The notes below the pieces were generated by a model that saw nothing but the letters and a program-made list of their open reading frames with translations, had not been told where the DNA came from and ran no database searches. The position numbers and the translations under genes were made by a program. A DNA stretch of 64,000 nucleotides, taken from Modicisalibacter luteus DSM 23508. Its GTDB lineage: Bacteria > Pseudomonadota > Gammaproteobacteria > Pseudomonadales > Halomonadaceae. The stretch lies in NCBI RefSeq assembly GCF_000378505.1, contig NZ_KB899991.1, positions 306,824 to 370,823 of the forward strand, written 5' to 3'. This document shows positions 1 to 64,000 of this stretch, in pieces (within the stretch, counting starts at the first letter, position 1; every line of letters starts with the position of its first letter).

Positions 1-457
1 CAGGTGCTGTTGTAGCGGATCGCCCCATGGCCCGGGCGCGGCCCGGACTGCAGAGTTTCCTCGACTACCATGTGCTGTGTAAGAGCTTAAAATCATCTAC
101 CTGTAACAGCCAAGGCAACAGGTGATGCGAGTTAGGCTAGCGATATCATTCTGACGATGCTGCTCCCTTTCCCCTCTTACTGCCCATCGCCGCTGGGAAC
201 TGACATGGCATCTGGCAGACCTAATCAATCGTGCCGCCAGCCTGAGGTCAAATATATGCTTGGACAGGTTTACTTCGCTGACTGCGTTTGAAGTGAGTCG
301 GGACTAGTGCCATAAAAGACGAGGGTAAGTTAGCGAAATAACACACGTAGGCGTCCTGGCCCCTATGCTGGCGAACCCGCCGTTTATGGCATTACTACGT
401 GTAATTTTCCATGCGTGTCACGGCTGACCGACAACAATTATTCCGGAGAGTTTCGCT
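1..457. other. Upstream non-coding stretch with a possible operator
   Basis: No gene is recognised. A short open frame runs off the left edge and stops at 123-125, which could be the tail of a gene outside the window, but it resembles no family I know. An inverted repeat ATTAC-N5-GTAAT sits at 391-405, about 55 bases before the dehalogenase start. It has the T-N11-A shape of a LysR-type site. No LysR gene is adjacent in the window, so the regulator is unknown. Confidence 0.3.
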
Positions 458-1333
458 ATGTTTGACGCTTTCATACAGCAAAATATCGACGTGAATGGAA
501 TAAGGCTGAATTTACGTATTGGTGGCAGCGGGCCGGCCTTATTGCTACTACATGGTCATCCCCAAACGCATGTCATGTGGCATAAGGTTGCAGACGAGCT
601 TGCACAGCATTTCACCGTAGTCGTCGCAGATCTGAGGGGCTACGGTGACAGTGATAAGCCTTCGGCATCGAGACATCATGAAGCGTATTCTAAACGTGTG
701 ATGGCAGCGGACATGGTTTCGCTGATGAGCGCGCTAGGCCATAAGCAGTTTTCGGTCTTGGCCCATGACCGCGGCGCCAGGGTGGCTCACCGCCTCGGCA
801 TGGACCATTCTGCAGCCGTTGAACGCATGATCCTGCTGGACATTGCCCCCACGCTCGCCATGTACGAGCAAACCAACCGAGAGTTTGCCACCGCCTACTG
901 GCACTGGTTCTTTCTCATCCGGCCGGCTCCTTTGCCGGAAATGTTTATCGAGATGAACCCAGAACTCTACCTCCGAAGTCTCATGGGGGCGCGGAGTGCC
1001 GGCATGGAACCTTTTACCGATACAGCATTGAATGAGTACATCCGGTGCCTGCAGCTACCCGGAGCTGCCATGGCTATCTGTGAAGACTATCGGGCATCAG
1101 CCGGGCTGGATCTTGAGCATGATCGCGCCGACCTCGAAGCAGGCCGAAAACTCACATGTCCCCTGCTTGTGATGTGGGGAGCTGACGGGACGGTAGGACG
1201 ATGCTTCGACCCTTTGCAGGAATGGCGAAAAGTCGCGGTGAATGTCAGCGGCAAGGCCCTGCCGTCAGGCCATTATATCGCCGAAGAAGTACCAGCAAGG
1301 TTATTAGATGAGTCGCTCGCGTTCTTGAAATAA
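458..1333 (+). CDS. Haloacetate (fluoroacetate-type) dehalogenase, alpha/beta hydrolase
   Basis: A 291-residue alpha/beta hydrolase that probably cleaves the carbon-halogen bond of haloacetates in the cytoplasm by an Asp-ester mechanism. The sequence shows the oxyanion motif HGHPQT (33-38), the nucleophile in AHDRGAR (Asp104, with Arg105 and Arg108 for carboxylate binding), the halide-pocket pair His149-Trp150 in YWHW, Tyr211 in CEDYRA, and the catalytic His272 in SGHYIAEE. In characterised fluoroacetate dehalogenases the equivalent positions are Asp, Arg/Arg, His-Trp-Tyr and His at almost the same numbering, which separates them from epoxide hydrolases. The ATG follows TCCGGAGAG. It stands alone, and no fluoride exporter is adjacent. 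Whether it prefers fluoro- or chloroacetate cannot be read from sequence. Confidence 0.85.
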   Translation: MFDAFIQQNIDVNGIRLNLRIGGSGPALLLLHGHPQTHVMWHKVADELAQHFTVVVADLRGYGDSDKPSASRHHEAYSKRVMAADMVSLMSALGHKQFSVLAHDRGARVAHRLGMDHSAAVERMILLDIAPTLAMYEQTNREFATAYWHWFFLIRPAPLPEMFIEMNPELYLRSLMGARSAGMEPFTDTALNEYIRCLQLPGAAMAICEDYRASAGLDLEHDRADLEAGRKLTCPLLVMWGADGTVGRCFDPLQEWRKVAVNVSGKALPSGHYIAEEVPARLLDESLAFLK

Positions 1334-1669
1334 GCCTGGACAAGATGCTCCTTGAGCACTCGTGGCCGCAGCCCATCTCTTGGAGCAGCATCTCCCATGA
1401 GATGTCCGAGCCAGGACGAATAGAATGCCTTTCAGGGCGGCGTGGTTCGGTGGTCATCGGCTCGATGGTTCGTCAGCGAACTGCCTGACGCAAACAGACA
1501 GGCTTGCTGAGCTGAAAAAGCCTCCTTTGCGTGCCCCGCAGTGAGGTCCGGCTTCGATTGTTCCTGGCCTGTCTTTTGCAATTCCACTGAGGCCCTGCTG
1601 TGCACAAGGATTCGGTTATTTGTTCAGTTGATATTTTGATTGGCCTAAACCCTTTATTTAATAAGAAAA
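1334..1669. other. Intergenic stretch, no gene recognised
   Basis: No supported gene. A small hairpin (CATCTC, loop CCAT, GAGATG) at 1389-1404 could help end transcription of the dehalogenase but lacks a clear T-run. The last 60 bases are AT-rich and probably hold the promoter of the chromate-transporter half. Confidence 0.3.
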
Positions 1670-2242
1670 ATGATGTTTATAGCTAACCAACGCACTCTAT
1701 TCCTCGCCTTCCTGCGTATCGGCCTGTTCGGCTTCGGCGGAGGCCCGGCGATGATTCCCTTATTATATCAAGAGGTCGTGAAGCGTTACTGCTGGCTCGA
1801 AGAAGAAGAATTCACAGACATTTTGGCTATCGGCAACGCCCTCCCCGGCTTAATCATTACAAAAATGGCAGGCTACATCGGTTATCGGGTTGGGGGCGTC
1901 CTGGGTTGCATCAATACGGTCCTCGCTGTCATTTTACCCATGCTTATGGTCATGGTGTTATTGCTTGGCCTGTTCAAACGCTATCAGGATCTAAGCTGGG
2001 TATATGGCATGGGCCAAGCGGTTGTCCCTGTCGTCATGATCATGATGGCTCAGCTAACCTGGGATTTTTGGAGCAAGTCACGCAGCACCCTAGGCGGGCT
2101 GATCAGTTTGGGGATGATCTTTGTTTCCGGCGGGCTAATTTACTTCCTTGGCGTACATCCCGCATGGGTGGTAGGTGCTCTACTTGTCGCCGCGCTGGCC
2201 TGGCCAACAGCTTCTGCACACAGCAAGGAGCCCAGGCAGTGA
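1670..2242 (+). CDS. Chromate transporter family (CHR), short half-size protein
   Basis: A 190-residue inner-membrane protein of the CHR family, related to ChrA, which exports chromate or imports anions. It shows the family start FLRIGLFGFGGGPAMIPL (about 14-31), the ALPG motif (57-60), and four or five hydrophobic segments. Short CHR proteins of this size normally occur as two adjacent genes forming the two halves of a transporter. No second half follows, only about 360 bases before an unrelated operon. It may work as a homodimer, pair with a gene elsewhere, or be a relic. The start ATG has a weak ribosome site (ATG three bases later is equally possible). Confidence 0.8.
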   Translation: MMFIANQRTLFLAFLRIGLFGFGGGPAMIPLLYQEVVKRYCWLEEEEFTDILAIGNALPGLIITKMAGYIGYRVGGVLGCINTVLAVILPMLMVMVLLLGLFKRYQDLSWVYGMGQAVVPVVMIMMAQLTWDFWSKSRSTLGGLISLGMIFVSGGLIYFLGVHPAWVVGALLVAALAWPTASAHSKEPRQ

Positions 2243-2397
2243 CCTAGGGGCATCCATTCGTGGCTATTAATATCTTCCCTTACTCCTCGGGACCACACAT
2301 TAAGTCATCTGGCACCTATTGATTTAGCTTTGCCCAGCCAACTGCCTAACCGGCGATAGCTTCATATTAACTGCTTAACGCCTTTACCTTGGCAAAA

Positions 2398-2411
2398 TGC
2401 ATACGTAACCA
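2398..2411. promoter_or_regulatory. Putative LacI-family operator, site 1
   Basis: TGCATACGTAACCA fits TG-N2-TACGTA-N2-CA, symmetric about a central CG as LacI-family operators are. It lies about 200 bases before the TRAP binding-protein start. The likely regulator is the LacI-type protein encoded at the end of the same gene run (8748-9764). Confidence 0.45.
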
Positions 2412-2488
2412 CAACTAATACCAAAGTATATTTATATATTTATCAGTAGGTTAAATTGTTGCCGAAACCTTAAGTATTGAACATTGTT

Positions 2489-2502
2489 TGCATACGTAGT
2501 CA
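2489..2502. promoter_or_regulatory. Putative LacI-family operator, site 2
   Basis: TGCATACGTAGTCA repeats the first ten bases of site 1 exactly and keeps the symmetric CA end. The two sites start 91 bases apart upstream of the TRAP operon, compatible with repression by looping or with one site overlapping the promoter. Confidence 0.45.
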
Positions 2503-2608
2503 TAGTTACCTAGAACATTGTCGTGGCCTTCGAGTCGCGGTGCCCAGTTCGCACTCCACAACGACAACATCACCAGCACCCGCGCTGGTACAACACCAGG
2601 AGTTCAGC

Positions 2609-3607
2609 ATGAAGCGTCCCTTCATCCAGATTTTCCCTCTCTGCGCCCTCGCCGGTGCCATCGCCCTGGCTGCTTCCGCAACGGTACATGCCGAGCCAGA
2701 GCGAGTGATAAACGTCAGTCTCCCGTTAGGCCCCGAATCCCAGCAGGGCATCGGCGTACTCAAGTTCGGCGAGGAACTGGAGCGCCTCTCGGACGGGCGT
2801 CTGGTCATCGAACCTCACTACGACAACGCGCTCGGCGCCGAGCGCGAAGTCGTCGAGGGCATGGGCTTTGGCCTCATTGATGCCGGCATCTCCTCAACTG
2901 GCCCGATGGGTGGTTTTGTCGACCAGTTCCTGCTCTTCGACCTGCCCTACGTTTTCGAAAATCATGATCATGCCTACGCGTTCCTGGACAGCGAGCATGG
3001 CGAGCAACTCGCCCAGCTGGCCGAGGAGCAGATGAACGTCAAGATCTTGGCGTGGATGGAGAACGGCTTTCGTCACAACACTAACTCAGTGCGTCCGATT
3101 GAGCATCCCAGCGATTTGGAAGGCATCAACCATCGCACCCAGGAAAGCCGCGTCCAGGTTGATACCTGGGAAGCGCTGGGAGCCAATGCCACCCCCATGG
3201 CCTGGACAGAGGTCTATACCGCCCTGCAGCAGGGTGTAATGGACAGCCAGGAGAACCCTCTGCCCACTATCTATGACGTGAACTTCTTTGAAGTTCAGGA
3301 CTACCTGAACATGACCCAGCACGTCTACTCGCCGGCGCCGCTGATGATGGGTCTGGATCTCTTCAACTCTTTCCCCGAAGAAGATCAGGCGATCATCCTG
3401 GAAGCGGCCCAGATCGCCCTTCCGGTACAGCGTGAGGCCAGCCAGGAGCTGGAGAATCGCTACCTCGGGCAGCTTGAGGAGCTGGGCATGACCGTGACTC
3501 ATCCTGATCTCGCCCCATTCCGCGAGGCAGTTAAACCCGTCATCGACAAGTGGGCCCCCACGGTTGGTGAGGATTTGGTCAACGCTGCCATCAATTACGA
3601 GCACTGA
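2609..3607 (+). CDS. TRAP transporter substrate-binding protein (DctP family)
   Basis: A periplasmic binding protein of a TRAP transporter, 332 residues from the chosen ATG. That start is preceded by AGGAG at 2598-2602 and begins a normal Sec signal peptide ending near AVHA/E (TVHAEPE). An upstream in-frame TTG would add an implausible N-terminus. The mature part has DctP features: a lobe-II Arg for carboxylate binding near SRVQVDTWEALGAN, TEVYTALQQGVMDSQENP, and the FFEVQDYL segment. It is the first gene of dctPQM and the enzyme genes behind it. The neighbouring BKACE and dehydrogenases suggest a 3-hydroxy or 3-oxo carboxylate substrate. The exact ligand is unknown. Confidence 0.9.
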   Translation: MKRPFIQIFPLCALAGAIALAASATVHAEPERVINVSLPLGPESQQGIGVLKFGEELERLSDGRLVIEPHYDNALGAEREVVEGMGFGLIDAGISSTGPMGGFVDQFLLFDLPYVFENHDHAYAFLDSEHGEQLAQLAEEQMNVKILAWMENGFRHNTNSVRPIEHPSDLEGINHRTQESRVQVDTWEALGANATPMAWTEVYTALQQGVMDSQENPLPTIYDVNFFEVQDYLNMTQHVYSPAPLMMGLDLFNSFPEEDQAIILEAAQIALPVQREASQELENRYLGQLEELGMTVTHPDLAPFREAVKPVIDKWAPTVGEDLVNAAINYEH

Positions 3608-3615
3608 GACCAATA

Positions 3616-3645
3616 CGCCCGCAGGCGACACACTTCCTGCGGGCG
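3616..3645 (+). terminator. Intercistronic hairpin between dctP and dctQ
   Basis: A perfect 10-bp stem (CGCCCGCAGG and CCTGCGGGCG) with a 10-base loop lies just after the binding-protein stop. There is no T-run, so it is more likely an attenuator or mRNA-stabilising element that lets the binding protein be made in excess over the membrane subunits. Confidence 0.5.
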
Positions 3646-3668
3646 CCCTCCTGACGCATGAGGCAGCC

Positions 3669-4181
3669 ATGAAGACTTTTCTATTGCTGATCCACCGAGC
3701 CATCGATCAGTTCAACCGTCTGATCGGCTGGTCGCTGGCGGGGCTTTTGCTCGTAATGACCGTGCTCATCTTCTGGCAGGTATTCGCCCGATTCGTGGTA
3801 GGCAGCCCGCTATTTTTTTCCGATGAGATTGCCCGCTTCGCCATGCTCTGGCTGACCTTTCTCGGGGCCGGTTATGCCTATCGCAAGGGCGCTCTAATTT
3901 CCGTGGACATCGTGCTGGAATATGCCGGCAAGACCTTGGGCTGTGTGCTGCGCATCATCATCATTCTTTGCTCCGCTCTGTTCGCCCTCATCATGATCAA
4001 GTACGGCTACGACCTGATGGATCGCGTCTCTAGCCAGACCGCCCCCAGCACACGCGTTTCTATGATGTGGCCCTATATGGCCATTCCCGCGGGTGGCGTG
4101 GTCATCGTGATCAACAGCCTAGGGCTGTTGATCGATGAGGCGCTCGGCACTCCGCATAAACCCAAGCAGGAGGTGAACTGA
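3669..4181 (+). CDS. TRAP transporter small membrane subunit (DctQ family)
   Basis: A 170-residue four-helix inner-membrane subunit that pairs with DctM. Hydrophobic segments start near residues 18, 55, 90 and 130, and the FWQVFARFVVGSPLFFSDEIARF stretch (from about 36) is the typical DctQ signature around helix 2. The ATG at 3669 is chosen over an upstream TTG because it gives the usual length and avoids overlapping the binding protein. It lies 3 bases from dctM. Confidence 0.88.
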   Translation: MKTFLLLIHRAIDQFNRLIGWSLAGLLLVMTVLIFWQVFARFVVGSPLFFSDEIARFAMLWLTFLGAGYAYRKGALISVDIVLEYAGKTLGCVLRIIIILCSALFALIMIKYGYDLMDRVSSQTAPSTRVSMMWPYMAIPAGGVVIVINSLGLLIDEALGTPHKPKQEVN

Positions 4182-4183
4182 CT

Positions 4184-5452
4184 ATGGCACTGCTCCTGTT
4201 CTTATTGCTGATCTCGCTGTTCATTATCGGCGTGCCTATCGCCTTCTCGCTTGGCCTGGCCTCTGCCGTAACCGTGTGGCATGGCGACCTGATGCCGCTG
4301 CTGGTTATCGCCCAGCAGCTCATCGCCTCGGTGAATTCCTTCCCGCTTATGGCAATACCGTTCTTCATCCTGGCGGGTTACTTAATGCAAGGGGGTGGTA
4401 TTTCCCAGCGCCTGGTCGACTTTTCCAACACTCTGGTCGGCAGCATGACGGGGGGCTTGGCGATGGTGGCTATTGTCACCTCGTTGTTCTTCGCGGCCAT
4501 CTCCGGCTCGGGGGCAGCCACCACCGCGGCGATCGGCTCCATCCTGATTCCGGCGATGCTTTCCAAGGGGTACCCCGGTGGCTATGCCGCCGCCAACCAA
4601 GCCGCCTCCGGTGCTCTCGGCGTAATCATCCCGCCCAGTATTCCGCTGATCCTTTATGGGATTGCCGCTAACGTTTCCGTGGGCGACATGTTCATCGCCG
4701 GTATCCTGCCGGGCATCCTGGTTACCCTGACCCTGCTGCTCTTCGCTTATTTCTTCGCCAAGGCCAACGGCCTGGGGGGCAACGAGAAGAGCTCCTTAAA
4801 GGACGTTCTTGTTGCCGGGCGCAAGGCCATCCTGGCGATCCTCATGCCAATCATAATCCTGGGGGGTATCTACGGCGGGGTATTCACGCCTACCGAAGCC
4901 GCAGTAGTCGCGGTTGCCTATTCGTTCATGGTCGGCTTCGTCATCTATCGGGAAATTAAGCTAAGCAGCCTGGTCGACATCCTCAAGCAATCAGCAGTCA
5001 CGACCGCCGTAGTGCTCAGCATCATCGGCGCCGCGGGCCTTTACGGCCGAATCCTGCAGCGCCTGAGGGTACCGGACATGATTTCGGATTTCGTAGTCTC
5101 GGCCATCGATAGTCCACTGCTGTTCCTTGTCTTGGCCAACCTCCTGCTGCTGCTGGCCGGCATGTTCATTGAGGCGGCCGCGGCGATCCTGATCTTCGTG
5201 CCGATCTTGCTACCCATAGCGATCGGCTTCGGCATCGATCCGGTCCACTTCGGCATCATCATGGTGGTTAACCTGGCCATGGGCATGTTCACCCCACCGG
5301 TCGGTCTTAACCTATTTGTAGCCTCGCAGATCACCAACATCGGCATCGCTCGCCTCACTTGGGCCGTCATGCCCTTCGTCGGCATCGTGCTCATCAATCT
5401 GATGATCATCAGCTTGTTGCCCTTCCTGTCCACCTGGCTGCCTTCGCTGTAA
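4184..5452 (+). CDS. TRAP transporter large membrane subunit (DctM family)
   Basis: A 422-residue permease subunit with about 12 hydrophobic segments that drives sodium-coupled uptake of the bound substrate. It shows the usual DctM signatures: NSFPLMAIPFFILAGYLM (46-63), FFAAISGSGAATTAAIGSI (about 104-122), the GVIIPPSIPLILYG motif and MGMFTPPVGLNLFVA near the C-terminus. The ribosome site CAGGAGG lies inside the end of dctQ. Length and motifs are intact. Confidence 0.93.
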   Translation: MALLLFLLLISLFIIGVPIAFSLGLASAVTVWHGDLMPLLVIAQQLIASVNSFPLMAIPFFILAGYLMQGGGISQRLVDFSNTLVGSMTGGLAMVAIVTSLFFAAISGSGAATTAAIGSILIPAMLSKGYPGGYAAANQAASGALGVIIPPSIPLILYGIAANVSVGDMFIAGILPGILVTLTLLLFAYFFAKANGLGGNEKSSLKDVLVAGRKAILAILMPIIILGGIYGGVFTPTEAAVVAVAYSFMVGFVIYREIKLSSLVDILKQSAVTTAVVLSIIGAAGLYGRILQRLRVPDMISDFVVSAIDSPLLFLVLANLLLLLAGMFIEAAAAILIFVPILLPIAIGFGIDPVHFGIIMVVNLAMGMFTPPVGLNLFVASQITNIGIARLTWAVMPFVGIVLINLMIISLLPFLSTWLPSL

Positions 5453-5473
5453 GCCTTTTCACGGAGAAATCCC

Positions 5474-6247
5474 ATGACCGTCCTAGAAAGCCTGACGCCA
5501 CGCCATGGCCTCAGAGTGCTGATTACTGCCGGCGCCAATGGTATCGGCTTGGCCATCGCCAAAGCCTTCCAAGAAACGGGCGCTCGCGTGCACGTCTGCG
5601 ATATCGACGCCCAGGCCTTGGCCGCCCTGCCTGAAGGCATCACTCACACCCAGGCCGATGTCAGCCAGGAAGCGGACGTTGATCGTCTCTTCCAGGATGC
5701 CGCCGCTCTGGGCGGGCTGGACGTAGTCGTCAATAACGCTGGCATTGCCGGGCCCACTGCCGGGATTGATGAGATCGATCAAGACGCCTGGACCCGCACC
5801 ATCGACATCAACCTCAACGGCCAGTACCGGGTCGCTCACCGCGCCGCCCCACTGTTGCGCGAGAGTCAGGGGCTGCTGATCAACCTGGCGTCGGTCGCCG
5901 GCCGTCTAGGCTTTGCCTACCGCACTCCCTACGCCGCCAGTAAATGGGCCGTCGTTGGCTTAACCAAGAGCCTGGCCATCGAACTCGGCCCCGAGGGGGT
6001 GCGGGTGAATGCCATCCTGCCCGGCATTGTTCGGGGCCCACGCATCGAAAAGGTCATCGAGGATCGGGCCGCCAAGCGCGGGATCAGCTACGCCGAGATG
6101 GAAGAGGAAAACCTTGCCAAGATCTCTATGCGTCGGATGGTGGAACCCAGCGACATAGCGGCCATGGCGCTATTCCTATCGGCGCCGGGCGGCACCAACA
6201 TTTCAGGCCAGGCGCTGAGCGTCTGCGCCAACGTCGAATCACTGTGA
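5474..6247 (+). CDS. Short-chain dehydrogenase/reductase (SDR)
   Basis: A 257-residue NAD(P)-dependent oxidoreductase. The nucleotide motif reads AGANGIGLAIA (19-29, Ala in place of the usual first Thr), followed by an acidic residue in DID (about 43-45, favouring NAD), NNAG (90s), the Ser in LASVAG and the YAASK catalytic pair. It ends in ISGQALSVCANVESL rather than the common VDGG end. It is encoded 22 bases after dctM and 19 before the next dehydrogenase, so it probably oxidises a hydroxy acid brought in by the TRAP system. The substrate is not known. Confidence 0.85.
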   Translation: MTVLESLTPRHGLRVLITAGANGIGLAIAKAFQETGARVHVCDIDAQALAALPEGITHTQADVSQEADVDRLFQDAAALGGLDVVVNNAGIAGPTAGIDEIDQDAWTRTIDINLNGQYRVAHRAAPLLRESQGLLINLASVAGRLGFAYRTPYAASKWAVVGLTKSLAIELGPEGVRVNAILPGIVRGPRIEKVIEDRAAKRGISYAEMEEENLAKISMRRMVEPSDIAAMALFLSAPGGTNISGQALSVCANVESL

Positions 6248-6266
6248 CCTGCAAAGGATTGACCTC

Positions 6267-7202
6267 ATGACAACTCGGATAGGTATCGTCGGTGCCGGCC
6301 TGATCGGCCGCGCCTGGGCCATCGTCTTCGCCCGGGCCGGCATGTCCGTGTCCCTCTACGATGTGGATGCCGATGCCCTGGATAAGGCCCGGGAGGCCAT
6401 CCGCCAATCCCTCAATGATCTCCAGCAGGCCGGCCTGATAGAGAACGTTGACGCCCCCCTGGCACTTATTCAGGTGGAAAGCGACCTGTTGCGCGCCATG
6501 GCAGGCGCAGAATATATCCAAGAATGTGGCCCAGAGAATTGCGAGGCCAAGCGGCGCATTTATACCGACCTGGAGGCTGTCGCGTCTGAGGACACCGTGC
6601 TGGCCAGCTCCACCTCGGGTATCGCCGCCTCGCAGTTTACTGATCATCTGCGCCACCCCGAGCGCTGCCTGGTCGCGCACCCAGTCAACCCGCCCTACCT
6701 CATCCCACTGGTCGAGGTCGCCCCCGCCCCGGCCACTTCAGAGGCAGCGGTGAACCGCACCATGCGCCTCATGGAGCAGGCTCAGCAGGCACCCATTCTG
6801 GTCCGCAAGGAAGTTCAAGGTTTCATCCTCAACCGTCTGCAGGGCGCCCTACTCAACGAGGCACTGCGCCTGTTCCGCGACGGCTACGTCTCCGCTGAGG
6901 ACCTTGACAAGACCGTCAAGCACGGGCTGGGGCTGCGCTGGTCCTTTATGGGGCCCTTCGAGACCATCGATCTCAATGCGCCATCCGGCGTGGTGGACTA
7001 TGGCCAGCGCTACGGCCCACTGTACCGCGACGTTGATCGTCAGCGTAATGACGACGATCCATGGGATGCCGCGACGCTCGCCGCACTGGACAAGGAGCGC
7101 CGGGAACGGCTTCCGACCGACGGGCTCGCCGACCGCCAAGCCTGGCGCGATCGTCGCCTCATGGCGCTGATGGCCCACCAGCGCAACGTTTCCCCTTCCT
7201 AA
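6267..7202 (+). CDS. 3-hydroxyacyl-CoA dehydrogenase-like / lambda-crystallin (L-gulonate 3-dehydrogenase) family
   Basis: A 311-residue NAD-dependent 3-hydroxy acid dehydrogenase. The N-terminal Rossmann motif is GIVGAGLIGRAWA (6-18) with Asp at the end of strand 2 (LYDVD, NAD preference). The catalytic region SSTSG, HPVNPPYLIPLVE (His-Pro) and the C-terminal GLGLRWSFMGPFETIDLNA match lambda-crystallin/L-gulonate dehydrogenases and L-carnitine dehydrogenases rather than acyl-CoA enzymes. It oxidises a 3-hydroxy acid to the 3-oxo acid. The next gene, a BKACE, would consume that product, so the two form a plausible two-step route. Carnitine dehydrogenase is an alternative, but the fused thioesterase domain often seen there is missing. 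Confidence 0.82.
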   Translation: MTTRIGIVGAGLIGRAWAIVFARAGMSVSLYDVDADALDKAREAIRQSLNDLQQAGLIENVDAPLALIQVESDLLRAMAGAEYIQECGPENCEAKRRIYTDLEAVASEDTVLASSTSGIAASQFTDHLRHPERCLVAHPVNPPYLIPLVEVAPAPATSEAAVNRTMRLMEQAQQAPILVRKEVQGFILNRLQGALLNEALRLFRDGYVSAEDLDKTVKHGLGLRWSFMGPFETIDLNAPSGVVDYGQRYGPLYRDVDRQRNDDDPWDAATLAALDKERRERLPTDGLADRQAWRDRRLMALMAHQRNVSPS

Positions 7203-7235
7203 CATCAACAACGATATCTACAAGGAGAGAATTCC

Positions 7236-8168
7236 ATGGCTACCCAACGCAAGGTCATTATTACCTGCGCCGTGACTGGCGCTATTCACACGCCCTCCAT
7301 GTCACCGCACCTGCCTGTCACCCCAGAGGAGATCGCCGAGGCGGGTATCGCCGCCGCCGAGGCAGGAGCCTCCATCCTTCACCTGCACGCACGAGATCCT
7401 AATACCGGCAAGCCCACGCAGGACCCCGCCGTGTTCGAGCGTTTCCTGCCGCGTATCAAGGCTTCCACCGATGCGGTCATCAACCTCACCACAGGCGGTA
7501 GCCCGCACATGACCGTGGAAGAGCGTATGCGTCCGGCTATGGAATTCAAGCCGGAGCTCGCCTCGATGAATATGGGCTCGATCAACTTCGGCCTGTTTCC
7601 CATGCTCAACCGCTATGACAATTTCCAGCACGAGTGGGAGCGTGCCCACCTAGAGAACAGTCGTGACCTAGTGTTCAAGAATACCTTCGCCGACATTGAG
7701 ACTGCCATGACACTTGGCGGCAAGAACGGCACCCGCTTCGAGTGCGAGTGCTACGATATCGGCCATCTCTACAGCCTACGCCACCTGATGGATCGCGGTA
7801 TCGTTGGGGGTCGCATCTTCGTGCAGAGCGTATTCGGCATTCTGGGGGGTATCGGGCCTCATCCTGAGGACGTGATGCACATGCGTCGCACCGCCAACCG
7901 GCTGTTCGGAGATGAGTATGAATGGTCTGTACTGGGTGCCGGTAGCAGCCAGATGCGCATCGCCGCTCAGGCGGCGGCCATGGGCGGCCATGTCCGCGTT
8001 GGTCTTGAGGACTCCCTATGGCTCTCCCCGGGCAAGCTGGCCGAGAGCAATGCCAGCCAGGTGGCTAAGGTGCGTGAAATTTTGGAAGGACTCTCCTTTC
8101 AGGTAGCGACCCCCGACGAGGCACGTGAAATGTTGCAGTTAAAAGGCTCCGACAAGGTCGGCTTCTAA
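7236..8168 (+). CDS. Beta-keto acid cleavage enzyme (BKACE, DUF849)
   Basis: A 310-residue Zn-dependent TIM-barrel enzyme. The family condenses a beta-keto acid with acetyl-CoA and splits it into acetoacetate and a new acyl-CoA. Visible markers: IITCAVTGAIHTPSMSPHLPVTP (N-terminal signature), HLHARDP (Zn ligands His-x-His), the GGSPHMTVEER substrate loop, and VRVGLEDSLW containing the third ligand Glu. It has typical length and a good ribosome site (AAGGAGAG). Its position directly after the 3-hydroxy acid dehydrogenase fixes the likely order of steps. The side chain of the substrate is not predictable by eye. Confidence 0.92.
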   Translation: MATQRKVIITCAVTGAIHTPSMSPHLPVTPEEIAEAGIAAAEAGASILHLHARDPNTGKPTQDPAVFERFLPRIKASTDAVINLTTGGSPHMTVEERMRPAMEFKPELASMNMGSINFGLFPMLNRYDNFQHEWERAHLENSRDLVFKNTFADIETAMTLGGKNGTRFECECYDIGHLYSLRHLMDRGIVGGRIFVQSVFGILGGIGPHPEDVMHMRRTANRLFGDEYEWSVLGAGSSQMRIAAQAAAMGGHVRVGLEDSLWLSPGKLAESNASQVAKVREILEGLSFQVATPDEAREMLQLKGSDKVGF

Positions 8169-8180
8169 GGAGATTGGCCC

Positions 8181-8714
8181 ATGCCCCTCTACCGACTCGA
8201 AGGCCATGCGCCTGAAATCGATCCTTCCGCCATGGTAATGGACGAAGCTGTCTTGATCGGGCGAATTCACCTGGACCGGGAGGTTACCGTGTGGCCGGGT
8301 GCGGTGCTGCGCGGTGACAATGAACCAATTACCGTAGGTGAAGGCAGCAACCTGCAGGATGGCTGCGTGGTGCATACCGACCCGGGCCACCCCGTTAACA
8401 TCGGCCGTCAGGTCACAGTCGGGCATCTGGCCATGCTGCACGGCTGTCGCATCGGCGATGGCGTGCTGGTAGGCATGAACGCGACGCTGCTCAACGGCGC
8501 CGAGATCGGTGATCATTGCATCATCGGTGCCGGTGCGCTGATCACATCCGGTAAGCGTTTCCCTCCTCGCTCGCTGATCGTCGGCGCGCCCGCCAAGGTG
8601 ATTAGGGAGCTGACCGACGACGAAGTGCAGTCGGCACTGGACAACAGCCATAGCTACGTGCAGAAGATCGACACATACCGCTCTCTGGAGCGTGTCGAAC
8701 CCACTCCATCGTAG
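8181..8714 (+). CDS. Gamma-class carbonic anhydrase-like hexapeptide-repeat protein
   Basis: A 177-residue left-handed beta-helix protein with [LIV]-G-x4 hexapeptide repeats through residues about 20-125. Three His in the expected places (CVVHTD, then VGHLAMLHGC) can form the trimer-interface Zn site of gamma-carbonic anhydrases, CaiE, PaaY and YrdA. Such proteins occur in catabolic operons with CoA chemistry, where some act as thioesterases that rescue trapped CoA. It starts 12 bases after the BKACE gene with a GGAG ribosome site, so it is in the same operon. Its precise role here is inference. Confidence 0.85.
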   Translation: MPLYRLEGHAPEIDPSAMVMDEAVLIGRIHLDREVTVWPGAVLRGDNEPITVGEGSNLQDGCVVHTDPGHPVNIGRQVTVGHLAMLHGCRIGDGVLVGMNATLLNGAEIGDHCIIGAGALITSGKRFPPRSLIVGAPAKVIRELTDDEVQSALDNSHSYVQKIDTYRSLERVEPTPS

Positions 8715-8747
8715 CCTCAGCCCCTAGGTCCTAACACTAGAGAATCG

Positions 8748-9764
8748 ATGAAAAGAAAATCCGTTACCTCACGCGACGTCGCCCGACTAGCCGGTGTATC
8801 GCAATCCGCCGTCAGCCGTACTTTCTCTCCCAACGCTAAGGTCTCGGAGAGTACGCGCAGAAAGGTAATGGACGCCTCTCGCGAGCTGGGTTATCGCCCC
8901 AACACGATCGCCCGCTCGCTTATTACTCGTTCGAGTCGCACCATCGCCGTGGTGACCTACAGCATGGAGAACCCCTTCTATAGCTTCATGCTGGAAAAGG
9001 CCTCACGTTTCTTCCAGGCGCAGGGCTATCATTTGCTGATGTTCTTCGCCCCACCGAGTGGCGACTTCGACGCTGTGCTCGATGACATCATTCGCAGCCA
9101 GGTCGAGGGGGTGTTATTGCTAGCCATCACCATGAATCAACGTCAGGCTGGGCTAGTGGATGATTTCGGCATTCCGGTCGTTATTATCAACCGCACCGTA
9201 GACTATGCGGGGATCAGTCAGGTGGGCAGCGATAACTTTCAGGGCGGCTACTGGGCTGGCCGCTACCTGGCATCTCTGGGTCATCAACGCATTGGCTTCC
9301 TTGGTGGCCTGCCAGATTCCTCTACGCACCAGCAGCGCGAGGCAGGCTTCCTCGAAGGACTGCTTTCTTTGGGCCAGACCTGTTCGGTAAGCGAGATCGG
9401 CAACTATCGGTATGAGGATGCCTGCCAGGCGACCCGCCGCCTATTCAGTTCATCCCTCCCCCCAGACGCCCTCTTTGCGGCCAATGATCTGATGGCACTC
9501 GCCGCCATGGAAATCTTGCGTTATGAATTTGCGCTCAAAGTGCCTGGAGACGTTTCGATCATCGGCTTCGACGACGTTCCCATGGCGGCCTGGCCCAGCC
9601 ACGCGCTGACTACCGTCAGGCAACCCGTCGACATGATGATCAAGAAAGCTACCGAACTGCTGATGAAGCAAGTAGCCCAGGAAGAAATGCAGCCTGAACA
9701 TATCATTTTGCCTGTCACACCGATGTTGCGGGGCAGCACTCGCATGCCGTCCCGGCAACCTTAG
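8748..9764 (+). CDS. LacI-family transcriptional regulator
   Basis: A 338-residue repressor. The N-terminal HTH reads TSRDVARLAGVSQSAVSRTFSP (8-29), followed by the hinge helix region RPNTIARSLITR, then a periplasmic-binding-protein-like effector domain ending with IIGFDDVPMAAWPSHALTTVRQP, which is typical of the family. It is the last gene of the TRAP/BKACE run, 33 bases after the hexapeptide protein. The two TG-N2-TACGTA-N2-CA sites upstream of dctP are its likely targets. The effector is presumably the transported acid or its CoA ester. Confidence 0.9.
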   Translation: MKRKSVTSRDVARLAGVSQSAVSRTFSPNAKVSESTRRKVMDASRELGYRPNTIARSLITRSSRTIAVVTYSMENPFYSFMLEKASRFFQAQGYHLLMFFAPPSGDFDAVLDDIIRSQVEGVLLLAITMNQRQAGLVDDFGIPVVIINRTVDYAGISQVGSDNFQGGYWAGRYLASLGHQRIGFLGGLPDSSTHQQREAGFLEGLLSLGQTCSVSEIGNYRYEDACQATRRLFSSSLPPDALFAANDLMALAAMEILRYEFALKVPGDVSIIGFDDVPMAAWPSHALTTVRQPVDMMIKKATELLMKQVAQEEMQPEHIILPVTPMLRGSTRMPSRQP

Positions 9765-10339
9765 CTCAATGAGAGTTGAATAGTCAGCGGATCCGCCTCG
9801 TAATGTGTCAAAATAACCAAGCATGACGAACAGGTAGGCCTTGCCCTTGCCGGTGTTCGTAAGATAAGCCGATATTAACTTCGGGCCCACACTTCTACGC
9901 TTCGTCTGAAAAATAGATCCTAGATTCTGCTTATAGGGTTCTTGGTTACTGCCCTGACCCAGCCCCCCGAAGCCAAAGCCTTCAATATGCTTTTCAGGAT
10001 TCGCTGATCGCTCTCTGCTACACCCGCTGGATGGTTGGGTCTGTGACAATCTCGGCGTTTCACTGTCATGTTACGTACATTCACCAGCATGTCCGTGGTG
10101 CGTTTGGGTTTTCGCCTTCCAGCCCAAGGCCTAGCGCCAACAGCTTCTGGAGGGAACTAATCATCTACCACGTTGCAGCTTCCGTGTCGCGCAGTCAGCC
10201 CACTGGTCAGGACACACCCTAGATCACGGCCAGAATTTTGAAGCTGAACTGGCTGCTGCGTCAGACAGCCAGTATCGGTGCATTCAAGTCCTCGATGAGG
10301 TGCCCGTCAAAGATAGAGCACCAGCACAGAACGAGCCTA
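9765..10339. other. Intergenic stretch of about 575 bases without a recognised gene
   Basis: It separates the LacI gene from the convergent GMC dehydrogenase gene. Open frames are present on both strands but none has a recognisable domain, a convincing start, or codon use like the neighbours. It may contain decayed DNA. No clear terminator hairpin was found. Confidence 0.3.
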
Positions 10340-12061
10340 TCAAGTGCCGAGTGATGCGGGAGCCTCTCCTTGGTGTACGTGATATCCATGATCAGTACTA
10401 GTATCGGTCTCTTCCATTTCCCTTAGCATCCACCGTGCAGCTTTTTCAGCAATCATCAACGTAGGTGAATTTGTATTTCCACTAGTAATAGTCGGCATAA
10501 TACTAGCATCTACTATGCGTATCCCCTGCACGCCATAAACCTGAAGATGGGGATTCACGACAGCCATAAGGTCTTCCTTGGAGCCCATTTTAGCAGTGCC
10601 TACCGGGTGAAAGATGGTAGTACCGATATCCCCCGCCAGGCGCCATAGGTCTTCATCACTCTGGTATTGAATGCCCGGCTTGACCTCCTCTGGTTCGTAG
10701 CGGGCAAAAGCCGGCTGCTCGGCAATTCGCCGAGTGAGGCGCAGCGAGTCTGCAGCAACTTTACGATCTTCCTCGGTACTGAGGTAACACGGCGAAATGG
10801 CCGGCGGCTTACTTGGATCATTGCTTCTGATGCGCACATGTCCCCGGCTGGTAGGGTTAAGGTTACAGGCACTCGCCGTAATGGCAGGATAGGGATGCAA
10901 TGGCTGGCCAAAGGCTTCCAGACTAAGCGGTTGAACATGGTATTGAATGTTAGGGAAAGCATGCTCAGGCGAGCTTCGTGTGAACGCTCCAAGCTGGGAA
11001 GGTGCCATGCTCATCGGCCCACTTCGCCGGAACAAGTACTCGAGTCCTATACCCAACTTACCCCACAGAGTCGAAGCCATGGCATTAAGTGTTTTGGCGT
11101 TGGTTACCCGATATACCGAGCGGATTTGGAGATGGTCCTGCAGATTCTCCCCGACACCAGGCAGCACCTTTACCGGAGTGATACCGTGTTGACGAAGCAG
11201 CGTCTCGGGGCCGATGCCGGACAGCTGCAGCAGATGAGGCGTTCCGACAGCTCCGGCACACAGCGCGACCTCTCGATGTGCCTCAACCTGCAGCGTACGG
11301 CCAGCCCGCCGGAGTTCCACCCCACAACAGCGCGGCACGCCTTGATCATTCGGTACGAAAAGTAACCGCTGTACTTGGCTGCCATGCCATAGGGTAAGGT
11401 TCTTGCGGGCCTTCAACGCGGGACGCAGAAAGGCTTTAGCGGTATTCCAGCGCCAGCCGCTGCGCTGATTGACATCGAAATAGGCCACACCTTCGTTGTT
11501 GCCACGATTAAAATCGTCGGTAGCAGGAATGCCCGCTTCCTGAGCGGCCTTGGCAAAATCATCCAAGATTTGCCATTTCAAACGCTGCCGCTCGACCCGC
11601 CACTCGCCGCCATGCCCATGAAAGCGACGGAAATCCTCCGGCGCCTTCGCATCATCTAACCGATAGTGATCTTCATGGCGCTTGAAGTCTTCCAGGCAAT
11701 GCTCCCAGCGCCACTCCGTCTCCCCGGTTACCTGTGCCCAGTAATCGTAATCCCGCGCCTGGCCTCGCATGTAGATCATACCGTTGATGCTTGAGCAGCC
11801 ACCCAGGATCCTGCCGCGAGGATAGATCAATGAGCGTCCATTGAGCCCTTCATCTGGCTCGGTCCTGTACAACCAATCGGTGCGAGGGTTATTGATGCAG
11901 TAGAGATAACCTACCGGTACGTGTACCCAATGATAGCGATCCTGTCCGCCTGCTTCGATCAATAGCACCCGGTTGTTGGGATTGGCACTCAATCGGTTGG
12001 CGAGCAGGCACCCAGCGGTGCCTGCACCAACAACGATATAGTCAAAGTGATGTTCGCCCAT
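10340..12061 (-). CDS. GMC-family FAD-dependent dehydrogenase (3-hydroxypropionate / choline dehydrogenase type)
   Basis: A 573-residue flavoprotein. The N-terminal FAD motif is DYIVVGAGTAGCLLANRL (7-24), with the GMC signatures YPRGRILGGCSSINGMIYMRG (about 78-98) and GAVGTPHLLQLSGIGP, and the active site FHPVGTAKMG near 500, where His is the catalytic base. It lies 21 bases downstream of the mmsA gene on the same strand. A GMC dehydrogenase plus mmsA with a divergent LysR regulator is the arrangement known for 3-hydroxypropionate catabolism (hpdH-mmsA), giving malonate semialdehyde and then acetyl-CoA. By sequence alone, choline or another primary alcohol remains possible. Confidence 0.82.
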   Translation of the reverse strand: MGEHHFDYIVVGAGTAGCLLANRLSANPNNRVLLIEAGGQDRYHWVHVPVGYLYCINNPRTDWLYRTEPDEGLNGRSLIYPRGRILGGCSSINGMIYMRGQARDYDYWAQVTGETEWRWEHCLEDFKRHEDHYRLDDAKAPEDFRRFHGHGGEWRVERQRLKWQILDDFAKAAQEAGIPATDDFNRGNNEGVAYFDVNQRSGWRWNTAKAFLRPALKARKNLTLWHGSQVQRLLFVPNDQGVPRCCGVELRRAGRTLQVEAHREVALCAGAVGTPHLLQLSGIGPETLLRQHGITPVKVLPGVGENLQDHLQIRSVYRVTNAKTLNAMASTLWGKLGIGLEYLFRRSGPMSMAPSQLGAFTRSSPEHAFPNIQYHVQPLSLEAFGQPLHPYPAITASACNLNPTSRGHVRIRSNDPSKPPAISPCYLSTEEDRKVAADSLRLTRRIAEQPAFARYEPEEVKPGIQYQSDEDLWRLAGDIGTTIFHPVGTAKMGSKEDLMAVVNPHLQVYGVQGIRIVDASIMPTITSGNTNSPTLMIAEKAARWMLREMEETDTSTDHGYHVHQGEAPASLGT

Positions 12062-12082
12062 CTCAGCGTCCTCTCACCCTGT

Positions 12083-13594
12083 CTACTTAGCAGTCGGCAT
12101 GACGAACTCGGCACCAGCTTCGATGCTGTTCGACCAACGCTGCATGATTGACTTCTGTTTGGTATAGAAGCGCACTCCCTCTTCCCCATATGCATGCATA
12201 TCGCCAAACAGCGAGCGCTTCCAGCCGCCGAAGCCGTGCCACGCCATAGGTACCGGGATCGGCACATTAATACCGACCATGCCGACCTGGATGCGTCTGC
12301 TGAATTCACGCGCCACATGGCCGCTTTCGGTGAAACAGCTCACTCCGTTACCAAACTCGTGTGCATTTATCAGTTCAATGGCAGAAGCGATATCCGGCAC
12401 ACGAACGCAGGCCAACACGGGACCGAATATCTCTTCTCGGTAGATAGTCATCTCGGAGCTGACTTTGTCAAACAAGGTGGCTCCCATCCAGAAGCCTTCA
12501 GCACATCCCTCACCGCTCGTTGACGCATCAAATTCACGTCCATCAACCACCAGTTCAGCACCGTCGGCAATGCCTTTATTGATATAGCCGAGAATTCGAC
12601 TGTGAGCTGCTGAGGTAACGATTGGCCCCATTTCGGCATCCGCGTCCATGCCGTTCTTGATCTTGAGTTGGCGAGCACGCTCGGCCAGGCGCGGCACGAT
12701 CTTGTCGCCGGCCTCGCCCACCAGTACTGCCACACTTATGGCCATGCAGCGCTCTCCGGCCGAGCCATAGGCAGCACCGATCAGGGCATCCACGGCCCTG
12801 TCGAGGTCGGCATCTGGCATGACCACCATGTGGTTCTTGGCACCGCCCAGCGCCTGAACCCGCTTACCGTGCCGGGCGCCCTTCTCGTAGATCAGGTTGG
12901 CAATGGGGGTAGACCCCACGAAGCTCAACGCCTGAACCTCCGGATGCTCAATTAACGCCTCGACCGCATCTTTATCCCCCTGAAGGACATTGAATACCCC
13001 GTCCGGCAGCCCGGCCTGGTGGAGCAGATCGGCGATCAGCAGAGAGGCGCTCGGATCAAGTGGACTCGGCTTAAGTATGAAGCTATTCCCCGCTGCAATG
13101 GCCACCGGAAACATCCACATCGGCACCATGGCCGGGAAATTGAACGGGGTGATGCCTGCAACTACACCCAGCGGCTGCCGCATCGTCCAATTATCCATGC
13201 CAGTACTGACCTGATCGGTGTAATCTCCCTTGAGAAGTTGAGGAATACCACAAGCGAACTCGACGATATCGATACCACGGGCTACTTCGCCCATAGCATC
13301 ACTCAGCACCTTGCCATGCTCGGCAGTGATTGCCTTGGCCAAATCCTCCTGATGGGCGTTGAGCAACTCCAGAAAACGGAACATTACCCGGGCGCGACGA
13401 ATCGGCGGGGTTTCTGCCCAGGCGGGGAAGGCTGCAGTCGCCGCACCGACAGCGGCCTCGACATCGTCTCGGGACGCCAGCGCCACACGACCGGTAACCT
13501 GGCCAGTGGCCGGGTTGAACACATCCTGACGGCGCGCGCTATCGCTGACAGTTATACGGCCATCGATATAATGGTTAATTTCGGATTGGCTCAT
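12083..13594 (-). CDS. mmsA: CoA-acylating methylmalonate/malonate-semialdehyde dehydrogenase
   Basis: A 503-residue aldehyde dehydrogenase that turns (methyl)malonate semialdehyde into propionyl- or acetyl-CoA with loss of CO2. The sequence has [41 protein letters not shown] and [14 protein letters not shown] with the catalytic Cys. The last two are diagnostic of the CoA-acylating MmsA/IolA group, which lacks the general-base Glu of hydrolytic ALDHs. It is the first gene of a two-gene operon with the GMC dehydrogenase, reading away from the LysR gene. Confidence 0.93.
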
Positions 13595-13690
13595 GACGTG
13601 CTTACTGCCTCTTTGTTAAAACGAAACCAAGGGGTTCGCTAAGGCTAATGAGCCGTAAGAGGAGTAGGCAATTGAGAAAAACAAAACCTA

Positions 13691-13711
13691 GATATAAGTT
13701 ACACTTATATC
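13691..13711. promoter_or_regulatory. Perfect inverted repeat, likely LysR operator
   Basis: GATATAAGT and ACTTATATC, 9-bp perfect arms around a 3-base spacer, lie in the divergent region between mmsA and the lysR gene, 34 bases before the lysR start. A T-N11-A core fits LysR-type recognition. Control of both directions is inferred from position. Confidence 0.65.
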
Positions 13712-13744
13712 CGAGCGACCTGCGTTGGAAAAAGGAAAGCTGTC

Positions 13745-14695
13745 ATGCGTGATCTGCGCGCCCTTCGTGCGTTCGTTTTCGTCGCGCGCGAGGGTAGCGT
13801 CTCCCGTGCCGCCGATTCGCTTCATCTAACGCAACCAGCAGTGAGCCTCAAGCTCAAGCAGTTTCAGGAGCAGGTGGGATGTACATTATTTTTGCGTCAT
13901 CCGCAGGGATTATCACTCACCCCCAATGGCCATGCCCTGCTCAGCGCCGCTGAAAAGGCGCTAGCCGCTGTCGATGCCTTCGACATGGCAGCACGGACCC
14001 TGCATTCTACTGTGCGGGGCAAACTACGCATTGGCACGATAGTCGATCCCGAATTCATCCGTCTTGGTGCCTTTTTGCAACGACTCGTGGCAAGCGCCCC
14101 ACAGATAGAGACCGAATTACACCATGGTATGAGCGGCACAGTACTTGAACGGCTACAGCGTCAGGAACTGGATATTGGCTTTTTTCTTGACGCGCCAGGG
14201 CAAGAGCCTTGGACTCTCCAAGAAGCGCCTGATATCGATGGCATGGAACTGACCCGTTTCGACTATTACATAATCGCCCCGCCTGGCTGGGAGCATCGTC
14301 TTGAAAATGCCGAGTGGGTACACCTGGCCCAACTGCCTTGGATCGTAACCCCTACTACCTCAGTACATCACCGCCTAATCGAGAACGTGCTTGAGCCGTT
14401 GGGTGTAGTACGGCATCGTGTAGCCCAAGTAGATCAGGAAATGTCCATGCTTGACTTGGTACGTGCCGGTGTGGGGATGAGCCTGGCCCGAGACGCTATC
14501 GCCATCCAGGAGCATCAGGAACGCGGACTGACCATCGTTCCTGGTATACGACTACCTTGCGCGCTCAGTATCATGTGGCGAGGCGAGCAGCGTGACGACC
14601 CTGCCATCGATACGGCCTTGAACTCACTGGCCCAAGTTTGGGGACAACCATTCATAAGAAAAGCTTTCAAGGCGCAAAATGACGATTCAGCATAA
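13745..14695 (+). CDS. LysR-family transcriptional regulator
   Basis: A 316-residue LysR-type activator. The N-terminal winged HTH runs over residues about 1-60 (LRALRAFVFVAREGSVSRAADSLHLTQPAVSLKLKQFQ...), followed by the two-lobed effector domain. It is divergent from mmsA-GMC, with a perfect palindrome between them. It overlaps the next gene by 17 bases, so the two are translated together. The likely effector is 3-hydroxypropionate or a related 3-carbon or branched hydroxy acid, by analogy with HpdR-type regulators. Confidence 0.88.
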   Translation: MRDLRALRAFVFVAREGSVSRAADSLHLTQPAVSLKLKQFQEQVGCTLFLRHPQGLSLTPNGHALLSAAEKALAAVDAFDMAARTLHSTVRGKLRIGTIVDPEFIRLGAFLQRLVASAPQIETELHHGMSGTVLERLQRQELDIGFFLDAPGQEPWTLQEAPDIDGMELTRFDYYIIAPPGWEHRLENAEWVHLAQLPWIVTPTTSVHHRLIENVLEPLGVVRHRVAQVDQEMSMLDLVRAGVGMSLARDAIAIQEHQERGLTIVPGIRLPCALSIMWRGEQRDDPAIDTALNSLAQVWGQPFIRKAFKAQNDDSA

Positions 14696-15692
14696 TGTTC
14701 AGCGCTATGCGCTTGGTAGCATAAGGCTTCAAAATGAAAGCATTCTAGAAGACGCCTTTTTAACCTACTCCACCCATGGCCGTCTCAACCGGGAGCGCTC
14801 AAACGCTATCCTGCTGTTGCCTCCTTTAATGGCGAACCACACAAGATATGATTTCTTGATTGGCCCAGGCAAAGCTTTCGACACTGATCGTTATTATGTC
14901 ATTACTGCCGACACGCTAGGAAATGGTTACGCCATCTCGCCGAGCAACAGCCCCAGCCAGGCTGGCGACCGTTTCCCTCGGTTCACTATTCTTGATATGG
15001 TCGATGCACAGTACCAGCTCATTCGGCAGGAACTGAAAATTGCCAGACTTTTGGCCGTAGGTGGGTTGTCAATGGGCGGCATGCAAGCCTTGCAATGGGG
15101 CGTCAAGTATCCCGATATGATGGAGACAGTCATTGCTTTGGCGACCATGGCCCACCCTACCCCTTGGGTAAAAGCCATTTGGCATACTCTGCGCAAGGCT
15201 ATGCAAGTGGGTCAACACACTAATGACGAAGGCGTGTCGGCAGAAGCAATGTGCGCCGCCACCACCTTCTTCCTCATTTTAACGCGCCACTGGGAGTGGT
15301 TTGACCGCCAAGCGACACAAGAAGACCAGAAGATAAGCCACTGGCTAGATACCCAATCTTCCGCAATGGCGAAGCACTGGGACATGTACAACTTTATTTA
15401 CCAGACGTTGGCCGAAGATAGTTACGAGCTGGGCGACACCAAATCAGGTATGGACTACAGACAGGCACTGTCGACGATACGCGCCAGCGTCCTGTTCATG
15501 CCATCAGCAAGCGACTTGCTTCATCCTGCTAACGAGTTACATGAAGCCATGAAACATGTACCCCAGGCGAGAATAGCGGAAATTCCCTCCGCCTGTGGCC
15601 ATATGGGTGGTGGGGGGCTTGACCCTCACGATATAAGTTTTATCACCCAGGAAATTAAGAGATTTCTGAGGACACTTAACCACATGCATTAA
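14679..15692 (+). CDS. MetX-like alpha/beta hydrolase (homoserine O-acetyltransferase family)
   Basis: A 337-residue alpha/beta hydrolase of the homoserine acetyltransferase type. The nucleophile elbow is GGLSMGGMQALQW (Ser in the middle), with the Asp in SASDLLHP and the His in CGHMGGGGLDP completing the triad. The N-terminal SNAILLLPPLMANHTRYDFLIGPGKAFDTDRY segment is typical. True MetX enzymes are usually longer and linked to metW or methionine genes. Here it is coupled to a LysR regulator next to a 3-hydroxypropionate-type operon, so an esterase or acyltransferase in that route is more likely. Confidence 0.8.
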   Translation: MTIQHNVQRYALGSIRLQNESILEDAFLTYSTHGRLNRERSNAILLLPPLMANHTRYDFLIGPGKAFDTDRYYVITADTLGNGYAISPSNSPSQAGDRFPRFTILDMVDAQYQLIRQELKIARLLAVGGLSMGGMQALQWGVKYPDMMETVIALATMAHPTPWVKAIWHTLRKAMQVGQHTNDEGVSAEAMCAATTFFLILTRHWEWFDRQATQEDQKISHWLDTQSSAMAKHWDMYNFIYQTLAEDSYELGDTKSGMDYRQALSTIRASVLFMPSASDLLHPANELHEAMKHVPQARIAEIPSACGHMGGGGLDPHDISFITQEIKRFLRTLNHMH

Positions 15693-15726
15693 CTAACCGG
15701 CAATACAAACCACCCGTCAATACTAG

Positions 15727-16767
15727 TCAACCACGCCCCATATTAGCGATTTTCGCTGAACTTCGTACTACAAGCTCTCCCGGTATGTGTATCGCAGCAG
15801 GCGGCTGCGCCTTATCGGCCAGTATTGATTTCACAATATCGACGGTTGCCGTTATCATTTTGTTAACAGGCTGGCGATAGGTAGTAAGGGAGTGCGACGA
15901 CCAAGATGCCATAGCAATGTCATCAAACCCTATAATCGAGACATTCTTAGGAGCACTCAACCCTGCCTTTTGCACCGCATCTAACGCGCCCAAGGCAAGC
16001 AGATCATTAGCGGCGAAGATAGCATCCGGCCGAACCCTACCAGCTAGTAGCTTTATGGTTGCATTAAAGCCAGCCTCATGTGCAAACCGGCCTGCTTCAA
16101 CCTTACGCGGTTCACTCACAGCCCGCTCTAACCAACGCTCAGAGAATCCCTTCCAGCGCTCTCGATTCGTCGTGGCATCAGCAAGACCGCTTATAAACGC
16201 AGGGTACCTACACCCGTTGTCGAGAAAGAAATCGGCTATGACTTGGCCGCCTAAGTAATTATCACATGTTACTGTGTACACAGACTCGTTCGGAACATAT
16301 CTATTAAAATATACCATGCTTGCTCCCGCTTCTGTGACCTTTGAAGCAGCCTTTGAGGAGACGGTTGCAGCCAATGCGATTAAAACATCAGGTTGGTAGC
16401 GTAAAGCCTGTGAAACGATATTATCTGAGTCATTGGCATTAGTGCTAACAAACAGCATGACATTTAACCCAAGCTCCTGCAGCGAATCGGTCAGCCGCGT
16501 AAGAACTTCAGGATAGAACGGGTTGGTGATATCTGAAACAATAATGCTAGCTATGTTTGTTTTTCGAGTAATCAGGCTGCGCGCAAACGGGTTGGGCTGA
16601 TACCCCAGTTCCTTGGCACGCTGAAGTACCTTCTCACGCGTTTCTGAAGCAATCACTGCGCGAGGTGAAAAAGCCCGGGAAATAGTCGAAACCGAGACCC
16701 CCAACTCCTCTGCTAATTGCTTGGCGATGGTGGTTTCGCGCTTCTTGGCGTTGCTTTTACTTTGCAT
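15727..16767 (-). CDS. LacI-family transcriptional regulator
   Basis: A 346-residue repressor from the ATG at 16767. A TTG 13 codons upstream would lengthen it, but the ATG gives the usual LacI N-terminus. HTH: TTIAKQLAEELGVSVSTISRAFSP. Hinge: YQPNPFARSLITRKT. Effector domain with NPFYPEVLTRL, FISGLADATTNRERWKGF and IIGFDDIAMASWSSHSLTTYRQP. It lies downstream of the HisD-like gene on the same strand. A perfect TGCAAACGTTTGCA operator upstream of that gene is its probable target, so it likely represses its own operon. Confidence 0.88.
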   Translation of the reverse strand: MQSKSNAKKRETTIAKQLAEELGVSVSTISRAFSPRAVIASETREKVLQRAKELGYQPNPFARSLITRKTNIASIIVSDITNPFYPEVLTRLTDSLQELGLNVMLFVSTNANDSDNIVSQALRYQPDVLIALAATVSSKAASKVTEAGASMVYFNRYVPNESVYTVTCDNYLGGQVIADFFLDNGCRYPAFISGLADATTNRERWKGFSERWLERAVSEPRKVEAGRFAHEAGFNATIKLLAGRVRPDAIFAANDLLALGALDAVQKAGLSAPKNVSIIGFDDIAMASWSSHSLTTYRQPVNKMITATVDIVKSILADKAQPPAAIHIPGELVVRSSAKIANMGRG

Positions 16768-16844
16768 CCTAGTGTCTCTTGGCACATTGATGGGCGACAG
16801 GCGCAATTTTGCCAGCTTTCAAGCTACCCTGCCGCCCCCTACCA

Positions 16845-18173
16845 CTAGGAGTTGGAGTTACCTTCGGCTTTTGCAGCTGTATAGGGCGCGATGTCGCGAC
16901 CGCCAAAGCGGCGAACACGAACGTTAGCCTGTTCAGCGTGCCCGGCAAATCCCTCCAACATGCACAGACGCGAACCGTATTCGCCGATCAGCGCCGAAGC
17001 TTCATCGGTCAGGATACGCTGGTAAGTGTGCGTCTTGATGAACTTTCCGACCCACAGGCCACCTGTGTAACGTGCGGCGCGTTTCGTCGGCAAGGTATGA
17101 TTGGTCCCGATCACTTTGTCGCCAAAGGCAACATTGGTTCGAGGTCCTAAGAACAACGCACCGTAATTCACTAAATTATTGAGGAAAAAATCTGGGTCTT
17201 TTGTCATTACCTGAACATGCTCGAAAGCCAGGCGCTCGGCTTCAGCGAGCATTTCCTCGTCGTTTTCACAGACAATGACTTCGCCGTAGTCTTGCCAAGA
17301 CTGTCTCGCCGTCTCGCGAGTGGGAAGAATTTGTAGTTGGCGCTCGACTTCTTTCAGGGTGTCGTTAGCGAGTTTCTCCGATGTCGTCAGTAAAACAGCA
17401 GGAGAGGTTGGGCCATGTTCTGCTTGGCCAAGAAGGTCAATGGCACATATTTCGCCATCCACTGTCTCGTCGGCAATGACCAATGTTTCGGTCGGGCCTG
17501 CAAAAAGATCAATACCCACCCGTCCGAATAGCTGACGCTTGGCTTCCGCCACAAACATGTTCCCCGGGCCAACCAGCATATCAACGGGGGCCATGCTTTC
17601 GGTACCTAATGCCATGGCAGCTACCGCTTGGACACCGCCTAGAACCAGAATCTCGTCAGCGCCGCCAAGGTGCATGGCGGCAACTATCGCTGGATGGGGA
17701 GCCCCTTCATGAGGAGGCGCTGCAGCAACGATGCGCTTGACGCCAGCTACCTTAGCAGTAGCGACACTCATATGCGCAGATGCAACCATCGGATATTTGC
17801 CACCCGGCACATAACAGCCAACCGAGTTCATCGGTATATTTTTGTGGCCCAGGATAACGCCCGGCATGGTTTCGACTTCTAAATCGCGCAGACACTCTTT
17901 CTGCTTCTGAGCAAATTTACGGACCTGCTCCTGAGCGAATTTTATATCCTCCAAATCCTGCTTGCTGACGCGGCTCATGGCGTCTTCAATTTCCTGTTCC
18001 GTTAGTCGGAAGCTGGCGGGAGACCACTTGTCGAATTTTTCGGACAACTCACGGACTGCCGCATCGCCGCGCTTCTCCACATCTTCCAATATATTTTCAA
18101 CGATGCCTCGGACCTTGGCGTCCGCCTCAGCCACTTCGGCCTGCTCAATGCCACGTTTCAAAAACTTGGCCAT
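16845..18173 (-). CDS. Histidinol dehydrogenase-family catabolic dehydrogenase (HpsN-like)
   Basis: A 442-residue Zn/NAD dehydrogenase of the HisD fold. The Zn ligands known in HisD are present: Gln and His in [10 protein letters not shown], Asp in [11 protein letters not shown] and His in EGFAGHAEQ. The catalytic Glu-His pair is in AFEHVQVM. The histidinol-binding residues differ and there are no his genes around. HisD paralogues linked to TRAP transporters and SDRs include HpsN, which oxidises dihydroxypropanesulfonate to sulfolactate, so a polyol or sulfonated alcohol is a reasonable substrate guess. Ribosome site AGGAGACGAGC. It is regulated by the LacI gene next to it. Confidence 0.85.
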
Positions 18174-18215
18174 GCTCGTCTCCTAATAACGTTTTTATTC
18201 CTGAACCTAGCCGTA

Positions 18216-18229
18216 TGCAAACGTTTGCA
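18216..18229. promoter_or_regulatory. LacI-type operator upstream of the HisD-like gene
   Basis: TGCAAACGTTTGCA is a perfect 14-bp palindrome centred on CG, the standard LacI-family operator form, 43 bases before the HisD-like start codon. The LacI gene in the same operon is the obvious candidate to bind it. Confidence 0.75.
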
Positions 18230-18595
18230 CACGTTCATCAATTCCCGGCCTGCCGTCAAGAGGAAATTTTAGTGACTAGGGGGATACATGCCGCGCCTAA
18301 CAGCTTCATTAACTCCCCAAGGAAGCAAAGACTGAACCTAAAAACATGATTTATATCGATTTTTATAATAACGAGAGCGTTGGCCATTATTTATTAAAGA
18401 CGTACAGCGCGCTTTGCACGACTAAAGTTCAATAACCTCGGATGCTGAAACGTGATTGCTTTATTGAGCAAACTCTTGATGAGTCTACCTAGGATATATT
18501 CCGCCATGAGCATGCCTTTATTCACAAACACCTTGTCAAAAACCGGGCCTGCCACATAGTCTCTCTACGTCATATTACGATACGGAGCGCGTTTC
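18230..18595. other. Divergent intergenic region
   Basis: About 365 AT-rich bases between the HisD-like gene and the sigma-54 regulator gene. It should carry both promoters. I see no further clear operator, RNA gene or reading frame. Confidence 0.35.
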
Positions 18596-19996
18596 ATGAG
18601 CAAAGCCCGTGCACCCCAAGCGTTACTGAAGCATGTTTCTCCATTCCTGCTTCAAGGCCTTGATGCATTGCACGAAGGTCTCATAATCATTGATGAAAAT
18701 GCGAATATCGTTTATCTCAACACTGCCTATGCGACAGTATTTGGCGTCGACCCACAACAGGTATGCGGTTGTCTCGTCACGGATGTTATCGCAGAGACTC
18801 GCTTACCCCAGGTATTAATCACGGGCCAATCAGAAAAGGATTACCAGCAGGTTTTAGGCCGCCTTAATTATGAAGTTAGCCATTATCCCATTCACAATAC
18901 TGGAGAAATTGTTGGGGCCATCGGGACAATACGATACGCTCGCGATCCCAGCGTTCCCTTGGCAATCGCTTCTGATAATGGCCCCGGAACTGCCAAGAAA
19001 TGCCCTTCTATAGCCACCAGGTATTCTGGCACCCGCTGGCAGCTTGCTGACATCGTAGGCGGTAGCGAAGCAATCCTTGAGCTTAACGAAAAAATATACA
19101 AGGTTGCTTCGGGCGATGCCTCGGTACTGATCCGCGGCGAGTCGGGTACTGGCAAAGAGCTTTACGCTCATGCCCTACATCGCTTATCCGAGCGGTCCCA
19201 AGGCCCTTTCATCAAGCTTAATTGCGCCGCGATTCCCGAACACCTTCTCGAAGCAGAACTATTTGGCTACGAAGAAGGGGCCTTCACTGGTGCGCGTAAA
19301 GGGGGCAAGCCGGGCAAGTTTCAACTTGCCCATGGTGGCACGCTATTTCTCGATGAGATTGGCGACATGCCATTATCCATGCAGGTGAAATTGCTCCGTG
19401 TGTTACAAGATCGCGAGGTAGAAGCAGTAGGCGCAACCCGCTTAGTATCAGTCGACGTACGCGTCATCGCAGCAACACACCGTCCCTTGGAAAGCCTGGT
19501 TCAGCGCGGCGAGTTTCGTGAAGACCTTTTCTATCGAATCAATGTCGTGCCATTAGCGATTCCCCCCCTACGCGAACGGCGTGAAGATATTCCTTTGCTT
19601 GTCCGGCATATACTGTCGCGTCTTTCCGAGCGCAACGGGCGACACTGCCCCGCACTTAGCGAAGCAGCAATGGCCTGCCTCTACCAACACTCCTGGCCAG
19701 GCAATATCCGCGAACTGGAAAACGTTTTAGAAGCTGCCTTCTACCTAGGCGGATCCCACCTCGATGCTGAGGACCTCCCCGAACCACTGCGCAACACTCA
19801 AGGAGCAGCCCCGGTACAGGCCACTTCACTTAAGGACTCTTTGATGCAAGCAGAGCGCAATGCCTTGAAAATTGCCCTGGCCGAAAGTGGAGGCAGCCGT
19901 ATCCATGCAGCCCGTATATTGGGTATATCCAAATCTTCGTTCTACCAGAAGCTGGCACGCCATGGCTTGTATGTCGATGCCCAGCCTGCCGTCTGA
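18596..19996 (+). CDS. Sigma-54-dependent activator with PAS domain and Fis-type HTH
   Basis: A 466-residue enhancer-binding protein. Residues about 12-110 form a PAS sensor (GLIIIDENANIVYLNTAYATVFG). The AAA+ domain follows: Walker A GESGTGKELYAHAL, the sigma-54 contact loop GAFTGA, and Walker B GGTLFLDEIGDMPL. A Fis-type HTH ends the protein (GGSRIHAARILGISKSSFYQKL). Its stop codon lies inside a 38-base perfect palindrome that contains two copies of a box, with a third box and a sigma-54 promoter before the TRAP operon. It is therefore very likely the activator of the genes at 20237-23953. Confidence 0.92.
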   Translation: MSKARAPQALLKHVSPFLLQGLDALHEGLIIIDENANIVYLNTAYATVFGVDPQQVCGCLVTDVIAETRLPQVLITGQSEKDYQQVLGRLNYEVSHYPIHNTGEIVGAIGTIRYARDPSVPLAIASDNGPGTAKKCPSIATRYSGTRWQLADIVGGSEAILELNEKIYKVASGDASVLIRGESGTGKELYAHALHRLSERSQGPFIKLNCAAIPEHLLEAELFGYEEGAFTGARKGGKPGKFQLAHGGTLFLDEIGDMPLSMQVKLLRVLQDREVEAVGATRLVSVDVRVIAATHRPLESLVQRGEFREDLFYRINVVPLAIPPLRERREDIPLLVRHILSRLSERNGRHCPALSEAAMACLYQHSWPGNIRELENVLEAAFYLGGSHLDAEDLPEPLRNTQGAAPVQATSLKDSLMQAERNALKIALAESGGSRIHAARILGISKSSFYQKLARHGLYVDAQPAV

Positions 19997-20032
19997 GTCC
20001 AAATATCTGGACTAGTCCAGATATTTGGACTC
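19995..20032. promoter_or_regulatory. 38-bp perfect palindrome containing two activator boxes
   Basis: The palindrome starts within the stop codon of the sigma-54 activator gene. It is made of two 16-base boxes, GTCCAAATATCTGGAC (19997-20012) and its reverse complement GTCCAGATATTTGGAC (20015-20030). Each box is itself nearly symmetric. It is about 150 bases upstream of a -24/-12 promoter, the normal distance for enhancer sites of a sigma-54 activator. It could also form a terminator-like hairpin for the regulator gene. Confidence 0.75.
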
Positions 20033-20070
20033 ACGGGAACGAGGCAATGGCACCGCCTCGACTCTTTACC

Positions 20071-20086
20071 GTCCAGATATCCGGAC
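20071..20086. promoter_or_regulatory. Third activator box
   Basis: GTCCAGATATCCGGAC matches the consensus GTCCARATATYYGGAC of the two boxes 40-75 bases upstream, and is the copy closest to the promoter. Three copies suggest cooperative binding of the oligomeric activator. Confidence 0.7.
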
Positions 20087-20173
20087 CCTTTCCCCCCCTC
20101 CCCTTCAGCCAATCGCTTCTTGAATCGTCAAAATTTATGCAACCTACTGATTTTTAGCAACTATTCATAAGAC

Positions 20174-20187
20174 GGCCTGATTTCTGC
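20174..20187 (+). promoter_or_regulatory. Putative sigma-54 (-24/-12) promoter
   Basis: GG at 20174-20175 and GC at 20186-20187 are separated by exactly 10 bases (CGGCCTGATTTCTGCC), as required for RpoN. Transcription would start near 20199, giving a leader of about 38 bases before the TRAP binding-protein gene. Confidence 0.6.
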
Positions 20188-20236
20188 CTTCCTTATCACT
20201 AGCCCTTCCGGGCTAGACAACTATAAGGAGCAAGAC

Positions 20237-21352
20237 ATGAAAAAAGACGCCCATGCGCGTACTCTTATCGCCGCTGGTATCGGCGCGGCCCTCGGTGTCA
20301 TGCTGAGCACGCCCGCGCTTGCCGAAGGACCAAAGCGCCTCGACGTAGCAAGCACCTTTTCTACCCAAAACTTCCTCGGTGAGGGTGCGGTTCATCTTTC
20401 CAAGGAACTTGAGACGGCCACCGGTGGTGCCGTTTCGCTGCGCGTTCATGAACCGGGCGATTTAGTTCCGCCCTTCGAAGTATTCAATGCCGTGTCTTCT
20501 GGTGCCGTTCAAGCTGGCTGGGCCTGGCCAGGCTACTGGGCCGGCACGGTCCCTATCACCAATTTGTATGGTGGATTGCCATTCGGGCCAAACCCCGAAG
20601 CGTTTATGTCATGGATGTGGGCCGGAGAAGGACTTGAGCTGCTACAGAAAGCCTACGACCCTTACAATGTCAAAGTGTTGCCATGTCTGATTTACCCACA
20701 GGAAACAGGGGGCTGGTATAACCAGGAAATCAACACACCTGAAGACTTCAAGGGTCTATCGATGCGCATTTCGGGGCTTGGCGCCAAGGTGCTCAATAAG
20801 CTGGGCGCCTCGACCCAGCTAGTCCCTGGCAACGAAATTTACCTCGCCTTGGAGCGCGGCCGTGTCGATGCCATTGAGTTCTCAGCACCGATCGTAGACG
20901 CCTCTATGGGCTTCGAAGAAATCGCCAAGTATTACTATTTCCCTGGTTGGCATCAGGGCGCCAACTGGAACAATCTTCTCATCAATAAAGGCGTCTGGGA
21001 CCAGTATAGCGATGAGCGCAAAGCGCAGTTCGAGACCGCCTGTCGTTCCAACGTGCAATGGGCAATGTCAGTCGCACCTCCCGAGCAGGTCCGTGTAATC
21101 CACCAGTTGGAGGAGAAAGGTGTTCAAGTTCGCCGCTTCCCTGACGAGGTCGTTAGCGCACTGCAGGATGCCTGGGTCGAGGTCCGCCAGGATGAGATGC
21201 AGAAACATCCCGCCTTCAAGGAAGCCTACGAATCACTGATGAAGCACGTGCAACTCATCGACGAGTGGTATGAGTTGCAGGCGCTGCCAGCCCCCAAGGC
21301 GATCCAGGGCGAGAATCAGCCCACCCCAGTCAAAGGTGAAGGAGACGCCTGA
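20237..21352 (+). CDS. TRAP transporter substrate-binding protein (DctP family, TakP-like)
   Basis: A 371-residue periplasmic binding protein with a Sec signal peptide cleaved near ALA-EGPKRL. Features of the TakP-type subgroup are visible: EVFNAVSSGAVQAGWAWPGYWAG, the carboxylate-binding Arg in LSMRISGLGAKVLNKLGAS, and YYYFPGWHQGANWNNLLIN. It has a hydrophilic C-terminal extension (about 20 residues ending PTPVKGEGDA). Ribosome site AAGGAG. It is the first gene of a sigma-54-controlled operon. A close paralogue without its own permease is encoded at 31488-32528. The ligand is probably a 2-oxo or hydroxy acid. Confidence 0.92.
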   Translation: MKKDAHARTLIAAGIGAALGVMLSTPALAEGPKRLDVASTFSTQNFLGEGAVHLSKELETATGGAVSLRVHEPGDLVPPFEVFNAVSSGAVQAGWAWPGYWAGTVPITNLYGGLPFGPNPEAFMSWMWAGEGLELLQKAYDPYNVKVLPCLIYPQETGGWYNQEINTPEDFKGLSMRISGLGAKVLNKLGASTQLVPGNEIYLALERGRVDAIEFSAPIVDASMGFEEIAKYYYFPGWHQGANWNNLLINKGVWDQYSDERKAQFETACRSNVQWAMSVAPPEQVRVIHQLEEKGVQVRRFPDEVVSALQDAWVEVRQDEMQKHPAFKEAYESLMKHVQLIDEWYELQALPAPKAIQGENQPTPVKGEGDA

Positions 21353-22014
21353 TGCCCAACGCCCGCCTTGCGCCCTGGCGTGAGCGCGGTGCGGCGGTGT
21401 GTGCCGCCCTGGCCAGACCTCTGGTCTGGCTGGGGCTGTTCATCGGTCGCCTCACCAGTTGGTTGGTGCTGCTGGTGATGCTGGCCGTACTCACCACCGT
21501 CTCGCTCAACGCCCTAGGCATCAATGAAATTGCCCGTTGGCAGAATGAAGTCCTGCTATTCGGCAACGCGCTGACAATCAATAGCATCACCGAGCTGCAG
21601 TGGCACCTGTTTGGCATTCTCACTCTGTTCGGCGGCACCTATGCCTTGCATCACGACACCCATGTGCGCGTAGACCTGGTTTACCAAAAGCTTTCACCGC
21701 GTGGACGTGCCATCGTCAACACGCTTGGCCACCTCTTGCTGTTGATTCCGTTCTGCCTGTTGATTGCCTGGCTCTCCCAGCACTTCGTGGCTATGGCCTA
21801 CAGATCAGGAGAAAGCTCCAACTACGGTGGCCTTACCGATCGCTATCTGATCAAGGCGATGCTGCCGATCGGGCTGGTGTTCCTCGCATTGGGGGCCTTA
21901 GGTCAGGTATTCGATAACCTGGCGGGGCTATTCGACCCTAGAAGGCTTCCTGACTCAACGACCGTGACGGAAGCCGCGGAGAAGACTGATAAGGAGCCCC
22001 CCCATGTCAGCTGA
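21352..22014 (+). CDS. TRAP transporter small membrane subunit (DctQ family)
   Basis: A 220-residue membrane subunit with four hydrophobic segments and the DctQ features TELQWHLFGILTLFGGTYALHHDTHVRVDL. Its ATG overlaps the binding-protein stop (TGATG) and its end overlaps dctM by 11 bases, so the three are translationally coupled. The longer form and the W-H-x-F pattern are typical of DctQ subunits paired with larger DctM proteins. Confidence 0.88.
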   Translation: MPNARLAPWRERGAAVCAALARPLVWLGLFIGRLTSWLVLLVMLAVLTTVSLNALGINEIARWQNEVLLFGNALTINSITELQWHLFGILTLFGGTYALHHDTHVRVDLVYQKLSPRGRAIVNTLGHLLLLIPFCLLIAWLSQHFVAMAYRSGESSNYGGLTDRYLIKAMLPIGLVFLALGALGQVFDNLAGLFDPRRLPDSTTVTEAAEKTDKEPPHVS

Positions 22015-23362
22015 TTTTTTTAGTGAGTATGCCTTGGCCATCGCCATGGTCGTGGCGTTACTGGCGGGCATCTTCACCGGCTATCCGGTGGCCTTCCTGC
22101 TCGGCGGGCTGGGCATTGCCTTCGCGTTTATCGGCGACATTCCGATCCCGTTTCTGGGCACGGTGGGGTCACGCATCTTCGGTGGGGTGATCGAAAATTG
22201 GCTGATGATCGCTATCCCACTGTTTGTGTTCATGGGCCTGATGCTGGAGCGCTCCGGTGTCGCCAAGCGCTTGCTGCTCACCCTGCAGCGCCTGTTCGGG
22301 CGCACCCCCGGCGGCCTGGCCATCTCGGTGGCGATCCTTGGCGTGGTGATGGCAGCAAGTACCGGCATCATAGGCGCCTCGGTGGTCATGCTGGGCCTGC
22401 TGGCGCTGCCGGTGATGATGAAGCAGGGCTACCGCGCCGAGATGGCCTGCGGGGTAATCGCGGCATCCGGCACCTTGGGTATCTTGATTCCCCCTTCGAT
22501 CATGCTGGTACTGATGGGATCGATTCTGCAGGTGTCGGTAGGCGCTCTGTTCAAGGCTGCACTCCTGCCTGGGTTGTTACTTGGCGTGCTGTATATCGTC
22601 TACTTGCTAGCCGTTGCCTGGCTCAAGCCGGATTGGGCGCCGCTGGCCGACCCTGATGCATTGGACGCCGATACCACGCCGCTACCGTTGGCGCTGGTAC
22701 GCGACCTGCTGGGGCCGGTGGTACTGATCGTCGCCGTGCTCGGCTCGATCATGGCCGGTATCGCCACACCCACCGAGGCGGCCGCCATTGGGGCCGTCGG
22801 CAGCCTGATGCTAGCGCTGGCGGCGCGCAGCCTGGACTGGGCGACGCTGCGCGGGGCGGTACGCGAGACGTCACGCACCTCGGCGATGATCCTGTTCGTG
22901 GTGATCGGCGCGACCTGCTTTTCGGTGGTCTTCAAGCGCCTGGGCGGCGACTACATGATCGAGGAGATGATCACCGGCACTGGCCTCGGCCCTTACGGTC
23001 TGCTCCTGCTGATTATGGCTTTGATCTTTGTACTGGGTTTCTTCCTTGAATGGATCGAGATCAGTTTCGTGGTGCTGCCTCTGGTCGCGCCTGTGATCGA
23101 GTTGCTCGATTTTGGCTACGGACTGTCGGGGCAAGCCCTGCTGATCTGGTTCGCCATTCTGGTGGCAATCAATCTGCAGACCAGCTTCCTGACACCGCCG
23201 TTCGGCTACGCGCTGTTCTACCTCAAGGGTATCACCGAGGGACAGATCGGCATCGGTACCATCTACCGCTCGATTATTCCCTTCGTGCTGCTGCAGATTA
23301 CTGGGCTGGTGTTATGCATTGTTTTCCCGGCACTGGTGCTGTGGCTACCAGGTCTGTTGTGA
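22004..23362 (+). CDS. TRAP transporter large membrane subunit (DctM family)
   Basis: A 452-residue permease subunit with about 12 hydrophobic segments. Conserved stretches: NWLMIAIPLFVFMGLMLERSG, AASTGIIGASVVMLGLLALP, ASGTLGILIPPSIMLVLMG, GIATPTEAAAIGAVG and LQTSFLTPPFGYALFYLKG. All are in the expected order and the length is normal for the cluster-2 type DctM. Confidence 0.93.
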   Translation: MSADFFSEYALAIAMVVALLAGIFTGYPVAFLLGGLGIAFAFIGDIPIPFLGTVGSRIFGGVIENWLMIAIPLFVFMGLMLERSGVAKRLLLTLQRLFGRTPGGLAISVAILGVVMAASTGIIGASVVMLGLLALPVMMKQGYRAEMACGVIAASGTLGILIPPSIMLVLMGSILQVSVGALFKAALLPGLLLGVLYIVYLLAVAWLKPDWAPLADPDALDADTTPLPLALVRDLLGPVVLIVAVLGSIMAGIATPTEAAAIGAVGSLMLALAARSLDWATLRGAVRETSRTSAMILFVVIGATCFSVVFKRLGGDYMIEEMITGTGLGPYGLLLLIMALIFVLGFFLEWIEISFVVLPLVAPVIELLDFGYGLSGQALLIWFAILVAINLQTSFLTPPFGYALFYLKGITEGQIGIGTIYRSIIPFVLLQITGLVLCIVFPALVLWLPGLL

Positions 23363-23371
23363 GGAACAAAA

Positions 23372-23953
23372 ATGCCCAAGCGCGTACTGATCGCCGGCGG
23401 TGGCGAACTACTCGAAGCGTTGTCGCGAGCATTTCTGGAAGAGGGTGCCACGGTGGCGCTGTTGACGCCCGATGCCGCCTGTTTAAAGCAAGTGCTCGAT
23501 AGTCTAGGCGGTGAGCATGATGACCGTTTTGGCCTAGTGATGGGTGAAAAATCACTAGATATGTTACTAGGCAGATTGGGACGTCTCGACGTCCTGGTCT
23601 GCGCTCCGCCCATATTACCGCATCACATGCCACTTGATCGCTACCTCGCCGAACAGGTAGCGGGGCCATCCAACCTACTCCAGATAGCACAGGCTTGGAT
23701 GTACAGCCGTGGCGGAGGACGGCTGGTCGCTGTCGCGCCCGATGGAGACACTCAAGCTACCAGCATGGTACGCGAAGCCTTGGCCGCGCTAGTACGCCGG
23801 CTGGCCGAAGCCAGCGGACCAGGGATACGCATCAATCTCCTCTGCCCACAAGGAGCCACCAGTGCTTCGGTAGCCGACTGCGCCCGGTTTCTTGCAGGCG
23901 GTGCCGGACGAGCATTGAATGGCCAGGTTCTTAGGCTGTCATTTACCTCCTGA
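23372..23953 (+). CDS. Degenerate SDR-fold protein without catalytic residues
   Basis: A 193-residue protein that follows the SDR outline but lacks the active site. A glycine-rich start (LIAGGGELLEALSRAFLEEGATVALL), a DVLVCAPP segment where NNAG should be, GGGRLVAVAP in place of the catalytic Ser strand, and no YxxxK at the following helix (SMVREALAALVRRL). The C-terminus ends like an SDR (FLAGGAGRALNGQVLRLSF). It begins 10 bases after dctM, so it is in the operon. It may be a non-enzymatic subunit or regulator of the intact SDR encoded next, or a decaying copy. No stop or frameshift is seen. Confidence 0.65.
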   Translation: MPKRVLIAGGGELLEALSRAFLEEGATVALLTPDAACLKQVLDSLGGEHDDRFGLVMGEKSLDMLLGRLGRLDVLVCAPPILPHHMPLDRYLAEQVAGPSNLLQIAQAWMYSRGGGRLVAVAPDGDTQATSMVREALAALVRRLAEASGPGIRINLLCPQGATSASVADCARFLAGGAGRALNGQVLRLSFTS

Positions 23954-24049
23954 CCTACCGGCTTGCCAATAGCGAGCCGATAGGAGTGACAGCAGCCATG
24001 CCATACCTGCAAGACCCATTTACTGATGTATAAAAAGGAACAATGAAAT

Positions 24050-24802
24050 ATGAAATTACCAACGACTCCAAGTTTTGCTCTAAATGGGCGGCAGGCCCTC
24101 GTTACGGGAGCTTCCAAAGGGCTAGGGCTTGCGGCAGCCTGCGCCTTGGCGCAAGCCGGCGCTCGTGTCACTCTCGTGGCGCGCAGCGCTCAACCATTGG
24201 ATGAAGTCGTGCAAGCTCTACAGCATGCCGGTTTGGATGCCGAAGCCTTGGCTCTGGATATTCGCGATCAAAAAAGTGTTGAAAGAGCCTTAGCCAAGCG
24301 TACCTTTAACATTTTAGTCAACAATGCCGGCACCAACCGTCCCAAGCTCTTGGCCGATAACACCGTAGAGGACTATGAAGCCATTATGGGGCTTAACGTG
24401 CAAGCCAGTTATTTCCTTTCACAGCAGGTTATCGAAAACATGCCTGGAGGGGGCAGCATTATCAATATGTCGTCTCAGATGGGGCATGTAGGGGCCCGAA
24501 AGCGTACCCTGTATTGTACTTCGAAATCAGCCGTGGAAGGCATGACTAGAGCCATGGCAGTCGAATTGGGGGAACGTGACATTCGGGTAAATAGCATTTG
24601 CCCCACCTATATCGAGACGCCGCTAACAGAACCTTATTTTCGAGATCCGGATTTTCGCAAGGAAGTCTTGGCCAACATCCCGTTAGGCCGTATAGGTCAG
24701 GTTGAAGACGTAATGGGAGCCGTTGTGTTTTTGGCCTCGCCCGCTAGTGCTCTGATAACGGGCAGCTCATTAATGGTGGATGGGGGGTGGACGGCCCACT
24801 GA
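24050..24802 (+). CDS. Short-chain dehydrogenase/reductase (SDR)
   Basis: A 250-residue classical SDR with TGASKGLGLAAA (20-31), NNAG, the catalytic Ser in NMSSQMGHVG, the YCTSKSAVEG pair and a VDGG-type end (SSLMVDGGWTAH). Basic residues after strand 2 (VARSAQ) suggest NADP or mixed use. It lies about 95 bases after the degenerate SDR gene, probably in the same sigma-54 operon. Gluconate 5-dehydrogenase or 2-hydroxy acid type activity is possible. The substrate is likely that of the TRAP system. Confidence 0.88.
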   Translation: MKLPTTPSFALNGRQALVTGASKGLGLAAACALAQAGARVTLVARSAQPLDEVVQALQHAGLDAEALALDIRDQKSVERALAKRTFNILVNNAGTNRPKLLADNTVEDYEAIMGLNVQASYFLSQQVIENMPGGGSIINMSSQMGHVGARKRTLYCTSKSAVEGMTRAMAVELGERDIRVNSICPTYIETPLTEPYFRDPDFRKEVLANIPLGRIGQVEDVMGAVVFLASPASALITGSSLMVDGGWTAH

Positions 24803-24844
24803 ATGTACACGACAGGACAGGACAGGGCTATCCGCGCATGATTT

Positions 24845-24872
24845 CAAGCTGGCTCTTGTGCGAGCCAGCTTG
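24845..24872. terminator. Bidirectional hairpin terminator candidate
   Basis: CAAGCTGGCTC and GAGCCAGCTTG form a perfect 11-bp stem with a 6-base loop, between the convergent SDR and HMG-CoA reductase genes. A short A-run follows rather than a strong T-run. The rest of 24803-25140 holds no recognisable gene. Confidence 0.6.
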
Positions 24873-25140
24873 GCAAAACAGACCGCAACTGTTTCAGCGT
24901 GCCTCCCCTAGACAAGGCCAAGCAATAACTTAAAAGCTAACCCAACATTATGCTGTGGCACAAATAACACACGTCATCTAGCTCTAGGGTTCCGAATCAA
25001 CAATGAGCTAAAAAAACAATTGTCTGATTGCCGCCAAGACGCTTCCTCAGCTGCCCAGTCGGGAGCAGACACATCAAGCTGAATAAGCTGGCCAACGTGC
25101 TCCCTATGGCCCGCGCCGAGATGCAGGCTGACCATTTCCC

Positions 25141-26415
25141 TCACTCCGTATTGTGTAGCCGAGATAGTACTTGCTCAGCCACATCCAACCTAACTTTCCC
25201 AGTGCTAACCATTTCTTCCGCAACCATATCTATTTCTTCGCCTTTAGCGCCAGCCATCATGGCAATGTTCTTTGCATGAAGAGTCATATGTCCCTGCTGT
25301 ATGCCCGTCGTCGCGAGTGCCTTCAAGGCAGAAAAGTTCTGTGCTAAGCCAACGGCAGCAATAATGCGTGCGAGTCGTTCGGCTGTATCAGCTTGCATTA
25401 TATCTAAGCAAAGCCGTGCAGTAGGATGAGATCGTGTCGCTCCCCCAAGCAGGCCGACTGACAACGGCATTTCCAACACACCGGTTAAGCTACCTTCAGC
25501 ATCCACTTCCCAATGGGTCAGAGACCGATAAGCCCCTGAACGGCACGCATATGCATGAGCGCCGGCCTCAACTGCGCGAGTATCGTTACCTGTTGCGAGA
25601 ACGACGGCACTCACGCCATTCATAATGCCTTTATTGTGGGTCGCTGCCCGGTAGCCATCTATATTAGCTAACTCATACGCCGCTAAGATATTGTCTCGTA
25701 CCGACTCCCCTCCTAACATGTCGAGGGACCAGGTTGCCTGGGCACGCGCTAGGCGGCGATCGGCAAGATTAGACAAAATCCGCAGATTCGCATAGCCATG
25801 TGCCCATTCAGCAGCCAAGGGAGCAACGGCTTCTGCCATAGAGTTGACAGCGTTAGCCCCCATCGCATCTCGCGTATCAATAATAAGATGAATGACGACC
25901 ATAGGGCCCGAGCGGCCGGTAAGCACACGGACTTCTACATCTCGATAACCGCCCCCCTTACTGACCAATACCGGATCCGCTTCATTGCAGACGGTACGGA
26001 TATCTTCTTGGCGAGACAGAATCTGCAAGCGTGCAAATTCAGGGTTCTTAACCCCCAATAGCTGTATCTGAGCGATCATCAATGAGCCAGACATAAAGGT
26101 GGTAAAACCACCTGAGTCTCGACACTGGCGAGCAGCGTTACATACCGCTGCTACTACAGATGATTCCTCGGTAGCCATAGGTATGAGGGTTTCGCGACTA
26201 TCAATTACCATATTCGTCGCTATTCCTAGCGGTACGTTAAACGTTCCGATAACATTCTCAATAAGAGAATCGGCAATAGACGGAGAGAGGTTGCCCATAT
26301 TTTGAAGATGGTTAACCGCTGCTTCATTTAGGCCTGAAATCTCTGCTACCTGAGCGAGACGATCTGTAGGCGTGAGTTGGTAAAATCCTGGAATACGTGA
26401 TGTGCTGCTAGCCAT
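25141..26415 (-). CDS. mvaA: Class II (degradative) HMG-CoA reductase
   Basis: A 424-residue soluble enzyme. The class II form usually works in reverse in bacteria, turning mevalonate, NAD and CoA into HMG-CoA. Markers: ENVIGTFNVPLGIATN (catalytic Glu53), DTRDAMGANAVNSMAE, ATHNKGIMNGVSAVVLATGNDTRAVEAG (catalytic Lys) and QGHMTLHAKNIAMMAGA (catalytic His in the mobile C-terminal part). There is no membrane anchor. HMG-CoA lyase and CoA transferase genes are not in the window. It suggests growth on mevalonate. Its nearest neighbours on the same strand are the E1/E2 genes, about 630 bases upstream. Confidence 0.95.
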   Translation of the reverse strand: MASSTSRIPGFYQLTPTDRLAQVAEISGLNEAAVNHLQNMGNLSPSIADSLIENVIGTFNVPLGIATNMVIDSRETLIPMATEESSVVAAVCNAARQCRDSGGFTTFMSGSLMIAQIQLLGVKNPEFARLQILSRQEDIRTVCNEADPVLVSKGGGYRDVEVRVLTGRSGPMVVIHLIIDTRDAMGANAVNSMAEAVAPLAAEWAHGYANLRILSNLADRRLARAQATWSLDMLGGESVRDNILAAYELANIDGYRAATHNKGIMNGVSAVVLATGNDTRAVEAGAHAYACRSGAYRSLTHWEVDAEGSLTGVLEMPLSVGLLGGATRSHPTARLCLDIMQADTAERLARIIAAVGLAQNFSALKALATTGIQQGHMTLHAKNIAMMAGAKGEEIDMVAEEMVSTGKVRLDVAEQVLSRLHNTE

Positions 26416-27046
26416 TATGATTATTCCTAGTAAGAATGCAGGTTATCCAGCCTAGCAAGGAGCTTTGAAGCGCTAGGAAAGGTCTGTGTATCACCAGATT
26501 AGGCAAACTGGGCCTACTGGTCCTACGCCAGCAGGCACTATTCGTCATTCAATGAGAATGCTCAAGGCGACCAGAAGATGCAGTCTATTGTTCTTCTTTG
26601 CTAAGCCCAGATTATCCTCCTTGTACTCTCAAACAAGCGTTTGTTACGTAATATGCATGCCGCTCATAATGCTCTCGGCCCTAACCTTGTTGGCATCCAA
26701 ACTGAAGTGCCCGCCGGTCGGCAACCAGTCAACGCTTTGCCGCCCCCATCTCTAACGCTTATGAAAACTGATAGCCAGTATCGTCAACCTCCCGTGTCTC
26801 ATCACCATGGCACGAGTTGCCAGACGCAGCATGGCTAAGACCGTATCGAGGCTATAAATGAGGCCTTGCGTGTCGTCTACAACAAGGTGCGTGTAAATCT
26901 TGTAACGCCATACGTTGCCTTTACGCTTCTGGTACAGCTCAAGACCGCGATCATCGACTCCGGCGGGTTAATCGGAGGTTCCCTAGATTATGTACTGCTC
27001 AACCGAGCCAGTATTCATAAACATTCTCCAGGCTTGGAAAAAACCG
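26416..27046. other. Intergenic stretch upstream of the HMG-CoA reductase gene
   Basis: About 630 bases with no supported gene. A symmetric TTACGTAA lies at 26644-26651 and could be part of an operator for the reductase gene. The length suggests the reductase has its own promoter rather than reading through from the E1 gene. Confidence 0.35.
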
Positions 27047-29251
27047 CTAAACGGCTGCCCCCTCCTTATATGCCGGCTGCTGCGCGCTGTCCCTGAGCAT
27101 CTCGCTCAATCCTGCTTTTAAATCCTCGCTTCCCGCGAGCGCAGCTTGCTCTAACACTTTCGAAACCGTCGGCGAAGCCCAGCGCCCAACAATGCGCTTA
27201 ACAGGCTGGTCAAGGTCATCAAAGAAACGCCGCTGGATCTCATCGGCGATGTGCGCTCCAATGCTGGTGCCCCGTGTTGTCTGCTCTACAATTGCGATAT
27301 TATTCGTTTTACGCAACGAAGCTCCGATCGTTTCGTAGTCTATATCCCGCAGTGAAAGCGTTCGTAGGTCAATAATATCTGCAGCAATACCCATCTGGCG
27401 TGCTACATCACAACAAAGGTCAATCATGCTCAACGTGGCAAGTAGGGTCACTTGGTGTCCTTCCCTAACTCGCCGTGCTTTGCCAATAGGAATGTAATAG
27501 TCGTATTTTTTTGGAACAGAAGTGATGTGTTTGTGAAGGGCCTGGTGCTCTACGACGAGAACGGGATCCTCGCAGCGAAGAGCTGTGTTCATCAGGCCAA
27601 CGTAGTCAAAAGCGTTCGAGGGGGCAACGATACGCCAGCCGGGATACAGAGCGAATAACCCCGAGGGATCCATAGAGTGCTGGGATCCATAACCCTCTGC
27701 GCCTGGTACACGGCAACGTAGAACGACAGGCACAGGCTTGTTTCCGCCAAAGATATGGCGCATCTTCGCTGTCTGGTTGAATAGCTGGTCAGCAGCGTTG
27801 AGAACAAAATCGGAATACATGAGCTCTATTACCGGCCGCATCCCTGCAATGGCAGCCCCTGCGGCAAGACCGCAAAAACCGTTCTCGGATATTGGTGTGT
27901 TTACAACACGGTGCGGGTACGTATCAGCTAAGCCTTTTGTAGCCCCAACTGTTCCGCCGCTCATGTTAGCCACGTCCTCGCCAAGAATAAATATAGTTTC
28001 ATCTTCAGCCATTCGCCGCGCCATGACTTGAGGAATAACCTCAATTAGACTTTTCTCCTCCAGTTCTGATGTGGGAAAATCCTCGGGTTCACTAAAGCAT
28101 ACCTCTGAGAACTCTTCTAGGTTACCGGTTATCCCCTCATCGACAGTAGCCGTGTCTGGCCAAAGCTCCTTACGTATATACGCGCGGCTTCCTTTACCTT
28201 CAACACAGAACTCAACCGCGCCGGCAACAATATTCCTGACGTTATTATCGATACGCTCTACCGAGCGTTCGTCTAGCATTCCCCTCTCGGTGACTTCCTT
28301 GACAAGAAAATCAACGGGGTCCCTGCGTCGCCATTCCTCTTCTTCCTCTTTGGTCCGATAACCAAAAGCACTTCCAGGATAAGCAACGCTTTGATGGAAA
28401 TAGCGATAAACATCAGCCTGTATAAGCACAGGGCCACGATTCTCACGGATTTCCGAATAGGCCCATTGAGTTGCAAGACTGACAGCTATTGGATTCATGC
28501 CATCAATTTTAACGGAGGGTATCCCTTGTGCCATCGCACGTGTTAGCAACTCGTGCTCGCGAGTCGACTGCTCAATGGTAGTCGATACGGAATAGCGATT
28601 ATTCTCAATGAAAAAGAGGATGGGTAAATTGTAAAGGGCGGCCAAGTTCAATGCTTCATAAGCAGTCCCTTGATGAACCGCACCATCGCCAAAGAACGAT
28701 GCCACTACCTTTCCGGTATTTCTGGCTTTCTCTGCCCAAGCCAGCCCGCAGGCAATAGGCAAGCCTCCAGCGACGATGGCGTTTGTTCCCATGATGCCGT
28801 AGTCATCGTTACGAAGATGCATGGAACCACCTCGACCGCCTGACCACCCCTCTCTCAAACCAAGGATGTCTGCTAGTAGCGTCGTGGTAGCTAACTGCAT
28901 CTCCTCGGGCAATCCAGATTCGACCGAAGGATCAAATTCGGTATCCGCCAAGGCGTGCAATGCCTTGCTTATAGCCTGATGGTGCGCCCGGTGAGTCCCA
29001 GTGATTAATGCATTGCGGGGCAACATGGCAATACAGCCTGCCGATCCGCCCTCTTGGCCGATGCTGGAATGTGCAGGCCCGTGAACTAATCCTCGGCGAT
29101 CCAGATCACTTACGGTTTCTTCAAACCGCCTCGCTGCCAACAACAGAAAGAGAACACGTCGCACCATCAACGCATCGACATTATTCCAGTCCTCCTCTTC
29201 CATCCGCAGTTCGAGCATGGACGCAGTGGATACAATTTTGTTGTGCTTCAT
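27047..29251 (-). CDS. Fused E1 (alpha-beta) component of a 2-oxo acid / acetoin-type dehydrogenase complex
   Basis: A 734-residue thiamine-diphosphate enzyme in which the alpha and beta chains are one polypeptide. The alpha part (about 20-360) carries the ThDP motif from GDG (188-190) to ENN (216-218) and the GRGGSMH loop. The beta part (about 390-720) carries VIPQVMARRMAEDETIFILGEDVA, TPISENGFCGLAAGAAIAGMRPVIELMYSDF and VPVVLRCRVPG. It would decarboxylate a 2-oxo acid (or cleave acetoin) and pass the acyl group to the E2 encoded two genes upstream. No E3 gene is present, so it must borrow one. Substrate undetermined. Confidence 0.9.
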   Translation of the reverse strand: MKHNKIVSTASMLELRMEEEDWNNVDALMVRRVLFLLLAARRFEETVSDLDRRGLVHGPAHSSIGQEGGSAGCIAMLPRNALITGTHRAHHQAISKALHALADTEFDPSVESGLPEEMQLATTTLLADILGLREGWSGGRGGSMHLRNDDYGIMGTNAIVAGGLPIACGLAWAEKARNTGKVVASFFGDGAVHQGTAYEALNLAALYNLPILFFIENNRYSVSTTIEQSTREHELLTRAMAQGIPSVKIDGMNPIAVSLATQWAYSEIRENRGPVLIQADVYRYFHQSVAYPGSAFGYRTKEEEEEWRRRDPVDFLVKEVTERGMLDERSVERIDNNVRNIVAGAVEFCVEGKGSRAYIRKELWPDTATVDEGITGNLEEFSEVCFSEPEDFPTSELEEKSLIEVIPQVMARRMAEDETIFILGEDVANMSGGTVGATKGLADTYPHRVVNTPISENGFCGLAAGAAIAGMRPVIELMYSDFVLNAADQLFNQTAKMRHIFGGNKPVPVVLRCRVPGAEGYGSQHSMDPSGLFALYPGWRIVAPSNAFDYVGLMNTALRCEDPVLVVEHQALHKHITSVPKKYDYYIPIGKARRVREGHQVTLLATLSMIDLCCDVARQMGIAADIIDLRTLSLRDIDYETIGASLRKTNNIAIVEQTTRGTSIGAHIADEIQRRFFDDLDQPVKRIVGRWASPTVSKVLEQAALAGSEDLKAGLSEMLRDSAQQPAYKEGAAV

Positions 29252-29288
29252 TTCGCCTCTCTGCTTACAGACATTCTTGCTGCAAGGG

Positions 29289-30038
29289 CTAGCGCCCCCC
29301 CGAGATAGGAATGATGGCTCCTGACACGTATCCGAGAGCGGGATCTAGCAGTGACAGAACAAGTTCTGCTACTTCCTCTGGTTTACCTACCCGAGCCATA
29401 GGGACGCCCGGCAGAAGTCGCTCCAGGCGCCCTCCTCCTCCGGCGCGCTCATGAATATCTGTATCGATAAGCCCAGGAGCTACCGCATTAACTCGAATTC
29501 CATCCTTGCCCACTTCCCGAGCCAACCCAATTGTCATTGCATCGATGGCAGCCTTCGAAGCAGCATAATGAATCCACTCGCCGCCGCCACCCAGCTGGCC
29601 CGCACGTGAGGACATATTGACTATGGCTCCTCCTTGGCCATTATGTCTCGTAGACATTCTTCGTACCGCCTCACGAGCAGCCAAAAACGCTCCTCGCACG
29701 TTGATGGCTAGGACTTGATCGAGTACATCGAGCTCTAGATCCTCTAATTGGCATATCGGACCGGTAATACCAGCATTATTAAAAAGAGCGGTTGGGTTGC
29801 CTAACTCCTTCTCAATAGTCTGAAAAGCTGCAATGACCTCATTCTCATTCGCTGCGTCCGCTCTTAAAGCTAAAGCAGTTCCGCCCGCTAAGCGGATTTC
29901 ATTCACGACGCCTTCTGCTGTCTCCTGCTGACCGCTGTAAGTTATTGCGACAGAATAGCCACGTTGTCCAGCCAACCTAGCTGTAGCCGCACCAATCCCG
30001 CGACTTCCTCCCGTTACTACCAGAACTTTCTCTGACAT
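29289..30038 (-). CDS. Short-chain dehydrogenase/reductase (SDR)
   Basis: A 249-residue classical SDR with TGGSRGIGAATA (9-20), NNAG at about 89-92, the Ser in NMSSRAGQLGGGGEW, YAASK and the C-terminal SGAIIPISGG. Ribosome site GGAGATAACC. It sits between the E2 and E1 genes in one operon, so it probably oxidises an alcohol to the 2-oxo or acyloin substrate of the complex. The sequence resembles glucose 1-dehydrogenase or 3-oxoacyl reductases, but the context does not suggest fatty-acid synthesis. Confidence 0.87.
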   Translation of the reverse strand: MSEKVLVVTGGSRGIGAATARLAGQRGYSVAITYSGQQETAEGVVNEIRLAGGTALALRADAANENEVIAAFQTIEKELGNPTALFNNAGITGPICQLEDLELDVLDQVLAINVRGAFLAAREAVRRMSTRHNGQGGAIVNMSSRAGQLGGGGEWIHYAASKAAIDAMTIGLAREVGKDGIRVNAVAPGLIDTDIHERAGGGGRLERLLPGVPMARVGKPEEVAELVLSLLDPALGYVSGAIIPISGGR

Positions 30039-30115
30039 GGTTATCTCCGAGGAAACCGTTTCTTAGTGACCAATGTGATTGGTCTCGTGCATTAGTGACA
30101 TTTACAGCTCGGGCG

Positions 30116-31405
30116 TTAAGCTAGTATGGCCAATGGCTCCTCAACCAACCTGCGAAAGGTGGCCAGCAATTCAGCAGCCACCGAACCATCGATTGCCCTG
30201 TGGTCAATCGAAAGCGTACAAGTCATAGAGGAAGCCACTACGATCTCATCATCTTTCACTACCGGCCTTTTCTCAACGGCACCGATAGCAAAAATAATAG
30301 CTTGGGGCGGATTAAGGATTGCCGTGAACTCTTTTATCCCATACATACCCAGGTTAGAAACAGTACAGCTCCCGCCCTGGTATTCATCAGGATGAAGCCG
30401 ATACTCGGCAGCCTTCTCAGCGAGACTTTTCGACTCGCTAGATATCCACGTTAGACTCTTCTGATCAGCTTTCCGAATAATTGGTGTAATAAGCCCGTTA
30501 TCGGTCGCCACGGCTATGGACACGTCAACAGACTCAAGCTTCCGAATCTCTCCCTTCTCCCACTTCACATTCGCCTGTGGCACTTCACCCAAAGCTACTG
30601 CAGATGCCTTTATTACCATATCGTTTATGGTCAAATTACGGTTTTTAGGCGAAATTGAGTTTAACTCTTGGCGCAGCTTAAGTAGCCTATCCATATTGCA
30701 GTCAATGCTAAGATAGAAATGCGGCACAGTCTGTTTAGATTCTGCCAATCTCTGTGCCGCTACTTTTCGCCAAGAAGATCCTCTGGCTGAATCAGGCTGA
30801 CAATCAGAAATCTCTGAGCGGCACCGGTTACGCGTGTCTGTAGCCGAGTCGGCGCTCCCGTTTTCCGGGGCAAAGTTCGTTCGTACATCCCATTTAACGA
30901 TACGACCGCCGGGTCCAGAGCCCTTGATAACAGAAAGATCGAGATTGTTCTCTCGGGCTATGCGTCTCGCCGCTGGACTGGCCAAGACTCGTGCTACGGT
31001 GTCATGTACACCTGACTCTGCAGGTGAGGAATAGGCACGACTATGCCGCTCTCCTGCTTCTATCTGGGAGGCCGGATCATTGACTTGCACACCCTCGTTA
31101 GTTGGGTCTAGTGATTTCTCAACATCGGCTCTCGAAGTAGGCCGGTCTACTTCCGATTCAGGTTTGTCCTCAATAAGTGTTGCGATCGGAACATCAACTG
31201 GCACTCCCTCGGTTCCTTCTGTAACTAATATTTTATCGATAACTCCCTTATCAACCGCCTGGAATTCCATTATTGCCTTATCGGTTTCTATCTCAGCGAG
31301 GATATCGCCAACTTCGACAGCATCTCCCTCTGCCTTTAACCACCGTGCCAGTTTGCCTGTCGTCATGCTAGGTGATAAGGCAGGCATGCGTATATCAATT
31401 GGCAT
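30116..31405 (-). CDS. E2 dihydrolipoyl acyltransferase of a 2-oxo acid dehydrogenase complex
   Basis: A 429-residue acyltransferase from the ATG at 31405 (AGGAG seven bases before it). Order of domains: one lipoyl domain (1-75) with lipoyl Lys43 in EIETDKAIMEF, a linker, a peripheral subunit-binding domain around ASPAARRIARENNLDLSVIKGSGPGGRI, and the catalytic core ending IDHRAIDGSVAAELLATF with the active-site His and Asp. It forms a complex with the fused E1 encoded downstream. The substrate class (pyruvate, acetoin, branched or other 2-oxo acid) cannot be decided here. Confidence 0.92.
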   Translation of the reverse strand: MPIDIRMPALSPSMTTGKLARWLKAEGDAVEVGDILAEIETDKAIMEFQAVDKGVIDKILVTEGTEGVPVDVPIATLIEDKPESEVDRPTSRADVEKSLDPTNEGVQVNDPASQIEAGERHSRAYSSPAESGVHDTVARVLASPAARRIARENNLDLSVIKGSGPGGRIVKWDVRTNFAPENGSADSATDTRNRCRSEISDCQPDSARGSSWRKVAAQRLAESKQTVPHFYLSIDCNMDRLLKLRQELNSISPKNRNLTINDMVIKASAVALGEVPQANVKWEKGEIRKLESVDVSIAVATDNGLITPIIRKADQKSLTWISSESKSLAEKAAEYRLHPDEYQGGSCTVSNLGMYGIKEFTAILNPPQAIIFAIGAVEKRPVVKDDEIVVASSMTCTLSIDHRAIDGSVAAELLATFRRLVEEPLAILA

Positions 31406-31487
31406 CAATGACTCCTGTCTTGCAAGGTTTGAGCATATAGCCAGTTGCGCTAATGCCCAAACCTATATGCTTTCGTTTACCGGCTAG

Positions 31488-32528
31488 CTAGCGCGATAAC
31501 TCTTGGAGGTCTTGCCAGTCTTGTGCAGTTTCCATGTAGCTGGTAAGGGACTCATAGGCTTCTTTAAAAATAGGGTCTTTTTTAGCTTCTTCTTCTAGCA
31601 CTTCTTTGGATACACGACGCAGCTCATCCAGAACAGGGTCAGGGAAACGTTTTAGTTCGACGCCTCCTTCTTCCAGCTCAGCCAATGCCTTGCCTTGCTC
31701 TCCCGGCACTACTTGCATTGACCAGGTCACATTGGCCTGACACGCTACCATGAACTGTTCCTTTTCTGCCTCAGTGTACTCATTCCATACATTTTTATTG
31801 ATAATGAGTGAGTTCCAGCTCGATGGTTGGTGCCAGCCAGGAAAATAATAATATTTCGCTATATCCTGAAACCCCATATTCTGATCGAGAACAGGAAGAG
31901 AAAACTCCGTCGCATCTATACGCCCACGTTCAAGCGAGACGTAAATGTCACTACCTGCAATAAGTTGGGTCGATGCCCCTAGCTTATTAAGCACCTTTCC
32001 TCCAAGGCCCGATATACGCATGGAGAGCCCTTCGAGGTCTTCTACTGAATTAATTTCTTTATTAAACCAACCTGCAGGTTCCGGTGCAGTAAGATGACAT
32101 GGTAAAACCTTTACATTATATTCGTCGTATGCTTTTTGCAGGATTTCCAATCCCCCTCCTTCCCACATCCAGCCGAGGAATACTTCTGGCGAGGGCCCGA
32201 ATGGCATAGCTCCAGCCAAGCCTGCAACCGGTACCGTACCAGCCCAGTAGCCGACCCAATCCCAGCCAGCTGGCACAGCGCCTGAACTTACAGCATTAAA
32301 TACTTCAAGGGCCGGGACTAGATCTCCATCACCATGCACACGCAGCTTGATTTCCCCTTTCGTGGCCTTTTCCAACAGCTTTGCCAGATTTTCTGCCCCT
32401 TCGCCTAGATAAGGGGCACCTTTGGGAAAGGTACTTGCAACGTCGAGAACCCGGGGTCCTTCAGCCAGAACCGAGCCTGACATTGAAAGCACTAGTGCGG
32501 TTGAGGCTACAGAAAATATACGCTTCAT
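31488..32528 (-). CDS. Orphan TRAP substrate-binding protein (DctP family, TakP-like)
   Basis: A 346-residue periplasmic binding protein with a signal peptide ending near SVLA-EGPRVL. It is clearly paralogous to the protein at 20237-21352: shared blocks include EVFNAVSSGAVPAGW, LSMRISGLGGKVLNKLGAS and AKYYYFPGWHQ. No dctQ or dctM is near. It is the first gene of the operon with E2, SDR and E1, so it may deliver the substrate of that complex to a permease encoded elsewhere, possibly the paralogue's QM pair. The operator 110 bases upstream is LacI-like. Confidence 0.9.
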   Translation of the reverse strand: MKRIFSVASTALVLSMSGSVLAEGPRVLDVASTFPKGAPYLGEGAENLAKLLEKATKGEIKLRVHGDGDLVPALEVFNAVSSGAVPAGWDWVGYWAGTVPVAGLAGAMPFGPSPEVFLGWMWEGGGLEILQKAYDEYNVKVLPCHLTAPEPAGWFNKEINSVEDLEGLSMRISGLGGKVLNKLGASTQLIAGSDIYVSLERGRIDATEFSLPVLDQNMGFQDIAKYYYFPGWHQPSSWNSLIINKNVWNEYTEAEKEQFMVACQANVTWSMQVVPGEQGKALAELEEGGVELKRFPDPVLDELRRVSKEVLEEEAKKDPIFKEAYESLTSYMETAQDWQDLQELSR

Positions 32529-33362
32529 TAGTCACCTATGATTATTATAGTGGCTTTTTTCATGCGCGAAGCAAGAGCAAGTGATAGGCTAAAAATTCTA
32601 GATGCGTTGTATTTCTTATCTACCCTACAATTTTTAGCGCAGTTTGCATTCGTATGCAAACTGCATAGGGGGCTAACCTGTCATGTTTTTATAAATCATT
32701 GTTAATATTAGGATTAATCATCTACTCACCTGTTTATAGATACAGCGATTTGATTGCTTTGGCTAACCCAACATAAATTACCAGTCCCCACCCTTAAGCA
32801 AACCCTGACCTGCCCCTAAGGAGAAATAATCATTATATATCAGTGGTTTACCTAGCCGCCTTTGGTCCGGACCTAATTCATTTAGGAGCGCTGATGCCTA
32901 TGTTAGACTTTGGTGCAACCCTTCGCTCATTCTGCATACTTCCATCGATTATTCATTACTGAAACCCAACGAATTTTCGCCTTATGCCTTAACTTTACCT
33001 TTTCCCTACCAAGCCTTTGATTGTTAGAAAATAGCCTGGCGGAGCTGGACCTCACCAGCGATTAAACTTTCGTTGAACAGAACCATGGTATATATTCGTA
33101 GCAAAGAGATACACCGATCTTGATATTTTAAACGTTATAAAAAATCAAGTATTGTAAAATGCATAGGATAACAGGTTTGGAATCAAGATAACGGTGCAGG
33201 TGATTTAGGATTTACGGATCTGTGCGAGTAATGAAATCCCGTCATCCAGTGACCAAAGTTAATCGCAGAATAGAGCTGCTGGCGCCTATCTTGGCAGATG
33301 GGTTGAAGTGCCTTCTGGCAACGCCAATCGAGGGATATAACTAATCGGAAATGACTCGAAAC
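32529..33362. other. AT-rich intergenic stretch of about 830 bases
   Basis: Apart from the palindrome at 32639-32664, I see no gene. Composition is markedly AT-rich compared with the flanking operons. A short frame with a good ribosome site starts at 32894 but stops after about two dozen codons. It may be a junction of transferred DNA. Confidence 0.35.
32639..32664. promoter_or_regulatory. 26-bp near-perfect palindrome, LacI-type operator
   Basis: GCAGTTTGCAT and ATGCAAACTGC flank TCGT. Only one base pair of the 26 is mismatched and the centre is CG. The inner 14 bases TGCATTCGTATGCA resemble the TGCATACGTANNCA sites upstream of the first TRAP operon. It lies about 110 bases before the orphan binding-protein gene. 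Confidence 0.65.
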
Positions 33363-34238
33363 CTATCTGACTGTCGGAGAGCCTAGCTCTAGGCTGACCG
33401 GTTGACATTCTTGAAGCGCATTTACCATTCGTTCCAGCGCCTTCTCACCGGTTTCGCCTTGGGTCACATCGTGCCACCAGTCGGCATGCACCGAACGAAC
33501 CCGCACAGTGATCTCTTCCAAGGCCAGTACTTGCGCCATAGCCAGGCGATGCAGACCACGGTTGAGCTTGACAATACCGCCGTGACGATCGATCGCTACA
33601 CCCAGCCGATCCTTGCCTTGAGTGCTATCGAAGCCAATCCGTTGCATCGATTTCATATAATCAATGTAGATACTCAGGTACTGGAGAATTTTTTCGGGTG
33701 TGTTAAGCAGGATGCCCTTCTGATGGGAGCGGAAAGGCTTACCCTGTGCCAGCATGCGATTCAGGTCTACGTAAGCTTCGCTCTGTTCAAGCCCACTGCG
33801 GTTCGTCCAGATATCATGAATGAAGCGGTAACGATACGTAGTGCGGAAATCCGCATATGTTAGATCCCAGTCGCCTTGCCAAAGGAAAACATTGGTCGCC
33901 TTTCGACGCTCGGACTTGATAGGGAATGATTTCGGAATCGAAATCAGGCGAAGTAGCTCGCACGGGTCAACCCTCAGTTCAAGGCCGCTGTCCAAATGCT
34001 TGTCGACACTTCGGCGTGGCAACCCCATGGCCTGAACTTGATCCGCAAGGCGCGCCTTTGTCATCCAGCGCATAAACAGGCGATCTTCAAGGGGATAGAC
34101 GACTCGAGAGTTGAATGCTTCTCGTGCTATGTATATCCAGCGAGACCGAGCCATATCCCAACGTAGCGAAGGATGGTACAAAGACGGAAAAACACGCTCT
34201 CCAGACGGTGTCTTGGGCGGGATATGGGGTGACTGCAT
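33363..34238 (-). CDS. Hypothetical protein of the polysaccharide region, ParB-like C-terminal motif
   Basis: A 291-residue soluble protein I do not recognise as a whole. It has no signal peptide or membrane segment. Residues about 225-255 read GVAIDRHGGIVKLNRGLHRLAMAQVL, which resembles the R-x-H-R-L-A motif of ParB/sulfiredoxin-fold nucleotide-binding domains. Similar proteins occur beside glycan genes. It is divergent from a glycosyltransferase gene and lies at the edge of the surface-polysaccharide block. Many aromatic and Arg residues suggest an enzyme acting on a phosphorylated or sugar ligand, but this is only a guess. Confidence 0.55.
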   Translation of the reverse strand: MQSPHIPPKTPSGERVFPSLYHPSLRWDMARSRWIYIAREAFNSRVVYPLEDRLFMRWMTKARLADQVQAMGLPRRSVDKHLDSGLELRVDPCELLRLISIPKSFPIKSERRKATNVFLWQGDWDLTYADFRTTYRYRFIHDIWTNRSGLEQSEAYVDLNRMLAQGKPFRSHQKGILLNTPEKILQYLSIYIDYMKSMQRIGFDSTQGKDRLGVAIDRHGGIVKLNRGLHRLAMAQVLALEEITVRVRSVHADWWHDVTQGETGEKALERMVNALQECQPVSLELGSPTVR

Positions 34239-34472
34239 AAGCGCTTGACTTTGCTTCCTAATAAAATTTATTGATATGTTATTTATTGTACACTAAGTCC
34301 ATGTATAGGTTAATGCTACGTCACATGACTTTGGTTAACATACTACATAAGAGCTGAGGCGCCTTTTGCCGCCTTAGCGCAGGCTGGCAAGCAGAATAGT
34401 GTTGCCGTTTGATGACACCCAAAGTAGTCTATTCCGCTATCTGCACGTTCCGACGATAGCGACGATTAGGCC

Positions 34473-35615
34473 ATGCCCCAGCAAGTCCCCAAGCTCCCGA
34501 TGGCGGCGATAGCAATCCGCCAGGTCGAAAAGCACACCGGCGCCTCGCGCATCGCCTTTCACCAAATGTCCCTGCTCAAGGAAGCGGGCTATCGTGTCGT
34601 TGTATTAGCGGAAAAGGCCAACCGGGATCTCATCGACGCGCATGGCGCCAGACTGGTGTCGATATGGCGCTGGCCCTTTAAAGGCTCGTTTAGGCGACGC
34701 TGGTTTGATAGGCGAGTCCAGGTTTGGCGCAAGCGTCACAAGCCCTCACTCTTTATTAGCCATGGCGATGCCACCCAGGCCGATGTCGTGTTTATGCACA
34801 ATTGCGTTCACCTAGCCAGCCAGCGCATTAATGGCATTTCACTACCTGAGGAGCACGAAGTCGCCAGCGTTCATGACCTCATTCTGTCGAGCGGTGGGAA
34901 TCAGCGCGTGGTAGCCAACTCCTGGTTGATGGCAAACGAGTTCAACCGGCGCTACGGCATCGAGTGGCAGCGGCTAGAGGTCAATTATCCCGGCTATGAC
35001 GAGACGCAGTTCAACCCGCAGCGGGCCCGGAGCAACCGTCAAGACACGCGCTATTCCCTCGGCGTGGCCGACGACGATTATCTAATCGGTTTAGTGACTT
35101 CAGGGAATTTTAAAAAGCGCAACGTGGCGGGGTTTGTCCGGATCGCCGAACGCCTCGATGAACGTCTGCCCGGCCGTTGCCGATTCCTCGTAGTGGGCAA
35201 AGACGATGCAGTCGCTTATCAGCGCTTGGCCAAAGACAAGGGGCTGGCAGAACGTTTCATTTGGCGCAGTACTGTGCCGGATGTCGAATCTATCTACGGG
35301 GCTTTGGACCTTTTCGTGCTCCCCGCGCATATCGAAGAGTTCGGCTGTGTAGTTATCGAGGCCATGGCCTGCGCTACGCCCGTTGTCGTCTCCTCATGGA
35401 CCGGGGCTGGGGAACTTCTTCAGAAAGACTATCCCAACCTGATCATGAACATCGACGAGCCGGATGCCTGGGCGAGTCAAATCGAGTCGGTTCTCACCGC
35501 CAATACGAACGGGCTAGGCACGGAACTAGCCAGTCTCGCTCAACAATACTCACATCGACAACAATACGAGAAGCTTGGAGTGCTTTTCAAAAAACTCACT
35601 TCGTCAGAACTATGA
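34473..35615 (+). CDS. Glycosyltransferase family 4 (LPS/polysaccharide)
   Basis: A 380-residue GT-B enzyme. The C-terminal half has the donor-binding stretch LIGLVTSGNFKKRNVAGFVRI, FLVVGKDD and the E-x7-E motif in EEFGCVVIEAMACATPVVVS, as in retaining GT4 enzymes. The N-terminal half carries GASRIAFHQMSLLKEAGYRVVVLAE. It is cytoplasmic or peripheral, probably adding a sugar to LPS core or O-antigen. The following kinase-like gene starts within about 20 bases of its end, so they form an operon. Confidence 0.85.
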   Translation: MPQQVPKLPMAAIAIRQVEKHTGASRIAFHQMSLLKEAGYRVVVLAEKANRDLIDAHGARLVSIWRWPFKGSFRRRWFDRRVQVWRKRHKPSLFISHGDATQADVVFMHNCVHLASQRINGISLPEEHEVASVHDLILSSGGNQRVVANSWLMANEFNRRYGIEWQRLEVNYPGYDETQFNPQRARSNRQDTRYSLGVADDDYLIGLVTSGNFKKRNVAGFVRIAERLDERLPGRCRFLVVGKDDAVAYQRLAKDKGLAERFIWRSTVPDVESIYGALDLFVLPAHIEEFGCVVIEAMACATPVVVSSWTGAGELLQKDYPNLIMNIDEPDAWASQIESVLTANTNGLGTELASLAQQYSHRQQYEKLGVLFKKLTSSEL

Positions 35616-35631
35616 TTCGACAGGCCATAAG

Positions 35632-36258
35632 TTGAAATACCAAATACCGCATTATCCAGAGTCCCCCCGCTTCGAGCTCGACGACGCTAGCTTAATCGGC
35701 CAAGGCAACAAGCGTAACTGCCATGCTCATCCTGGCGACCCTGCACACTGCATCAAGGTGGCGCGCTATCAGGAGCGATGGGAGGAATGCCAAGAGCAGA
35801 GCATCGTTGAATGGCACTACTTGCGCTTTCTCAAGCGGCGCCGGATTCCGCTGCATCACGTGGCCGACTGCTATGGCTGGGTCACTACCACTTCCGGTGT
35901 GGGCCTGGATCTGGAGTTGGTGCGCAACGACGACGGCACGCCCGCTCTAACGTTGCGTAATGCCATGCAAAACGGTGCTGTGTCCATGGATAGCATCCAT
36001 ACTATGCTAAGCGAACTCAAGGCGTGGGCGCTCCGCCATGCAGTGGTAATTGCCGATCTCAATACCGATAATCTCATGGTGCGCTGGACTGAAGGCATAC
36101 CGCACTTTGTTATCATCGACGGACTGGGCAGTCGCCATCCGGGCTGGAAGTTCTACCTCTACCAGCGATGCAAATGGCTTGCCCGCTTCAAGACCCGGAG
36201 ACAATGGGAGCGCCAGGAGAAGGCGCTGTTCGAGACCTTGGCGCGCATAACTGCCTAG
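35632..36258 (+). CDS. YrbL-family protein-kinase-like protein (LPS region)
   Basis: About 208 residues, PhoP-regulated YrbL family, with a kinase-like fold. It shows LIGQGNKRNCHAHPGDPAHCIKVARY (Gly loop and putative ATP Lys), VIADLNTDNLMVRW (catalytic-loop-like D-x4-N) and FVIIDGLGSR (DFG-like). No ATG is available. A TTG at 35632 is used here, and a TTG at 35575 inside the previous gene is the alternative. Related kinase-like proteins phosphorylate LPS core sugars or act near them, and the neighbour is a glycosyltransferase. A 10-bp hairpin follows the stop. Confidence 0.75.
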   Translation: MKYQIPHYPESPRFELDDASLIGQGNKRNCHAHPGDPAHCIKVARYQERWEECQEQSIVEWHYLRFLKRRRIPLHHVADCYGWVTTTSGVGLDLELVRNDDGTPALTLRNAMQNGAVSMDSIHTMLSELKAWALRHAVVIADLNTDNLMVRWTEGIPHFVIIDGLGSRHPGWKFYLYQRCKWLARFKTRRQWERQEKALFETLARITA

Positions 36259-36278
36259 CCAGCCTACCCCGTAAACAA

Positions 36279-36305
36279 CGAGGCTATCTAAGTGGGATAG
36301 CCTCG
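36279..36305 (+). terminator. Hairpin terminator after the YrbL-like gene
   Basis: CGAGGCTATC and GATAGCCTCG form a perfect 10-bp stem with a 7-base loop, 21 bases after the stop codon. Only a broken T-run follows (TCTTC). Confidence 0.65.
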
Positions 36306-36356
36306 TCTTCAGAAAGAGTTATTTTCAAACCTGGTGGTTGGTAGTTAGGCCGCATC

Positions 36357-36813
36357 CTAGGCTGATTGATTGGTTACCTGCTCGCCATCTTGGAACTCGA
36401 CGTTGCTGATGACCAGTTCCAGCTTCTGAAAGTGCTTGATTCGCCTCCCGCGTTTCTGGACGATCTGGAGCAGTTTAAACAGCATCGCCAGGGTCGTGTC
36501 CCGGGAGCCACAAGACCGCCTCGGCTTCGCTCTCAGGCGAACCGTGGCGAAGGTCGACTCGATCGGTTTAGTGGTGCGGATGTGCACCCAATGCTTTACC
36601 GGGGAGTCATGGAACACCAGCAGTTCATCTCGATCCTTGGCCAAGCACTCAAGCGCCTGCGGGTACTCGGCGCCGAAGCGTTTCAGCGAACGGCCTAAGG
36701 CCTGATGGGCTGCCTCGCGCGCCTCAGCTACCCCTATCTCGTGAAAATCGACCTTGAGCCTGGGCTACACCGACTTGAGCAGCTTGTTCAGTTCGTTGGT
36801 AGTCTTGTGAGAC
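36357..36813 (-). pseudogene. C-terminal fragment of an IS256-family transposase
   Basis: The minus strand encodes the end of an IS256-type transposase: TTNELNKLLKSV, an in-frame TAG, then PRLKVDFHEIGVAEARE, LKRFGAEYPQALECLAKDRDELL, HWVHIRTTKPIESTFATVRLR (holding the DDE Glu in PIEST) and MLFKLLQIVQKRGRR. The TAG replaces the Gln usually found before PR, and the N-terminal two thirds are missing. No terminal inverted repeats were found. It is a dead relic inside the polysaccharide block, followed by about 240 bases with nothing recognisable up to 37049. Confidence 0.8.
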
Positions 36814-37049
36814 CTCAGAGGTATTAGGAGTCAAGCCTGGTACCGTAGAGGCATCACTATCTCGCGTTACCCAGCATTTCGATCCAAGGAACCTCATAAG
36901 CCATGATTCGATATTTTTAGCCTCGCCGAGGCGCGACGCATCGTGCCTCACCAATCGCATGATACCGACGAGATTATATGTTTAGGGATCGGGCCATTCC
37001 CACCGAGAGCAACCCTATATGCTTTTCCAAGCTTTCATCAAGGCTTTTT

Positions 37050-38402
37050 CTACTTAAGAGCCACATGCTCATAATTCCTCATGCTTGCCCACAGCACCAC
37101 CAACCAAAAGGCATACATCATTACCCCGCTGTTATGTGCCAGAAACACCTGTGTGAGACCGAAATCAATGTACGCGACCGGCAAAAGCATTCCCGCTACA
37201 GCAAACGAACGCAACACAAGGTCTTGGCTCTGTAAGCGCTGCGCAAATAGCTTCAGCGGCACAAGATAAAGGGCTAGTAAAGCTAGCAACCCTAAAATAC
37301 CCTGCTTTAGCCAAGCGTCCAGAAAATCATTATGAACATGGCCATAGCGCTCGATCCAAGGCCCGACAAAACCCTGATCAATTAGGTCATCGCGGGCTTG
37401 AGCATATCCTAGCTCTCCCCAACCCAAGAGCGGCTTTTCCGGGATCAATTCGATGGCCGTGTGCCACATCTTGAGACGCACCCCCACCGACGAGTGGACG
37501 TTCCCCTTTTCTACAAAATCTACCAACTGGTCGGTAGCTTGAGTTATTCGCGCTTGAACCCCTAACTGAGGTGTGGTTAAAACAATTGCTGCCCCAATAA
37601 AAAGAGAAGCCAAGATGCCCGCCAGCCAACGCCCTGATAGATAGCTACCATAGGCACGATAAAGAACGAGCATTACGAAAGGTATGCCAATCCAACCGCC
37701 ACGGCTTCCCGATAGAAAAGATCCTAGCACTCCCCCTAGGGCTCCCATCAGTAGAATACCCACCCAGAGACGGGGGTATCGTTGGGCCATTGCCCAGCCC
37801 AGGCCAGCAAGGCACAGAACCCCCATCAGCATACTCAAATTGCCGAAATTAATGGTATTCGTGAAACCCTCTGCTCGGGTAACGCCCTCAAAAAGCTTTT
37901 GCCAAACGGCCCAAGAGCCGGTTGCAAACCCACCGACTGCAAGCCCGGCCCACATATAGGCAGCACGCGGTGGATAAGCAAGAAGTAACAGCAGCGCTGG
38001 TATCGCAAACAGAAAACGGCTCGCCTTATCCAGCTCCCGCGAGGGCTGGCCATCCAACCAGATCTCCAGTATATCTGCTGCCATGTATGCCAGCAGAACG
38101 GCAATAATCAGCCAGTCTTCTTTTCGTAAGGCGAGACTTGGCCGCCTGAACAGCAAAGAGAAACTCCCCAGTAGCAGCAGGCCTGAACCAAGCGAATACC
38201 CTGAAGGTACTACTAAGGCAACAGCTCCTAATAAAAAAATAGCCACACTTGAATAAAGTGATAAAAATTGCTCGCCCCTAGAGGCCTCACTGCCCATTGT
38301 CAATGTTTTCACACTCGACCTATCCTGCAAACTCGTATTACATGCCAAAGTAGTTGCATTTAACTCTGGCTTGAAATTAATTTTCACGACGCCATAGCAC
38401 AT
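37050..38402 (-). CDS. O-antigen ligase / polymerase-type membrane protein (WaaL/Wzy family)
   Basis: A 450-residue inner-membrane protein with about 11-12 hydrophobic segments and one large periplasmic loop (about 280-345). The loop contains SSVGVRLKMWHTAIELIPEKPLLGWG and an RYGHVHNDFLDAW stretch, as in the Wzy_C ligase family, which joins O-antigen to lipid A-core. SFLSGSRGGW in the preceding segment is also typical. The true start may be the ATG at codon 36, since the first 35 residues are hydrophilic and the upstream ribosome site is weak. Ligase and polymerase cannot be told apart with confidence. Confidence 0.82.
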   Translation of the reverse strand: MCYGVVKINFKPELNATTLACNTSLQDRSSVKTLTMGSEASRGEQFLSLYSSVAIFLLGAVALVVPSGYSLGSGLLLLGSFSLLFRRPSLALRKEDWLIIAVLLAYMAADILEIWLDGQPSRELDKASRFLFAIPALLLLLAYPPRAAYMWAGLAVGGFATGSWAVWQKLFEGVTRAEGFTNTINFGNLSMLMGVLCLAGLGWAMAQRYPRLWVGILLMGALGGVLGSFLSGSRGGWIGIPFVMLVLYRAYGSYLSGRWLAGILASLFIGAAIVLTTPQLGVQARITQATDQLVDFVEKGNVHSSVGVRLKMWHTAIELIPEKPLLGWGELGYAQARDDLIDQGFVGPWIERYGHVHNDFLDAWLKQGILGLLALLALYLVPLKLFAQRLQSQDLVLRSFAVAGMLLPVAYIDFGLTQVFLAHNSGVMMYAFWLVVLWASMRNYEHVALK

Positions 38403-38856
38403 AAAGCAGGCGTGTTCTCTCGTCGCTGGCCGCGATTATATCTCCTGTAGGCAGCCATGCACATGAAGAACCTACATAGTTCTTTTGAAGGTCGAAGCCC
38501 TCCGCCCGGAAAGGCTTAGCATGGCGGGTTCAAGTCCAAGCGCAACACTACAGACAGGCCATCCGATCTCAACATTGAAAGCAAAGCGTCGCAGCCTATT
38601 GGACCTATCTCGCGGCGTATAGAAAACTGAGCTAGCCCTCCATATGGATCCACTATCATCAGACCATTTACCACTGGAGGGGCCGGCCTGTATCTAATCC
38701 ACTCATTGGCCCCTCAGGGCTAGCGGGGCTGGTCCCGTCTTGCATCTTCCTTGAGCCAGACAATGCGGATACAAGATCACCAGAAATGTCTAGCCCCTTT
38801 ACTTAGTCAAGGAAAGGCAGTCACGCCAGGCGGCCCTAGCTACGTCTAGTATCAGA
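38403..38856. other. Intergenic stretch, no gene recognised
   Basis: About 450 bases between two minus-strand polysaccharide genes. It presumably carries the promoter of the ligase gene. An 8-bp inverted pair (GAGGGGCC ... GGCCCCTC) near 38680-38720 is a weak hairpin. Nothing coding is supported. Confidence 0.3.
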
Positions 38857-40869
38857 TTATTTTTTTTCGCTAATCTGTTGATAAGAGGTAACCGTATTCG
38901 CCACTTGGGGGTGGAGCGCTCTAGGGGTCGCCACGATCGTCACGCCGGGGCGGTATTTCTGCTCAGGCCCCAGCAGATCACATACCGGACCACTATGCTG
39001 GAAACCCTGTACGGCCCGCGTCAACACGTCACAAGCCTTATTGCTGTCAAGCAGCTGCTCGGCTTCCTCCAGCTCGCTCAAGAGTTGGGCGAGAAGGCGC
39101 GAGTCCAAGGCTTCTTCTTCGGCACGCATAATCTTGGGGTGCGAAGTTCCTACGACATTGTCGCCGATCAACAATTCTTCATAGAGCTTTTCCCCGGGGC
39201 GCAGGCCGGTGAACTTAATCTCAATGTCCCCTTCGGGGTTGGCCTCATCCTTTACCTCAAGTCCTGAAAGCTTAACCATTCGCCATGCCAGATCGGCAAT
39301 TTTCACCGAATCGCCCATGTCGAGCACGAACACATCGCCCCCCTCTGCCATAGAGCCTGCCTGGATTACCAGAAGCGCTGCTTCCGGTATAGTCATGAAA
39401 AAGCGGGTGATATCCGGATGCGTGACGGTAACCGGTCCGCCCTCTTTGATCTGGCGGCGAAAGAGGGGGACAACAGACCCAGATGAACCTAAGACATTGC
39501 CAAAGCGCACCATGGAGAAGACCGTCTTGGCCGAGGTTCGGGCCAGGTCCTGAAGCACCAGCTCCGACATGCGTTTGCTGGCCCCCATCACATTGGTAGG
39601 CCGTACCGCCTTGTCAGTCGAAACCAAAATACAGCGTTCGACGTCCAGCTTCGCGGCGCTCTCAGCAACCACACGTGTGCCCTGCACATTATTGCGCACA
39701 CCTTCCAGGATATTGTTTTCTACGATAGGTACGTGCTTGTAAGCTGCTACATGGTAGATGGTTTGTACTTCGTAGCGCGCAATGACGGCCTCGACACGCT
39801 CACGGTGGCAGACGTTACCTAACAGAGGGTATACAGCAAACTGCTCATTCATGTCCGCTCTGATAGCTTCTAGCTCTTGGTCTATGCTATAGAGGCTAAA
39901 TTCACTCAGCTCGAACAGCACTATGGCCCTTGGCCCGCAGCGTATAATCTGCCGACATAGCTCACTGCCGATCGAGCCACCCGCACCAGTCACCATCACG
40001 ACCTTGCCTTGGATACTCGCTTCTAGTAGCTCTTCCTGAGGCGGCACCGGATCACGACCCAACAGATCTTCTAGATCAACTTCGCGCAGTTGATCGAGAC
40101 TGGCTTCGCCGGAAAGAATTTCCGGCATCGACGGGACAGTCTGCACATGCACCGGAGCATCGGCCAACTGATCCAATGCAAACTTGCGTTGTTTCTTGGT
40201 GGCCGAAGGCATGGCCAGCAGTACTCGTGTGATGTTCAACTGCTCAATCACCGGCACAAATTCCGCCGGGTTATAGACCTTGATGCCCTTAATTGTGCTG
40301 CCCCATAACGCCTTATCATCATCCAGAAAAGCAGCCGTATAGAACTCACGACCGTTGGCTAGCGCCATAGATAATTGCGCACCAGCGCCTCCGGCTCCAT
40401 AAATGGCTACCGCTTCTTTCTGAGTGTAATGCTTTATCAGCCATTGGTAATAAGAGCGTACTAACAGCCGTGTGCCGCCCACATATACCAACGTTACGAG
40501 AGCGAAGTTAACCGGTACCGAGCGTGGAAATCCCTCGAAGCGATAGAAGAATGCCGCCGCCCACATCATTATAGCCATCAGCACTGCGCCTTTAACCACC
40601 GCCCATAGCGCCTGCGGCCCCATGAAGCGCACCACTGCGCGATACAATCCCAGCCGTGCAAACACAAACACGCCCACTGGAGGGATCACTAGAAACAGCC
40701 ACCAGTACGGAATGATATATCGCTCTGGCCACCACTCAGCGAAACGCAGCGCATACGCTGACCACAGCGCTACTGGCAACACCGCTAGGTCAGCGGCGAC
40801 CATGATCGCTCGCTTCTTGGCACGGCTAAGCGTCGCTACTCCTTTATGAAGCTTTGTGGATCGGTACAT
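38857..40869 (-). CDS. Membrane-bound UDP-sugar 4,6-dehydratase/epimerase (WbpM/CapD/PglF type)
   Basis: A 670-residue protein with four N-terminal membrane segments (about 25-130), a first Rossmann-like domain (AIYGAGGAGAQLSMAL, about 155-170) and a C-terminal extended-SDR domain (VMVTGAGGSIGSELCRQII, about 290-310). The catalytic segment is STDKAVRPTNVMGASKR, where Met replaces the usual SDR Tyr, as in WbpM and PglF. It makes UDP-4-keto-6-deoxy-HexNAc for O-antigen or capsule sugars. A C-terminal tail of about 100 residues beyond the domain is typical of this long type. Confidence 0.92.
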   Translation of the reverse strand: MYRSTKLHKGVATLSRAKKRAIMVAADLAVLPVALWSAYALRFAEWWPERYIIPYWWLFLVIPPVGVFVFARLGLYRAVVRFMGPQALWAVVKGAVLMAIMMWAAAFFYRFEGFPRSVPVNFALVTLVYVGGTRLLVRSYYQWLIKHYTQKEAVAIYGAGGAGAQLSMALANGREFYTAAFLDDDKALWGSTIKGIKVYNPAEFVPVIEQLNITRVLLAMPSATKKQRKFALDQLADAPVHVQTVPSMPEILSGEASLDQLREVDLEDLLGRDPVPPQEELLEASIQGKVVMVTGAGGSIGSELCRQIIRCGPRAIVLFELSEFSLYSIDQELEAIRADMNEQFAVYPLLGNVCHRERVEAVIARYEVQTIYHVAAYKHVPIVENNILEGVRNNVQGTRVVAESAAKLDVERCILVSTDKAVRPTNVMGASKRMSELVLQDLARTSAKTVFSMVRFGNVLGSSGSVVPLFRRQIKEGGPVTVTHPDITRFFMTIPEAALLVIQAGSMAEGGDVFVLDMGDSVKIADLAWRMVKLSGLEVKDEANPEGDIEIKFTGLRPGEKLYEELLIGDNVVGTSHPKIMRAEEEALDSRLLAQLLSELEEAEQLLDSNKACDVLTRAVQGFQHSGPVCDLLGPEQKYRPGVTIVATPRALHPQVANTVTSYQQISEKK

Positions 40870-41474
40870 TCAACATTCCAGATATAAAGGTATAGCTAAT
40901 TTAAAGACGGCGAATGGCCCCAACGTTGCTCTCCATGTAGAGACGAGGCTTCAGTCAATTCCTAGCATGGCGATGATATCGCCTCATCCGCTTTGTCACT
41001 ACGCCTCAACAAGAGCCATGGCGTTTGCTGGCGGATGGGCAGACATAAAAGATAGTGCTTCCTTATGATCGTTACGCCCGAGCATGGTTCCAAGCACGAG
41101 GGAATACGCCAAGGCCGATTCTACCCTCTAGGCTCACACACAACCAGAATTCCTCCTAGCTGACCTGCCATGCGATGCTCGGCGCCAGATCCCGTCACTT
41201 GCCCACGTATGTACAATGGGCGCCTTCTGTTACACATCCCACCAATTCGGGACACAGTGTGCACCGAATTGAACTGATCCGACTTCCGGTCGTTGTTAGG
41301 CGCCAAGAGTCAGGACGCCCAACCAACAGGCAATTCCGGTCAAATAGCACAGAGACAGCTCAGTCCGAGCAATATATTGCACATAAATAAAGCCACATGA
41401 CATTTTTGCGCAACAAATTGCTCAGCAGCCATAATAGTGCGTATTATTGGGTAAAATATCGCTCAATCTAGCTT
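40870..41474. other. Intergenic stretch of about 600 bases
   Basis: Lies between the divergent dehydratase and HipA genes. The last 100 bases are AT-rich and likely contain the hipA promoter. No gene, RNA or clear repeat is supported. Confidence 0.3.
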
Positions 41475-42821
41475 ATGCCGCTTACTCTTCAGCTATTCCA
41501 CCAGGGGCAATGGCACGATGCCGCCGAACTCACCATTGCCGACCCAACCCAGGGTCGGCAAGGACCGGTAGCGCTTGGCTATGAGACAAATTATGCCCTT
41601 GAATGGATGGACCGGGACGACGAGCATGCCTGCAGCATGAACCTTCCTGTCGAGTTGATGCTCAATCATCATTCATCACGTTGGTTCGGCTTTCTTGACG
41701 ATATCATGCCGGCAGGCGCCAGCCGTCGCTACTGGGTGAGCCAATTGGGCATCGGCGGCTTACCCGCCCATCAGCAGGATTATGCCCTGCTGCATCATGG
41801 CACCATCGCACCAGTAGGTAATCTACGTATTAAGGAATCCCTGCCAGAGTTGCCCCAAACGAGCCGCCTGACGCGACGGCGCTTTCCCCTGCAGGAGGTT
41901 GTCGAACGCCATACTGATTTCCTCGAATATGCTCAGCAGATGGGCGCTGCCAGTGGAGGAGCTACTGGCGCCGGAGGCGAAGCACCCAAGCTGCTGCTGC
42001 GCTGCACCCTCGATGATCGTATTTGGATCGATACTTTCCAGGCAGACCTGACCTGCCAGGATCGGCACTATCTGGTCAAGTTCCCGCGTGGCAAGCGCAG
42101 TTCCATTGATGCGGACATCCTGCGTGCTGAGTATCACTATTACCAGGAGCTAGCCTCGCTGGGGCTCGAAACCATCGACACCGAACACATGCGCCTGATC
42201 GAGGGATCACGTGACCCTTCTCTTTGGCTACCTCGCTTCGATGTAGCGTTCGTCGACGGGCGACGAACCCTTTTTGGCCTGGAGTCGGTCTATGCCGTCA
42301 TGGAACGTCCGCCGGGTACCTACCTGAATCACTTCGATGTCATTCGTACGCTGGTCAGCAAGTTGAGTCAGCAATATCGCGTCACGGAAGGCAGTGAAAG
42401 CTTCAATGCCGAAGCTTTTGTCGTGGAGATGGTCAAGCGGGACCTACTTAATGTCGCGTTTGGCAATTCAGACAACCATGGGCGCAACACGGCCTTGATC
42501 AAGCGACCAGAGGGAATATGGCTGGCGCCTATCTATGACTTTGCACCGATGAAAGCAGACCCGGAAGGCGTGACACGCACCTTACAGTGGGGCCCCCCCT
42601 ATGAGGAAGGCGGCCGATTTGACTGGCATGCCATCGCAGAACAACTTGCCGACCTAGTGCCGCCCGAAACGCTCATGGCAGAACTACGCGAGATTGCCAC
42701 CAGGCTAGTCGGTCTAAAAGCCCGACTCAGCGCGCGCGGTGTACCCGCGAGCGTGCTGGAAATGCCCGTCATGGGTTTCGATTACCTAGACGAAAAGTTG
42801 CGCTCGTGGGGGCTCGTATGA
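41475..42821 (+). CDS. hipA: HipA-family serine/threonine kinase toxin
   Basis: A 448-residue HipA-like kinase. The N-terminal domain (about 1-110) includes FFDDIMP-like GFLDDIMPAGASRRYW. The kinase part has ASGGATGAGGEAPKLLLR (glycine-rich loop), YLVKFPRG (ATP Lys), the catalytic loop NVAFGNSDNHGRNTAL (Asp and Asn) and APIYDFAPMKADP (metal Asp). E. coli HipA phosphorylates glutamyl-tRNA synthetase and halts translation. Active-site residues look intact. Its stop overlaps the next HTH gene by 4 bases (ATGA). The toxin-first order is the reverse of E. coli hipBA. Confidence 0.9.
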   Translation: MPLTLQLFHQGQWHDAAELTIADPTQGRQGPVALGYETNYALEWMDRDDEHACSMNLPVELMLNHHSSRWFGFLDDIMPAGASRRYWVSQLGIGGLPAHQQDYALLHHGTIAPVGNLRIKESLPELPQTSRLTRRRFPLQEVVERHTDFLEYAQQMGAASGGATGAGGEAPKLLLRCTLDDRIWIDTFQADLTCQDRHYLVKFPRGKRSSIDADILRAEYHYYQELASLGLETIDTEHMRLIEGSRDPSLWLPRFDVAFVDGRRTLFGLESVYAVMERPPGTYLNHFDVIRTLVSKLSQQYRVTEGSESFNAEAFVVEMVKRDLLNVAFGNSDNHGRNTALIKRPEGIWLAPIYDFAPMKADPEGVTRTLQWGPPYEEGGRFDWHAIAEQLADLVPPETLMAELREIATRLVGLKARLSARGVPASVLEMPVMGFDYLDEKLRSWGLV

Positions 42822-43135
42822 AAATGAAGCAGCGCTCGCCAGCCGAGAGAGAGGCCTTGCTTCTTGAGCTTTTGGACCAAATGCTTCGCGATGAGATCTC
42901 CGCAGGAAGCCTATTACGCAAACTACGCCGCGAAGTGCTTGGAATGTCGCAGACCCAGTTTGCGTCACTGGTTTCGGTCAGCCGCCGTACGCTTTCTGAT
43001 ATCGAAACTGACAAAGGAAGCCAATCATTGGCATTGCTTAACCGGGTATTCAGGCCCTTCGGCTTGAAAGTTGGCCTATTGCCAAGGCATTCACAGCTCA
43101 TGCAGCAGCTAATGGAAAAACAAATGAAAGCCTAG
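42818..43135 (+). CDS. hipB: HipB-like HTH antitoxin
   Basis: A 105-residue XRE-type DNA-binding protein from the ATG at 42818 that overlaps the hipA stop. HTH segment: LGMSQTQFASLVSVSRRTLSDIETDKGSQSLALLNRVF (about 43-80). It would bind the HipA kinase and the operon's promoter. The N-terminal 35 residues (AEREALLLELLDQMLRDEISAG) are a helical extension not found in short HipB proteins and may carry the toxin contact or regulate stability. Confidence 0.8.
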   Translation: MKMKQRSPAEREALLLELLDQMLRDEISAGSLLRKLRREVLGMSQTQFASLVSVSRRTLSDIETDKGSQSLALLNRVFRPFGLKVGLLPRHSQLMQQLMEKQMKA

Positions 43136-43155
43136 AGGGCAACGTATTTTGCCCT
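43136..43155 (+). terminator. Hairpin after hipAB
   Basis: AGGGCAA and TTGCCCT form a perfect 7-bp stem with a 6-base loop directly after the HTH stop. No strong T-run follows. The remaining bases to 43495 hold no recognisable gene. Confidence 0.45.
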
Positions 43156-43495
43156 GACGATGCTAGGCATCGAGGCCATCATGCTTCGAGGAACTCCTCC
43201 ACCGAAGGTGGCCAGATGTTTGGGCAGGATTACCACAAAGAGACGCCTATCGATCAGAACTGCGCTCAACTAACCGTGACATCTTGTTCAACGCTAAAGA
43301 CATCCCATTCCCGGCTTCAACGCATATACCTTTAGCGCCCTGTGCCCATGTGTCGACCTGCCTATACGCGGGAACCAAACGAGACCCAGACCACTCAAAC
43401 TATTCTTGTCTGCCACGCACTCGTACGAGCCTCCTGTCGTACCCCAAGTTAGAAACGACTGGCATTGCTTCTAAGATTAGTGGCACTCCGAAACC

Positions 43496-44767
43496 TTACA
43501 ATGGCAGCATAAGCGTACGTGCAACAGACAGCAGTTTCATGTCTTGAAATCGGTCGCATATCAGTTGAACACCAACTGGCAACCCTTGTTCAGTTTGGCT
43601 CAAAGGAAGGTTGAGACAGGGAACGCCAAGCAATGTCCACGCACGAGAAAATAAAGGATCGCCCGTGGAGGTTAATCCCTTGGGGGCTACACCCGGGCAA
43701 CTAGGCGCAAGTATGGCATCCACGTCATTAGCGAAGATTGAGGAAAGCATGCAGCGGAGCTGTTCAGCCTCGCATTTCGCGTCTGAGTACCGAGCATAAG
43801 TAATTTGCATCCCCTCCTCGATCAGCTTGATGAGTTCTGTGCCCATCTTGTCGGCATGGCTTCGATATTCACTTGCCAATGATTGCGCCGCCTCGTAAGC
43901 AAGTATCGTATGCTGATGTTCAATCAGCGTATTAAAACGGGCATCTAGCGACAAGGGCACTGCCTCAGCGCCCATAGCAAGTAACCTAGCTTGGGCATGG
44001 CTTAATGCTTGCCGGACCTCAGGCGCTAGCGCCCTGTCAGTGGGTAGGCTACATACTCCAACTCGAATTCCCCTGAGTGCGTCAGGCAATGTATCAACCG
44101 CCTGCGCATGGGTAAGCGCTGAGAACGTGGTGCAAATATCGTCAATGCTATTTGCAAACCAGCCCAGGGTGTCCATAGAGGGTGCAAATGACTTTATGCC
44201 AGAGAAGCTAACGGTGCCTATCGTCGGTTTGTAGCCAAATACGCCACAGTAACTTGCTGGGCGGATAATACTTCCCACCGTCTGCGTCCCGAAAGCCAGA
44301 GGCACCATGCCGGCGGCAACTGCTGCTGCTGACCCACTTGAGGACCCACCAGGCGTACGCGAGAGATCGTGTGGGTTTCGTGTCTTGCTGGGCGTAAAGT
44401 AGGCTAGCTCTGTGGTCACTGTCTTGCCCAAAATCAACGCCCCCTGTCGCTTGAGCAACGTCACCAAGGAGGCATCATTCATAGACCCCGAACTATGAAG
44501 ATAACCTCCGGTACCCCAGGATGTGGGCAGGTCACACGTTTCGATGAGGTCTTTGAGCCCTACCGGGATGCCTTTGAGCAATGCATTGTCAGTAAGCGAC
44601 ACATCGAGACGGGGTGTCTCGCCTGAGAGATATTCCCAAGCTTGGACTTCCGGCTCCTTCGCCTTGATTTGCCCCTGGCAAGCGTCCCACCAATCCAACA
44701 ACTGGCTTTCGCCATTGGCAAGCCGTCGCTGAAAAGCTTCTATTGTCATAGCTTGTTGTGACTGCAT
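43496..44767 (-). CDS. Amidase (amidase signature family)
   Basis: A 423-residue amidase with the Ser-cisSer-Lys catalytic triad. Lys is in GIPVGLKDLIETCDLPTSWG, and the two Ser are in TPGGSSSGSAAAVAAGMVPLAFGTQTVGSI. It hydrolyses an amide to acid and ammonia in the cytoplasm. It is the last gene of the TRAP/amidohydrolase run on this strand, 41 bases after a second amidase of only moderate similarity, so the pair probably acts on different amides or in succession. Substrate unknown. Confidence 0.88.
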   Translation of the reverse strand: MQSQQAMTIEAFQRRLANGESQLLDWWDACQGQIKAKEPEVQAWEYLSGETPRLDVSLTDNALLKGIPVGLKDLIETCDLPTSWGTGGYLHSSGSMNDASLVTLLKRQGALILGKTVTTELAYFTPSKTRNPHDLSRTPGGSSSGSAAAVAAGMVPLAFGTQTVGSIIRPASYCGVFGYKPTIGTVSFSGIKSFAPSMDTLGWFANSIDDICTTFSALTHAQAVDTLPDALRGIRVGVCSLPTDRALAPEVRQALSHAQARLLAMGAEAVPLSLDARFNTLIEHQHTILAYEAAQSLASEYRSHADKMGTELIKLIEEGMQITYARYSDAKCEAEQLRCMLSSIFANDVDAILAPSCPGVAPKGLTSTGDPLFSRAWTLLGVPCLNLPLSQTEQGLPVGVQLICDRFQDMKLLSVARTLMLPL

Positions 44768-44808
44768 TGCTGAAACCCCTTAATACGTTAGCCCATGCAG
44801 CAGATGGC

Positions 44809-46209
44809 TTACGGCATGGTCGGCTCGCCCAGTATTGCCAAGCTATTCCCTAATTTGTCTTCAATCGCCCGACCCACCGCTAGTAAGCGAGCGTCCTGCC
44901 AAGGGCCGGCCAGCAGTTGCAGCCCTACCGGCAGTCCCGCAGCGTCCTTGCCCACCGGCAAAGTCAAACCACACAGCCCCATGAAATTAGCCATTACCGT
45001 GTTGCGCAGGGCATGCATGTTAGCCTTTGGGTATGCCCCTTCGGGAACGAGGCTGTCTAGTGTAGGTGGGGTTATGGCTACGGTAGGTGTCAATAGAGCA
45101 TCAACATGGGCAAGTCGCTCGGCAGCACTGGCCGATAACGCCTCGATCATGTTACGACGCCGTACGTACTCCCAAGCCGCAATGTCATCAGCGGCCTTGA
45201 TGCGAGCTGCCACGTTAGGATCGAGGGAATCCATCATGTCGGGCAGTTCGGTGTTGAGAAAAGCAGCAAGCTCTGACGCAGCCAAGCCACCCAGTTGAAA
45301 TAACTGATAGGCTTCATCAGTTCGCGGTAGATCAAGGGTAACGATACGGGCTCCGGCGGCTTCAAGCTGACGGATCGCTTCCTGCACCGCTTCGGCGATA
45401 CCGGGGCTGCAGTCATCCCAGAAAAAAGTATCTGGCACACCGAAGGTCAAATCTGCCAAGTCGGGAGTATCAGGTAACCGGCTCCCTTTTCCAAAAAGCT
45501 CATCATCCAGTGCGGTAAAGGCGAAAGCCAAGTCATCGACACTGCGAGCCAGCAGGCCTGGGGTATCCAGCGTGGTGGAAAGCGGCACGATTTGCTGCGT
45601 CGGCCAGCGCCCAGCAGTCGTCTTGAGGGCGGCCACCCCCGTCATTGAGGCAGGAATACGCACTGAGCCGGCTGTATCGGTACCCAGCGCCAAAGCAGCA
45701 GTCCCACTGACCAAAGAAACACCGGCACCAGAGCTTGAGCCGCCCGGTGTCCGATGGTTTTTTATATCCCAAGGATTGCGGGGCGCCCCCCAGTGTAAGT
45801 TCGTTCCCAACCCCCCAAAGGCAAACTCTACAGTGTGTGTCTTACCCATCACGCTAGGCAGCTGGCGCAACAGTGCCGACACCATAGGGCCAGCCTTTTC
45901 CCAATGTGGGGGGAGTCGCCGCGCAGAGCCTGCGTAGGTCGGCATTCCCGGCACGGCAAAGATATCCTTGATCGAGACCGGGATACCCATCAATGGCCCC
46001 GTATCGCCTCCACTGGACAACACGGCATCTATCGCATGGGCTGATTTAAGGGCAGCCTCGCCGCGCCAGGTCAGGTAAGCGTGATCATGTTCGCCACGCG
46101 CCGCAAAATTCTCTAAAGCGGACTCAGCGAGCTCAACTGCGCTAAGTCTTGCCTGGCGCAGCTTGGTGTGCTGCTCACGCAACGGGAAAAAAACCGGAGA
46201 ATCATGCAT
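44809..46209 (-). CDS. Amidase (amidase signature family)
   Basis: A 466-residue amidase. The catalytic Lys is in LMGIPVSIKDIFAVPGMPTYAG, and the Ser pair in TPGGSSSGAGVSLVSGTAALALGTDTAGSV. The C-terminal GLPVGLQLLAGPWQDARLLAVGRAIE is typical of the family, including GatA-like and allophanate-hydrolase-like enzymes. There is no GatB/C context. It lies between the second amidase and an M20 hydrolase in a TRAP operon, pointing to catabolism of a small amide- or ureido-containing acid. Confidence 0.88.
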   Translation of the reverse strand: MHDSPVFFPLREQHTKLRQARLSAVELAESALENFAARGEHDHAYLTWRGEAALKSAHAIDAVLSSGGDTGPLMGIPVSIKDIFAVPGMPTYAGSARRLPPHWEKAGPMVSALLRQLPSVMGKTHTVEFAFGGLGTNLHWGAPRNPWDIKNHRTPGGSSSGAGVSLVSGTAALALGTDTAGSVRIPASMTGVAALKTTAGRWPTQQIVPLSTTLDTPGLLARSVDDLAFAFTALDDELFGKGSRLPDTPDLADLTFGVPDTFFWDDCSPGIAEAVQEAIRQLEAAGARIVTLDLPRTDEAYQLFQLGGLAASELAAFLNTELPDMMDSLDPNVAARIKAADDIAAWEYVRRRNMIEALSASAAERLAHVDALLTPTVAITPPTLDSLVPEGAYPKANMHALRNTVMANFMGLCGLTLPVGKDAAGLPVGLQLLAGPWQDARLLAVGRAIEDKLGNSLAILGEPTMP

Positions 46210-46266
46210 GTATGGGCCTCTTAAATTAACTCGTCACGATGAGCCGGCGCGAGATTGTTGGGTTAA

Positions 46267-47520
46267 TTAATTCAGCAGCCGTCCGGCAGCCTCTGCCAGG
46301 ACACGTGTTGCGCTTTCGGCATCGTCGCGCTCGATATGCTCGTCAGGATGATGGCTGATACCGGCCCGGCATGGAGTAAATAGCATTGCTGTGGGGCAAA
46401 CATGGGCTAAATGAATGGCATCATGAAAGGCACCGGAGACGAGTTCCGGCACGTCCGAGCAGTCACTACTTGCGCTCTGCCGCAGCACTTCAAGCAAGGA
46501 CTCGGGGAACTTCACCGGCGCTACGCGTGATGCCACCTTTAAGTGAACATCACAACCACGCCATTGACGCTCAGCCAGTTCACGGAAGCGCATATCGAGG
46601 GACTCCAGCACATTCTGGCTGGGATGGCGAAGATCAATAGTGAACGTTGCACGCTGGGCGATGGTATTGACGGAATCAGGCCAGAGCGAGAACTTGCCGA
46701 TAGTGAAGCGTAATTCATCGCCCTGCTCATAAGCAGCAGCCTTCAGGGCCGTAATAAGCTCATGTGCAGCATCGAAAGCATCTCGACGTGCCCCTCTCGG
46801 GGTGGTACCCGCATGATTGGCCTGCCCTTCTACCGTAATCTCGTACCAGTTCACACCTTGAATACCGCTGACGACCCCCACGGATTTATGCAAACTCTCC
46901 AGTATCGGCCCCTGTTCGATATGCAATTCAAGGAAGGCATGAGGGACAAAAGGATCGGGGCGGAAGTCAAGCCCATGCGCGCCTAACAGGGCCAAACAGT
47001 CTTTCAGGGCATCACCAAAGCGCGTTCCATGGGAATCTACAGCTTCCACGATACTGGTATATTCGCGTTGTCCAGCGAACCATGAAGAGCCTGAAGCTCC
47101 TGGGGCGAAGCGTGCGCCCTCTTCGTTGGTCCAGGCCACGATCTCCAGCGGACGACGAGGAGTGATCCCTTCGTCAACAAGGGTGCGCAACGTTGCCAGG
47201 CCTGCCAGCACCCCTAATGCCCCATCGTGAGCTCCGGCACGAGGCTGACTGTCTAGGTGGCTACCAATGAGGAGAGGCGCTAAAGAAGGATCCTGCCCTT
47301 CGAGGCGCAGGAAGACATTGCCCAATGCATCGTAATGCACTGTGCATCCCAACGACGTCCCCTGCTCCACCAACCACAAGCGTGCTTGATTATCCTTTTC
47401 ATCCAGCGCCAAGCGACATATGCCTTTAGGTTCGAGAGCGCCTATCTTCGATAAGGCCTCTACATCGTCCCAAAAGCGCTCGCCATCCAGGCGCTGGCCC
47501 AAACGTTGCCAATCGTTCAT
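46267..47520 (-). CDS. M20-family Zn amidohydrolase (N-carbamoyl amino acid / allantoate type)
   Basis: A 417-residue binuclear Zn hydrolase from the ATG at 47520, which has GAGGAT six bases upstream. A longer in-frame start would overlap the dctM end and lacks a ribosome site. Metal-site motifs: LLIGSHLDSQPRAGAHDGALGVLAG, WTNEEGARFAP and HIEQGPILE, with the dimerisation domain and HDAIHLAHVCPTAMLFTPCRAGISHHPDE at the end. The HIEQGP form is typical of hydantoinase-associated carbamoylases, beta-ureidopropionase and allantoate amidohydrolase. It would release ammonia and CO2 from a ureido acid. Confidence 0.9.
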   Translation of the reverse strand: MNDWQRLGQRLDGERFWDDVEALSKIGALEPKGICRLALDEKDNQARLWLVEQGTSLGCTVHYDALGNVFLRLEGQDPSLAPLLIGSHLDSQPRAGAHDGALGVLAGLATLRTLVDEGITPRRPLEIVAWTNEEGARFAPGASGSSWFAGQREYTSIVEAVDSHGTRFGDALKDCLALLGAHGLDFRPDPFVPHAFLELHIEQGPILESLHKSVGVVSGIQGVNWYEITVEGQANHAGTTPRGARRDAFDAAHELITALKAAAYEQGDELRFTIGKFSLWPDSVNTIAQRATFTIDLRHPSQNVLESLDMRFRELAERQWRGCDVHLKVASRVAPVKFPESLLEVLRQSASSDCSDVPELVSGAFHDAIHLAHVCPTAMLFTPCRAGISHHPDEHIERDDAESATRVLAEAAGRLLN

Positions 47521-47531
47521 AGGTATCCTCA

Positions 47532-48806
47532 CTAGTAAATCAGCGACGGCAGGAAAGTACTGAACCATGGCACGTAGGTAATAATTATCAGCGCGAGCAG
47601 CATCAGCCCGATCAGCGGTAAGCATGCTTTGAATACTTCCTGCAGGGACATCTTCGAGATCGCCATCGCAACGAACAGGTTGAGCCCCACCGGGGGTGTA
47701 ATCATGCCTACTGAGAAGTTGATGAGGGTGATAACGCCGAAATGCGTTGGGTCTACTCCAACCTGAGCAGCAATCGGCTGCAGCAACGGGGAAAGCACGA
47801 TAATCGCTGAGGCGCTATCAAGGAAGAACCCCGCAATGATCATCACGACATTAAACAAGGCCATGATCTGTATCGGATCTTCGGTCAGCGAGAGTACTTG
47901 GCTAGCCAGCTGTGTCGGGGTACCCGTGATGGCTAGTAACCAAGAGAAGGCCGAAGCACCGGCGGTAATCAGCAACAGGGAGGCTGACATCAGTCCAGAG
48001 CTCCTCAATGTACCGACCAGAGCCGCAAGGTTGATTTTTCGGTATATCACCGTGCCGACGAAGAGACCATACACACAAGCCACGGCAGCGGACTCTGTCG
48101 GGGTGAATACCCCACTATAGATCCCTCCGAGCAAGATAAACGGTAACCCTAATCCCCAAGCAGCTGATTTGAAGGCAGCCCCAACCTCACGAAGCGACGG
48201 GAAAGGGTTGCGTCCGTAACCCTTAAGCGAGGCATAAACGATGCAGTAGGCAATCAGGATTGAGGCAATCAAGATGGCGGGTAACAGTCCTGCTGCGAAC
48301 AGCCTGCCAACTGAGGTACCTGTGACTGACCCATAAATGATCAGGGCAATACTCGGTGGCACGATGGGGCCAAGGGTCCCGGCTGTCGCGATCAGGCCAA
48401 TAGCAAAGCTCTTGGCATAGCCAGCCGCAACCAAGGCCGGGAACATGATACTGCCAATCGCCACTACAGTGGCTGGACTGGAACCGGAAATAGAGCCAAA
48501 GAATAAACAGGAGAGAACCGTGGCGGCGCCTAAGCCTCCAGGCACCCAGCCAACCAACGCCTTGGCCAGTTCGATCAGGCGTTCGGACAAACCGCCGATA
48601 CGCATCAGTTCGGCGGCTAGAATGAAGAAAGGGATAGCCATCAGCGAAAAGTTGTTCATGCCAGAGAACATTCGCATTGGCACGATGACAGGGTCGACAT
48701 GACCGAAAAACTGAATAGCCAGGATGACAGAAAAGGCCAGCGCCGCAAAAATTGGCAGGCCTAGCAACAATACCCCAAAGAAGATGGGCAGCAATGCCGT
48801 TACCAT
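47532..48806 (-). CDS. TRAP transporter large membrane subunit (DctM family)
   Basis: A 424-residue permease subunit with about 12 hydrophobic segments. Typical stretches: NNFSLMAIPFFILAAELMRIGGLS, CLFFGSISGSSPATVVAIGSIMFP, GTLGPIVPPSIALIIYG, GGIYSGVFTPTESAAVACVYG and VGMITPPVGLNLFVAMAI. It is 11 bases from the M20 gene downstream and 41 from dctQ upstream, so transporter and hydrolases form one operon. Confidence 0.93.
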   Translation of the reverse strand: MVTALLPIFFGVLLLGLPIFAALAFSVILAIQFFGHVDPVIVPMRMFSGMNNFSLMAIPFFILAAELMRIGGLSERLIELAKALVGWVPGGLGAATVLSCLFFGSISGSSPATVVAIGSIMFPALVAAGYAKSFAIGLIATAGTLGPIVPPSIALIIYGSVTGTSVGRLFAAGLLPAILIASILIAYCIVYASLKGYGRNPFPSLREVGAAFKSAAWGLGLPFILLGGIYSGVFTPTESAAVACVYGLFVGTVIYRKINLAALVGTLRSSGLMSASLLLITAGASAFSWLLAITGTPTQLASQVLSLTEDPIQIMALFNVVMIIAGFFLDSASAIIVLSPLLQPIAAQVGVDPTHFGVITLINFSVGMITPPVGLNLFVAMAISKMSLQEVFKACLPLIGLMLLALIIITYVPWFSTFLPSLIY

Positions 48807-48847
48807 GAGCCTTCCTCGTTATCTAAAATACGTTGGTAGATTGCCGC

Positions 48848-49369
48848 TCACACCAATTTGTCTTGCTCAGCGGCAAGCTCTTCGGCCAAGCTGACAGGTG
48901 GCTTCACCCAAGCCTCGCGGATGACCCAGCAGTAACGGATGATGAGCAGTACCCCCGATAAGCCAATAGGGAAATAAACCCATGCCATCGGCATACGTAG
49001 AGCGGGAGAAAGCATTCCTCGATCAAGCGTACTGCTGAAGAGCTTGAAACCGAGGTAAGCCAGAGCAATGGCGAAAGCGATACCCAGCACCGCAGAGGTA
49101 ATGTGCAACCACCGGTTCACCGCGGGAGGTACCAGAGCATTAAGAACATCTACAGAAATATGAACTCCATGGCGAACCCCCATGCTGGCGCCTACAAAGC
49201 TCATGCAAACGATAGAATAGATAACGACTTCTTCAGCCCAAGATAAAGAGTTGTTAAAACCGTAGCGATAGACAACCTGGAAAGCAGTGACGGTGGTCGC
49301 AATCGACATGAATGCGACCATCGCCACGTTTTCCAAGCGATCAATAAGTTTATTGAGCGCTTCAAACAT
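48848..49369 (-). CDS. TRAP transporter small membrane subunit (DctQ family)
   Basis: A 173-residue four-helix membrane subunit. FQVVYRYGFNNSLSWAEEVVIYSIVCMSFVGASMGVRHGVHISVDVL contains the usual W-x-E-E and R-x-G-x-H-I-x-V-D features. It starts 3 bases after the binding-protein stop. Confidence 0.9.
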   Translation of the reverse strand: MFEALNKLIDRLENVAMVAFMSIATTVTAFQVVYRYGFNNSLSWAEEVVIYSIVCMSFVGASMGVRHGVHISVDVLNALVPPAVNRWLHITSAVLGIAFAIALAYLGFKLFSSTLDRGMLSPALRMPMAWVYFPIGLSGVLLIIRYCWVIREAWVKPPVSLAEELAAEQDKLV

Positions 49370-49372
49370 AGA

Positions 49373-50374
49373 TCAGTACTCGATACCAGCGGCGTCGGTT
49401 GTTTTCTTCAGCAATTCGGGAGTCACGATATCCTCATATTCTTTGTAGACAGGAATACTTGCCTCGATGAAAGCGCTCCTTGCCTCTTCTGTGATCTCGT
49501 TGATCTGGATATCGCCCTTGATATTCTCAAGGATTTTGTCTTCCTGCTGCCGAGTAAGCTCACGAGATGTCTCGCGGCCGTTATCGAAAGCTTCGACCAT
49601 AACCTTTTGCAGATCCTCGGGTAGCGATTCCCAAGATTGCTTATTCATGACTGTCGCATAGGCATGGTAGGCGTGGTTAGTCAACGATAGGTAATCCTGC
49701 ACTTCATGGAAGCGCATGGTATAGATATTAGCCAATGGATTCTCTTGGCCTTCTACGACCCCCTGCTGGAGCCCGTTATAGACCTCAGTAAAAGCCATAG
49801 CCGTAGCATTGGCGTCGAAATTCTCATAAGTTGAGATAATAACCGGCGCCTGCATGGTCCGCATGCGGATGTCTTCGAGATCTTCTGGCGTTTCAATCGG
49901 ACGGATATTATTGGTCATGTGCCGGAAACCAGCACCCCAGAAGTTGAACGCATGCATGTTGTCATCTTCGAGAGTATCGAGGATTTCACGGCCTACCTCG
50001 CCATCAAGAACAGTTACCATGGTCTCGTAGTCGGACAGCAGAAACGGCAAATCGAGAATCTGCATGCGTGGTTCGAAATTACCTAAAGTCGCAGTAGGCG
50101 GAATACCAATATCGACCAGCCCCATTTGAATCTGTTCGATGATTTCTACATCGCCCCCTACTTGAGCGGCCGGCAGCACCTCGATGCTAATCTGGCCATT
50201 GGATTTTTCCTCGACTTCCTCTTTGAAACGTAGAGCGGCTTGGGCGTTGGGGGTATCTTCGATTAGCACATGTGCAAAGGTGAAGTTGTATTCCGCAGCT
50301 TGCGCTTGAGTCATACCGAAAGAGACTGCAGCGATGGCAGTTGCTAATGAGATCTTAGTCATTTTATGGCTCAT
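49373..50374 (-). CDS. TRAP transporter substrate-binding protein (DctP family)
   Basis: A 333-residue periplasmic binding protein with a signal peptide ending AQAA-EYNFTF. DctP features: FKEEVEEKSNGQISIEVLPAAQVG, IRMRTMQAPVIISTYENFDANATAMAFTEVYNGLQQGVVEGQENPLANI, with the carboxylate Arg in RMRTM. It delivers a carboxylate to the adjacent QM pair. Linked amidases, M20 hydrolase and asparaginase suggest an acid with an amide or ureido group. Confidence 0.92.
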   Translation of the reverse strand: MSHKMTKISLATAIAAVSFGMTQAQAAEYNFTFAHVLIEDTPNAQAALRFKEEVEEKSNGQISIEVLPAAQVGGDVEIIEQIQMGLVDIGIPPTATLGNFEPRMQILDLPFLLSDYETMVTVLDGEVGREILDTLEDDNMHAFNFWGAGFRHMTNNIRPIETPEDLEDIRMRTMQAPVIISTYENFDANATAMAFTEVYNGLQQGVVEGQENPLANIYTMRFHEVQDYLSLTNHAYHAYATVMNKQSWESLPEDLQKVMVEAFDNGRETSRELTRQQEDKILENIKGDIQINEITEEARSAFIEASIPVYKEYEDIVTPELLKKTTDAAGIEY

Positions 50375-50424
50375 TTCATTACCTATCAGTCATTGTGGTT
50401 TTGCGAACACTGCTATTGCAGGGG

Positions 50425-51420
50425 TTATGCTACGTATGCCTGCTTCATCCGGGTAGAAACATCCTCCGTTGCTTCAATGGAAAGCATGACAGCGAGTGCC
50501 AATCGCGCCTTACGCGCACTGAGATCTGTGGCTGCAATTACACCGCGCTCCTCCAGGCTCGCAAGGCTGCCAGGAAATTCGTAGCTCGGATGGACCGGTC
50601 CTTGATAGCAGGAACTGACTACCAGCACCGGTATACCGACCTGCGCAGCTCGACCTATTGCATCTAGCCAACTGGGCGGTACATGCCCGCGCCCCAAACC
50701 TTCAATTACTAGCCCTTCAGCACCGCCCGAAATAGCGGCATCGATCATTGTGCTGCTGGCATCCAAGTAGGCAGGTACGATAGCAACTTGTGGGAGCATC
50801 TCGCCCAAGGGTAAAGGAGCCGGCCTGCGTACCGCCTGGGCCAGGTGCACTCGGCTGCCATCAACATATCCCAGTTTGCCATAGCCCGGTGAGTCAAAAC
50901 CTTGGACTTGATACGTGCTGACCTTTCGTACATGGCGTGCGGCAAACAGTGATTCATTGAATACCACTACGGCCCCCACCCCCTGCATGACAGGATCCGC
51001 CGCTACAGTGATAGCATTTGCGATGTTGCGGAAGGCATCAGTACCCTCCTCGTGAGGAGCACGCTGGGAGCCAGTAATGACTAACGCACAGGCCTCAAGG
51101 GGTAATGTGACGTCTAGGAAATATGCCGTTTCTTCTAGCGTATCAGTCCCATGCGTAATGACGATCCCATCCACATCAGCTCTGTTAGCCAGCTCCTTAC
51201 AAAGGTGATGTATTTTCAGCAAGTCCGCCAAGGTAATCGCATTGCTGGGTTTCTGCAGGATAGAGTGAACTTGCACATTCACCCCGCCATCTTTAGGTAA
51301 GGTGACATGCTCTAGCAGTGTCTCACCACTTAGCGCACCGGAAGCATTGCGGCCCGTGCCATCAAGTGCGCTGGCGATCGTGCCACCTGTGGTCAGCACG
51401 ACGACATTTCGTTCTTTCAT
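50425..51420 (-). CDS. L-asparaginase / glutaminase-type amidohydrolase
   Basis: A 331-residue asparaginase. The first catalytic Thr is in VVLTTGGTIAS (8-18), and the second motif is VITHGTDTLEETAYFLD (Thr, Asp) with the catalytic Lys in SQRAPHEEGTDAFRN region shifted from the usual form (ITGSQR). There is no signal peptide, unlike periplasmic type II enzymes of similar size. It is the first gene of the minus-strand operon with the TRAP system. Asparagine or another side-chain amide may be the substrate. Confidence 0.85.
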   Translation of the reverse strand: MKERNVVVLTTGGTIASALDGTGRNASGALSGETLLEHVTLPKDGGVNVQVHSILQKPSNAITLADLLKIHHLCKELANRADVDGIVITHGTDTLEETAYFLDVTLPLEACALVITGSQRAPHEEGTDAFRNIANAITVAADPVMQGVGAVVVFNESLFAARHVRKVSTYQVQGFDSPGYGKLGYVDGSRVHLAQAVRRPAPLPLGEMLPQVAIVPAYLDASSTMIDAAISGGAEGLVIEGLGRGHVPPSWLDAIGRAAQVGIPVLVVSSCYQGPVHPSYEFPGSLASLEERGVIAATDLSARKARLALAVMLSIEATEDVSTRMKQAYVA

Positions 51421-51477
51421 TGGTAATACACCGTGTTGCTGGCAAGGGCATTACCCTAAGCCCAGCTGAATACCCAA

Positions 51478-51494
51478 CAGACATCTGATGTCTG
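51478..51494. promoter_or_regulatory. 17-bp perfect palindrome, likely GntR operator
   Basis: CAGACATC-T-GATGTCTG lies in the divergent region between the asparaginase and the GntR gene, about 58 bases before the asparaginase start. Overlapping TCTGATG repeats follow it. Position and symmetry suit autoregulation and control of the amide/TRAP operon by the GntR protein. Confidence 0.65.
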
Positions 51495-51629
51495 ATATCT
51501 ATCTTCATGCTAGGCTTGCCTTGGCGCCTAGTACAAGGGCTACGTACCGCTTGGGGCCGAAAGTTATACTAATGGATAGTGCTGCAGTCCATGCGCAGCA
51601 GTATCACATGCTTTACCGAGACGAAAATC

Positions 51630-52385
51630 ATGAGCCTTAAACATCAGCCGCATGTTCAATCGCTGGATTCCGACAGGCTAGGAGGAGCTATTAAACGTAG
51701 TTCTGTTGCTTTTCAGATATTAGAGCGCATCAAAACTGCGTTGATCCGTGGGGAATTGCGGCCAGGAGATTACTTGCCTTCAGAGACGGAGCTGACGCAG
51801 AGTCTAGGGATTGGCAAGTCGAGCGTGCGCGAAGCTATCAAGATGCTTCAGGCCATAGGCATCGTCGAAGTGAGGCGCGGCCAAGGCACTATTATTCGCC
51901 GAGAACCGGGCGATCCCCTTGTGGATCCTATGGCTTTCGGGATGATTCTAGCACGGGGGATGACCCGAGATGTTCTGGAGTTTCGCCGGATGTTCGAGCC
52001 GGCCTATACGCTCCAGGCGATGTCCAATGCTACCCCTGAAGACCATGCACGAATCCAGCAGACCATCGATGACATGGAAGCTGCCATCGCCCACGGTGAA
52101 CAGACCTCCCATCACGATGTCGCCTTCCACCGTGCCATTCTTCACGCCACTCACAACCCGATGACGATTCGCGTGGGAGAGACATTACTGCAATTGATCG
52201 AGGCAGCGCTTGAAACATCCATGCAAACGCTGCCTGAAGTTGCTCTTAAAGACCATAAAAATATCTACAAGGCTTTTAAGGCTGGTGATGCAAAAGGCGT
52301 GCAGGATGCTATTGAAGTGAGCGGTAGAAGTTGGGAGACTGAACTTACTTATCCAGATCAGAAAGACGTATCCCTCAATACTTGA
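51630..52385 (+). CDS. GntR-family (FadR subfamily) transcriptional regulator
   Basis: A 251-residue regulator from the ATG at 51630; a GTG 17 codons upstream is less likely. The winged HTH is at about 40-100 (GELRPGDYLPSETELTQSLGIGKSSVREAIKMLQAIGIVEVRRGQGT). The FCD effector domain has the metal-binding residues R-E-F-R-x-x-F-E, HHDVAFHRAILHATHNP and DHKNIYKAFKAGD. It is divergent from the amide-catabolism/TRAP operon and is its probable repressor. Confidence 0.9.
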   Translation: MSLKHQPHVQSLDSDRLGGAIKRSSVAFQILERIKTALIRGELRPGDYLPSETELTQSLGIGKSSVREAIKMLQAIGIVEVRRGQGTIIRREPGDPLVDPMAFGMILARGMTRDVLEFRRMFEPAYTLQAMSNATPEDHARIQQTIDDMEAAIAHGEQTSHHDVAFHRAILHATHNPMTIRVGETLLQLIEAALETSMQTLPEVALKDHKNIYKAFKAGDAKGVQDAIEVSGRSWETELTYPDQKDVSLNT

Positions 52386-52479
52386 ACCTCACCAACCCAC
52401 CGGCCAGCATGCCGGGTATGGTGTAGCGGACACTGCAGTCATTCGCCAGATATTCATCTGCCCTGCCTGGCGACCGAAA

Positions 52480-52614
52480 TCTTGGAGGCTGGGCGGGTGC
52501 TGCTTGCCGCTCGAGCCAGGCGGTGAATGCCTCCGGCTCCATCACGGCCACGTCAGATTCCATCAGCGAATGAAAATCCCGCTGCACTCGACACAGCCGT
52601 ACAGTCTCATAACC
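52480..52614 (-). pseudogene. Possible remnant of cytochrome oxidase subunit II-like C-terminus
   Basis: The minus strand can be read GYETVRLCRVQRDFHSLM followed by ESDVAVMEPEAFTAWLERQAAP, which resembles the CuA loop and tail of cytochrome oxidase subunit II. One CuA Cys is Arg and the C-to-H spacing is one short. There is no start and no upstream domain, so if related it is a decayed fragment. The rest of 52386-52719 shows nothing. Confidence 0.25.
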
Positions 52615-52719
52615 CCACCGAAGCGCTTTAAGGGTTTACGGGGGCAGCATCCATTATGGCTTTGCCTTGCAGGTTCATGCGCTGGGGCATTTAAGCTTCA
52701 AGTCAGTCGTAAACTACTG

Positions 52720-54429
52720 TCAATCATTAGGTTCCAAGATTTCCCTAACAAGCGCCGGATCGGCTTTAAGCTTTCTAACGGCCGTTGCTTGACTGATGCT
52801 GAGATGACTAGCGGCAGCCCGCGTAGTCCCGTATTTCTCTACAGCTTCTCGTACCAAGCCAGCTTCGAAACGCGCCACGCGTGTTTTGAAATCCATTTCC
52901 GGTTTCTCGAGCGGGTTCGGACCTGGCCGGAGCTGTTTAGGTAAATCATCCGTGGCGATAAGTTCATAGGGTGAAGTCACAACTAACCGTTCGATGATAT
53001 TGCGAAGCTCCCGAACATTGCCCGGCCAGCCATAAGTTAATAAACACTGTAATGCTCGTTCAGAAAGCCGCTTACTTAGGCCGTACTGTGCATTGAAATC
53101 GTCTAGGTAACGCTGTACCAAGGGAAAAATGTCTTCCCGGCGCTCCTTGAGGGGCGGGATATTGATCGGCACGATATTGAGGCGGTAGTAAAGATCATTA
53201 CGGAAGCGCTTTTGCTCGACCATAGTCTCTAAGTCGACATTGGTGGCAGCGATGATCCGTAGATCCACTTCAATGGTGCGAGTGCCGCCGACGCGGCTGA
53301 AGGAGTGATCCTGCAACACTTGGAGCATCTTGACCTGTAGTTCCAGCGGCAACTCGCCGATTTCATCGAGAAAGAGCGTCCCTCCGTTCGCAGTCTCGAT
53401 CAAGCCAACCTTACCCTGACGATGAGCGCCGGTGAATGCGCCGCTTTCGTAGCCAAATAGCTCTGACTCCAGTAGATCCCGAGGGATAGCGCCACAATTG
53501 ATCTTGATGAAAGGCCCTCTACTGCGGCTACTTTCCCGGTGTATGAGCTTGGCTACAACCTCTTTTCCCACGCCCGATTCCCCAGTAATTAGGATGGTAG
53601 TGTCTACTTTTGCTACCCTGGCCGCCAAGGTGGCGATGCGCTGCATATTTGGGCTATTGAGCACGATGCCTTCGAATTTCAGGTTCGCACGTCGCAGCTC
53701 GCAAACCTCAGTCTCCATACGACGCAAATTGTCTTGTGCACGTGCCAGCTCCTCCTGCAACTTTAGCAATTCGGTGGTATCACGGGAGTTGATGATGACA
53801 CGCCGGACTTTGCCCTCGTCGTTGAATAGCGGGATACCTGTGACCATTATCGTTTTGCCGGTATGCGTCCGCTGCACGGCTGTGATGCGTTGGCGCTCGG
53901 CAACCACGCGTCCGGCTATTACCGGTTTGATAAGGCCTTTTTTCTCGAATTCTGCAACGTTTTTGCCAACCATTTCTTCAGCTTTAAGATCGTAGTTGCG
54001 CTCGCTTCCCTCATTGACCATCAGCGTATTACCTTCGCCATCAGCCACGAAGATACCATCGAAGGAGTTACGAAATATTTCTTGGAAGTCCCGAAATGAT
54101 TGCTTGAGTCGATTCAGTTCGGGCTGGATGCCTTCAAGCAGCGACATCGGCAATAGTAGAAGCGCACATGCGTTATCGAAGAGACGGACTGACCGGACGA
54201 AATGAGGCTCGTTACCAATACAGTACGACCCATGATCAGCAGCCTGCGAGGGGTCGGCTAATCTGCATAGCAGCGGCTCGCGTTGACACAGCTCTGCATA
54301 AGTTGTCGGTGCAGCTCCCAAGCTGCTACGTGCCGCTGGGTTGATGTAGAGGGTCTCACCGGGCTGTATCAGGATCACCCCAAGAGGAAGGCCTTCAAGC
54401 AAGCGGGCGGCTAAGCGAGGCTGTTCCAT
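52720..54429 (-). CDS. Sigma-54-dependent activator of the haloacid operon, PAS-AAA+-Fis
   Basis: A 569-residue enhancer-binding protein from the ATG at 54429 (GGAGAT ribosome site). The N-terminal 90 residues and a second part (about 115-230, NSFDGIFVADGEGNTLMVNEGSERNYDL) are PAS-like sensors. The AAA+ domain has GESGVGKEVVAKLIH, GAFTGA and GGTLFLDEIGELPL. The Fis-type HTH is YGTTRAAASHLSISQATAVRKL. It is divergent from the symporter-dehalogenase operon, with two direct repeats and a -24/-12 promoter between. A sigma-54 activator (DehR) also controls dehI in Pseudomonas, which supports the role. Confidence 0.9.
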   Translation of the reverse strand: MEQPRLAARLLEGLPLGVILIQPGETLYINPAARSSLGAAPTTYAELCQREPLLCRLADPSQAADHGSYCIGNEPHFVRSVRLFDNACALLLLPMSLLEGIQPELNRLKQSFRDFQEIFRNSFDGIFVADGEGNTLMVNEGSERNYDLKAEEMVGKNVAEFEKKGLIKPVIAGRVVAERQRITAVQRTHTGKTIMVTGIPLFNDEGKVRRVIINSRDTTELLKLQEELARAQDNLRRMETEVCELRRANLKFEGIVLNSPNMQRIATLAARVAKVDTTILITGESGVGKEVVAKLIHRESSRSRGPFIKINCGAIPRDLLESELFGYESGAFTGAHRQGKVGLIETANGGTLFLDEIGELPLELQVKMLQVLQDHSFSRVGGTRTIEVDLRIIAATNVDLETMVEQKRFRNDLYYRLNIVPINIPPLKERREDIFPLVQRYLDDFNAQYGLSKRLSERALQCLLTYGWPGNVRELRNIIERLVVTSPYELIATDDLPKQLRPGPNPLEKPEMDFKTRVARFEAGLVREAVEKYGTTRAAASHLSISQATAVRKLKADPALVREILEPND

Positions 54430-54526
54430 TCTATCTCCGTGAACGCATCGATCGGTGGGCCTAAGCGTGTCAAGAAGCACGTGTGCCTTTGGTGGCCTGT
54501 GCTCTATTTCAAACATGGCATTAGAT

Positions 54527-54560
54527 TCAAATATGAATCAAACATACTCAAATATGAATC
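54527..54560. promoter_or_regulatory. Upstream activator sites: two direct repeats 21 bases apart
   Basis: TCAAATATGAATC occurs at 54527-54539 and 54548-54560, exactly 21 bases (two helical turns) apart. The first copy extends to GATTCA-AATA-TGAATC, an inverted repeat. They lie about 100 bases upstream of the sigma-54 promoter, as expected for binding of the divergent activator. Confidence 0.7.
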
Positions 54561-54647
54561 ACTCGATAGTCGAACCCGGACTGATATTCTGTCTACTGCC
54601 GGTGAGTTAATTTCAACTTATTGTTTTAGCTAAGAAAGGCACTGACT

Positions 54648-54661
54648 GGTCTACGGTTTGC
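54648..54661 (+). promoter_or_regulatory. Putative sigma-54 (-24/-12) promoter of the haloacid operon
   Basis: TGGTCTACGGTTTGCC has GG at 54648-54649 and GC at 54660-54661 with the required 10-base gap, plus the preferred TTTGC at -12. Transcription would start near 54673, giving a leader of about 60 bases before the symporter small subunit. Confidence 0.7.
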
Positions 54662-54732
54662 CAAACACTAAGGAGCGCAACGCATGCCAGCCTCAACGGG
54701 TGAGTTGCCCAAACCTTACCGGAGGGAAAACA

Positions 54733-55077
54733 ATGAGCGCATATAAGAAGGAGGCAGTCCTGACGATAGGCTTTTTTGTTGCCTATATACTAATGGCGCA
54801 TACGGCTCCATGGGCCATCGTCTTGGGCGTCGACAACTCGGTCCGAGTGCTCGGATTCCCGCTGCACTATTTTTTGGCGGTTGTAATGGGATGGTTCGGC
54901 GTGCTCGCTGTATCGATCGCCTGGAACCATTACGCCGACAAACTTGAAGAAGAGATTATAGCCGAGGACGAAAACTGCACTCCGGCGCACAATGACAAAA
55001 TGCTCTTCAAGGCGCCTGATACTCCCTCTGTCCTCAGCGAGAAGAAGCAAGGATCACTCAGGGAGGGAACCCAATGA
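54733..55077 (+). CDS. Small subunit of a sodium/solute symporter (DUF4212/DUF485-like)
   Basis: A 114-residue membrane protein from the ATG at 54733, which follows GGAGGG. It has two hydrophobic segments (about 8-30 and 40-65) and an FPLHYFLAVVMGWFGVLAVSIAW stretch of the type seen in small partners of SSS symporters. The C-terminal 45 residues are hydrophilic and acidic. It overlaps the symporter start by 4 bases, so the two are coupled. It probably stabilises or helps the symporter. Confidence 0.75.
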   Translation: MSAYKKEAVLTIGFFVAYILMAHTAPWAIVLGVDNSVRVLGFPLHYFLAVVMGWFGVLAVSIAWNHYADKLEEEIIAEDENCTPAHNDKMLFKAPDTPSVLSEKKQGSLREGTQ

Positions 55078-56714
55078 ACGATATTATCTGGCAACTGGAT
55101 AATCTCTGGCTGGGTATTGGCATTACAACTGCCGTCTTTTGCCTCTATTACGCTGTCGCGCTATACGCCCGCACCGACACGCAGGATACGGCGGATCTTT
55201 ATGTCGCCGGGCGCTCGATCGGCCCCGTAATGAACTCGCTGGCTGCGGCTTCGACGTGGATGAGCGTTGCCACTTTCCTTGGTGTAGTGGCGCTTATTCA
55301 ACAGCTTCATATGCCTTTCGTTTATATGTGGATCCAGCTCATCGTCAGCCTCCCGCTGTTAGTGCTGTTCTATGGTGCCATGCTGCGACGGCTCGGCGTT
55401 TTTACCTCCGTTTCTTTCGTTCGGATCCGCTACGGGCAGCCTGTCGCCTACGTGGCGGCGGTCTGGATGCTGCTGATCATGCTGATGTACATGATCGGGC
55501 AGTTTGTGGGGATCGCCAAGGTATTCGAGGTTCTACTCGGTCTACCTTACCTCCCGTCGCTAATCCTCTCTGCGTTGGTTATTACAGGATACATCTCTAT
55601 CGGCGGTATGAAGGGAGCAACCTACAACGACGCCATCCAGATGGTCATCATGATGATTGCGCTAGTTGTGCCGCTCGCCGCAATCCTGAAGCAGATGGGG
55701 GCGACGGGGTACGCTTTTCCGCCGCTTGGCTATGGCAACATGACCGACGTTATGCTGGCCAAATTTCCTGAATTCTTTGATCTGAAATTCGATCCCCGCT
55801 TCTACTTGGCCCTATTCGTCGCTCTCACTTTGGGCATTTTGGGCCTACCCCAACTAGCGCAGCGTGTCCTGACATCTTCCAACATGAAATCCGCACGACG
55901 CGTGGTGCCTTGGTTCTGTCTGTGGGTCGGGCTGGCCTTCTCCGCCACCTACGCCATGGGCTTCGCCGGCGTGTTCCATTTCGCCAGCCTGGGACAAGAG
56001 TTACCGCCGGAGGCCGCCGATAAAACCACATTGCTACTGAACCTTGCCTATAACCCCGACTGGGTTAGTGGCTTTGTGATAGCAGGGGTGCTTGCTGCTG
56101 GGGTCTCTACCATTGCCGGGCTAATGATAGGTGTCGCCACGGTTGTCGCCCACGACATCGTAGGCATGTTGCGCCCACAACTACCAGAGAAGAAACGGCT
56201 GCGCTGGGGCTATATAGGTCTGGCCGGAACTGGCATCGTGTCGCTACTGATTTCGCTTAAACCGCCCGCGTTCCTGGTCGTCTCAATATTCTGGGCCTTT
56301 GGCCTGTGTGCGAGCGCTGTAACGCCAATGATCGTTCTTGGCGCCTGGTCCACACGAATCAACCGCTACGGTGCCTTGGCTGGCAGCCTAATAGCCGGTT
56401 TGCTTTATATCGCACTGTCCCCGTATGTATTTCCAGGCTTCGCAGTCGGCAATGGACTTGTCGCCAAGCTCGGTTTTGCACCCGCTCTGATTACGGTGCC
56501 GGTCGGATTCCTCGTAACGGTGTTCATGTCACTGGGTTACGAGCGGGTGGCCGGGCCTGCTTACCAAGATGTTGTCTCCCAAGCGCATGAGCTAGTGGAA
56601 GGCATGCACGGCTGGCGTCACGTTTCAGGTAAGCGTTATGCCGGTACCACATGGCTGTGGATTCTTTGTGTGCTCTGGCTTCCGGTTCTTATTTGGGGGC
56701 TGCAGCCATGGTGA
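55074..56714 (+). CDS. Sodium/solute symporter (SSS family), likely haloacid permease
   Basis: A 546-residue inner-membrane transporter with about 13 segments. SSS features: DTADLYVAGRSIGPVMNSLAAASTWMSVATFLG (helix 1 with the Na site), GYISIGGMKGATYNDAIQMVIMMIAL, LGILGLPQLAQRVLTSSNMKSAR and AAGVSTIAGLMIGVATVVAHDI. It is most like acetate/monocarboxylate members (ActP group), which fits uptake of haloacetates or halopropionates, since it is co-transcribed with two dehalogenases. Substrate inferred from context. Confidence 0.88.
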   Translation: MNDIIWQLDNLWLGIGITTAVFCLYYAVALYARTDTQDTADLYVAGRSIGPVMNSLAAASTWMSVATFLGVVALIQQLHMPFVYMWIQLIVSLPLLVLFYGAMLRRLGVFTSVSFVRIRYGQPVAYVAAVWMLLIMLMYMIGQFVGIAKVFEVLLGLPYLPSLILSALVITGYISIGGMKGATYNDAIQMVIMMIALVVPLAAILKQMGATGYAFPPLGYGNMTDVMLAKFPEFFDLKFDPRFYLALFVALTLGILGLPQLAQRVLTSSNMKSARRVVPWFCLWVGLAFSATYAMGFAGVFHFASLGQELPPEAADKTTLLLNLAYNPDWVSGFVIAGVLAAGVSTIAGLMIGVATVVAHDIVGMLRPQLPEKKRLRWGYIGLAGTGIVSLLISLKPPAFLVVSIFWAFGLCASAVTPMIVLGAWSTRINRYGALAGSLIAGLLYIALSPYVFPGFAVGNGLVAKLGFAPALITVPVGFLVTVFMSLGYERVAGPAYQDVVSQAHELVEGMHGWRHVSGKRYAGTTWLWILCVLWLPVLIWGLQPW

Positions 56715-57211
56715 GCCTAGCACGGCCTTTGCCTGAGCGACTGGCCGGCATCGGCGTGTTGATGCTCGGTGTGGCGTGGAGTCTCGGCATGGCGCTGGCT
56801 AACTGGGATCAGGTCCGCGCTGCCGGACTGCCGATGGGCAGTGCCCTGCTGATGACAACGGTGGGCGGTATGCTGACGGTCGCAGGTGTTTGGTTCGGCG
56901 TCGGAGCGGTGGCCTGGGCGATGGGACGGCTGCTCGGCGGTAAGGCACGCTTCGTCAGGGTATTGTTTGCCGTTTCCGCCGCTGCGCCACCGCTTTGGGT
57001 TGCTGCTCCCGTAGCGATTCTGGCACTAAATGGGGAGAGCTCCATTGCACCTCTGCTAGGGCTTGTGGTCCTTGGCACTGCCACCGCACTAGGCTTCCTC
57101 GCATCGCTGGTAACCGCATTACGAGCGGTAGAGGGCTTTTCTTGGTATCGAGCCTGCGGTTGTGCGGTGCTCACCTTTATGTTCTGTGCCAGCTATCTCT
57201 CTCTGCAATGA
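56708..57211 (+). CDS. Unknown membrane protein linked to the haloacid symporter
   Basis: A 167-residue protein from the ATG at 56708, overlapping the symporter end by 7 bases. It has four or five hydrophobic segments (about 10-28, 38-58, 62-82, 92-112, 118-140, 148-165). I recognise no family. Tight coupling suggests a third part of the transporter or a membrane partner of the following enzymes. Confidence 0.6.
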   Translation: MVSLARPLPERLAGIGVLMLGVAWSLGMALANWDQVRAAGLPMGSALLMTTVGGMLTVAGVWFGVGAVAWAMGRLLGGKARFVRVLFAVSAAAPPLWVAAPVAILALNGESSIAPLLGLVVLGTATALGFLASLVTALRAVEGFSWYRACGCAVLTFMFCASYLSLQ

Positions 57212-57270
57212 ATGCAAACGCAGGCGGCGACCGGATTCGGTTGTCGCTTCATCAAGGAGAAAAATCAATT

Positions 57271-58011
57271 ATGAGCACTTTTGTTTTCGATGCCTATGGC
57301 ACGCTATATGACGTGAATTCCGTCGCCACAGCCACGGAGGAAGCCTTTCCGGGATACGGCGATACTATTACACAGGTCTGGCGGCTCAAGCAGCTCGAAT
57401 ACACCTGGCTTCGCTCGCTGATGGGGCGCTACGAGGACTTTTGGTCTGTCACCCAGGAATCGCTCGCCTACACACTCAATACGCTAGGGCTACAAGCGGG
57501 GCCGGAAACATTCGATAGTATTCTAGATCGTTATCTTCATCTCACCCCGTACCCTGACGCACTGGAAGCACTCGAGGGGCTGCGCGCCGCCGGTCACCAG
57601 GTGGCAATACTTTCGAACGGCAGCCAAGGAATGCTAGACGCCTTGGTAAAAAACACTGGCCTCGATACTGCTCTCGATGCGGTGATTAGCATCGATGAAA
57701 AGCGTCTATTCAAGCCAACCCCCGAGGCATATTCCCTGGTTGCGGAAAAGCTGGGAGCATCGACGGACGAGGTAGTGTTCGTCTCGTGCAATCCATTCGA
57801 CACCTGTGGCGCGAAGAGCTTCGGCTTCAAAGTGGCCTGGATCGAGCGCGTCCCGGCGATCTCACTACAGGCTGAAGTTCATTCTGGGCAGAGTCTCGAA
57901 CCGAGCACCATGTTCAAGGTACTACGCATGCGCATGGACGAACTCAACCTCGATCCAGACGTTCGAATCCATACGCTGCTAGATCTGATCGGGCTGGAAG
58001 CCAACGCCTGA
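57271..58011 (+). CDS. (S)-2-haloacid dehalogenase, type II (HAD superfamily)
   Basis: A 246-residue cytoplasmic enzyme that hydrolyses L-2-haloacids with inversion to D-2-hydroxy acids through an Asp ester. Active-site residues seen: nucleophile Asp7 in VFDAYGTLYD, Arg in KQLEYTWLRSLMGRYEDFW, Ser/Asn in ILSNGS, Lys in RLFKPTPEAY, and the Ser-Asn-Asp set in FVSCNPFDTCGAKSFGFKVAWIER. All match L-DEX-type dehalogenases closely. The ATG at 57271 is chosen with AAGGAG upstream. It is the first of two dehalogenases in this operon. Confidence 0.95.
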   Translation: MSTFVFDAYGTLYDVNSVATATEEAFPGYGDTITQVWRLKQLEYTWLRSLMGRYEDFWSVTQESLAYTLNTLGLQAGPETFDSILDRYLHLTPYPDALEALEGLRAAGHQVAILSNGSQGMLDALVKNTGLDTALDAVISIDEKRLFKPTPEAYSLVAEKLGASTDEVVFVSCNPFDTCGAKSFGFKVAWIERVPAISLQAEVHSGQSLEPSTMFKVLRMRMDELNLDPDVRIHTLLDLIGLEANA

Positions 58012-58103
58012 CTTACTGGCCGCGCCGCTTCGGTGTCGCGGCCATATTTCGCTACGCATGCGTCCTCGGGGTCCCAGTTGATGCTCACAACACAGAAACG
58101 TCG

Positions 58104-59180
58104 ATGAGATCGATTGTCTTTGCCATTGCACAGCGAGTTTCCCAGATAGCCTGGCTGACACACGTGCCCATAAATTCGTTCGCAGTTGCCATTGGTTTGA
58201 GCAGCTTCACCATTACTTTTCGCGAGGTGGAGCGTGCCTTCGGCTTTGCCGGCATAATTGCCGAAGCCATCGCGTTGTTAGCAGTGCTCAGTTTCATGTT
58301 CGCGGCCGGCCTTTATCTGGGCAAGACACTGATGCACTGGTCTCAAGTACGACGCGAGTTCAGCGACCCAGCTGAGATGCAATTATTTGCAATGGTCACA
58401 ATAGCGTTGCTGCTTTTGGCTTTGGTCATCCGGCCGTATGGCGGTGCAGTCACCTTCATAATATGGTCAGTGGCCGCGCTCTCGCATCTCGCGCTTGTGA
58501 TTGTCATCGTTAGGGGCTGGATCCTCAATGCGTTTGAGACCAGAACGTTCAGTCCGGCCTGGATGCTGTCGGTGGGCGGCATTCTGGTTGCCTCCATGAC
58601 AGGGGCTCGGCTCGGCTTCGTCGAGGTAGCATGGTTCTTTTTATCCTCGGGTTTAATGATGTGGATCATCATGTTCACAATCGCTATTCACCGACTTACC
58701 TTTCACGAACGAATTCAGACGTCGCTGACCCCCTCCCTATTCCTCCTGATGACGCCGCCGTCTGCAGCCTTTCTGGCCTATCTGCAGCTAAATGGTGATC
58801 AGCTGGACGTGCTTGCACGAGTATTGTTTTTCACGGCGCTCTTTTTGGCCGGCATTCTCGCCAGTCTCGCCCCAGTGCTGCTTCGTGTAGGCTTTTCTCT
58901 GGGCTGCTGGGCCTTCACTTTTCCCTCAGCAGCGTTGACGATAGCGACGCTACGCTATCATGGCCTTGTCGCAAATAGCCTGTCGTTAGCGCTCGCCAGC
59001 GTAATTCTGAGCATTGCCATTCTACTCTTTGTTGCTACCTGCTGGCGCACCATTGGCTGGCTACTGAGCTTTATGCGCATCCAACATAAGCTGGATTTTG
59101 AGGGTGATAGGCCCTGTAGCGCTGGTCGCAAACGGTACGGTCCAAAGATGGTCGGGCATGCCAAAAATAGTTGGCATTGA
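58104..59180 (+). CDS. SLAC1/TehA-type anion channel (TDT family)
   Basis: A 358-residue membrane protein with about ten hydrophobic segments. The opening PINSFAVAIGLSSFTITFREVERAFG is the TehA/SLAC1 signature around helix 1, and paired helices follow with FSPAWMLSVGGILVASMTG and FLSSGLMMWIIMFTIAIHRLTFHE. SLAC1 homologues are trimeric channels passing chloride, nitrate and other anions. Between two dehalogenase genes, a role in exporting the chloride or bromide they release is a reasonable hypothesis. Tellurite or dicarboxylate transport is the alternative family label. Confidence 0.82.
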   Translation: MRSIVFAIAQRVSQIAWLTHVPINSFAVAIGLSSFTITFREVERAFGFAGIIAEAIALLAVLSFMFAAGLYLGKTLMHWSQVRREFSDPAEMQLFAMVTIALLLLALVIRPYGGAVTFIIWSVAALSHLALVIVIVRGWILNAFETRTFSPAWMLSVGGILVASMTGARLGFVEVAWFFLSSGLMMWIIMFTIAIHRLTFHERIQTSLTPSLFLLMTPPSAAFLAYLQLNGDQLDVLARVLFFTALFLAGILASLAPVLLRVGFSLGCWAFTFPSAALTIATLRYHGLVANSLSLALASVILSIAILLFVATCWRTIGWLLSFMRIQHKLDFEGDRPCSAGRKRYGPKMVGHAKNSWH

Positions 59181-59204
59181 GTAATATAGTTTTGGAGAAA
59201 GTAA

Positions 59205-60128
59205 ATGGTATCTGAGCAACTGAACCAGACGATAAAGGCCTTGCAGCGTCCCGAGAGAGATGTACCGGTCCGGCCATTACCCGAGCATCGTGTAGATGCG
59301 GAACTGGCCCCCACTTATCAGGACCTGAAGGCTACGCTGGGCGTGCCTTGGGTAGGTGTGATCACGCAAGCCGTGGCCCATTACCGTCCGTTCTTTGTGG
59401 AGGCTTGGCGGCAATTTCAGCCCTCGGCGCGTTCGCATTATTTCGAGTCCTGTTGCGATGCTATCCGCCTGACGGCCTGGGAGCAGGCCGGGGATGCCTT
59501 CGACATCGAGTCGCGTACGGGCTCACTGCGCCAGCTTGGTTATTCTGATACCGAACTGGCGCAGATACGCGCGACGCTGGATGTGTTCGATTACGGCAAC
59601 CCTAAGTATCTGGTCTTGGCGACGGCGATCCAGCAGAGCCTTTGTCATGGCCGGAAACTGGGAGGCGATCCGGCTCAAAATCGGCGAGACAGCATGCCCC
59701 GTGCCCCCATCTACCAGACCGATCCTATACCAACGATGATCGAGGAACACCATGCAGTAGAGAGTCTGAATGCGGTATACGAGGATATTAAAGCAACACT
59801 GAATCTTCCTTTCGTTAACAGCGACTACAAGGCGATGGGACGCTGGCCTAGTTATTTGGCGCTAGCCTGGGGCGACCTCAAGCCATCAATCGATAGCGAC
59901 CCTTATGTACGTATTCGCCAGTTGATCCACGAGCAAGCGATAGCGACTGCGGAAAAACTACCGCACACATATTTTTTAGACAGAACACGTGCGATTCAAG
60001 CAGGTTTGAGCGAAGAACAAACTGACGAGCTCATGCAGGTGATTAGCTTATTTCAATGGCTTCTTTCTGGACTCATCCTCAATGTTACGCACTTTAAATT
60101 AGCTATGAGAGAAAAGACAAACAAGTAA
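59205..60128 (+). CDS. dehI: DehI-type (group I) 2-haloacid dehalogenase
   Basis: A 307-residue all-helical enzyme of the DehI family, unrelated to the HAD enzyme, which hydrolyses both D- and L-2-haloacids by direct water attack. The family is an internal duplication, visible here as LAPTYQDLKATLGVPWVGV (about 35-53) and LNAVYEDIKATLNLPFVNS (about 188-206). Only the second half carries the likely catalytic Asp, Asp207 in VNSDYKAMGRWPSYLALAW. It is the last gene of the operon, 24 bases after the anion-channel gene, with GGAG ribosome site. Confidence 0.92.
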   Translation: MVSEQLNQTIKALQRPERDVPVRPLPEHRVDAELAPTYQDLKATLGVPWVGVITQAVAHYRPFFVEAWRQFQPSARSHYFESCCDAIRLTAWEQAGDAFDIESRTGSLRQLGYSDTELAQIRATLDVFDYGNPKYLVLATAIQQSLCHGRKLGGDPAQNRRDSMPRAPIYQTDPIPTMIEEHHAVESLNAVYEDIKATLNLPFVNSDYKAMGRWPSYLALAWGDLKPSIDSDPYVRIRQLIHEQAIATAEKLPHTYFLDRTRAIQAGLSEEQTDELMQVISLFQWLLSGLILNVTHFKLAMREKTNK

Positions 60129-60825
60129 ACCCTGCTGGTTGCCATGACCCTTTATAGCTCCCCAGTGCTATATAGCTTGGAATGACAGCCCACCAGCTTC
60201 GCATGTAGCAGCGATTCGTGTGTTATCCACGAATTGTCGATTAGAGCTTTGCTTGGCTGGAAGCTCTTAGGCGCAGCCCGGGTAGACTGACAACCAAGAT
60301 TCTCTCGGGCCGAGATCGCTACAGCGATAGATTTCGCCGTTACTGCGACCGGTGCAATTATGCGGAACGAGAAATATGGGAGGAATTATGGAGGAACTTT
60401 GCTTCCTTGATTCAACCATAAACGCAGCACCTGCGGTCTTCAATGCCTATGCTACCGCGCAGTGGCTCTTCGATGACAACCCTAAAGGGACGCATGGCAG
60501 TCAATCTGATGTTAAAGGTAAGTTTCGGAGCAACTGGCTTAAACAGCATAGATTTGGGCACTGCCGACGCACGACACTAAAGTGATTAGGGAGAACCCAA
60601 TACAACCTTGTCAGACCGCACAGCTCGCTGGGCTATTGCCGCCCATAGCATATGCCCAGCAACTTGCATAAAAGAGCGACATATCACATTAAAGACGGAC
60701 CTAAACCAAGAGGAAGGTCAAAAACCGACAGTCTCCCCAAGCTTCAGAATAGCTAGCGGCACATCTGATCAAGGCTCAAACCAACCACTGCCAACTCATC
60801 ACCATACCATCTCGGCAATTGTTTA
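60129..60825. other. Intergenic stretch of about 700 bases with one doubtful small frame
   Basis: It separates the haloacid operon from the convergent amine-dehydrogenase operon. A 65-codon frame at 60388-60585 on the plus strand has a strong ribosome site (GGGAGGAATT) and begins MEELCFLDSTINAAPAVF, but no family is recognised. It may be a small protein or a broken gene start. No clear terminator hairpin is seen. Confidence 0.35.
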
Positions 60826-61044
60826 TTAACTAAAAGCTTGCTCAAAAGCTGTAGTGTCCTGCTCATCCTCGAAGCGTATACGTAAATGCTGTTGCTCTTC
60901 GCCTTCTAAAATCTCAACTTGGTATCTAGCCTCGCACTTCGATTGGCACCAACGGTTAATACTTTTCAAAGCGAGTAGCGCGCTTTCTTGGCTTCGGCCT
61001 TGGGGAATAGCGATGGTGACTTCCTGCCACTGGTCGTACGTCAT
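60826..61044 (-). CDS. Small protein of unknown function in the amine dehydrogenase operon
   Basis: A 72-residue soluble protein with an excellent ribosome site (AAGGAGATC) and a start 35 bases after the cytochrome frame. It has two Cys (RWCQSKCEARY) and alternating acidic beta strands (YQVEILEGEEQQHLRIRFEDEQD). No signal peptide, no known domain. Its position suggests a role linked to amine oxidation, for example cytoplasmic regulation or maturation. Similar small unknown frames follow the amine dehydrogenase genes in aau clusters. Confidence 0.6.
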   Translation of the reverse strand: MTYDQWQEVTIAIPQGRSQESALLALKSINRWCQSKCEARYQVEILEGEEQQHLRIRFEDEQDTTAFEQAFS

Positions 61045-61079
61045 GAGTTGATCTCCTTAATTATTCTGGTAATGAGTCG

Positions 61080-61496
61080 TTATTGCCAATCTTCGAGAGC
61101 AGCCATCCTGGCATTCAGTTTTGCTCGCTCGGCTAAGGCGTTATTACTAGCTTGGCGATGCTTGGCAACTTCTTCCGTGGTAAAAGGAATAAAGTTGTTC
61201 ACCGGCGTTTTATGCTTCAGCACCCAGTTGAGTACTGCAGCGGTCTGCCGATCCGTTAAAGGGGAATTGGCCACGCCAGGAGCCCTGATCAGATAGGGCC
61301 GTCCTCCCTTTACGCCAAGGTAACGGTGGGCCTGATTCAATGCAGGTATGGTGCCCACGTTGACGTTAGCACTGTTTCCGTGACATCCCCGACAGCTCAT
61401 CTGGTAAAGCGAGTAGGCGCCTTTGGGCCAGGGGCCTATCGTTTCCGGAGGAACGTCGCCGGCCATGCCGGTGAGTTCGGCGGCTGTCGGAGTCAA
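61080..61496 (-). CDS. Second cytochrome c domain, possibly translated by -1 frameshift
   Basis: About 138 codons of a mono-haem cytochrome c domain with the haem motif CRGCH and the sequence LYQMSCRGCHGNS, ALNQAHRYLGVKGGRPYLIRAPG and SPLTDRQTAAVLNWVL, of the kind found as a small cytochrome beside amine dehydrogenases. It has no signal peptide, which haem attachment in the periplasm requires. Its only upstream start is a TTG overlapping the stop of the previous cytochrome, and the first ATG (61466) has no ribosome site. The -1 frame of the previous gene joins it exactly at an A_AAA_AAG heptamer, so it may be the second half of a 299-residue di-haem protein. Confidence 0.75.
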   Translation of the reverse strand: MTPTAAELTGMAGDVPPETIGPWPKGAYSLYQMSCRGCHGNSANVNVGTIPALNQAHRYLGVKGGRPYLIRAPGVANSPLTDRQTAAVLNWVLKHKTPVNNFIPFTTEEVAKHRQASNNALAERAKLNARMAALEDWQ

Positions 61497-61978
61497 AGCT
61501 TTTTTAGTTGAGTTAGCGCCTCTTCTCGCAGCGAGTGGACCTGTAATGGCGTCACCGACTTTTCGGTCAGCCTCGCCACCTCTTCGGCAGAGAACTCCTC
61601 GATATCAAGGTTGGGATCACCCGGCAGGGTTTCGGTAATGTAATTAAGCAGCGATGCCAACTGCGCATTATCGAACCGCGCCCAAGGCGGCATAACACCG
61701 CTATAGGTTTGCTGGGAAACCGTGATCGAGCCCATCATGCCATGACGAATGACATTTGCCAGATAATGCCTGCCCGAGTCGATCTCACTCCAGGCTGCGA
61801 GGCGTGAACCAAGCGGAGGGTAAACACCAGGTACACCTTCCCCATTGGCTTGGTGACAGGCTGCGCAGTTCTGTTGATATAGAGTAGCGCCTTCGAGATG
61901 ACTACTGTCGGCAGCTATGGCGCTGCCGACAGTCAAACTACTCAGCATGATCACACCAATCACTGAGCTGATTCGCAT
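61493..61978 (-). CDS. Periplasmic cytochrome c of the amine dehydrogenase operon
   Basis: A 161-residue class I cytochrome c from the ATG at 61978, which overlaps the light-chain stop (TAATG) and follows GGGGAGG. A Sec signal peptide ends near GSAIAA-DSSH. Haem site: LYQQNCAACHQANGEGVPGVYPPL, with the axial Met in GVMPPWARF. It would take electrons from the amine dehydrogenase. Its final codons form a slippery heptamer that could extend it into the next haem domain. Confidence 0.88.
   Translation of the reverse strand: MRISSVIGVIMLSSLTVGSAIAADSSHLEGATLYQQNCAACHQANGEGVPGVYPPLGSRLAAWSEIDSGRHYLANVIRHGMMGSITVSQQTYSGVMPPWARFDNAQLASLLNYITETLPGDPNLDIEEFSAEEVARLTEKSVTPLQVHSLREEALTQLKKL
61499..61505 (-). 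promoter_or_regulatory. Candidate -1 ribosomal frameshift site A_AAA_AAG
   Basis: On the minus strand the last codons of the first cytochrome are CTA AAA AAG CTT TGA. The heptamer A_AAA_AAG is in the correct register, as in dnaX. AGAGG lies 13 bases upstream, and a CCGGC-ATG-GCCGG hairpin follows about 30 bases downstream. A -1 shift reads through into the second haem domain. An indel in this six-A run would have the same effect. Confidence 0.5.
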
Positions 61979-62502
61979 TACGCCTCCCCGATCACTACAG
62001 CGCTGGAACAGTGATACATCATGTCCGGTGCGCCATAACACCAAATGATGTCATTGTTCTTTTGGGCACGGTAGGCAGGCAGTTCGCCTTCTAGCCCCAG
62101 ACAGGCACAACGGCCACAGCTACCCTTACCGCAACAGTCACGGTAGGAAATCAGGTAATGTTTGCCGTCGACAGGGTTAAGGCAAGTGCCGACCCATGAT
62201 GTGGGAGCCGGCGAGGTTCCGGGCGGGCAGCTGCTGGGCGTGCCGCCGCAGCAGCTACACACATAGCCGTCAATAGCACAGTAACGCCAATAGTTGCACT
62301 GTGTATCATCATCATCTTGAGTGTCCTGCGCACCGCTTTCTGCTGCGCGAGCCTTACCTCCGCTTCGGTCTATCGGCAATAACGGCAGCACGGCGCTACC
62401 CATGACTATAGTGCCGGTCCAGCTCAGAAAATGCCGGCGGGACAAACCATTGGCTAGGAAACGTGAGGCTCTCTCCACCAGGGTATCGAAATCGAGCGTC
62501 AT
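61978..62502 (-). CDS. mauA: TTQ amine dehydrogenase light (small) subunit
   Basis: A 174-residue periplasmic subunit carrying the tryptophan tryptophylquinone cofactor. A twin-arginine-type signal (SRRHFL, 21-26) precedes the mature part. The TTQ-forming Trp are Trp103 in TSWVGTC and Trp154 in IIWCYG; Asp78 and Asp122 match the residues needed for cofactor formation. Fourteen Cys, 12 of which would form the six conserved disulfides. CSCCGG resembles aromatic amine dehydrogenase (AauA), while EGELPAYR and NDIIWC resemble methylamine dehydrogenase (MauA). The substrate amine is therefore open. Confidence 0.93.
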   Translation of the reverse strand: MTLDFDTLVERASRFLANGLSRRHFLSWTGTIVMGSAVLPLLPIDRSGGKARAAESGAQDTQDDDDTQCNYWRYCAIDGYVCSCCGGTPSSCPPGTSPAPTSWVGTCLNPVDGKHYLISYRDCCGKGSCGRCACLGLEGELPAYRAQKNNDIIWCYGAPDMMYHCSSAVVIGEA

Positions 62503-62550
62503 AATTGGCTCCTTTCTTGATTATTGTCCTTGTACTTACCAGTGTGGCGG

Positions 62551-63195
62551 TCACGCATGCGACTGTTTCGGGCCGGCAGTGGCATCTACAGCATCGATGG
62601 GCGCCGTAGCCTCGTTGCCCAGATAATCCTGAAGGCTTTTAACGCCGCTATCGCGAGCAATGACAAGGCTTTCGAGGTGTTCCCGGCTATTGACCAGCCC
62701 TTTGGCTTGCAGTGTGCCCTCTGGCCCAACGAGAACGGCGTAGGGTACCTTACCGACCTGCATGCCACGGCCGACACGACTGTCGTTGATAAAGCGCCCC
62801 GGCAGGCCGGACAACCGTGAGAACAGGGATCGGGCGATGGAATGCTCTTCGTCGCTGACCACAACAAGTTCCAGACGCTCCTGTTGGCTAAATGTACCGG
62901 CCAAAGGGGCTATGCGCTTGCAGAGTGGGCATCCTTCGGCCACAAACAAGAGCAAGGTTCCCCGGGTACCTTTCGGGATTTGGCCTAGTACGACACGTTC
63001 AGATGAGCGCCAGTCCTCGACCTCGTAAAAAGGGATAGGGTCTCCTGCCTGGGGCCCGTTATCGGCCACCATGGCGCCAACGCCCGGCATGCGTTCGTGT
63101 AGTAATCCAATTTGCCTTGCCAGGGCAAACAGAACCACAGCCAACAGGATAATGATGAACCAGGCCAAGGTGAGCGCGATTGCTATCAGACTCAT
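62551..63195 (-). CDS. mauD: Amine dehydrogenase maturation protein MauD (thioredoxin-like)
   Basis: A 214-residue membrane-anchored periplasmic protein. One N-terminal hydrophobic segment (about 3-28) is followed by a thioredoxin fold with a CPLC active site (Cys89, Cys92) in FVAEGCPLCKRIAPLA. MauD is needed for the disulfides of the light chain. The cis-Pro region is VGKVPYAVLV. It lies between mauE and mauA in the conserved order. Confidence 0.93.
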   Translation of the reverse strand: MSLIAIALTLAWFIIILLAVVLFALARQIGLLHERMPGVGAMVADNGPQAGDPIPFYEVEDWRSSERVVLGQIPKGTRGTLLLFVAEGCPLCKRIAPLAGTFSQQERLELVVVSDEEHSIARSLFSRLSGLPGRFINDSRVGRGMQVGKVPYAVLVGPEGTLQAKGLVNSREHLESLVIARDSGVKSLQDYLGNEATAPIDAVDATAGPKQSHA

Positions 63196-63206
63196 GAGTA
63201 CTGTCC

Positions 63207-63767
63207 TTATTTTATTTTGTCAGTTGAGAGCGAGTCCTGGGAGATCTGAAGTATGCGGTGGCTCGCAATTAACAGGAGTAAGCTCTGATACAGCAGTAGC
63301 CCAGTAATCCCCGTCGCCAGCCCCAGAAGTAAGGAACCACTCGTGGCATGACTAGTTAGTGGCGCCAGCAGTACCAAGAGGCCACTCAGACATACGTTCT
63401 CTGTTACCTTTCCCCAAGAAAGGTCGCGATTAATGCCACCTACCCCACAGCCACAGTTGATTTGCTTACGTCCGCGAACCAGGTTGACGGCCATGGCGCT
63501 GGCAAAGAGCAGGAGGAGCCCTACTGCCATCCAGACCAGGATGGGTCCTGCTGCAGTCGCGGAGACACTCAATAAGCCCATGCCGAGGATGACTTCGCAT
63601 CCTGGCAACCAACGCCCCAGCGTCATGCTGATCTGTTCAGGAAGGATGTTGTAATTCGCTACGACAGCACCGAACTCTTCGCGCTGCTGCCATTTCGCCA
63701 GCCCCGCCTGGAGAAACAATAAGCCAACGAACCCTACGATGGCATGAGCAAGTATCAGCTGCCACAT
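63207..63767 (-). CDS. mauE: Amine dehydrogenase maturation protein MauE
   Basis: A 186-residue inner-membrane protein with four or five hydrophobic segments, MauE/DoxX-like. Features include FLQAGLAKWQQREEFGAVVANYNILPE and the paired Cys in INCGCGVGG, which probably exchange electrons with MauD for disulfide formation in the light chain. It starts 11 bases after the heavy-chain stop and ends 11 bases before mauD. Confidence 0.9.
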   Translation of the reverse strand: MWQLILAHAIVGFVGLLFLQAGLAKWQQREEFGAVVANYNILPEQISMTLGRWLPGCEVILGMGLLSVSATAAGPILVWMAVGLLLLFASAMAVNLVRGRKQINCGCGVGGINRDLSWGKVTENVCLSGLLVLLAPLTSHATSGSLLLGLATGITGLLLYQSLLLLIASHRILQISQDSLSTDKIK

Positions 63768-63778
63768 GGTTGGCTCCT

Positions 63779-64000
63779 CTAGCGGTTGGGCGTGTAAAGC
63801 ACAAGCGGAGTCATACCGAGCTCGCCGATGGTATGCTGCAATTCACCACTCTGAGCATCATAAACCGCCAGTGTCCCTTCCCCACTTAGGGTATATAGCT
63901 GCGTATCCCGATCCTGGCTCACAGCGACTGCGCTATAGTCAGCATCGAGTTCTATGACGCGGTTACGCTCGCCCGTATTGGCATCGAATACCCAAACTTG
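63779..64000 (-). CDS. mauB: Amine dehydrogenase heavy chain, C-terminal part (runs off the window)
   Basis: The last 73 codons and stop of the periplasmic beta-propeller subunit. Visible propeller-blade repeats: VWVFDANTGERNRVIEL, SAVAVSQDRDTQLYTLSG and LAVYDAQSGELQHTIGELG, as at the end of MauB/AauB. The start lies beyond 64000. Gene order heavy chain, mauE, mauD, light chain is that of both mau and aau clusters. Confidence 0.88.
   Translation of the reverse strand, partial: QVWVFDANTGERNRVIELDADYSAVAVSQDRDTQLYTLSGEGTLAVYDAQSGELQHTIGELGMTPLVLYTPNR

Follow-up and report, generated by a model that had tools for sequence, protein, structure and literature searches.

The locus raises two questions: which substrates an operon encoding two 2-haloacid dehalogenases of unrelated fold might serve, and how the halide freed by these enzymes could leave the cell. 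It occupies positions 52720-60128 of a 64,000-nt stretch of the Modicisalibacter luteus DSM 23508 genome (GCF_000378505.1, contig NZ_KB899991.1, 306,824-370,823), hereafter the window. Pfam and NCBIfam models revealed an operon of six genes and, divergent from it, an activator of the sigma-54 type (Table 1). All of the genes named in the initial annotation were present where it had placed them; its reading as a haloalkanoate uptake and dehalogenation operon is supported by the sequence, as are the unrelated folds of the two enzymes. Where it listed one unknown membrane protein, there are two genes, encoding Yip1-domain and SLAC1/TehA-family proteins. The gaps along the operon were -4, -7, 59, 92, and 24 nt, the negative values being overlaps of the large symporter gene with those of its small subunit (4 nt) and the Yip1-domain protein (7 nt). 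Simple pattern scans detected no internal sigma-70-like site (+ strand) and no terminator-like site in the operon's three intergenic gaps. Gene content, catalytic residues, pocket type, and operator conservation were read from the sequence. Overall, the operon is probably induced by short 2-haloalkanoates and serves their catabolism, chloroacetate and 2-chloropropionate being examples; its substrate and induction are inferred.

Table 1. Features of the haloacid locus, in window coordinates.
Feature	Position	Strand	Evidence
Sigma-54-dependent activator, 598 aa (PAS, AAA+, HTH_50)	52720..54516	-	Sigma54_activat 8.7e-72
Predicted activator-binding palindrome GATTCAAATATGAATC	54524..54539	+	GATTCA-N4-TGAATC pattern
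Candidate -24/-12 element TGGTCTACGGTTTGCC, degenerate	54647..54662	+	7/12 consensus bases
Small membrane subunit, two-part sodium:solute symporter, 114 aa	54733..55077	+	DUF4212 1.3e-4, Na_symport_sm 9.3e-4, both below cut-off; position
Large subunit, SSS symporter, 546 aa; proposed 2-haloacid uptake	55074..56714	+	SSF 1.9e-45
Yip1-domain membrane protein, 167 aa	56708..57211	+	PF04893 28.6 bits, exactly at cut-off
L-2-haloacid dehalogenase, HAD fold, DhlB type, 246 aa	57271..58011	+	TIGR01428 218 bits (cut-off 125)
SLAC1/TehA-family anion channel, 358 aa; proposed halide exit	58104..59180	+	PF03595 1.3e-37, 130 bits vs 27.9
Predicted HadD-type D-2-haloacid dehalogenase (group I, DehI superfamily), 307 aa	59205..60128	+	PF10778 1.4e-20

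The joining of two dehalogenases with opposite stereospecificity in a single operon goes back to a 1992 description (Barth et al. 1992, cited in PMC4899344). As predicted for the window, hadD-hadL of Pseudomonas putida AJ1 combines a group I enzyme specific for the D-form and a group II enzyme specific for the L-form in one operon (Barth et al. 1992). In Rhizobium sp. RC1, D- and L-specific genes are likewise adjacent, with dehD 177 bp upstream of dehL and possibly a single promoter; unlike the window, DehL is <18% identical to other L-2-haloacid dehalogenases (L-DEX), and dehR lies upstream of dehE (PMC4899344). The order activator-symporter-dehalogenase recurs in five loci, L004, L005, L059, L096, and L097. 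Two of these, from Pseudomonas sp. Q2-TVG4-2 (L004) and Stutzerimonas chloritidismutans AW-1 (L005), are activator-DUF485-ActP-HadD-L-DEX clusters, which share with the window a divergent sigma-54 activator (56-57% identity), a symporter with a small subunit, HadD (59-61%), and L-DEX (44% in a multiple alignment); L004 also shares the operator palindrome. However, their symporter is of the ActP type (25-26% identity), their more distant L-DEX is placed after hadD, and neither has a match to the SLAC1 or Yip1 protein. We know of no SLAC1, Yip1, or two-part symporter gene in the AJ1 operon. The Xanthobacter dioxanivorans plasmid locus L059 resembles the dhlR-dhlC-dhlB system of Xanthobacter autotrophicus GJ10. 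As in the window, a sigma-54 activator, an SSS symporter, and a DhlB-type L-DEX (55%) are followed by a membrane protein of an anion-transport family; unlike the window, this protein is TM_HPP rather than SLAC1, the symporter is of the ActP type, and the stretch has no D-enzyme. A literature search on dhlR and related genes, judged by titles, returned nothing on point. The full set was not known to the initial annotation as a described unit. When the same gene order was sought in other genomes, the exact seven-gene set was encountered in none of the loci opened, whereas the pairing of two dehalogenases was already known (Barth et al. 1992, L004/L005, Rhizobium RC1).

The halide exit that had been guessed at gained a concrete candidate in the SLAC1 gene. 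By eye, F273-P274 of the channel line up with two SLAC1 positions, the gate Phe and the kink Pro, and F273 aligns with F262 of TehA; the protein has both the family model match and a gate Phe on TM9. The roles of F262, F450, and P451 as gate Phe and kink Pro positions are described in PMC10645844. Alternatively, and with a probability that we place somewhat short of even, the protein is an exporter of organic anions, be it lactate, glycolate, or the haloacid, or else its gene was included in the operon incidentally. Yeast exports organic acids via SLAC1-type anion channels (PMC6765260), none of the other sigma-54 haloacid loci opened showed a SLAC1 gene, and among the 76 records with SLAC1 relatives in the plasmid collection, the two neighborhoods opened contained no dehalogenase. 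Against this, the gene sits within the operon, between the dehalogenase genes and 24 nt before hadD, although no clear ribosome site was seen before it by eye; the gate Phe and kink Pro are kept; and some other haloacid loci pair a dehalogenase with unrelated anion-transport families, namely TM_HPP in L059, HPP in L013, and ClC in L097.

An annotated SLAC1, HPP, or ClC gene was present in three of six sigma-54-linked loci besides the window (L059, L097, and L013, but not L004, L005, or L096), a small, post hoc count in which L097 and L013 share plasmid pYS1. None was annotated at eight other plasmid L-DEX loci chosen with their neighborhoods unseen (5 kb each side, some cut at the record end, with incomplete plasmid gene tables), nor at L058, L060, and L066 (0/3). 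At L058, a chromate transporter gene lies ~7.5 kb away. Within the window's family, SLAC1 matches at E ≤ 1e-40 occurred in 9 of 275 genomes; the eight outside the window's own genome were 31-35% identical. No literature pairing SLAC1 with haloacids or dehalogenases was found in our searches; there is work on fluoride export alongside organofluorine degradation. The SLAC1-family protein is a candidate halide exit, and its presence in a haloacid operon is new as far as our searches go.

The two dehalogenases could be assigned with greater precision. The best PDB match of the HAD enzyme was 1qq5 (DhlB; 1.3e-75). In the alignment, its active-site set was complete: the nucleophile D7 with T11, R38, S115, N116, K148, Y154, S172, N174, and D177. 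By these sequence features, the protein is a predicted L-2-haloacid dehalogenase of HAD type II, group II.

The DehI-family enzyme had been predicted to act on both stereoisomers; instead, its pocket is that of D-specific HadD. The protein is a homolog of AJ1 HadD and closest to it (E 1.6e-116 vs 2.3e-23 for DehI), and its three best distinct PDB sequences were (R)-2-haloacid dehalogenase entries; 5gzy and 5gzx are HadD of AJ1 (PMC8554231). Catalytic Asp205 and Asn131 of HadD are kept as D207 and N132, within a D-type pocket: 12 of 13 HadD pocket residues match, and N132, Y135, D207, F283, and L290 correspond, by eye, to HadD N131, Y134, D205, F281, and L288. At the seven positions that discriminate D- from DL-enzymes, all residues are HadD-like (G51, V52, I53, N205, F283, L287, and L290 for HadD G50, V51, I52, N203, F281, L285, and L288) and none is of the DL-DEX type. 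None of the seven is shared by the pYS1 enzyme, which has A, F, G, A, Y, I, and I there and counts as DL-like on that basis. It is unlikely, then, that the window enzyme takes both enantiomers and overlaps in substrate with the HAD enzyme. It does belong to the same superfamily as DehI (PF10778), and selectivity is easily changed, since the L288I substitution alone was reported to make HadD of AJ1 accept the L-form (PMC8554231); nevertheless, L290 and the other discriminating residues are kept, and the enzyme is ~62% identical by BLAST to the L004 and L005 homologs, as against ~23-24% to the DL-like pYS1 enzyme. On the pocket test, we rejected a non-stereospecific DehI reading, and the protein is most likely a HadD-type, D-specific dehalogenase. 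Given this pocket, one enzyme of the operon is most likely L-specific and the other D-specific.

The activator is firmly of the sigma-54 type and is 53-65% identical to those of L004, L005, L059, L096, and L097; judging from this context, it probably responds to a haloacid. Upstream of the operon, the palindrome GATTCA-N4-TGAATC is accompanied by a direct repeat, TCAAATATGAATCA, at 54527-54540 and 54548-54561. The palindrome was found in four of eight gaps examined, those upstream of the haloacid operons of the window, L004, L096, and L097. In the two whole genomes searched, it occurred once in the 4.53 Mb of G000 and once in the 4.5 Mb of G641; its backwards control had no site. We predict that it is the operator of haloacid activators, new as far as our searches went. 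The candidate -24/-12 element is weak and, taken alone, does not exceed chance, being equaled or bettered in 477 of 3000 shuffles of the gap; the best sites at five other haloacid loci scored 10-11/12, the shuffle test referring to the window site. As TGG-N8-TTGC occurred 15 times in the window vs 12.5 expected and the site fits poorly, the sigma-54 promoter was not used as independent evidence.

The two-part symporter is related to the VC_2705 type but lies outside the curated subfamily by model score (TIGR03648, 212 vs 321 bits; TIGR03647, 19.4 vs 26 bits), and is 25-27% identical to the ActP-type symporters found at the five other sigma-54 haloacid loci (26% for L005). At E ≤ 1e-60, the large subunit had three plasmid relatives (41-43% identical), all in haloarchaeal DehI/HAD-II clusters, from Natronorubrum aibiense, N. 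bangense, and Haloterrigena turkmenica (L093-L095). As in the window, DehI-family, HAD type II, and small membrane proteins adjoin this SSS type; unlike it, the clusters are archaeal, with no sigma-54 activator in the stretch and with acyl-CoA and B12-mutase genes nearby. All five haloarchaeal DehI-family proteins aligned lack the catalytic Asp and Asn, and both HAD-II proteins aligned, out of the three clusters, lack two active-site residues. Since these neighbors lack active-site residues, the substrate of the haloarchaeal symporters may not be a haloacid, and we downgraded these loci as proof of a haloacid symporter. No literature on haloarchaeal DehI or haloacid dehalogenase was found. The window symporter would import a 2-haloacid, its substrate and direction being inferred; a two-part symporter with haloarchaeal-cluster relatives is new for haloacid operons as far as our searches go. 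That the operon serves a different natural substrate, with haloacid activity secondary, is very unlikely: the symporter's relatives do adjoin proteins with altered active sites, near B12-mutase and acyl-CoA genes, but neither window enzyme has lost any part of its dehalogenase active site, and the regulator's closest relatives among plasmid matches are activators of dehalogenase operons. The plasmid collection yielded no match to the Yip1-domain protein at E ≤ 1e-5, and its single-sequence structure prediction (pLDDT 56) was too poor to use.

Among the 275 genomes of the window's family, only the window's carried HadD at >35% identity or a symporter relative at E ≤ 1e-60, and the next best L-DEX by E-value was 38% identical, a distribution that fits acquisition of the haloacid genes as a set. 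A TRAP-asparaginase-GntR block adjoins the operon, and also adjoins that of L004 (71-87% identical); the sole asparaginase match in the L005 genome was 27% identical, and a related asparaginase (E ≤ 1e-60) occurred in 14 of 126 genomes of a family sample, the window's included. The block is a neighbor whose relation to the operon is unproven.

In the proposed scheme, the activator would bind the palindrome ~100 bp upstream of the promoter when haloacid is present and switch on the six genes. The sodium symporter would import the haloacid. The HAD enzyme would hydrolyze the L-form to D-hydroxyacid via an ester intermediate, and the HadD-type enzyme would convert the D-form to L-hydroxyacid by activated water; either could yield glycolate from chloroacetate. 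The freed halide, or acid anions, would leave through the SLAC1-family protein. More tentatively still, these parts may form a complete mirror-image haloacid circuit: a dedicated symporter of a type common to haloarchaeal DehI/HAD clusters, L- and D-specific dehalogenases, SLAC1 recruited as halide exit, and one palindrome as the private operator of haloacid activators across beta- and gammaproteobacteria.

The enzyme pairing itself is old knowledge: operons of this kind are known, and this one differs in its uptake pump and in carrying an anion channel besides. The palindrome offers a searchable mark for haloacid operons and lets the binding target of their sigma-54 activators be tested directly. 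As the symporter connects a bacterial operon with haloarchaeal clusters, its transporter type deserves testing for haloacid uptake. With a SLAC1 gene inside a dehalogenase operon, how cells shed freed halide becomes approachable by simple gene deletion. If the circuit is as proposed, haloacid operons would swap unrelated anion exits (SLAC1, HPP, and ClC) as interchangeable modules.

Domain searches located every gene named in the initial annotation of the haloacid locus: the activator, the symporter parts, and both dehalogenases. The operon encodes, in order, the small and large symporter subunits, a Yip1-domain membrane protein, an L-2-haloacid dehalogenase (L-DEX), a SLAC1/TehA-family channel, and a DehI-family dehalogenase, with successive gaps of −4, −7, 59, 92, and 24 nt. 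What had been annotated as a single unknown membrane protein is two, the Yip1-domain protein and the channel. Strong predicted RNA hairpins flank the L-DEX gene, neither of which contains a T-run; the folded stretches were picked by eye. The TRAP/asparaginase-like/GntR block adjoining the operon also adjoins the HadD locus of Pseudomonas sp. Q2-TVG4-2 (L004), at 71-87% identity.

Features of the haloacid locus and its surroundings
Feature	Position	Strand	Remarks
Haloacid locus	52720-60128	six genes +; activator divergent	sigma-54-type activator
Palindrome GATTCAAATATGAATC	54524-54539		activator-operon gap; predicted operator
RNA hairpin	57223-57248		flanks L-DEX gene; z-score −3.66 for stretch folded
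RNA hairpin	58017-58044		flanks L-DEX gene; z-score −3.61 for stretch folded
Third folded stretch	60110-60240		z-score −2.30
TRAP/asparaginase-like/GntR block	48848-52385		TRAP small permease and solute-binding genes, asparaginase-like gene, GntR/FCD regulator; adjoins operon
Reading frame	61080-61496		no Pfam match
Cytochrome c gene	61493-62044	−	downstream of operon
Methylamine dehydrogenase light chain	61978-62502	−	downstream of operon; TIGR02659, 209 bits

The HAD enzyme belongs to the DhlB type (PDB match 1qq5, 1.3e-75) and, in a multiple alignment, keeps the complete catalytic set. The DehI-family enzyme matched PDB entries for HadD, the D-specific dehalogenase of Pseudomonas putida AJ1, at 1.6e-116, versus 2.3e-23 for DehI. 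The HadD structure paper (PMC5780510) gives 13 pocket residues, seven of them not conserved in DL-enzymes. It is inconsistent at position 50, printed once as Lys and elsewhere as Gly, and Gly is the residue in the PDB sequence. Reading HadD positions by eye from the pairwise alignment, we found 12 of the 13 residues kept, the exception being M284, which is Leu. All seven discriminating residues are retained, including L288, named in a review (PMC8554231) as controlling HadD stereoselectivity. The same columns were tabulated in an alignment of eight relatives that did not include HadD of AJ1: the protein of Burkholderia cepacia plasmid pYS1 differs at all seven, and that of genome G155, in which the catalytic Asp is missing, differs at the majority. 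Because the protein carries HadD-type pocket residues, the pair is best read as a predicted L-specific plus D-specific combination, and the earlier assignment of activity on both stereoisomers is not supported.

D- and L-specific dehalogenases in one operon are already known. Barth et al. reportedly described such an operon, going by the title of their paper. In Rhizobium RC1, according to PMC4899344, dehD lies 177 bp upstream of dehL. Scanning genome contigs for the HadD-type protein returned three loci. Two, L004 and that of Stutzerimonas chloritidismutans AW-1 (L005), carry genes for an activator, a small subunit, a symporter, a HadD, and an L-DEX side by side; at the third (L006), the HadD relative is the only counterpart of the window's proteins. 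The L004 and L005 symporter is ActP-type with a DUF485 small subunit (Pfam-tested in L004, only a reading frame in L005), whereas the window symporter is of a different type.

Against the plasmid collection, this symporter matched 256 records at E≤1e-10 and only three, all haloarchaeal, at E≤1e-60. Among the best 20 of the 256, these three were 41-43% identical over 97-98% of the length and the other 17 at most 32%. In each of the three (L093-L095; Natronorubrum aibiense, N. bangense, and Haloterrigena turkmenica), a DehI-family gene is followed in turn by genes for a HAD type II protein, a small protein, and the symporter; the symporter was absent from the opened stretch of two other haloarchaeal DehI loci. 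In all five haloarchaeal DehI-family proteins the catalytic Asp is Ile and Asn131 is Ala or Ser, and in the two HAD enzymes aligned the active-site Ser and Asn are Ala and Pro. These altered sites speak against a simple haloacid reading of the symporter link. In L093-L095, the DehI-family and HAD-II genes lie beside genes for a methylmalonyl-CoA-mutase-family subunit, a B12-binding subunit, and acyl-CoA genes; MeaB is also in these clusters, but none was seen in L095. We take this layout to resemble 2-hydroxyisobutyryl-CoA mutase pathways.

The channel gene (PF03595, 1.3e-37), placed between the two dehalogenase genes, encodes a protein that matched PDB entries for plant SLAH3/SLAC1 and for bacterial TehA homologues. 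Its F273-P274 align with TehA F262-G263; TehA F262 corresponds to SLAC1 F450, adjoining kink residue P451, according to PMC10645844. Our best guess is that this protein is a candidate halide exit, because every dehalogenase turnover releases a halide and because some haloacid loci hold other anion-transport families near the dehalogenase: TM_HPP on the Xanthobacter dioxanivorans plasmid (L059), HPP in L013, and ClC in L097. Such a gene occurred at 3/6 sigma-54-linked loci versus 0/11 other plasmid L-DEX loci opened, a post hoc count in which L013 and L097 are one plasmid, pYS1. The main alternative is that the protein exports organic acids rather than halide.

The palindrome's right part recurs as a direct repeat 21 nt further on. 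The motif was defined from the window and L004 (GATTCATATATGAATC) gaps; upon later inspection of other gaps, it was present in those of Polaromonas JS666 (L096; GATTCAAAATTGAATC) and pYS1 (L097; GATTCATATCTGAATC), giving four of the eight examined. It was missing from those of L005, L059, L013, and L024; the L013 and L024 activators are more distant, sharing 48-49% identity with that of the window. In shuffled gaps the motif appeared 0 and 1 times per 20000. Whole-genome searches found a single site each in the M. luteus genome (4.53 Mb) and in G641 (4.5 Mb), in both cases within the activator-operon gap, and the backwards control motif had no site in either. We take the palindrome as the predicted binding site of the sigma-54-type activator. 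Between activator and operon, L005 has a frame resembling an insertion-sequence transposase (5720-6748), presumably IS30-like, which may explain its missing palindrome. The window's −24/−12 element is weak (7/12 consensus bases); the best sites of L004, L005, L059, L096, and L097 have 10 or 11 of 12. Possibly, and as conjecture, the promoter changed along with the symporter.

In the window's family, 3/275 genomes had a match to the HadD-type protein; the two besides M. luteus were 35% and 32% identical. In the class sample, 11/369 matched, and the ten besides M. luteus were 25-35% identical over partial length. Within the family of the L004 genome, 28/398 matched: only the L004 and L005 genomes at 62%, the remaining 26 short and at 26-32%. 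At E≤1e-60, the symporter was found in 1/275 family genomes, the window's own, and the next best family match to L-DEX by E-value was 38% identical. The operon set looks acquired. The M. luteus genome also has a second, diverged DehI-family stretch of two overlapping half-length frames (C13:94651-95344; L026 9053-9926). Short frames of 118-158 aa resembling one DehI repeat (L014-L022, L070-L086) were present at 9/10 class-sample loci and 17/18 loci from the L004 genome's family; nearly all match the second repeat, and L014 the first.

Overall, the catabolic operon is of an ordinary type, though this version of it is unusual. The different symporter type and built-in anion channel were not seen in the compared loci or cited papers, the operator is newly predicted here, and the SLAC1 identity is a useful addition to the earlier gene list.
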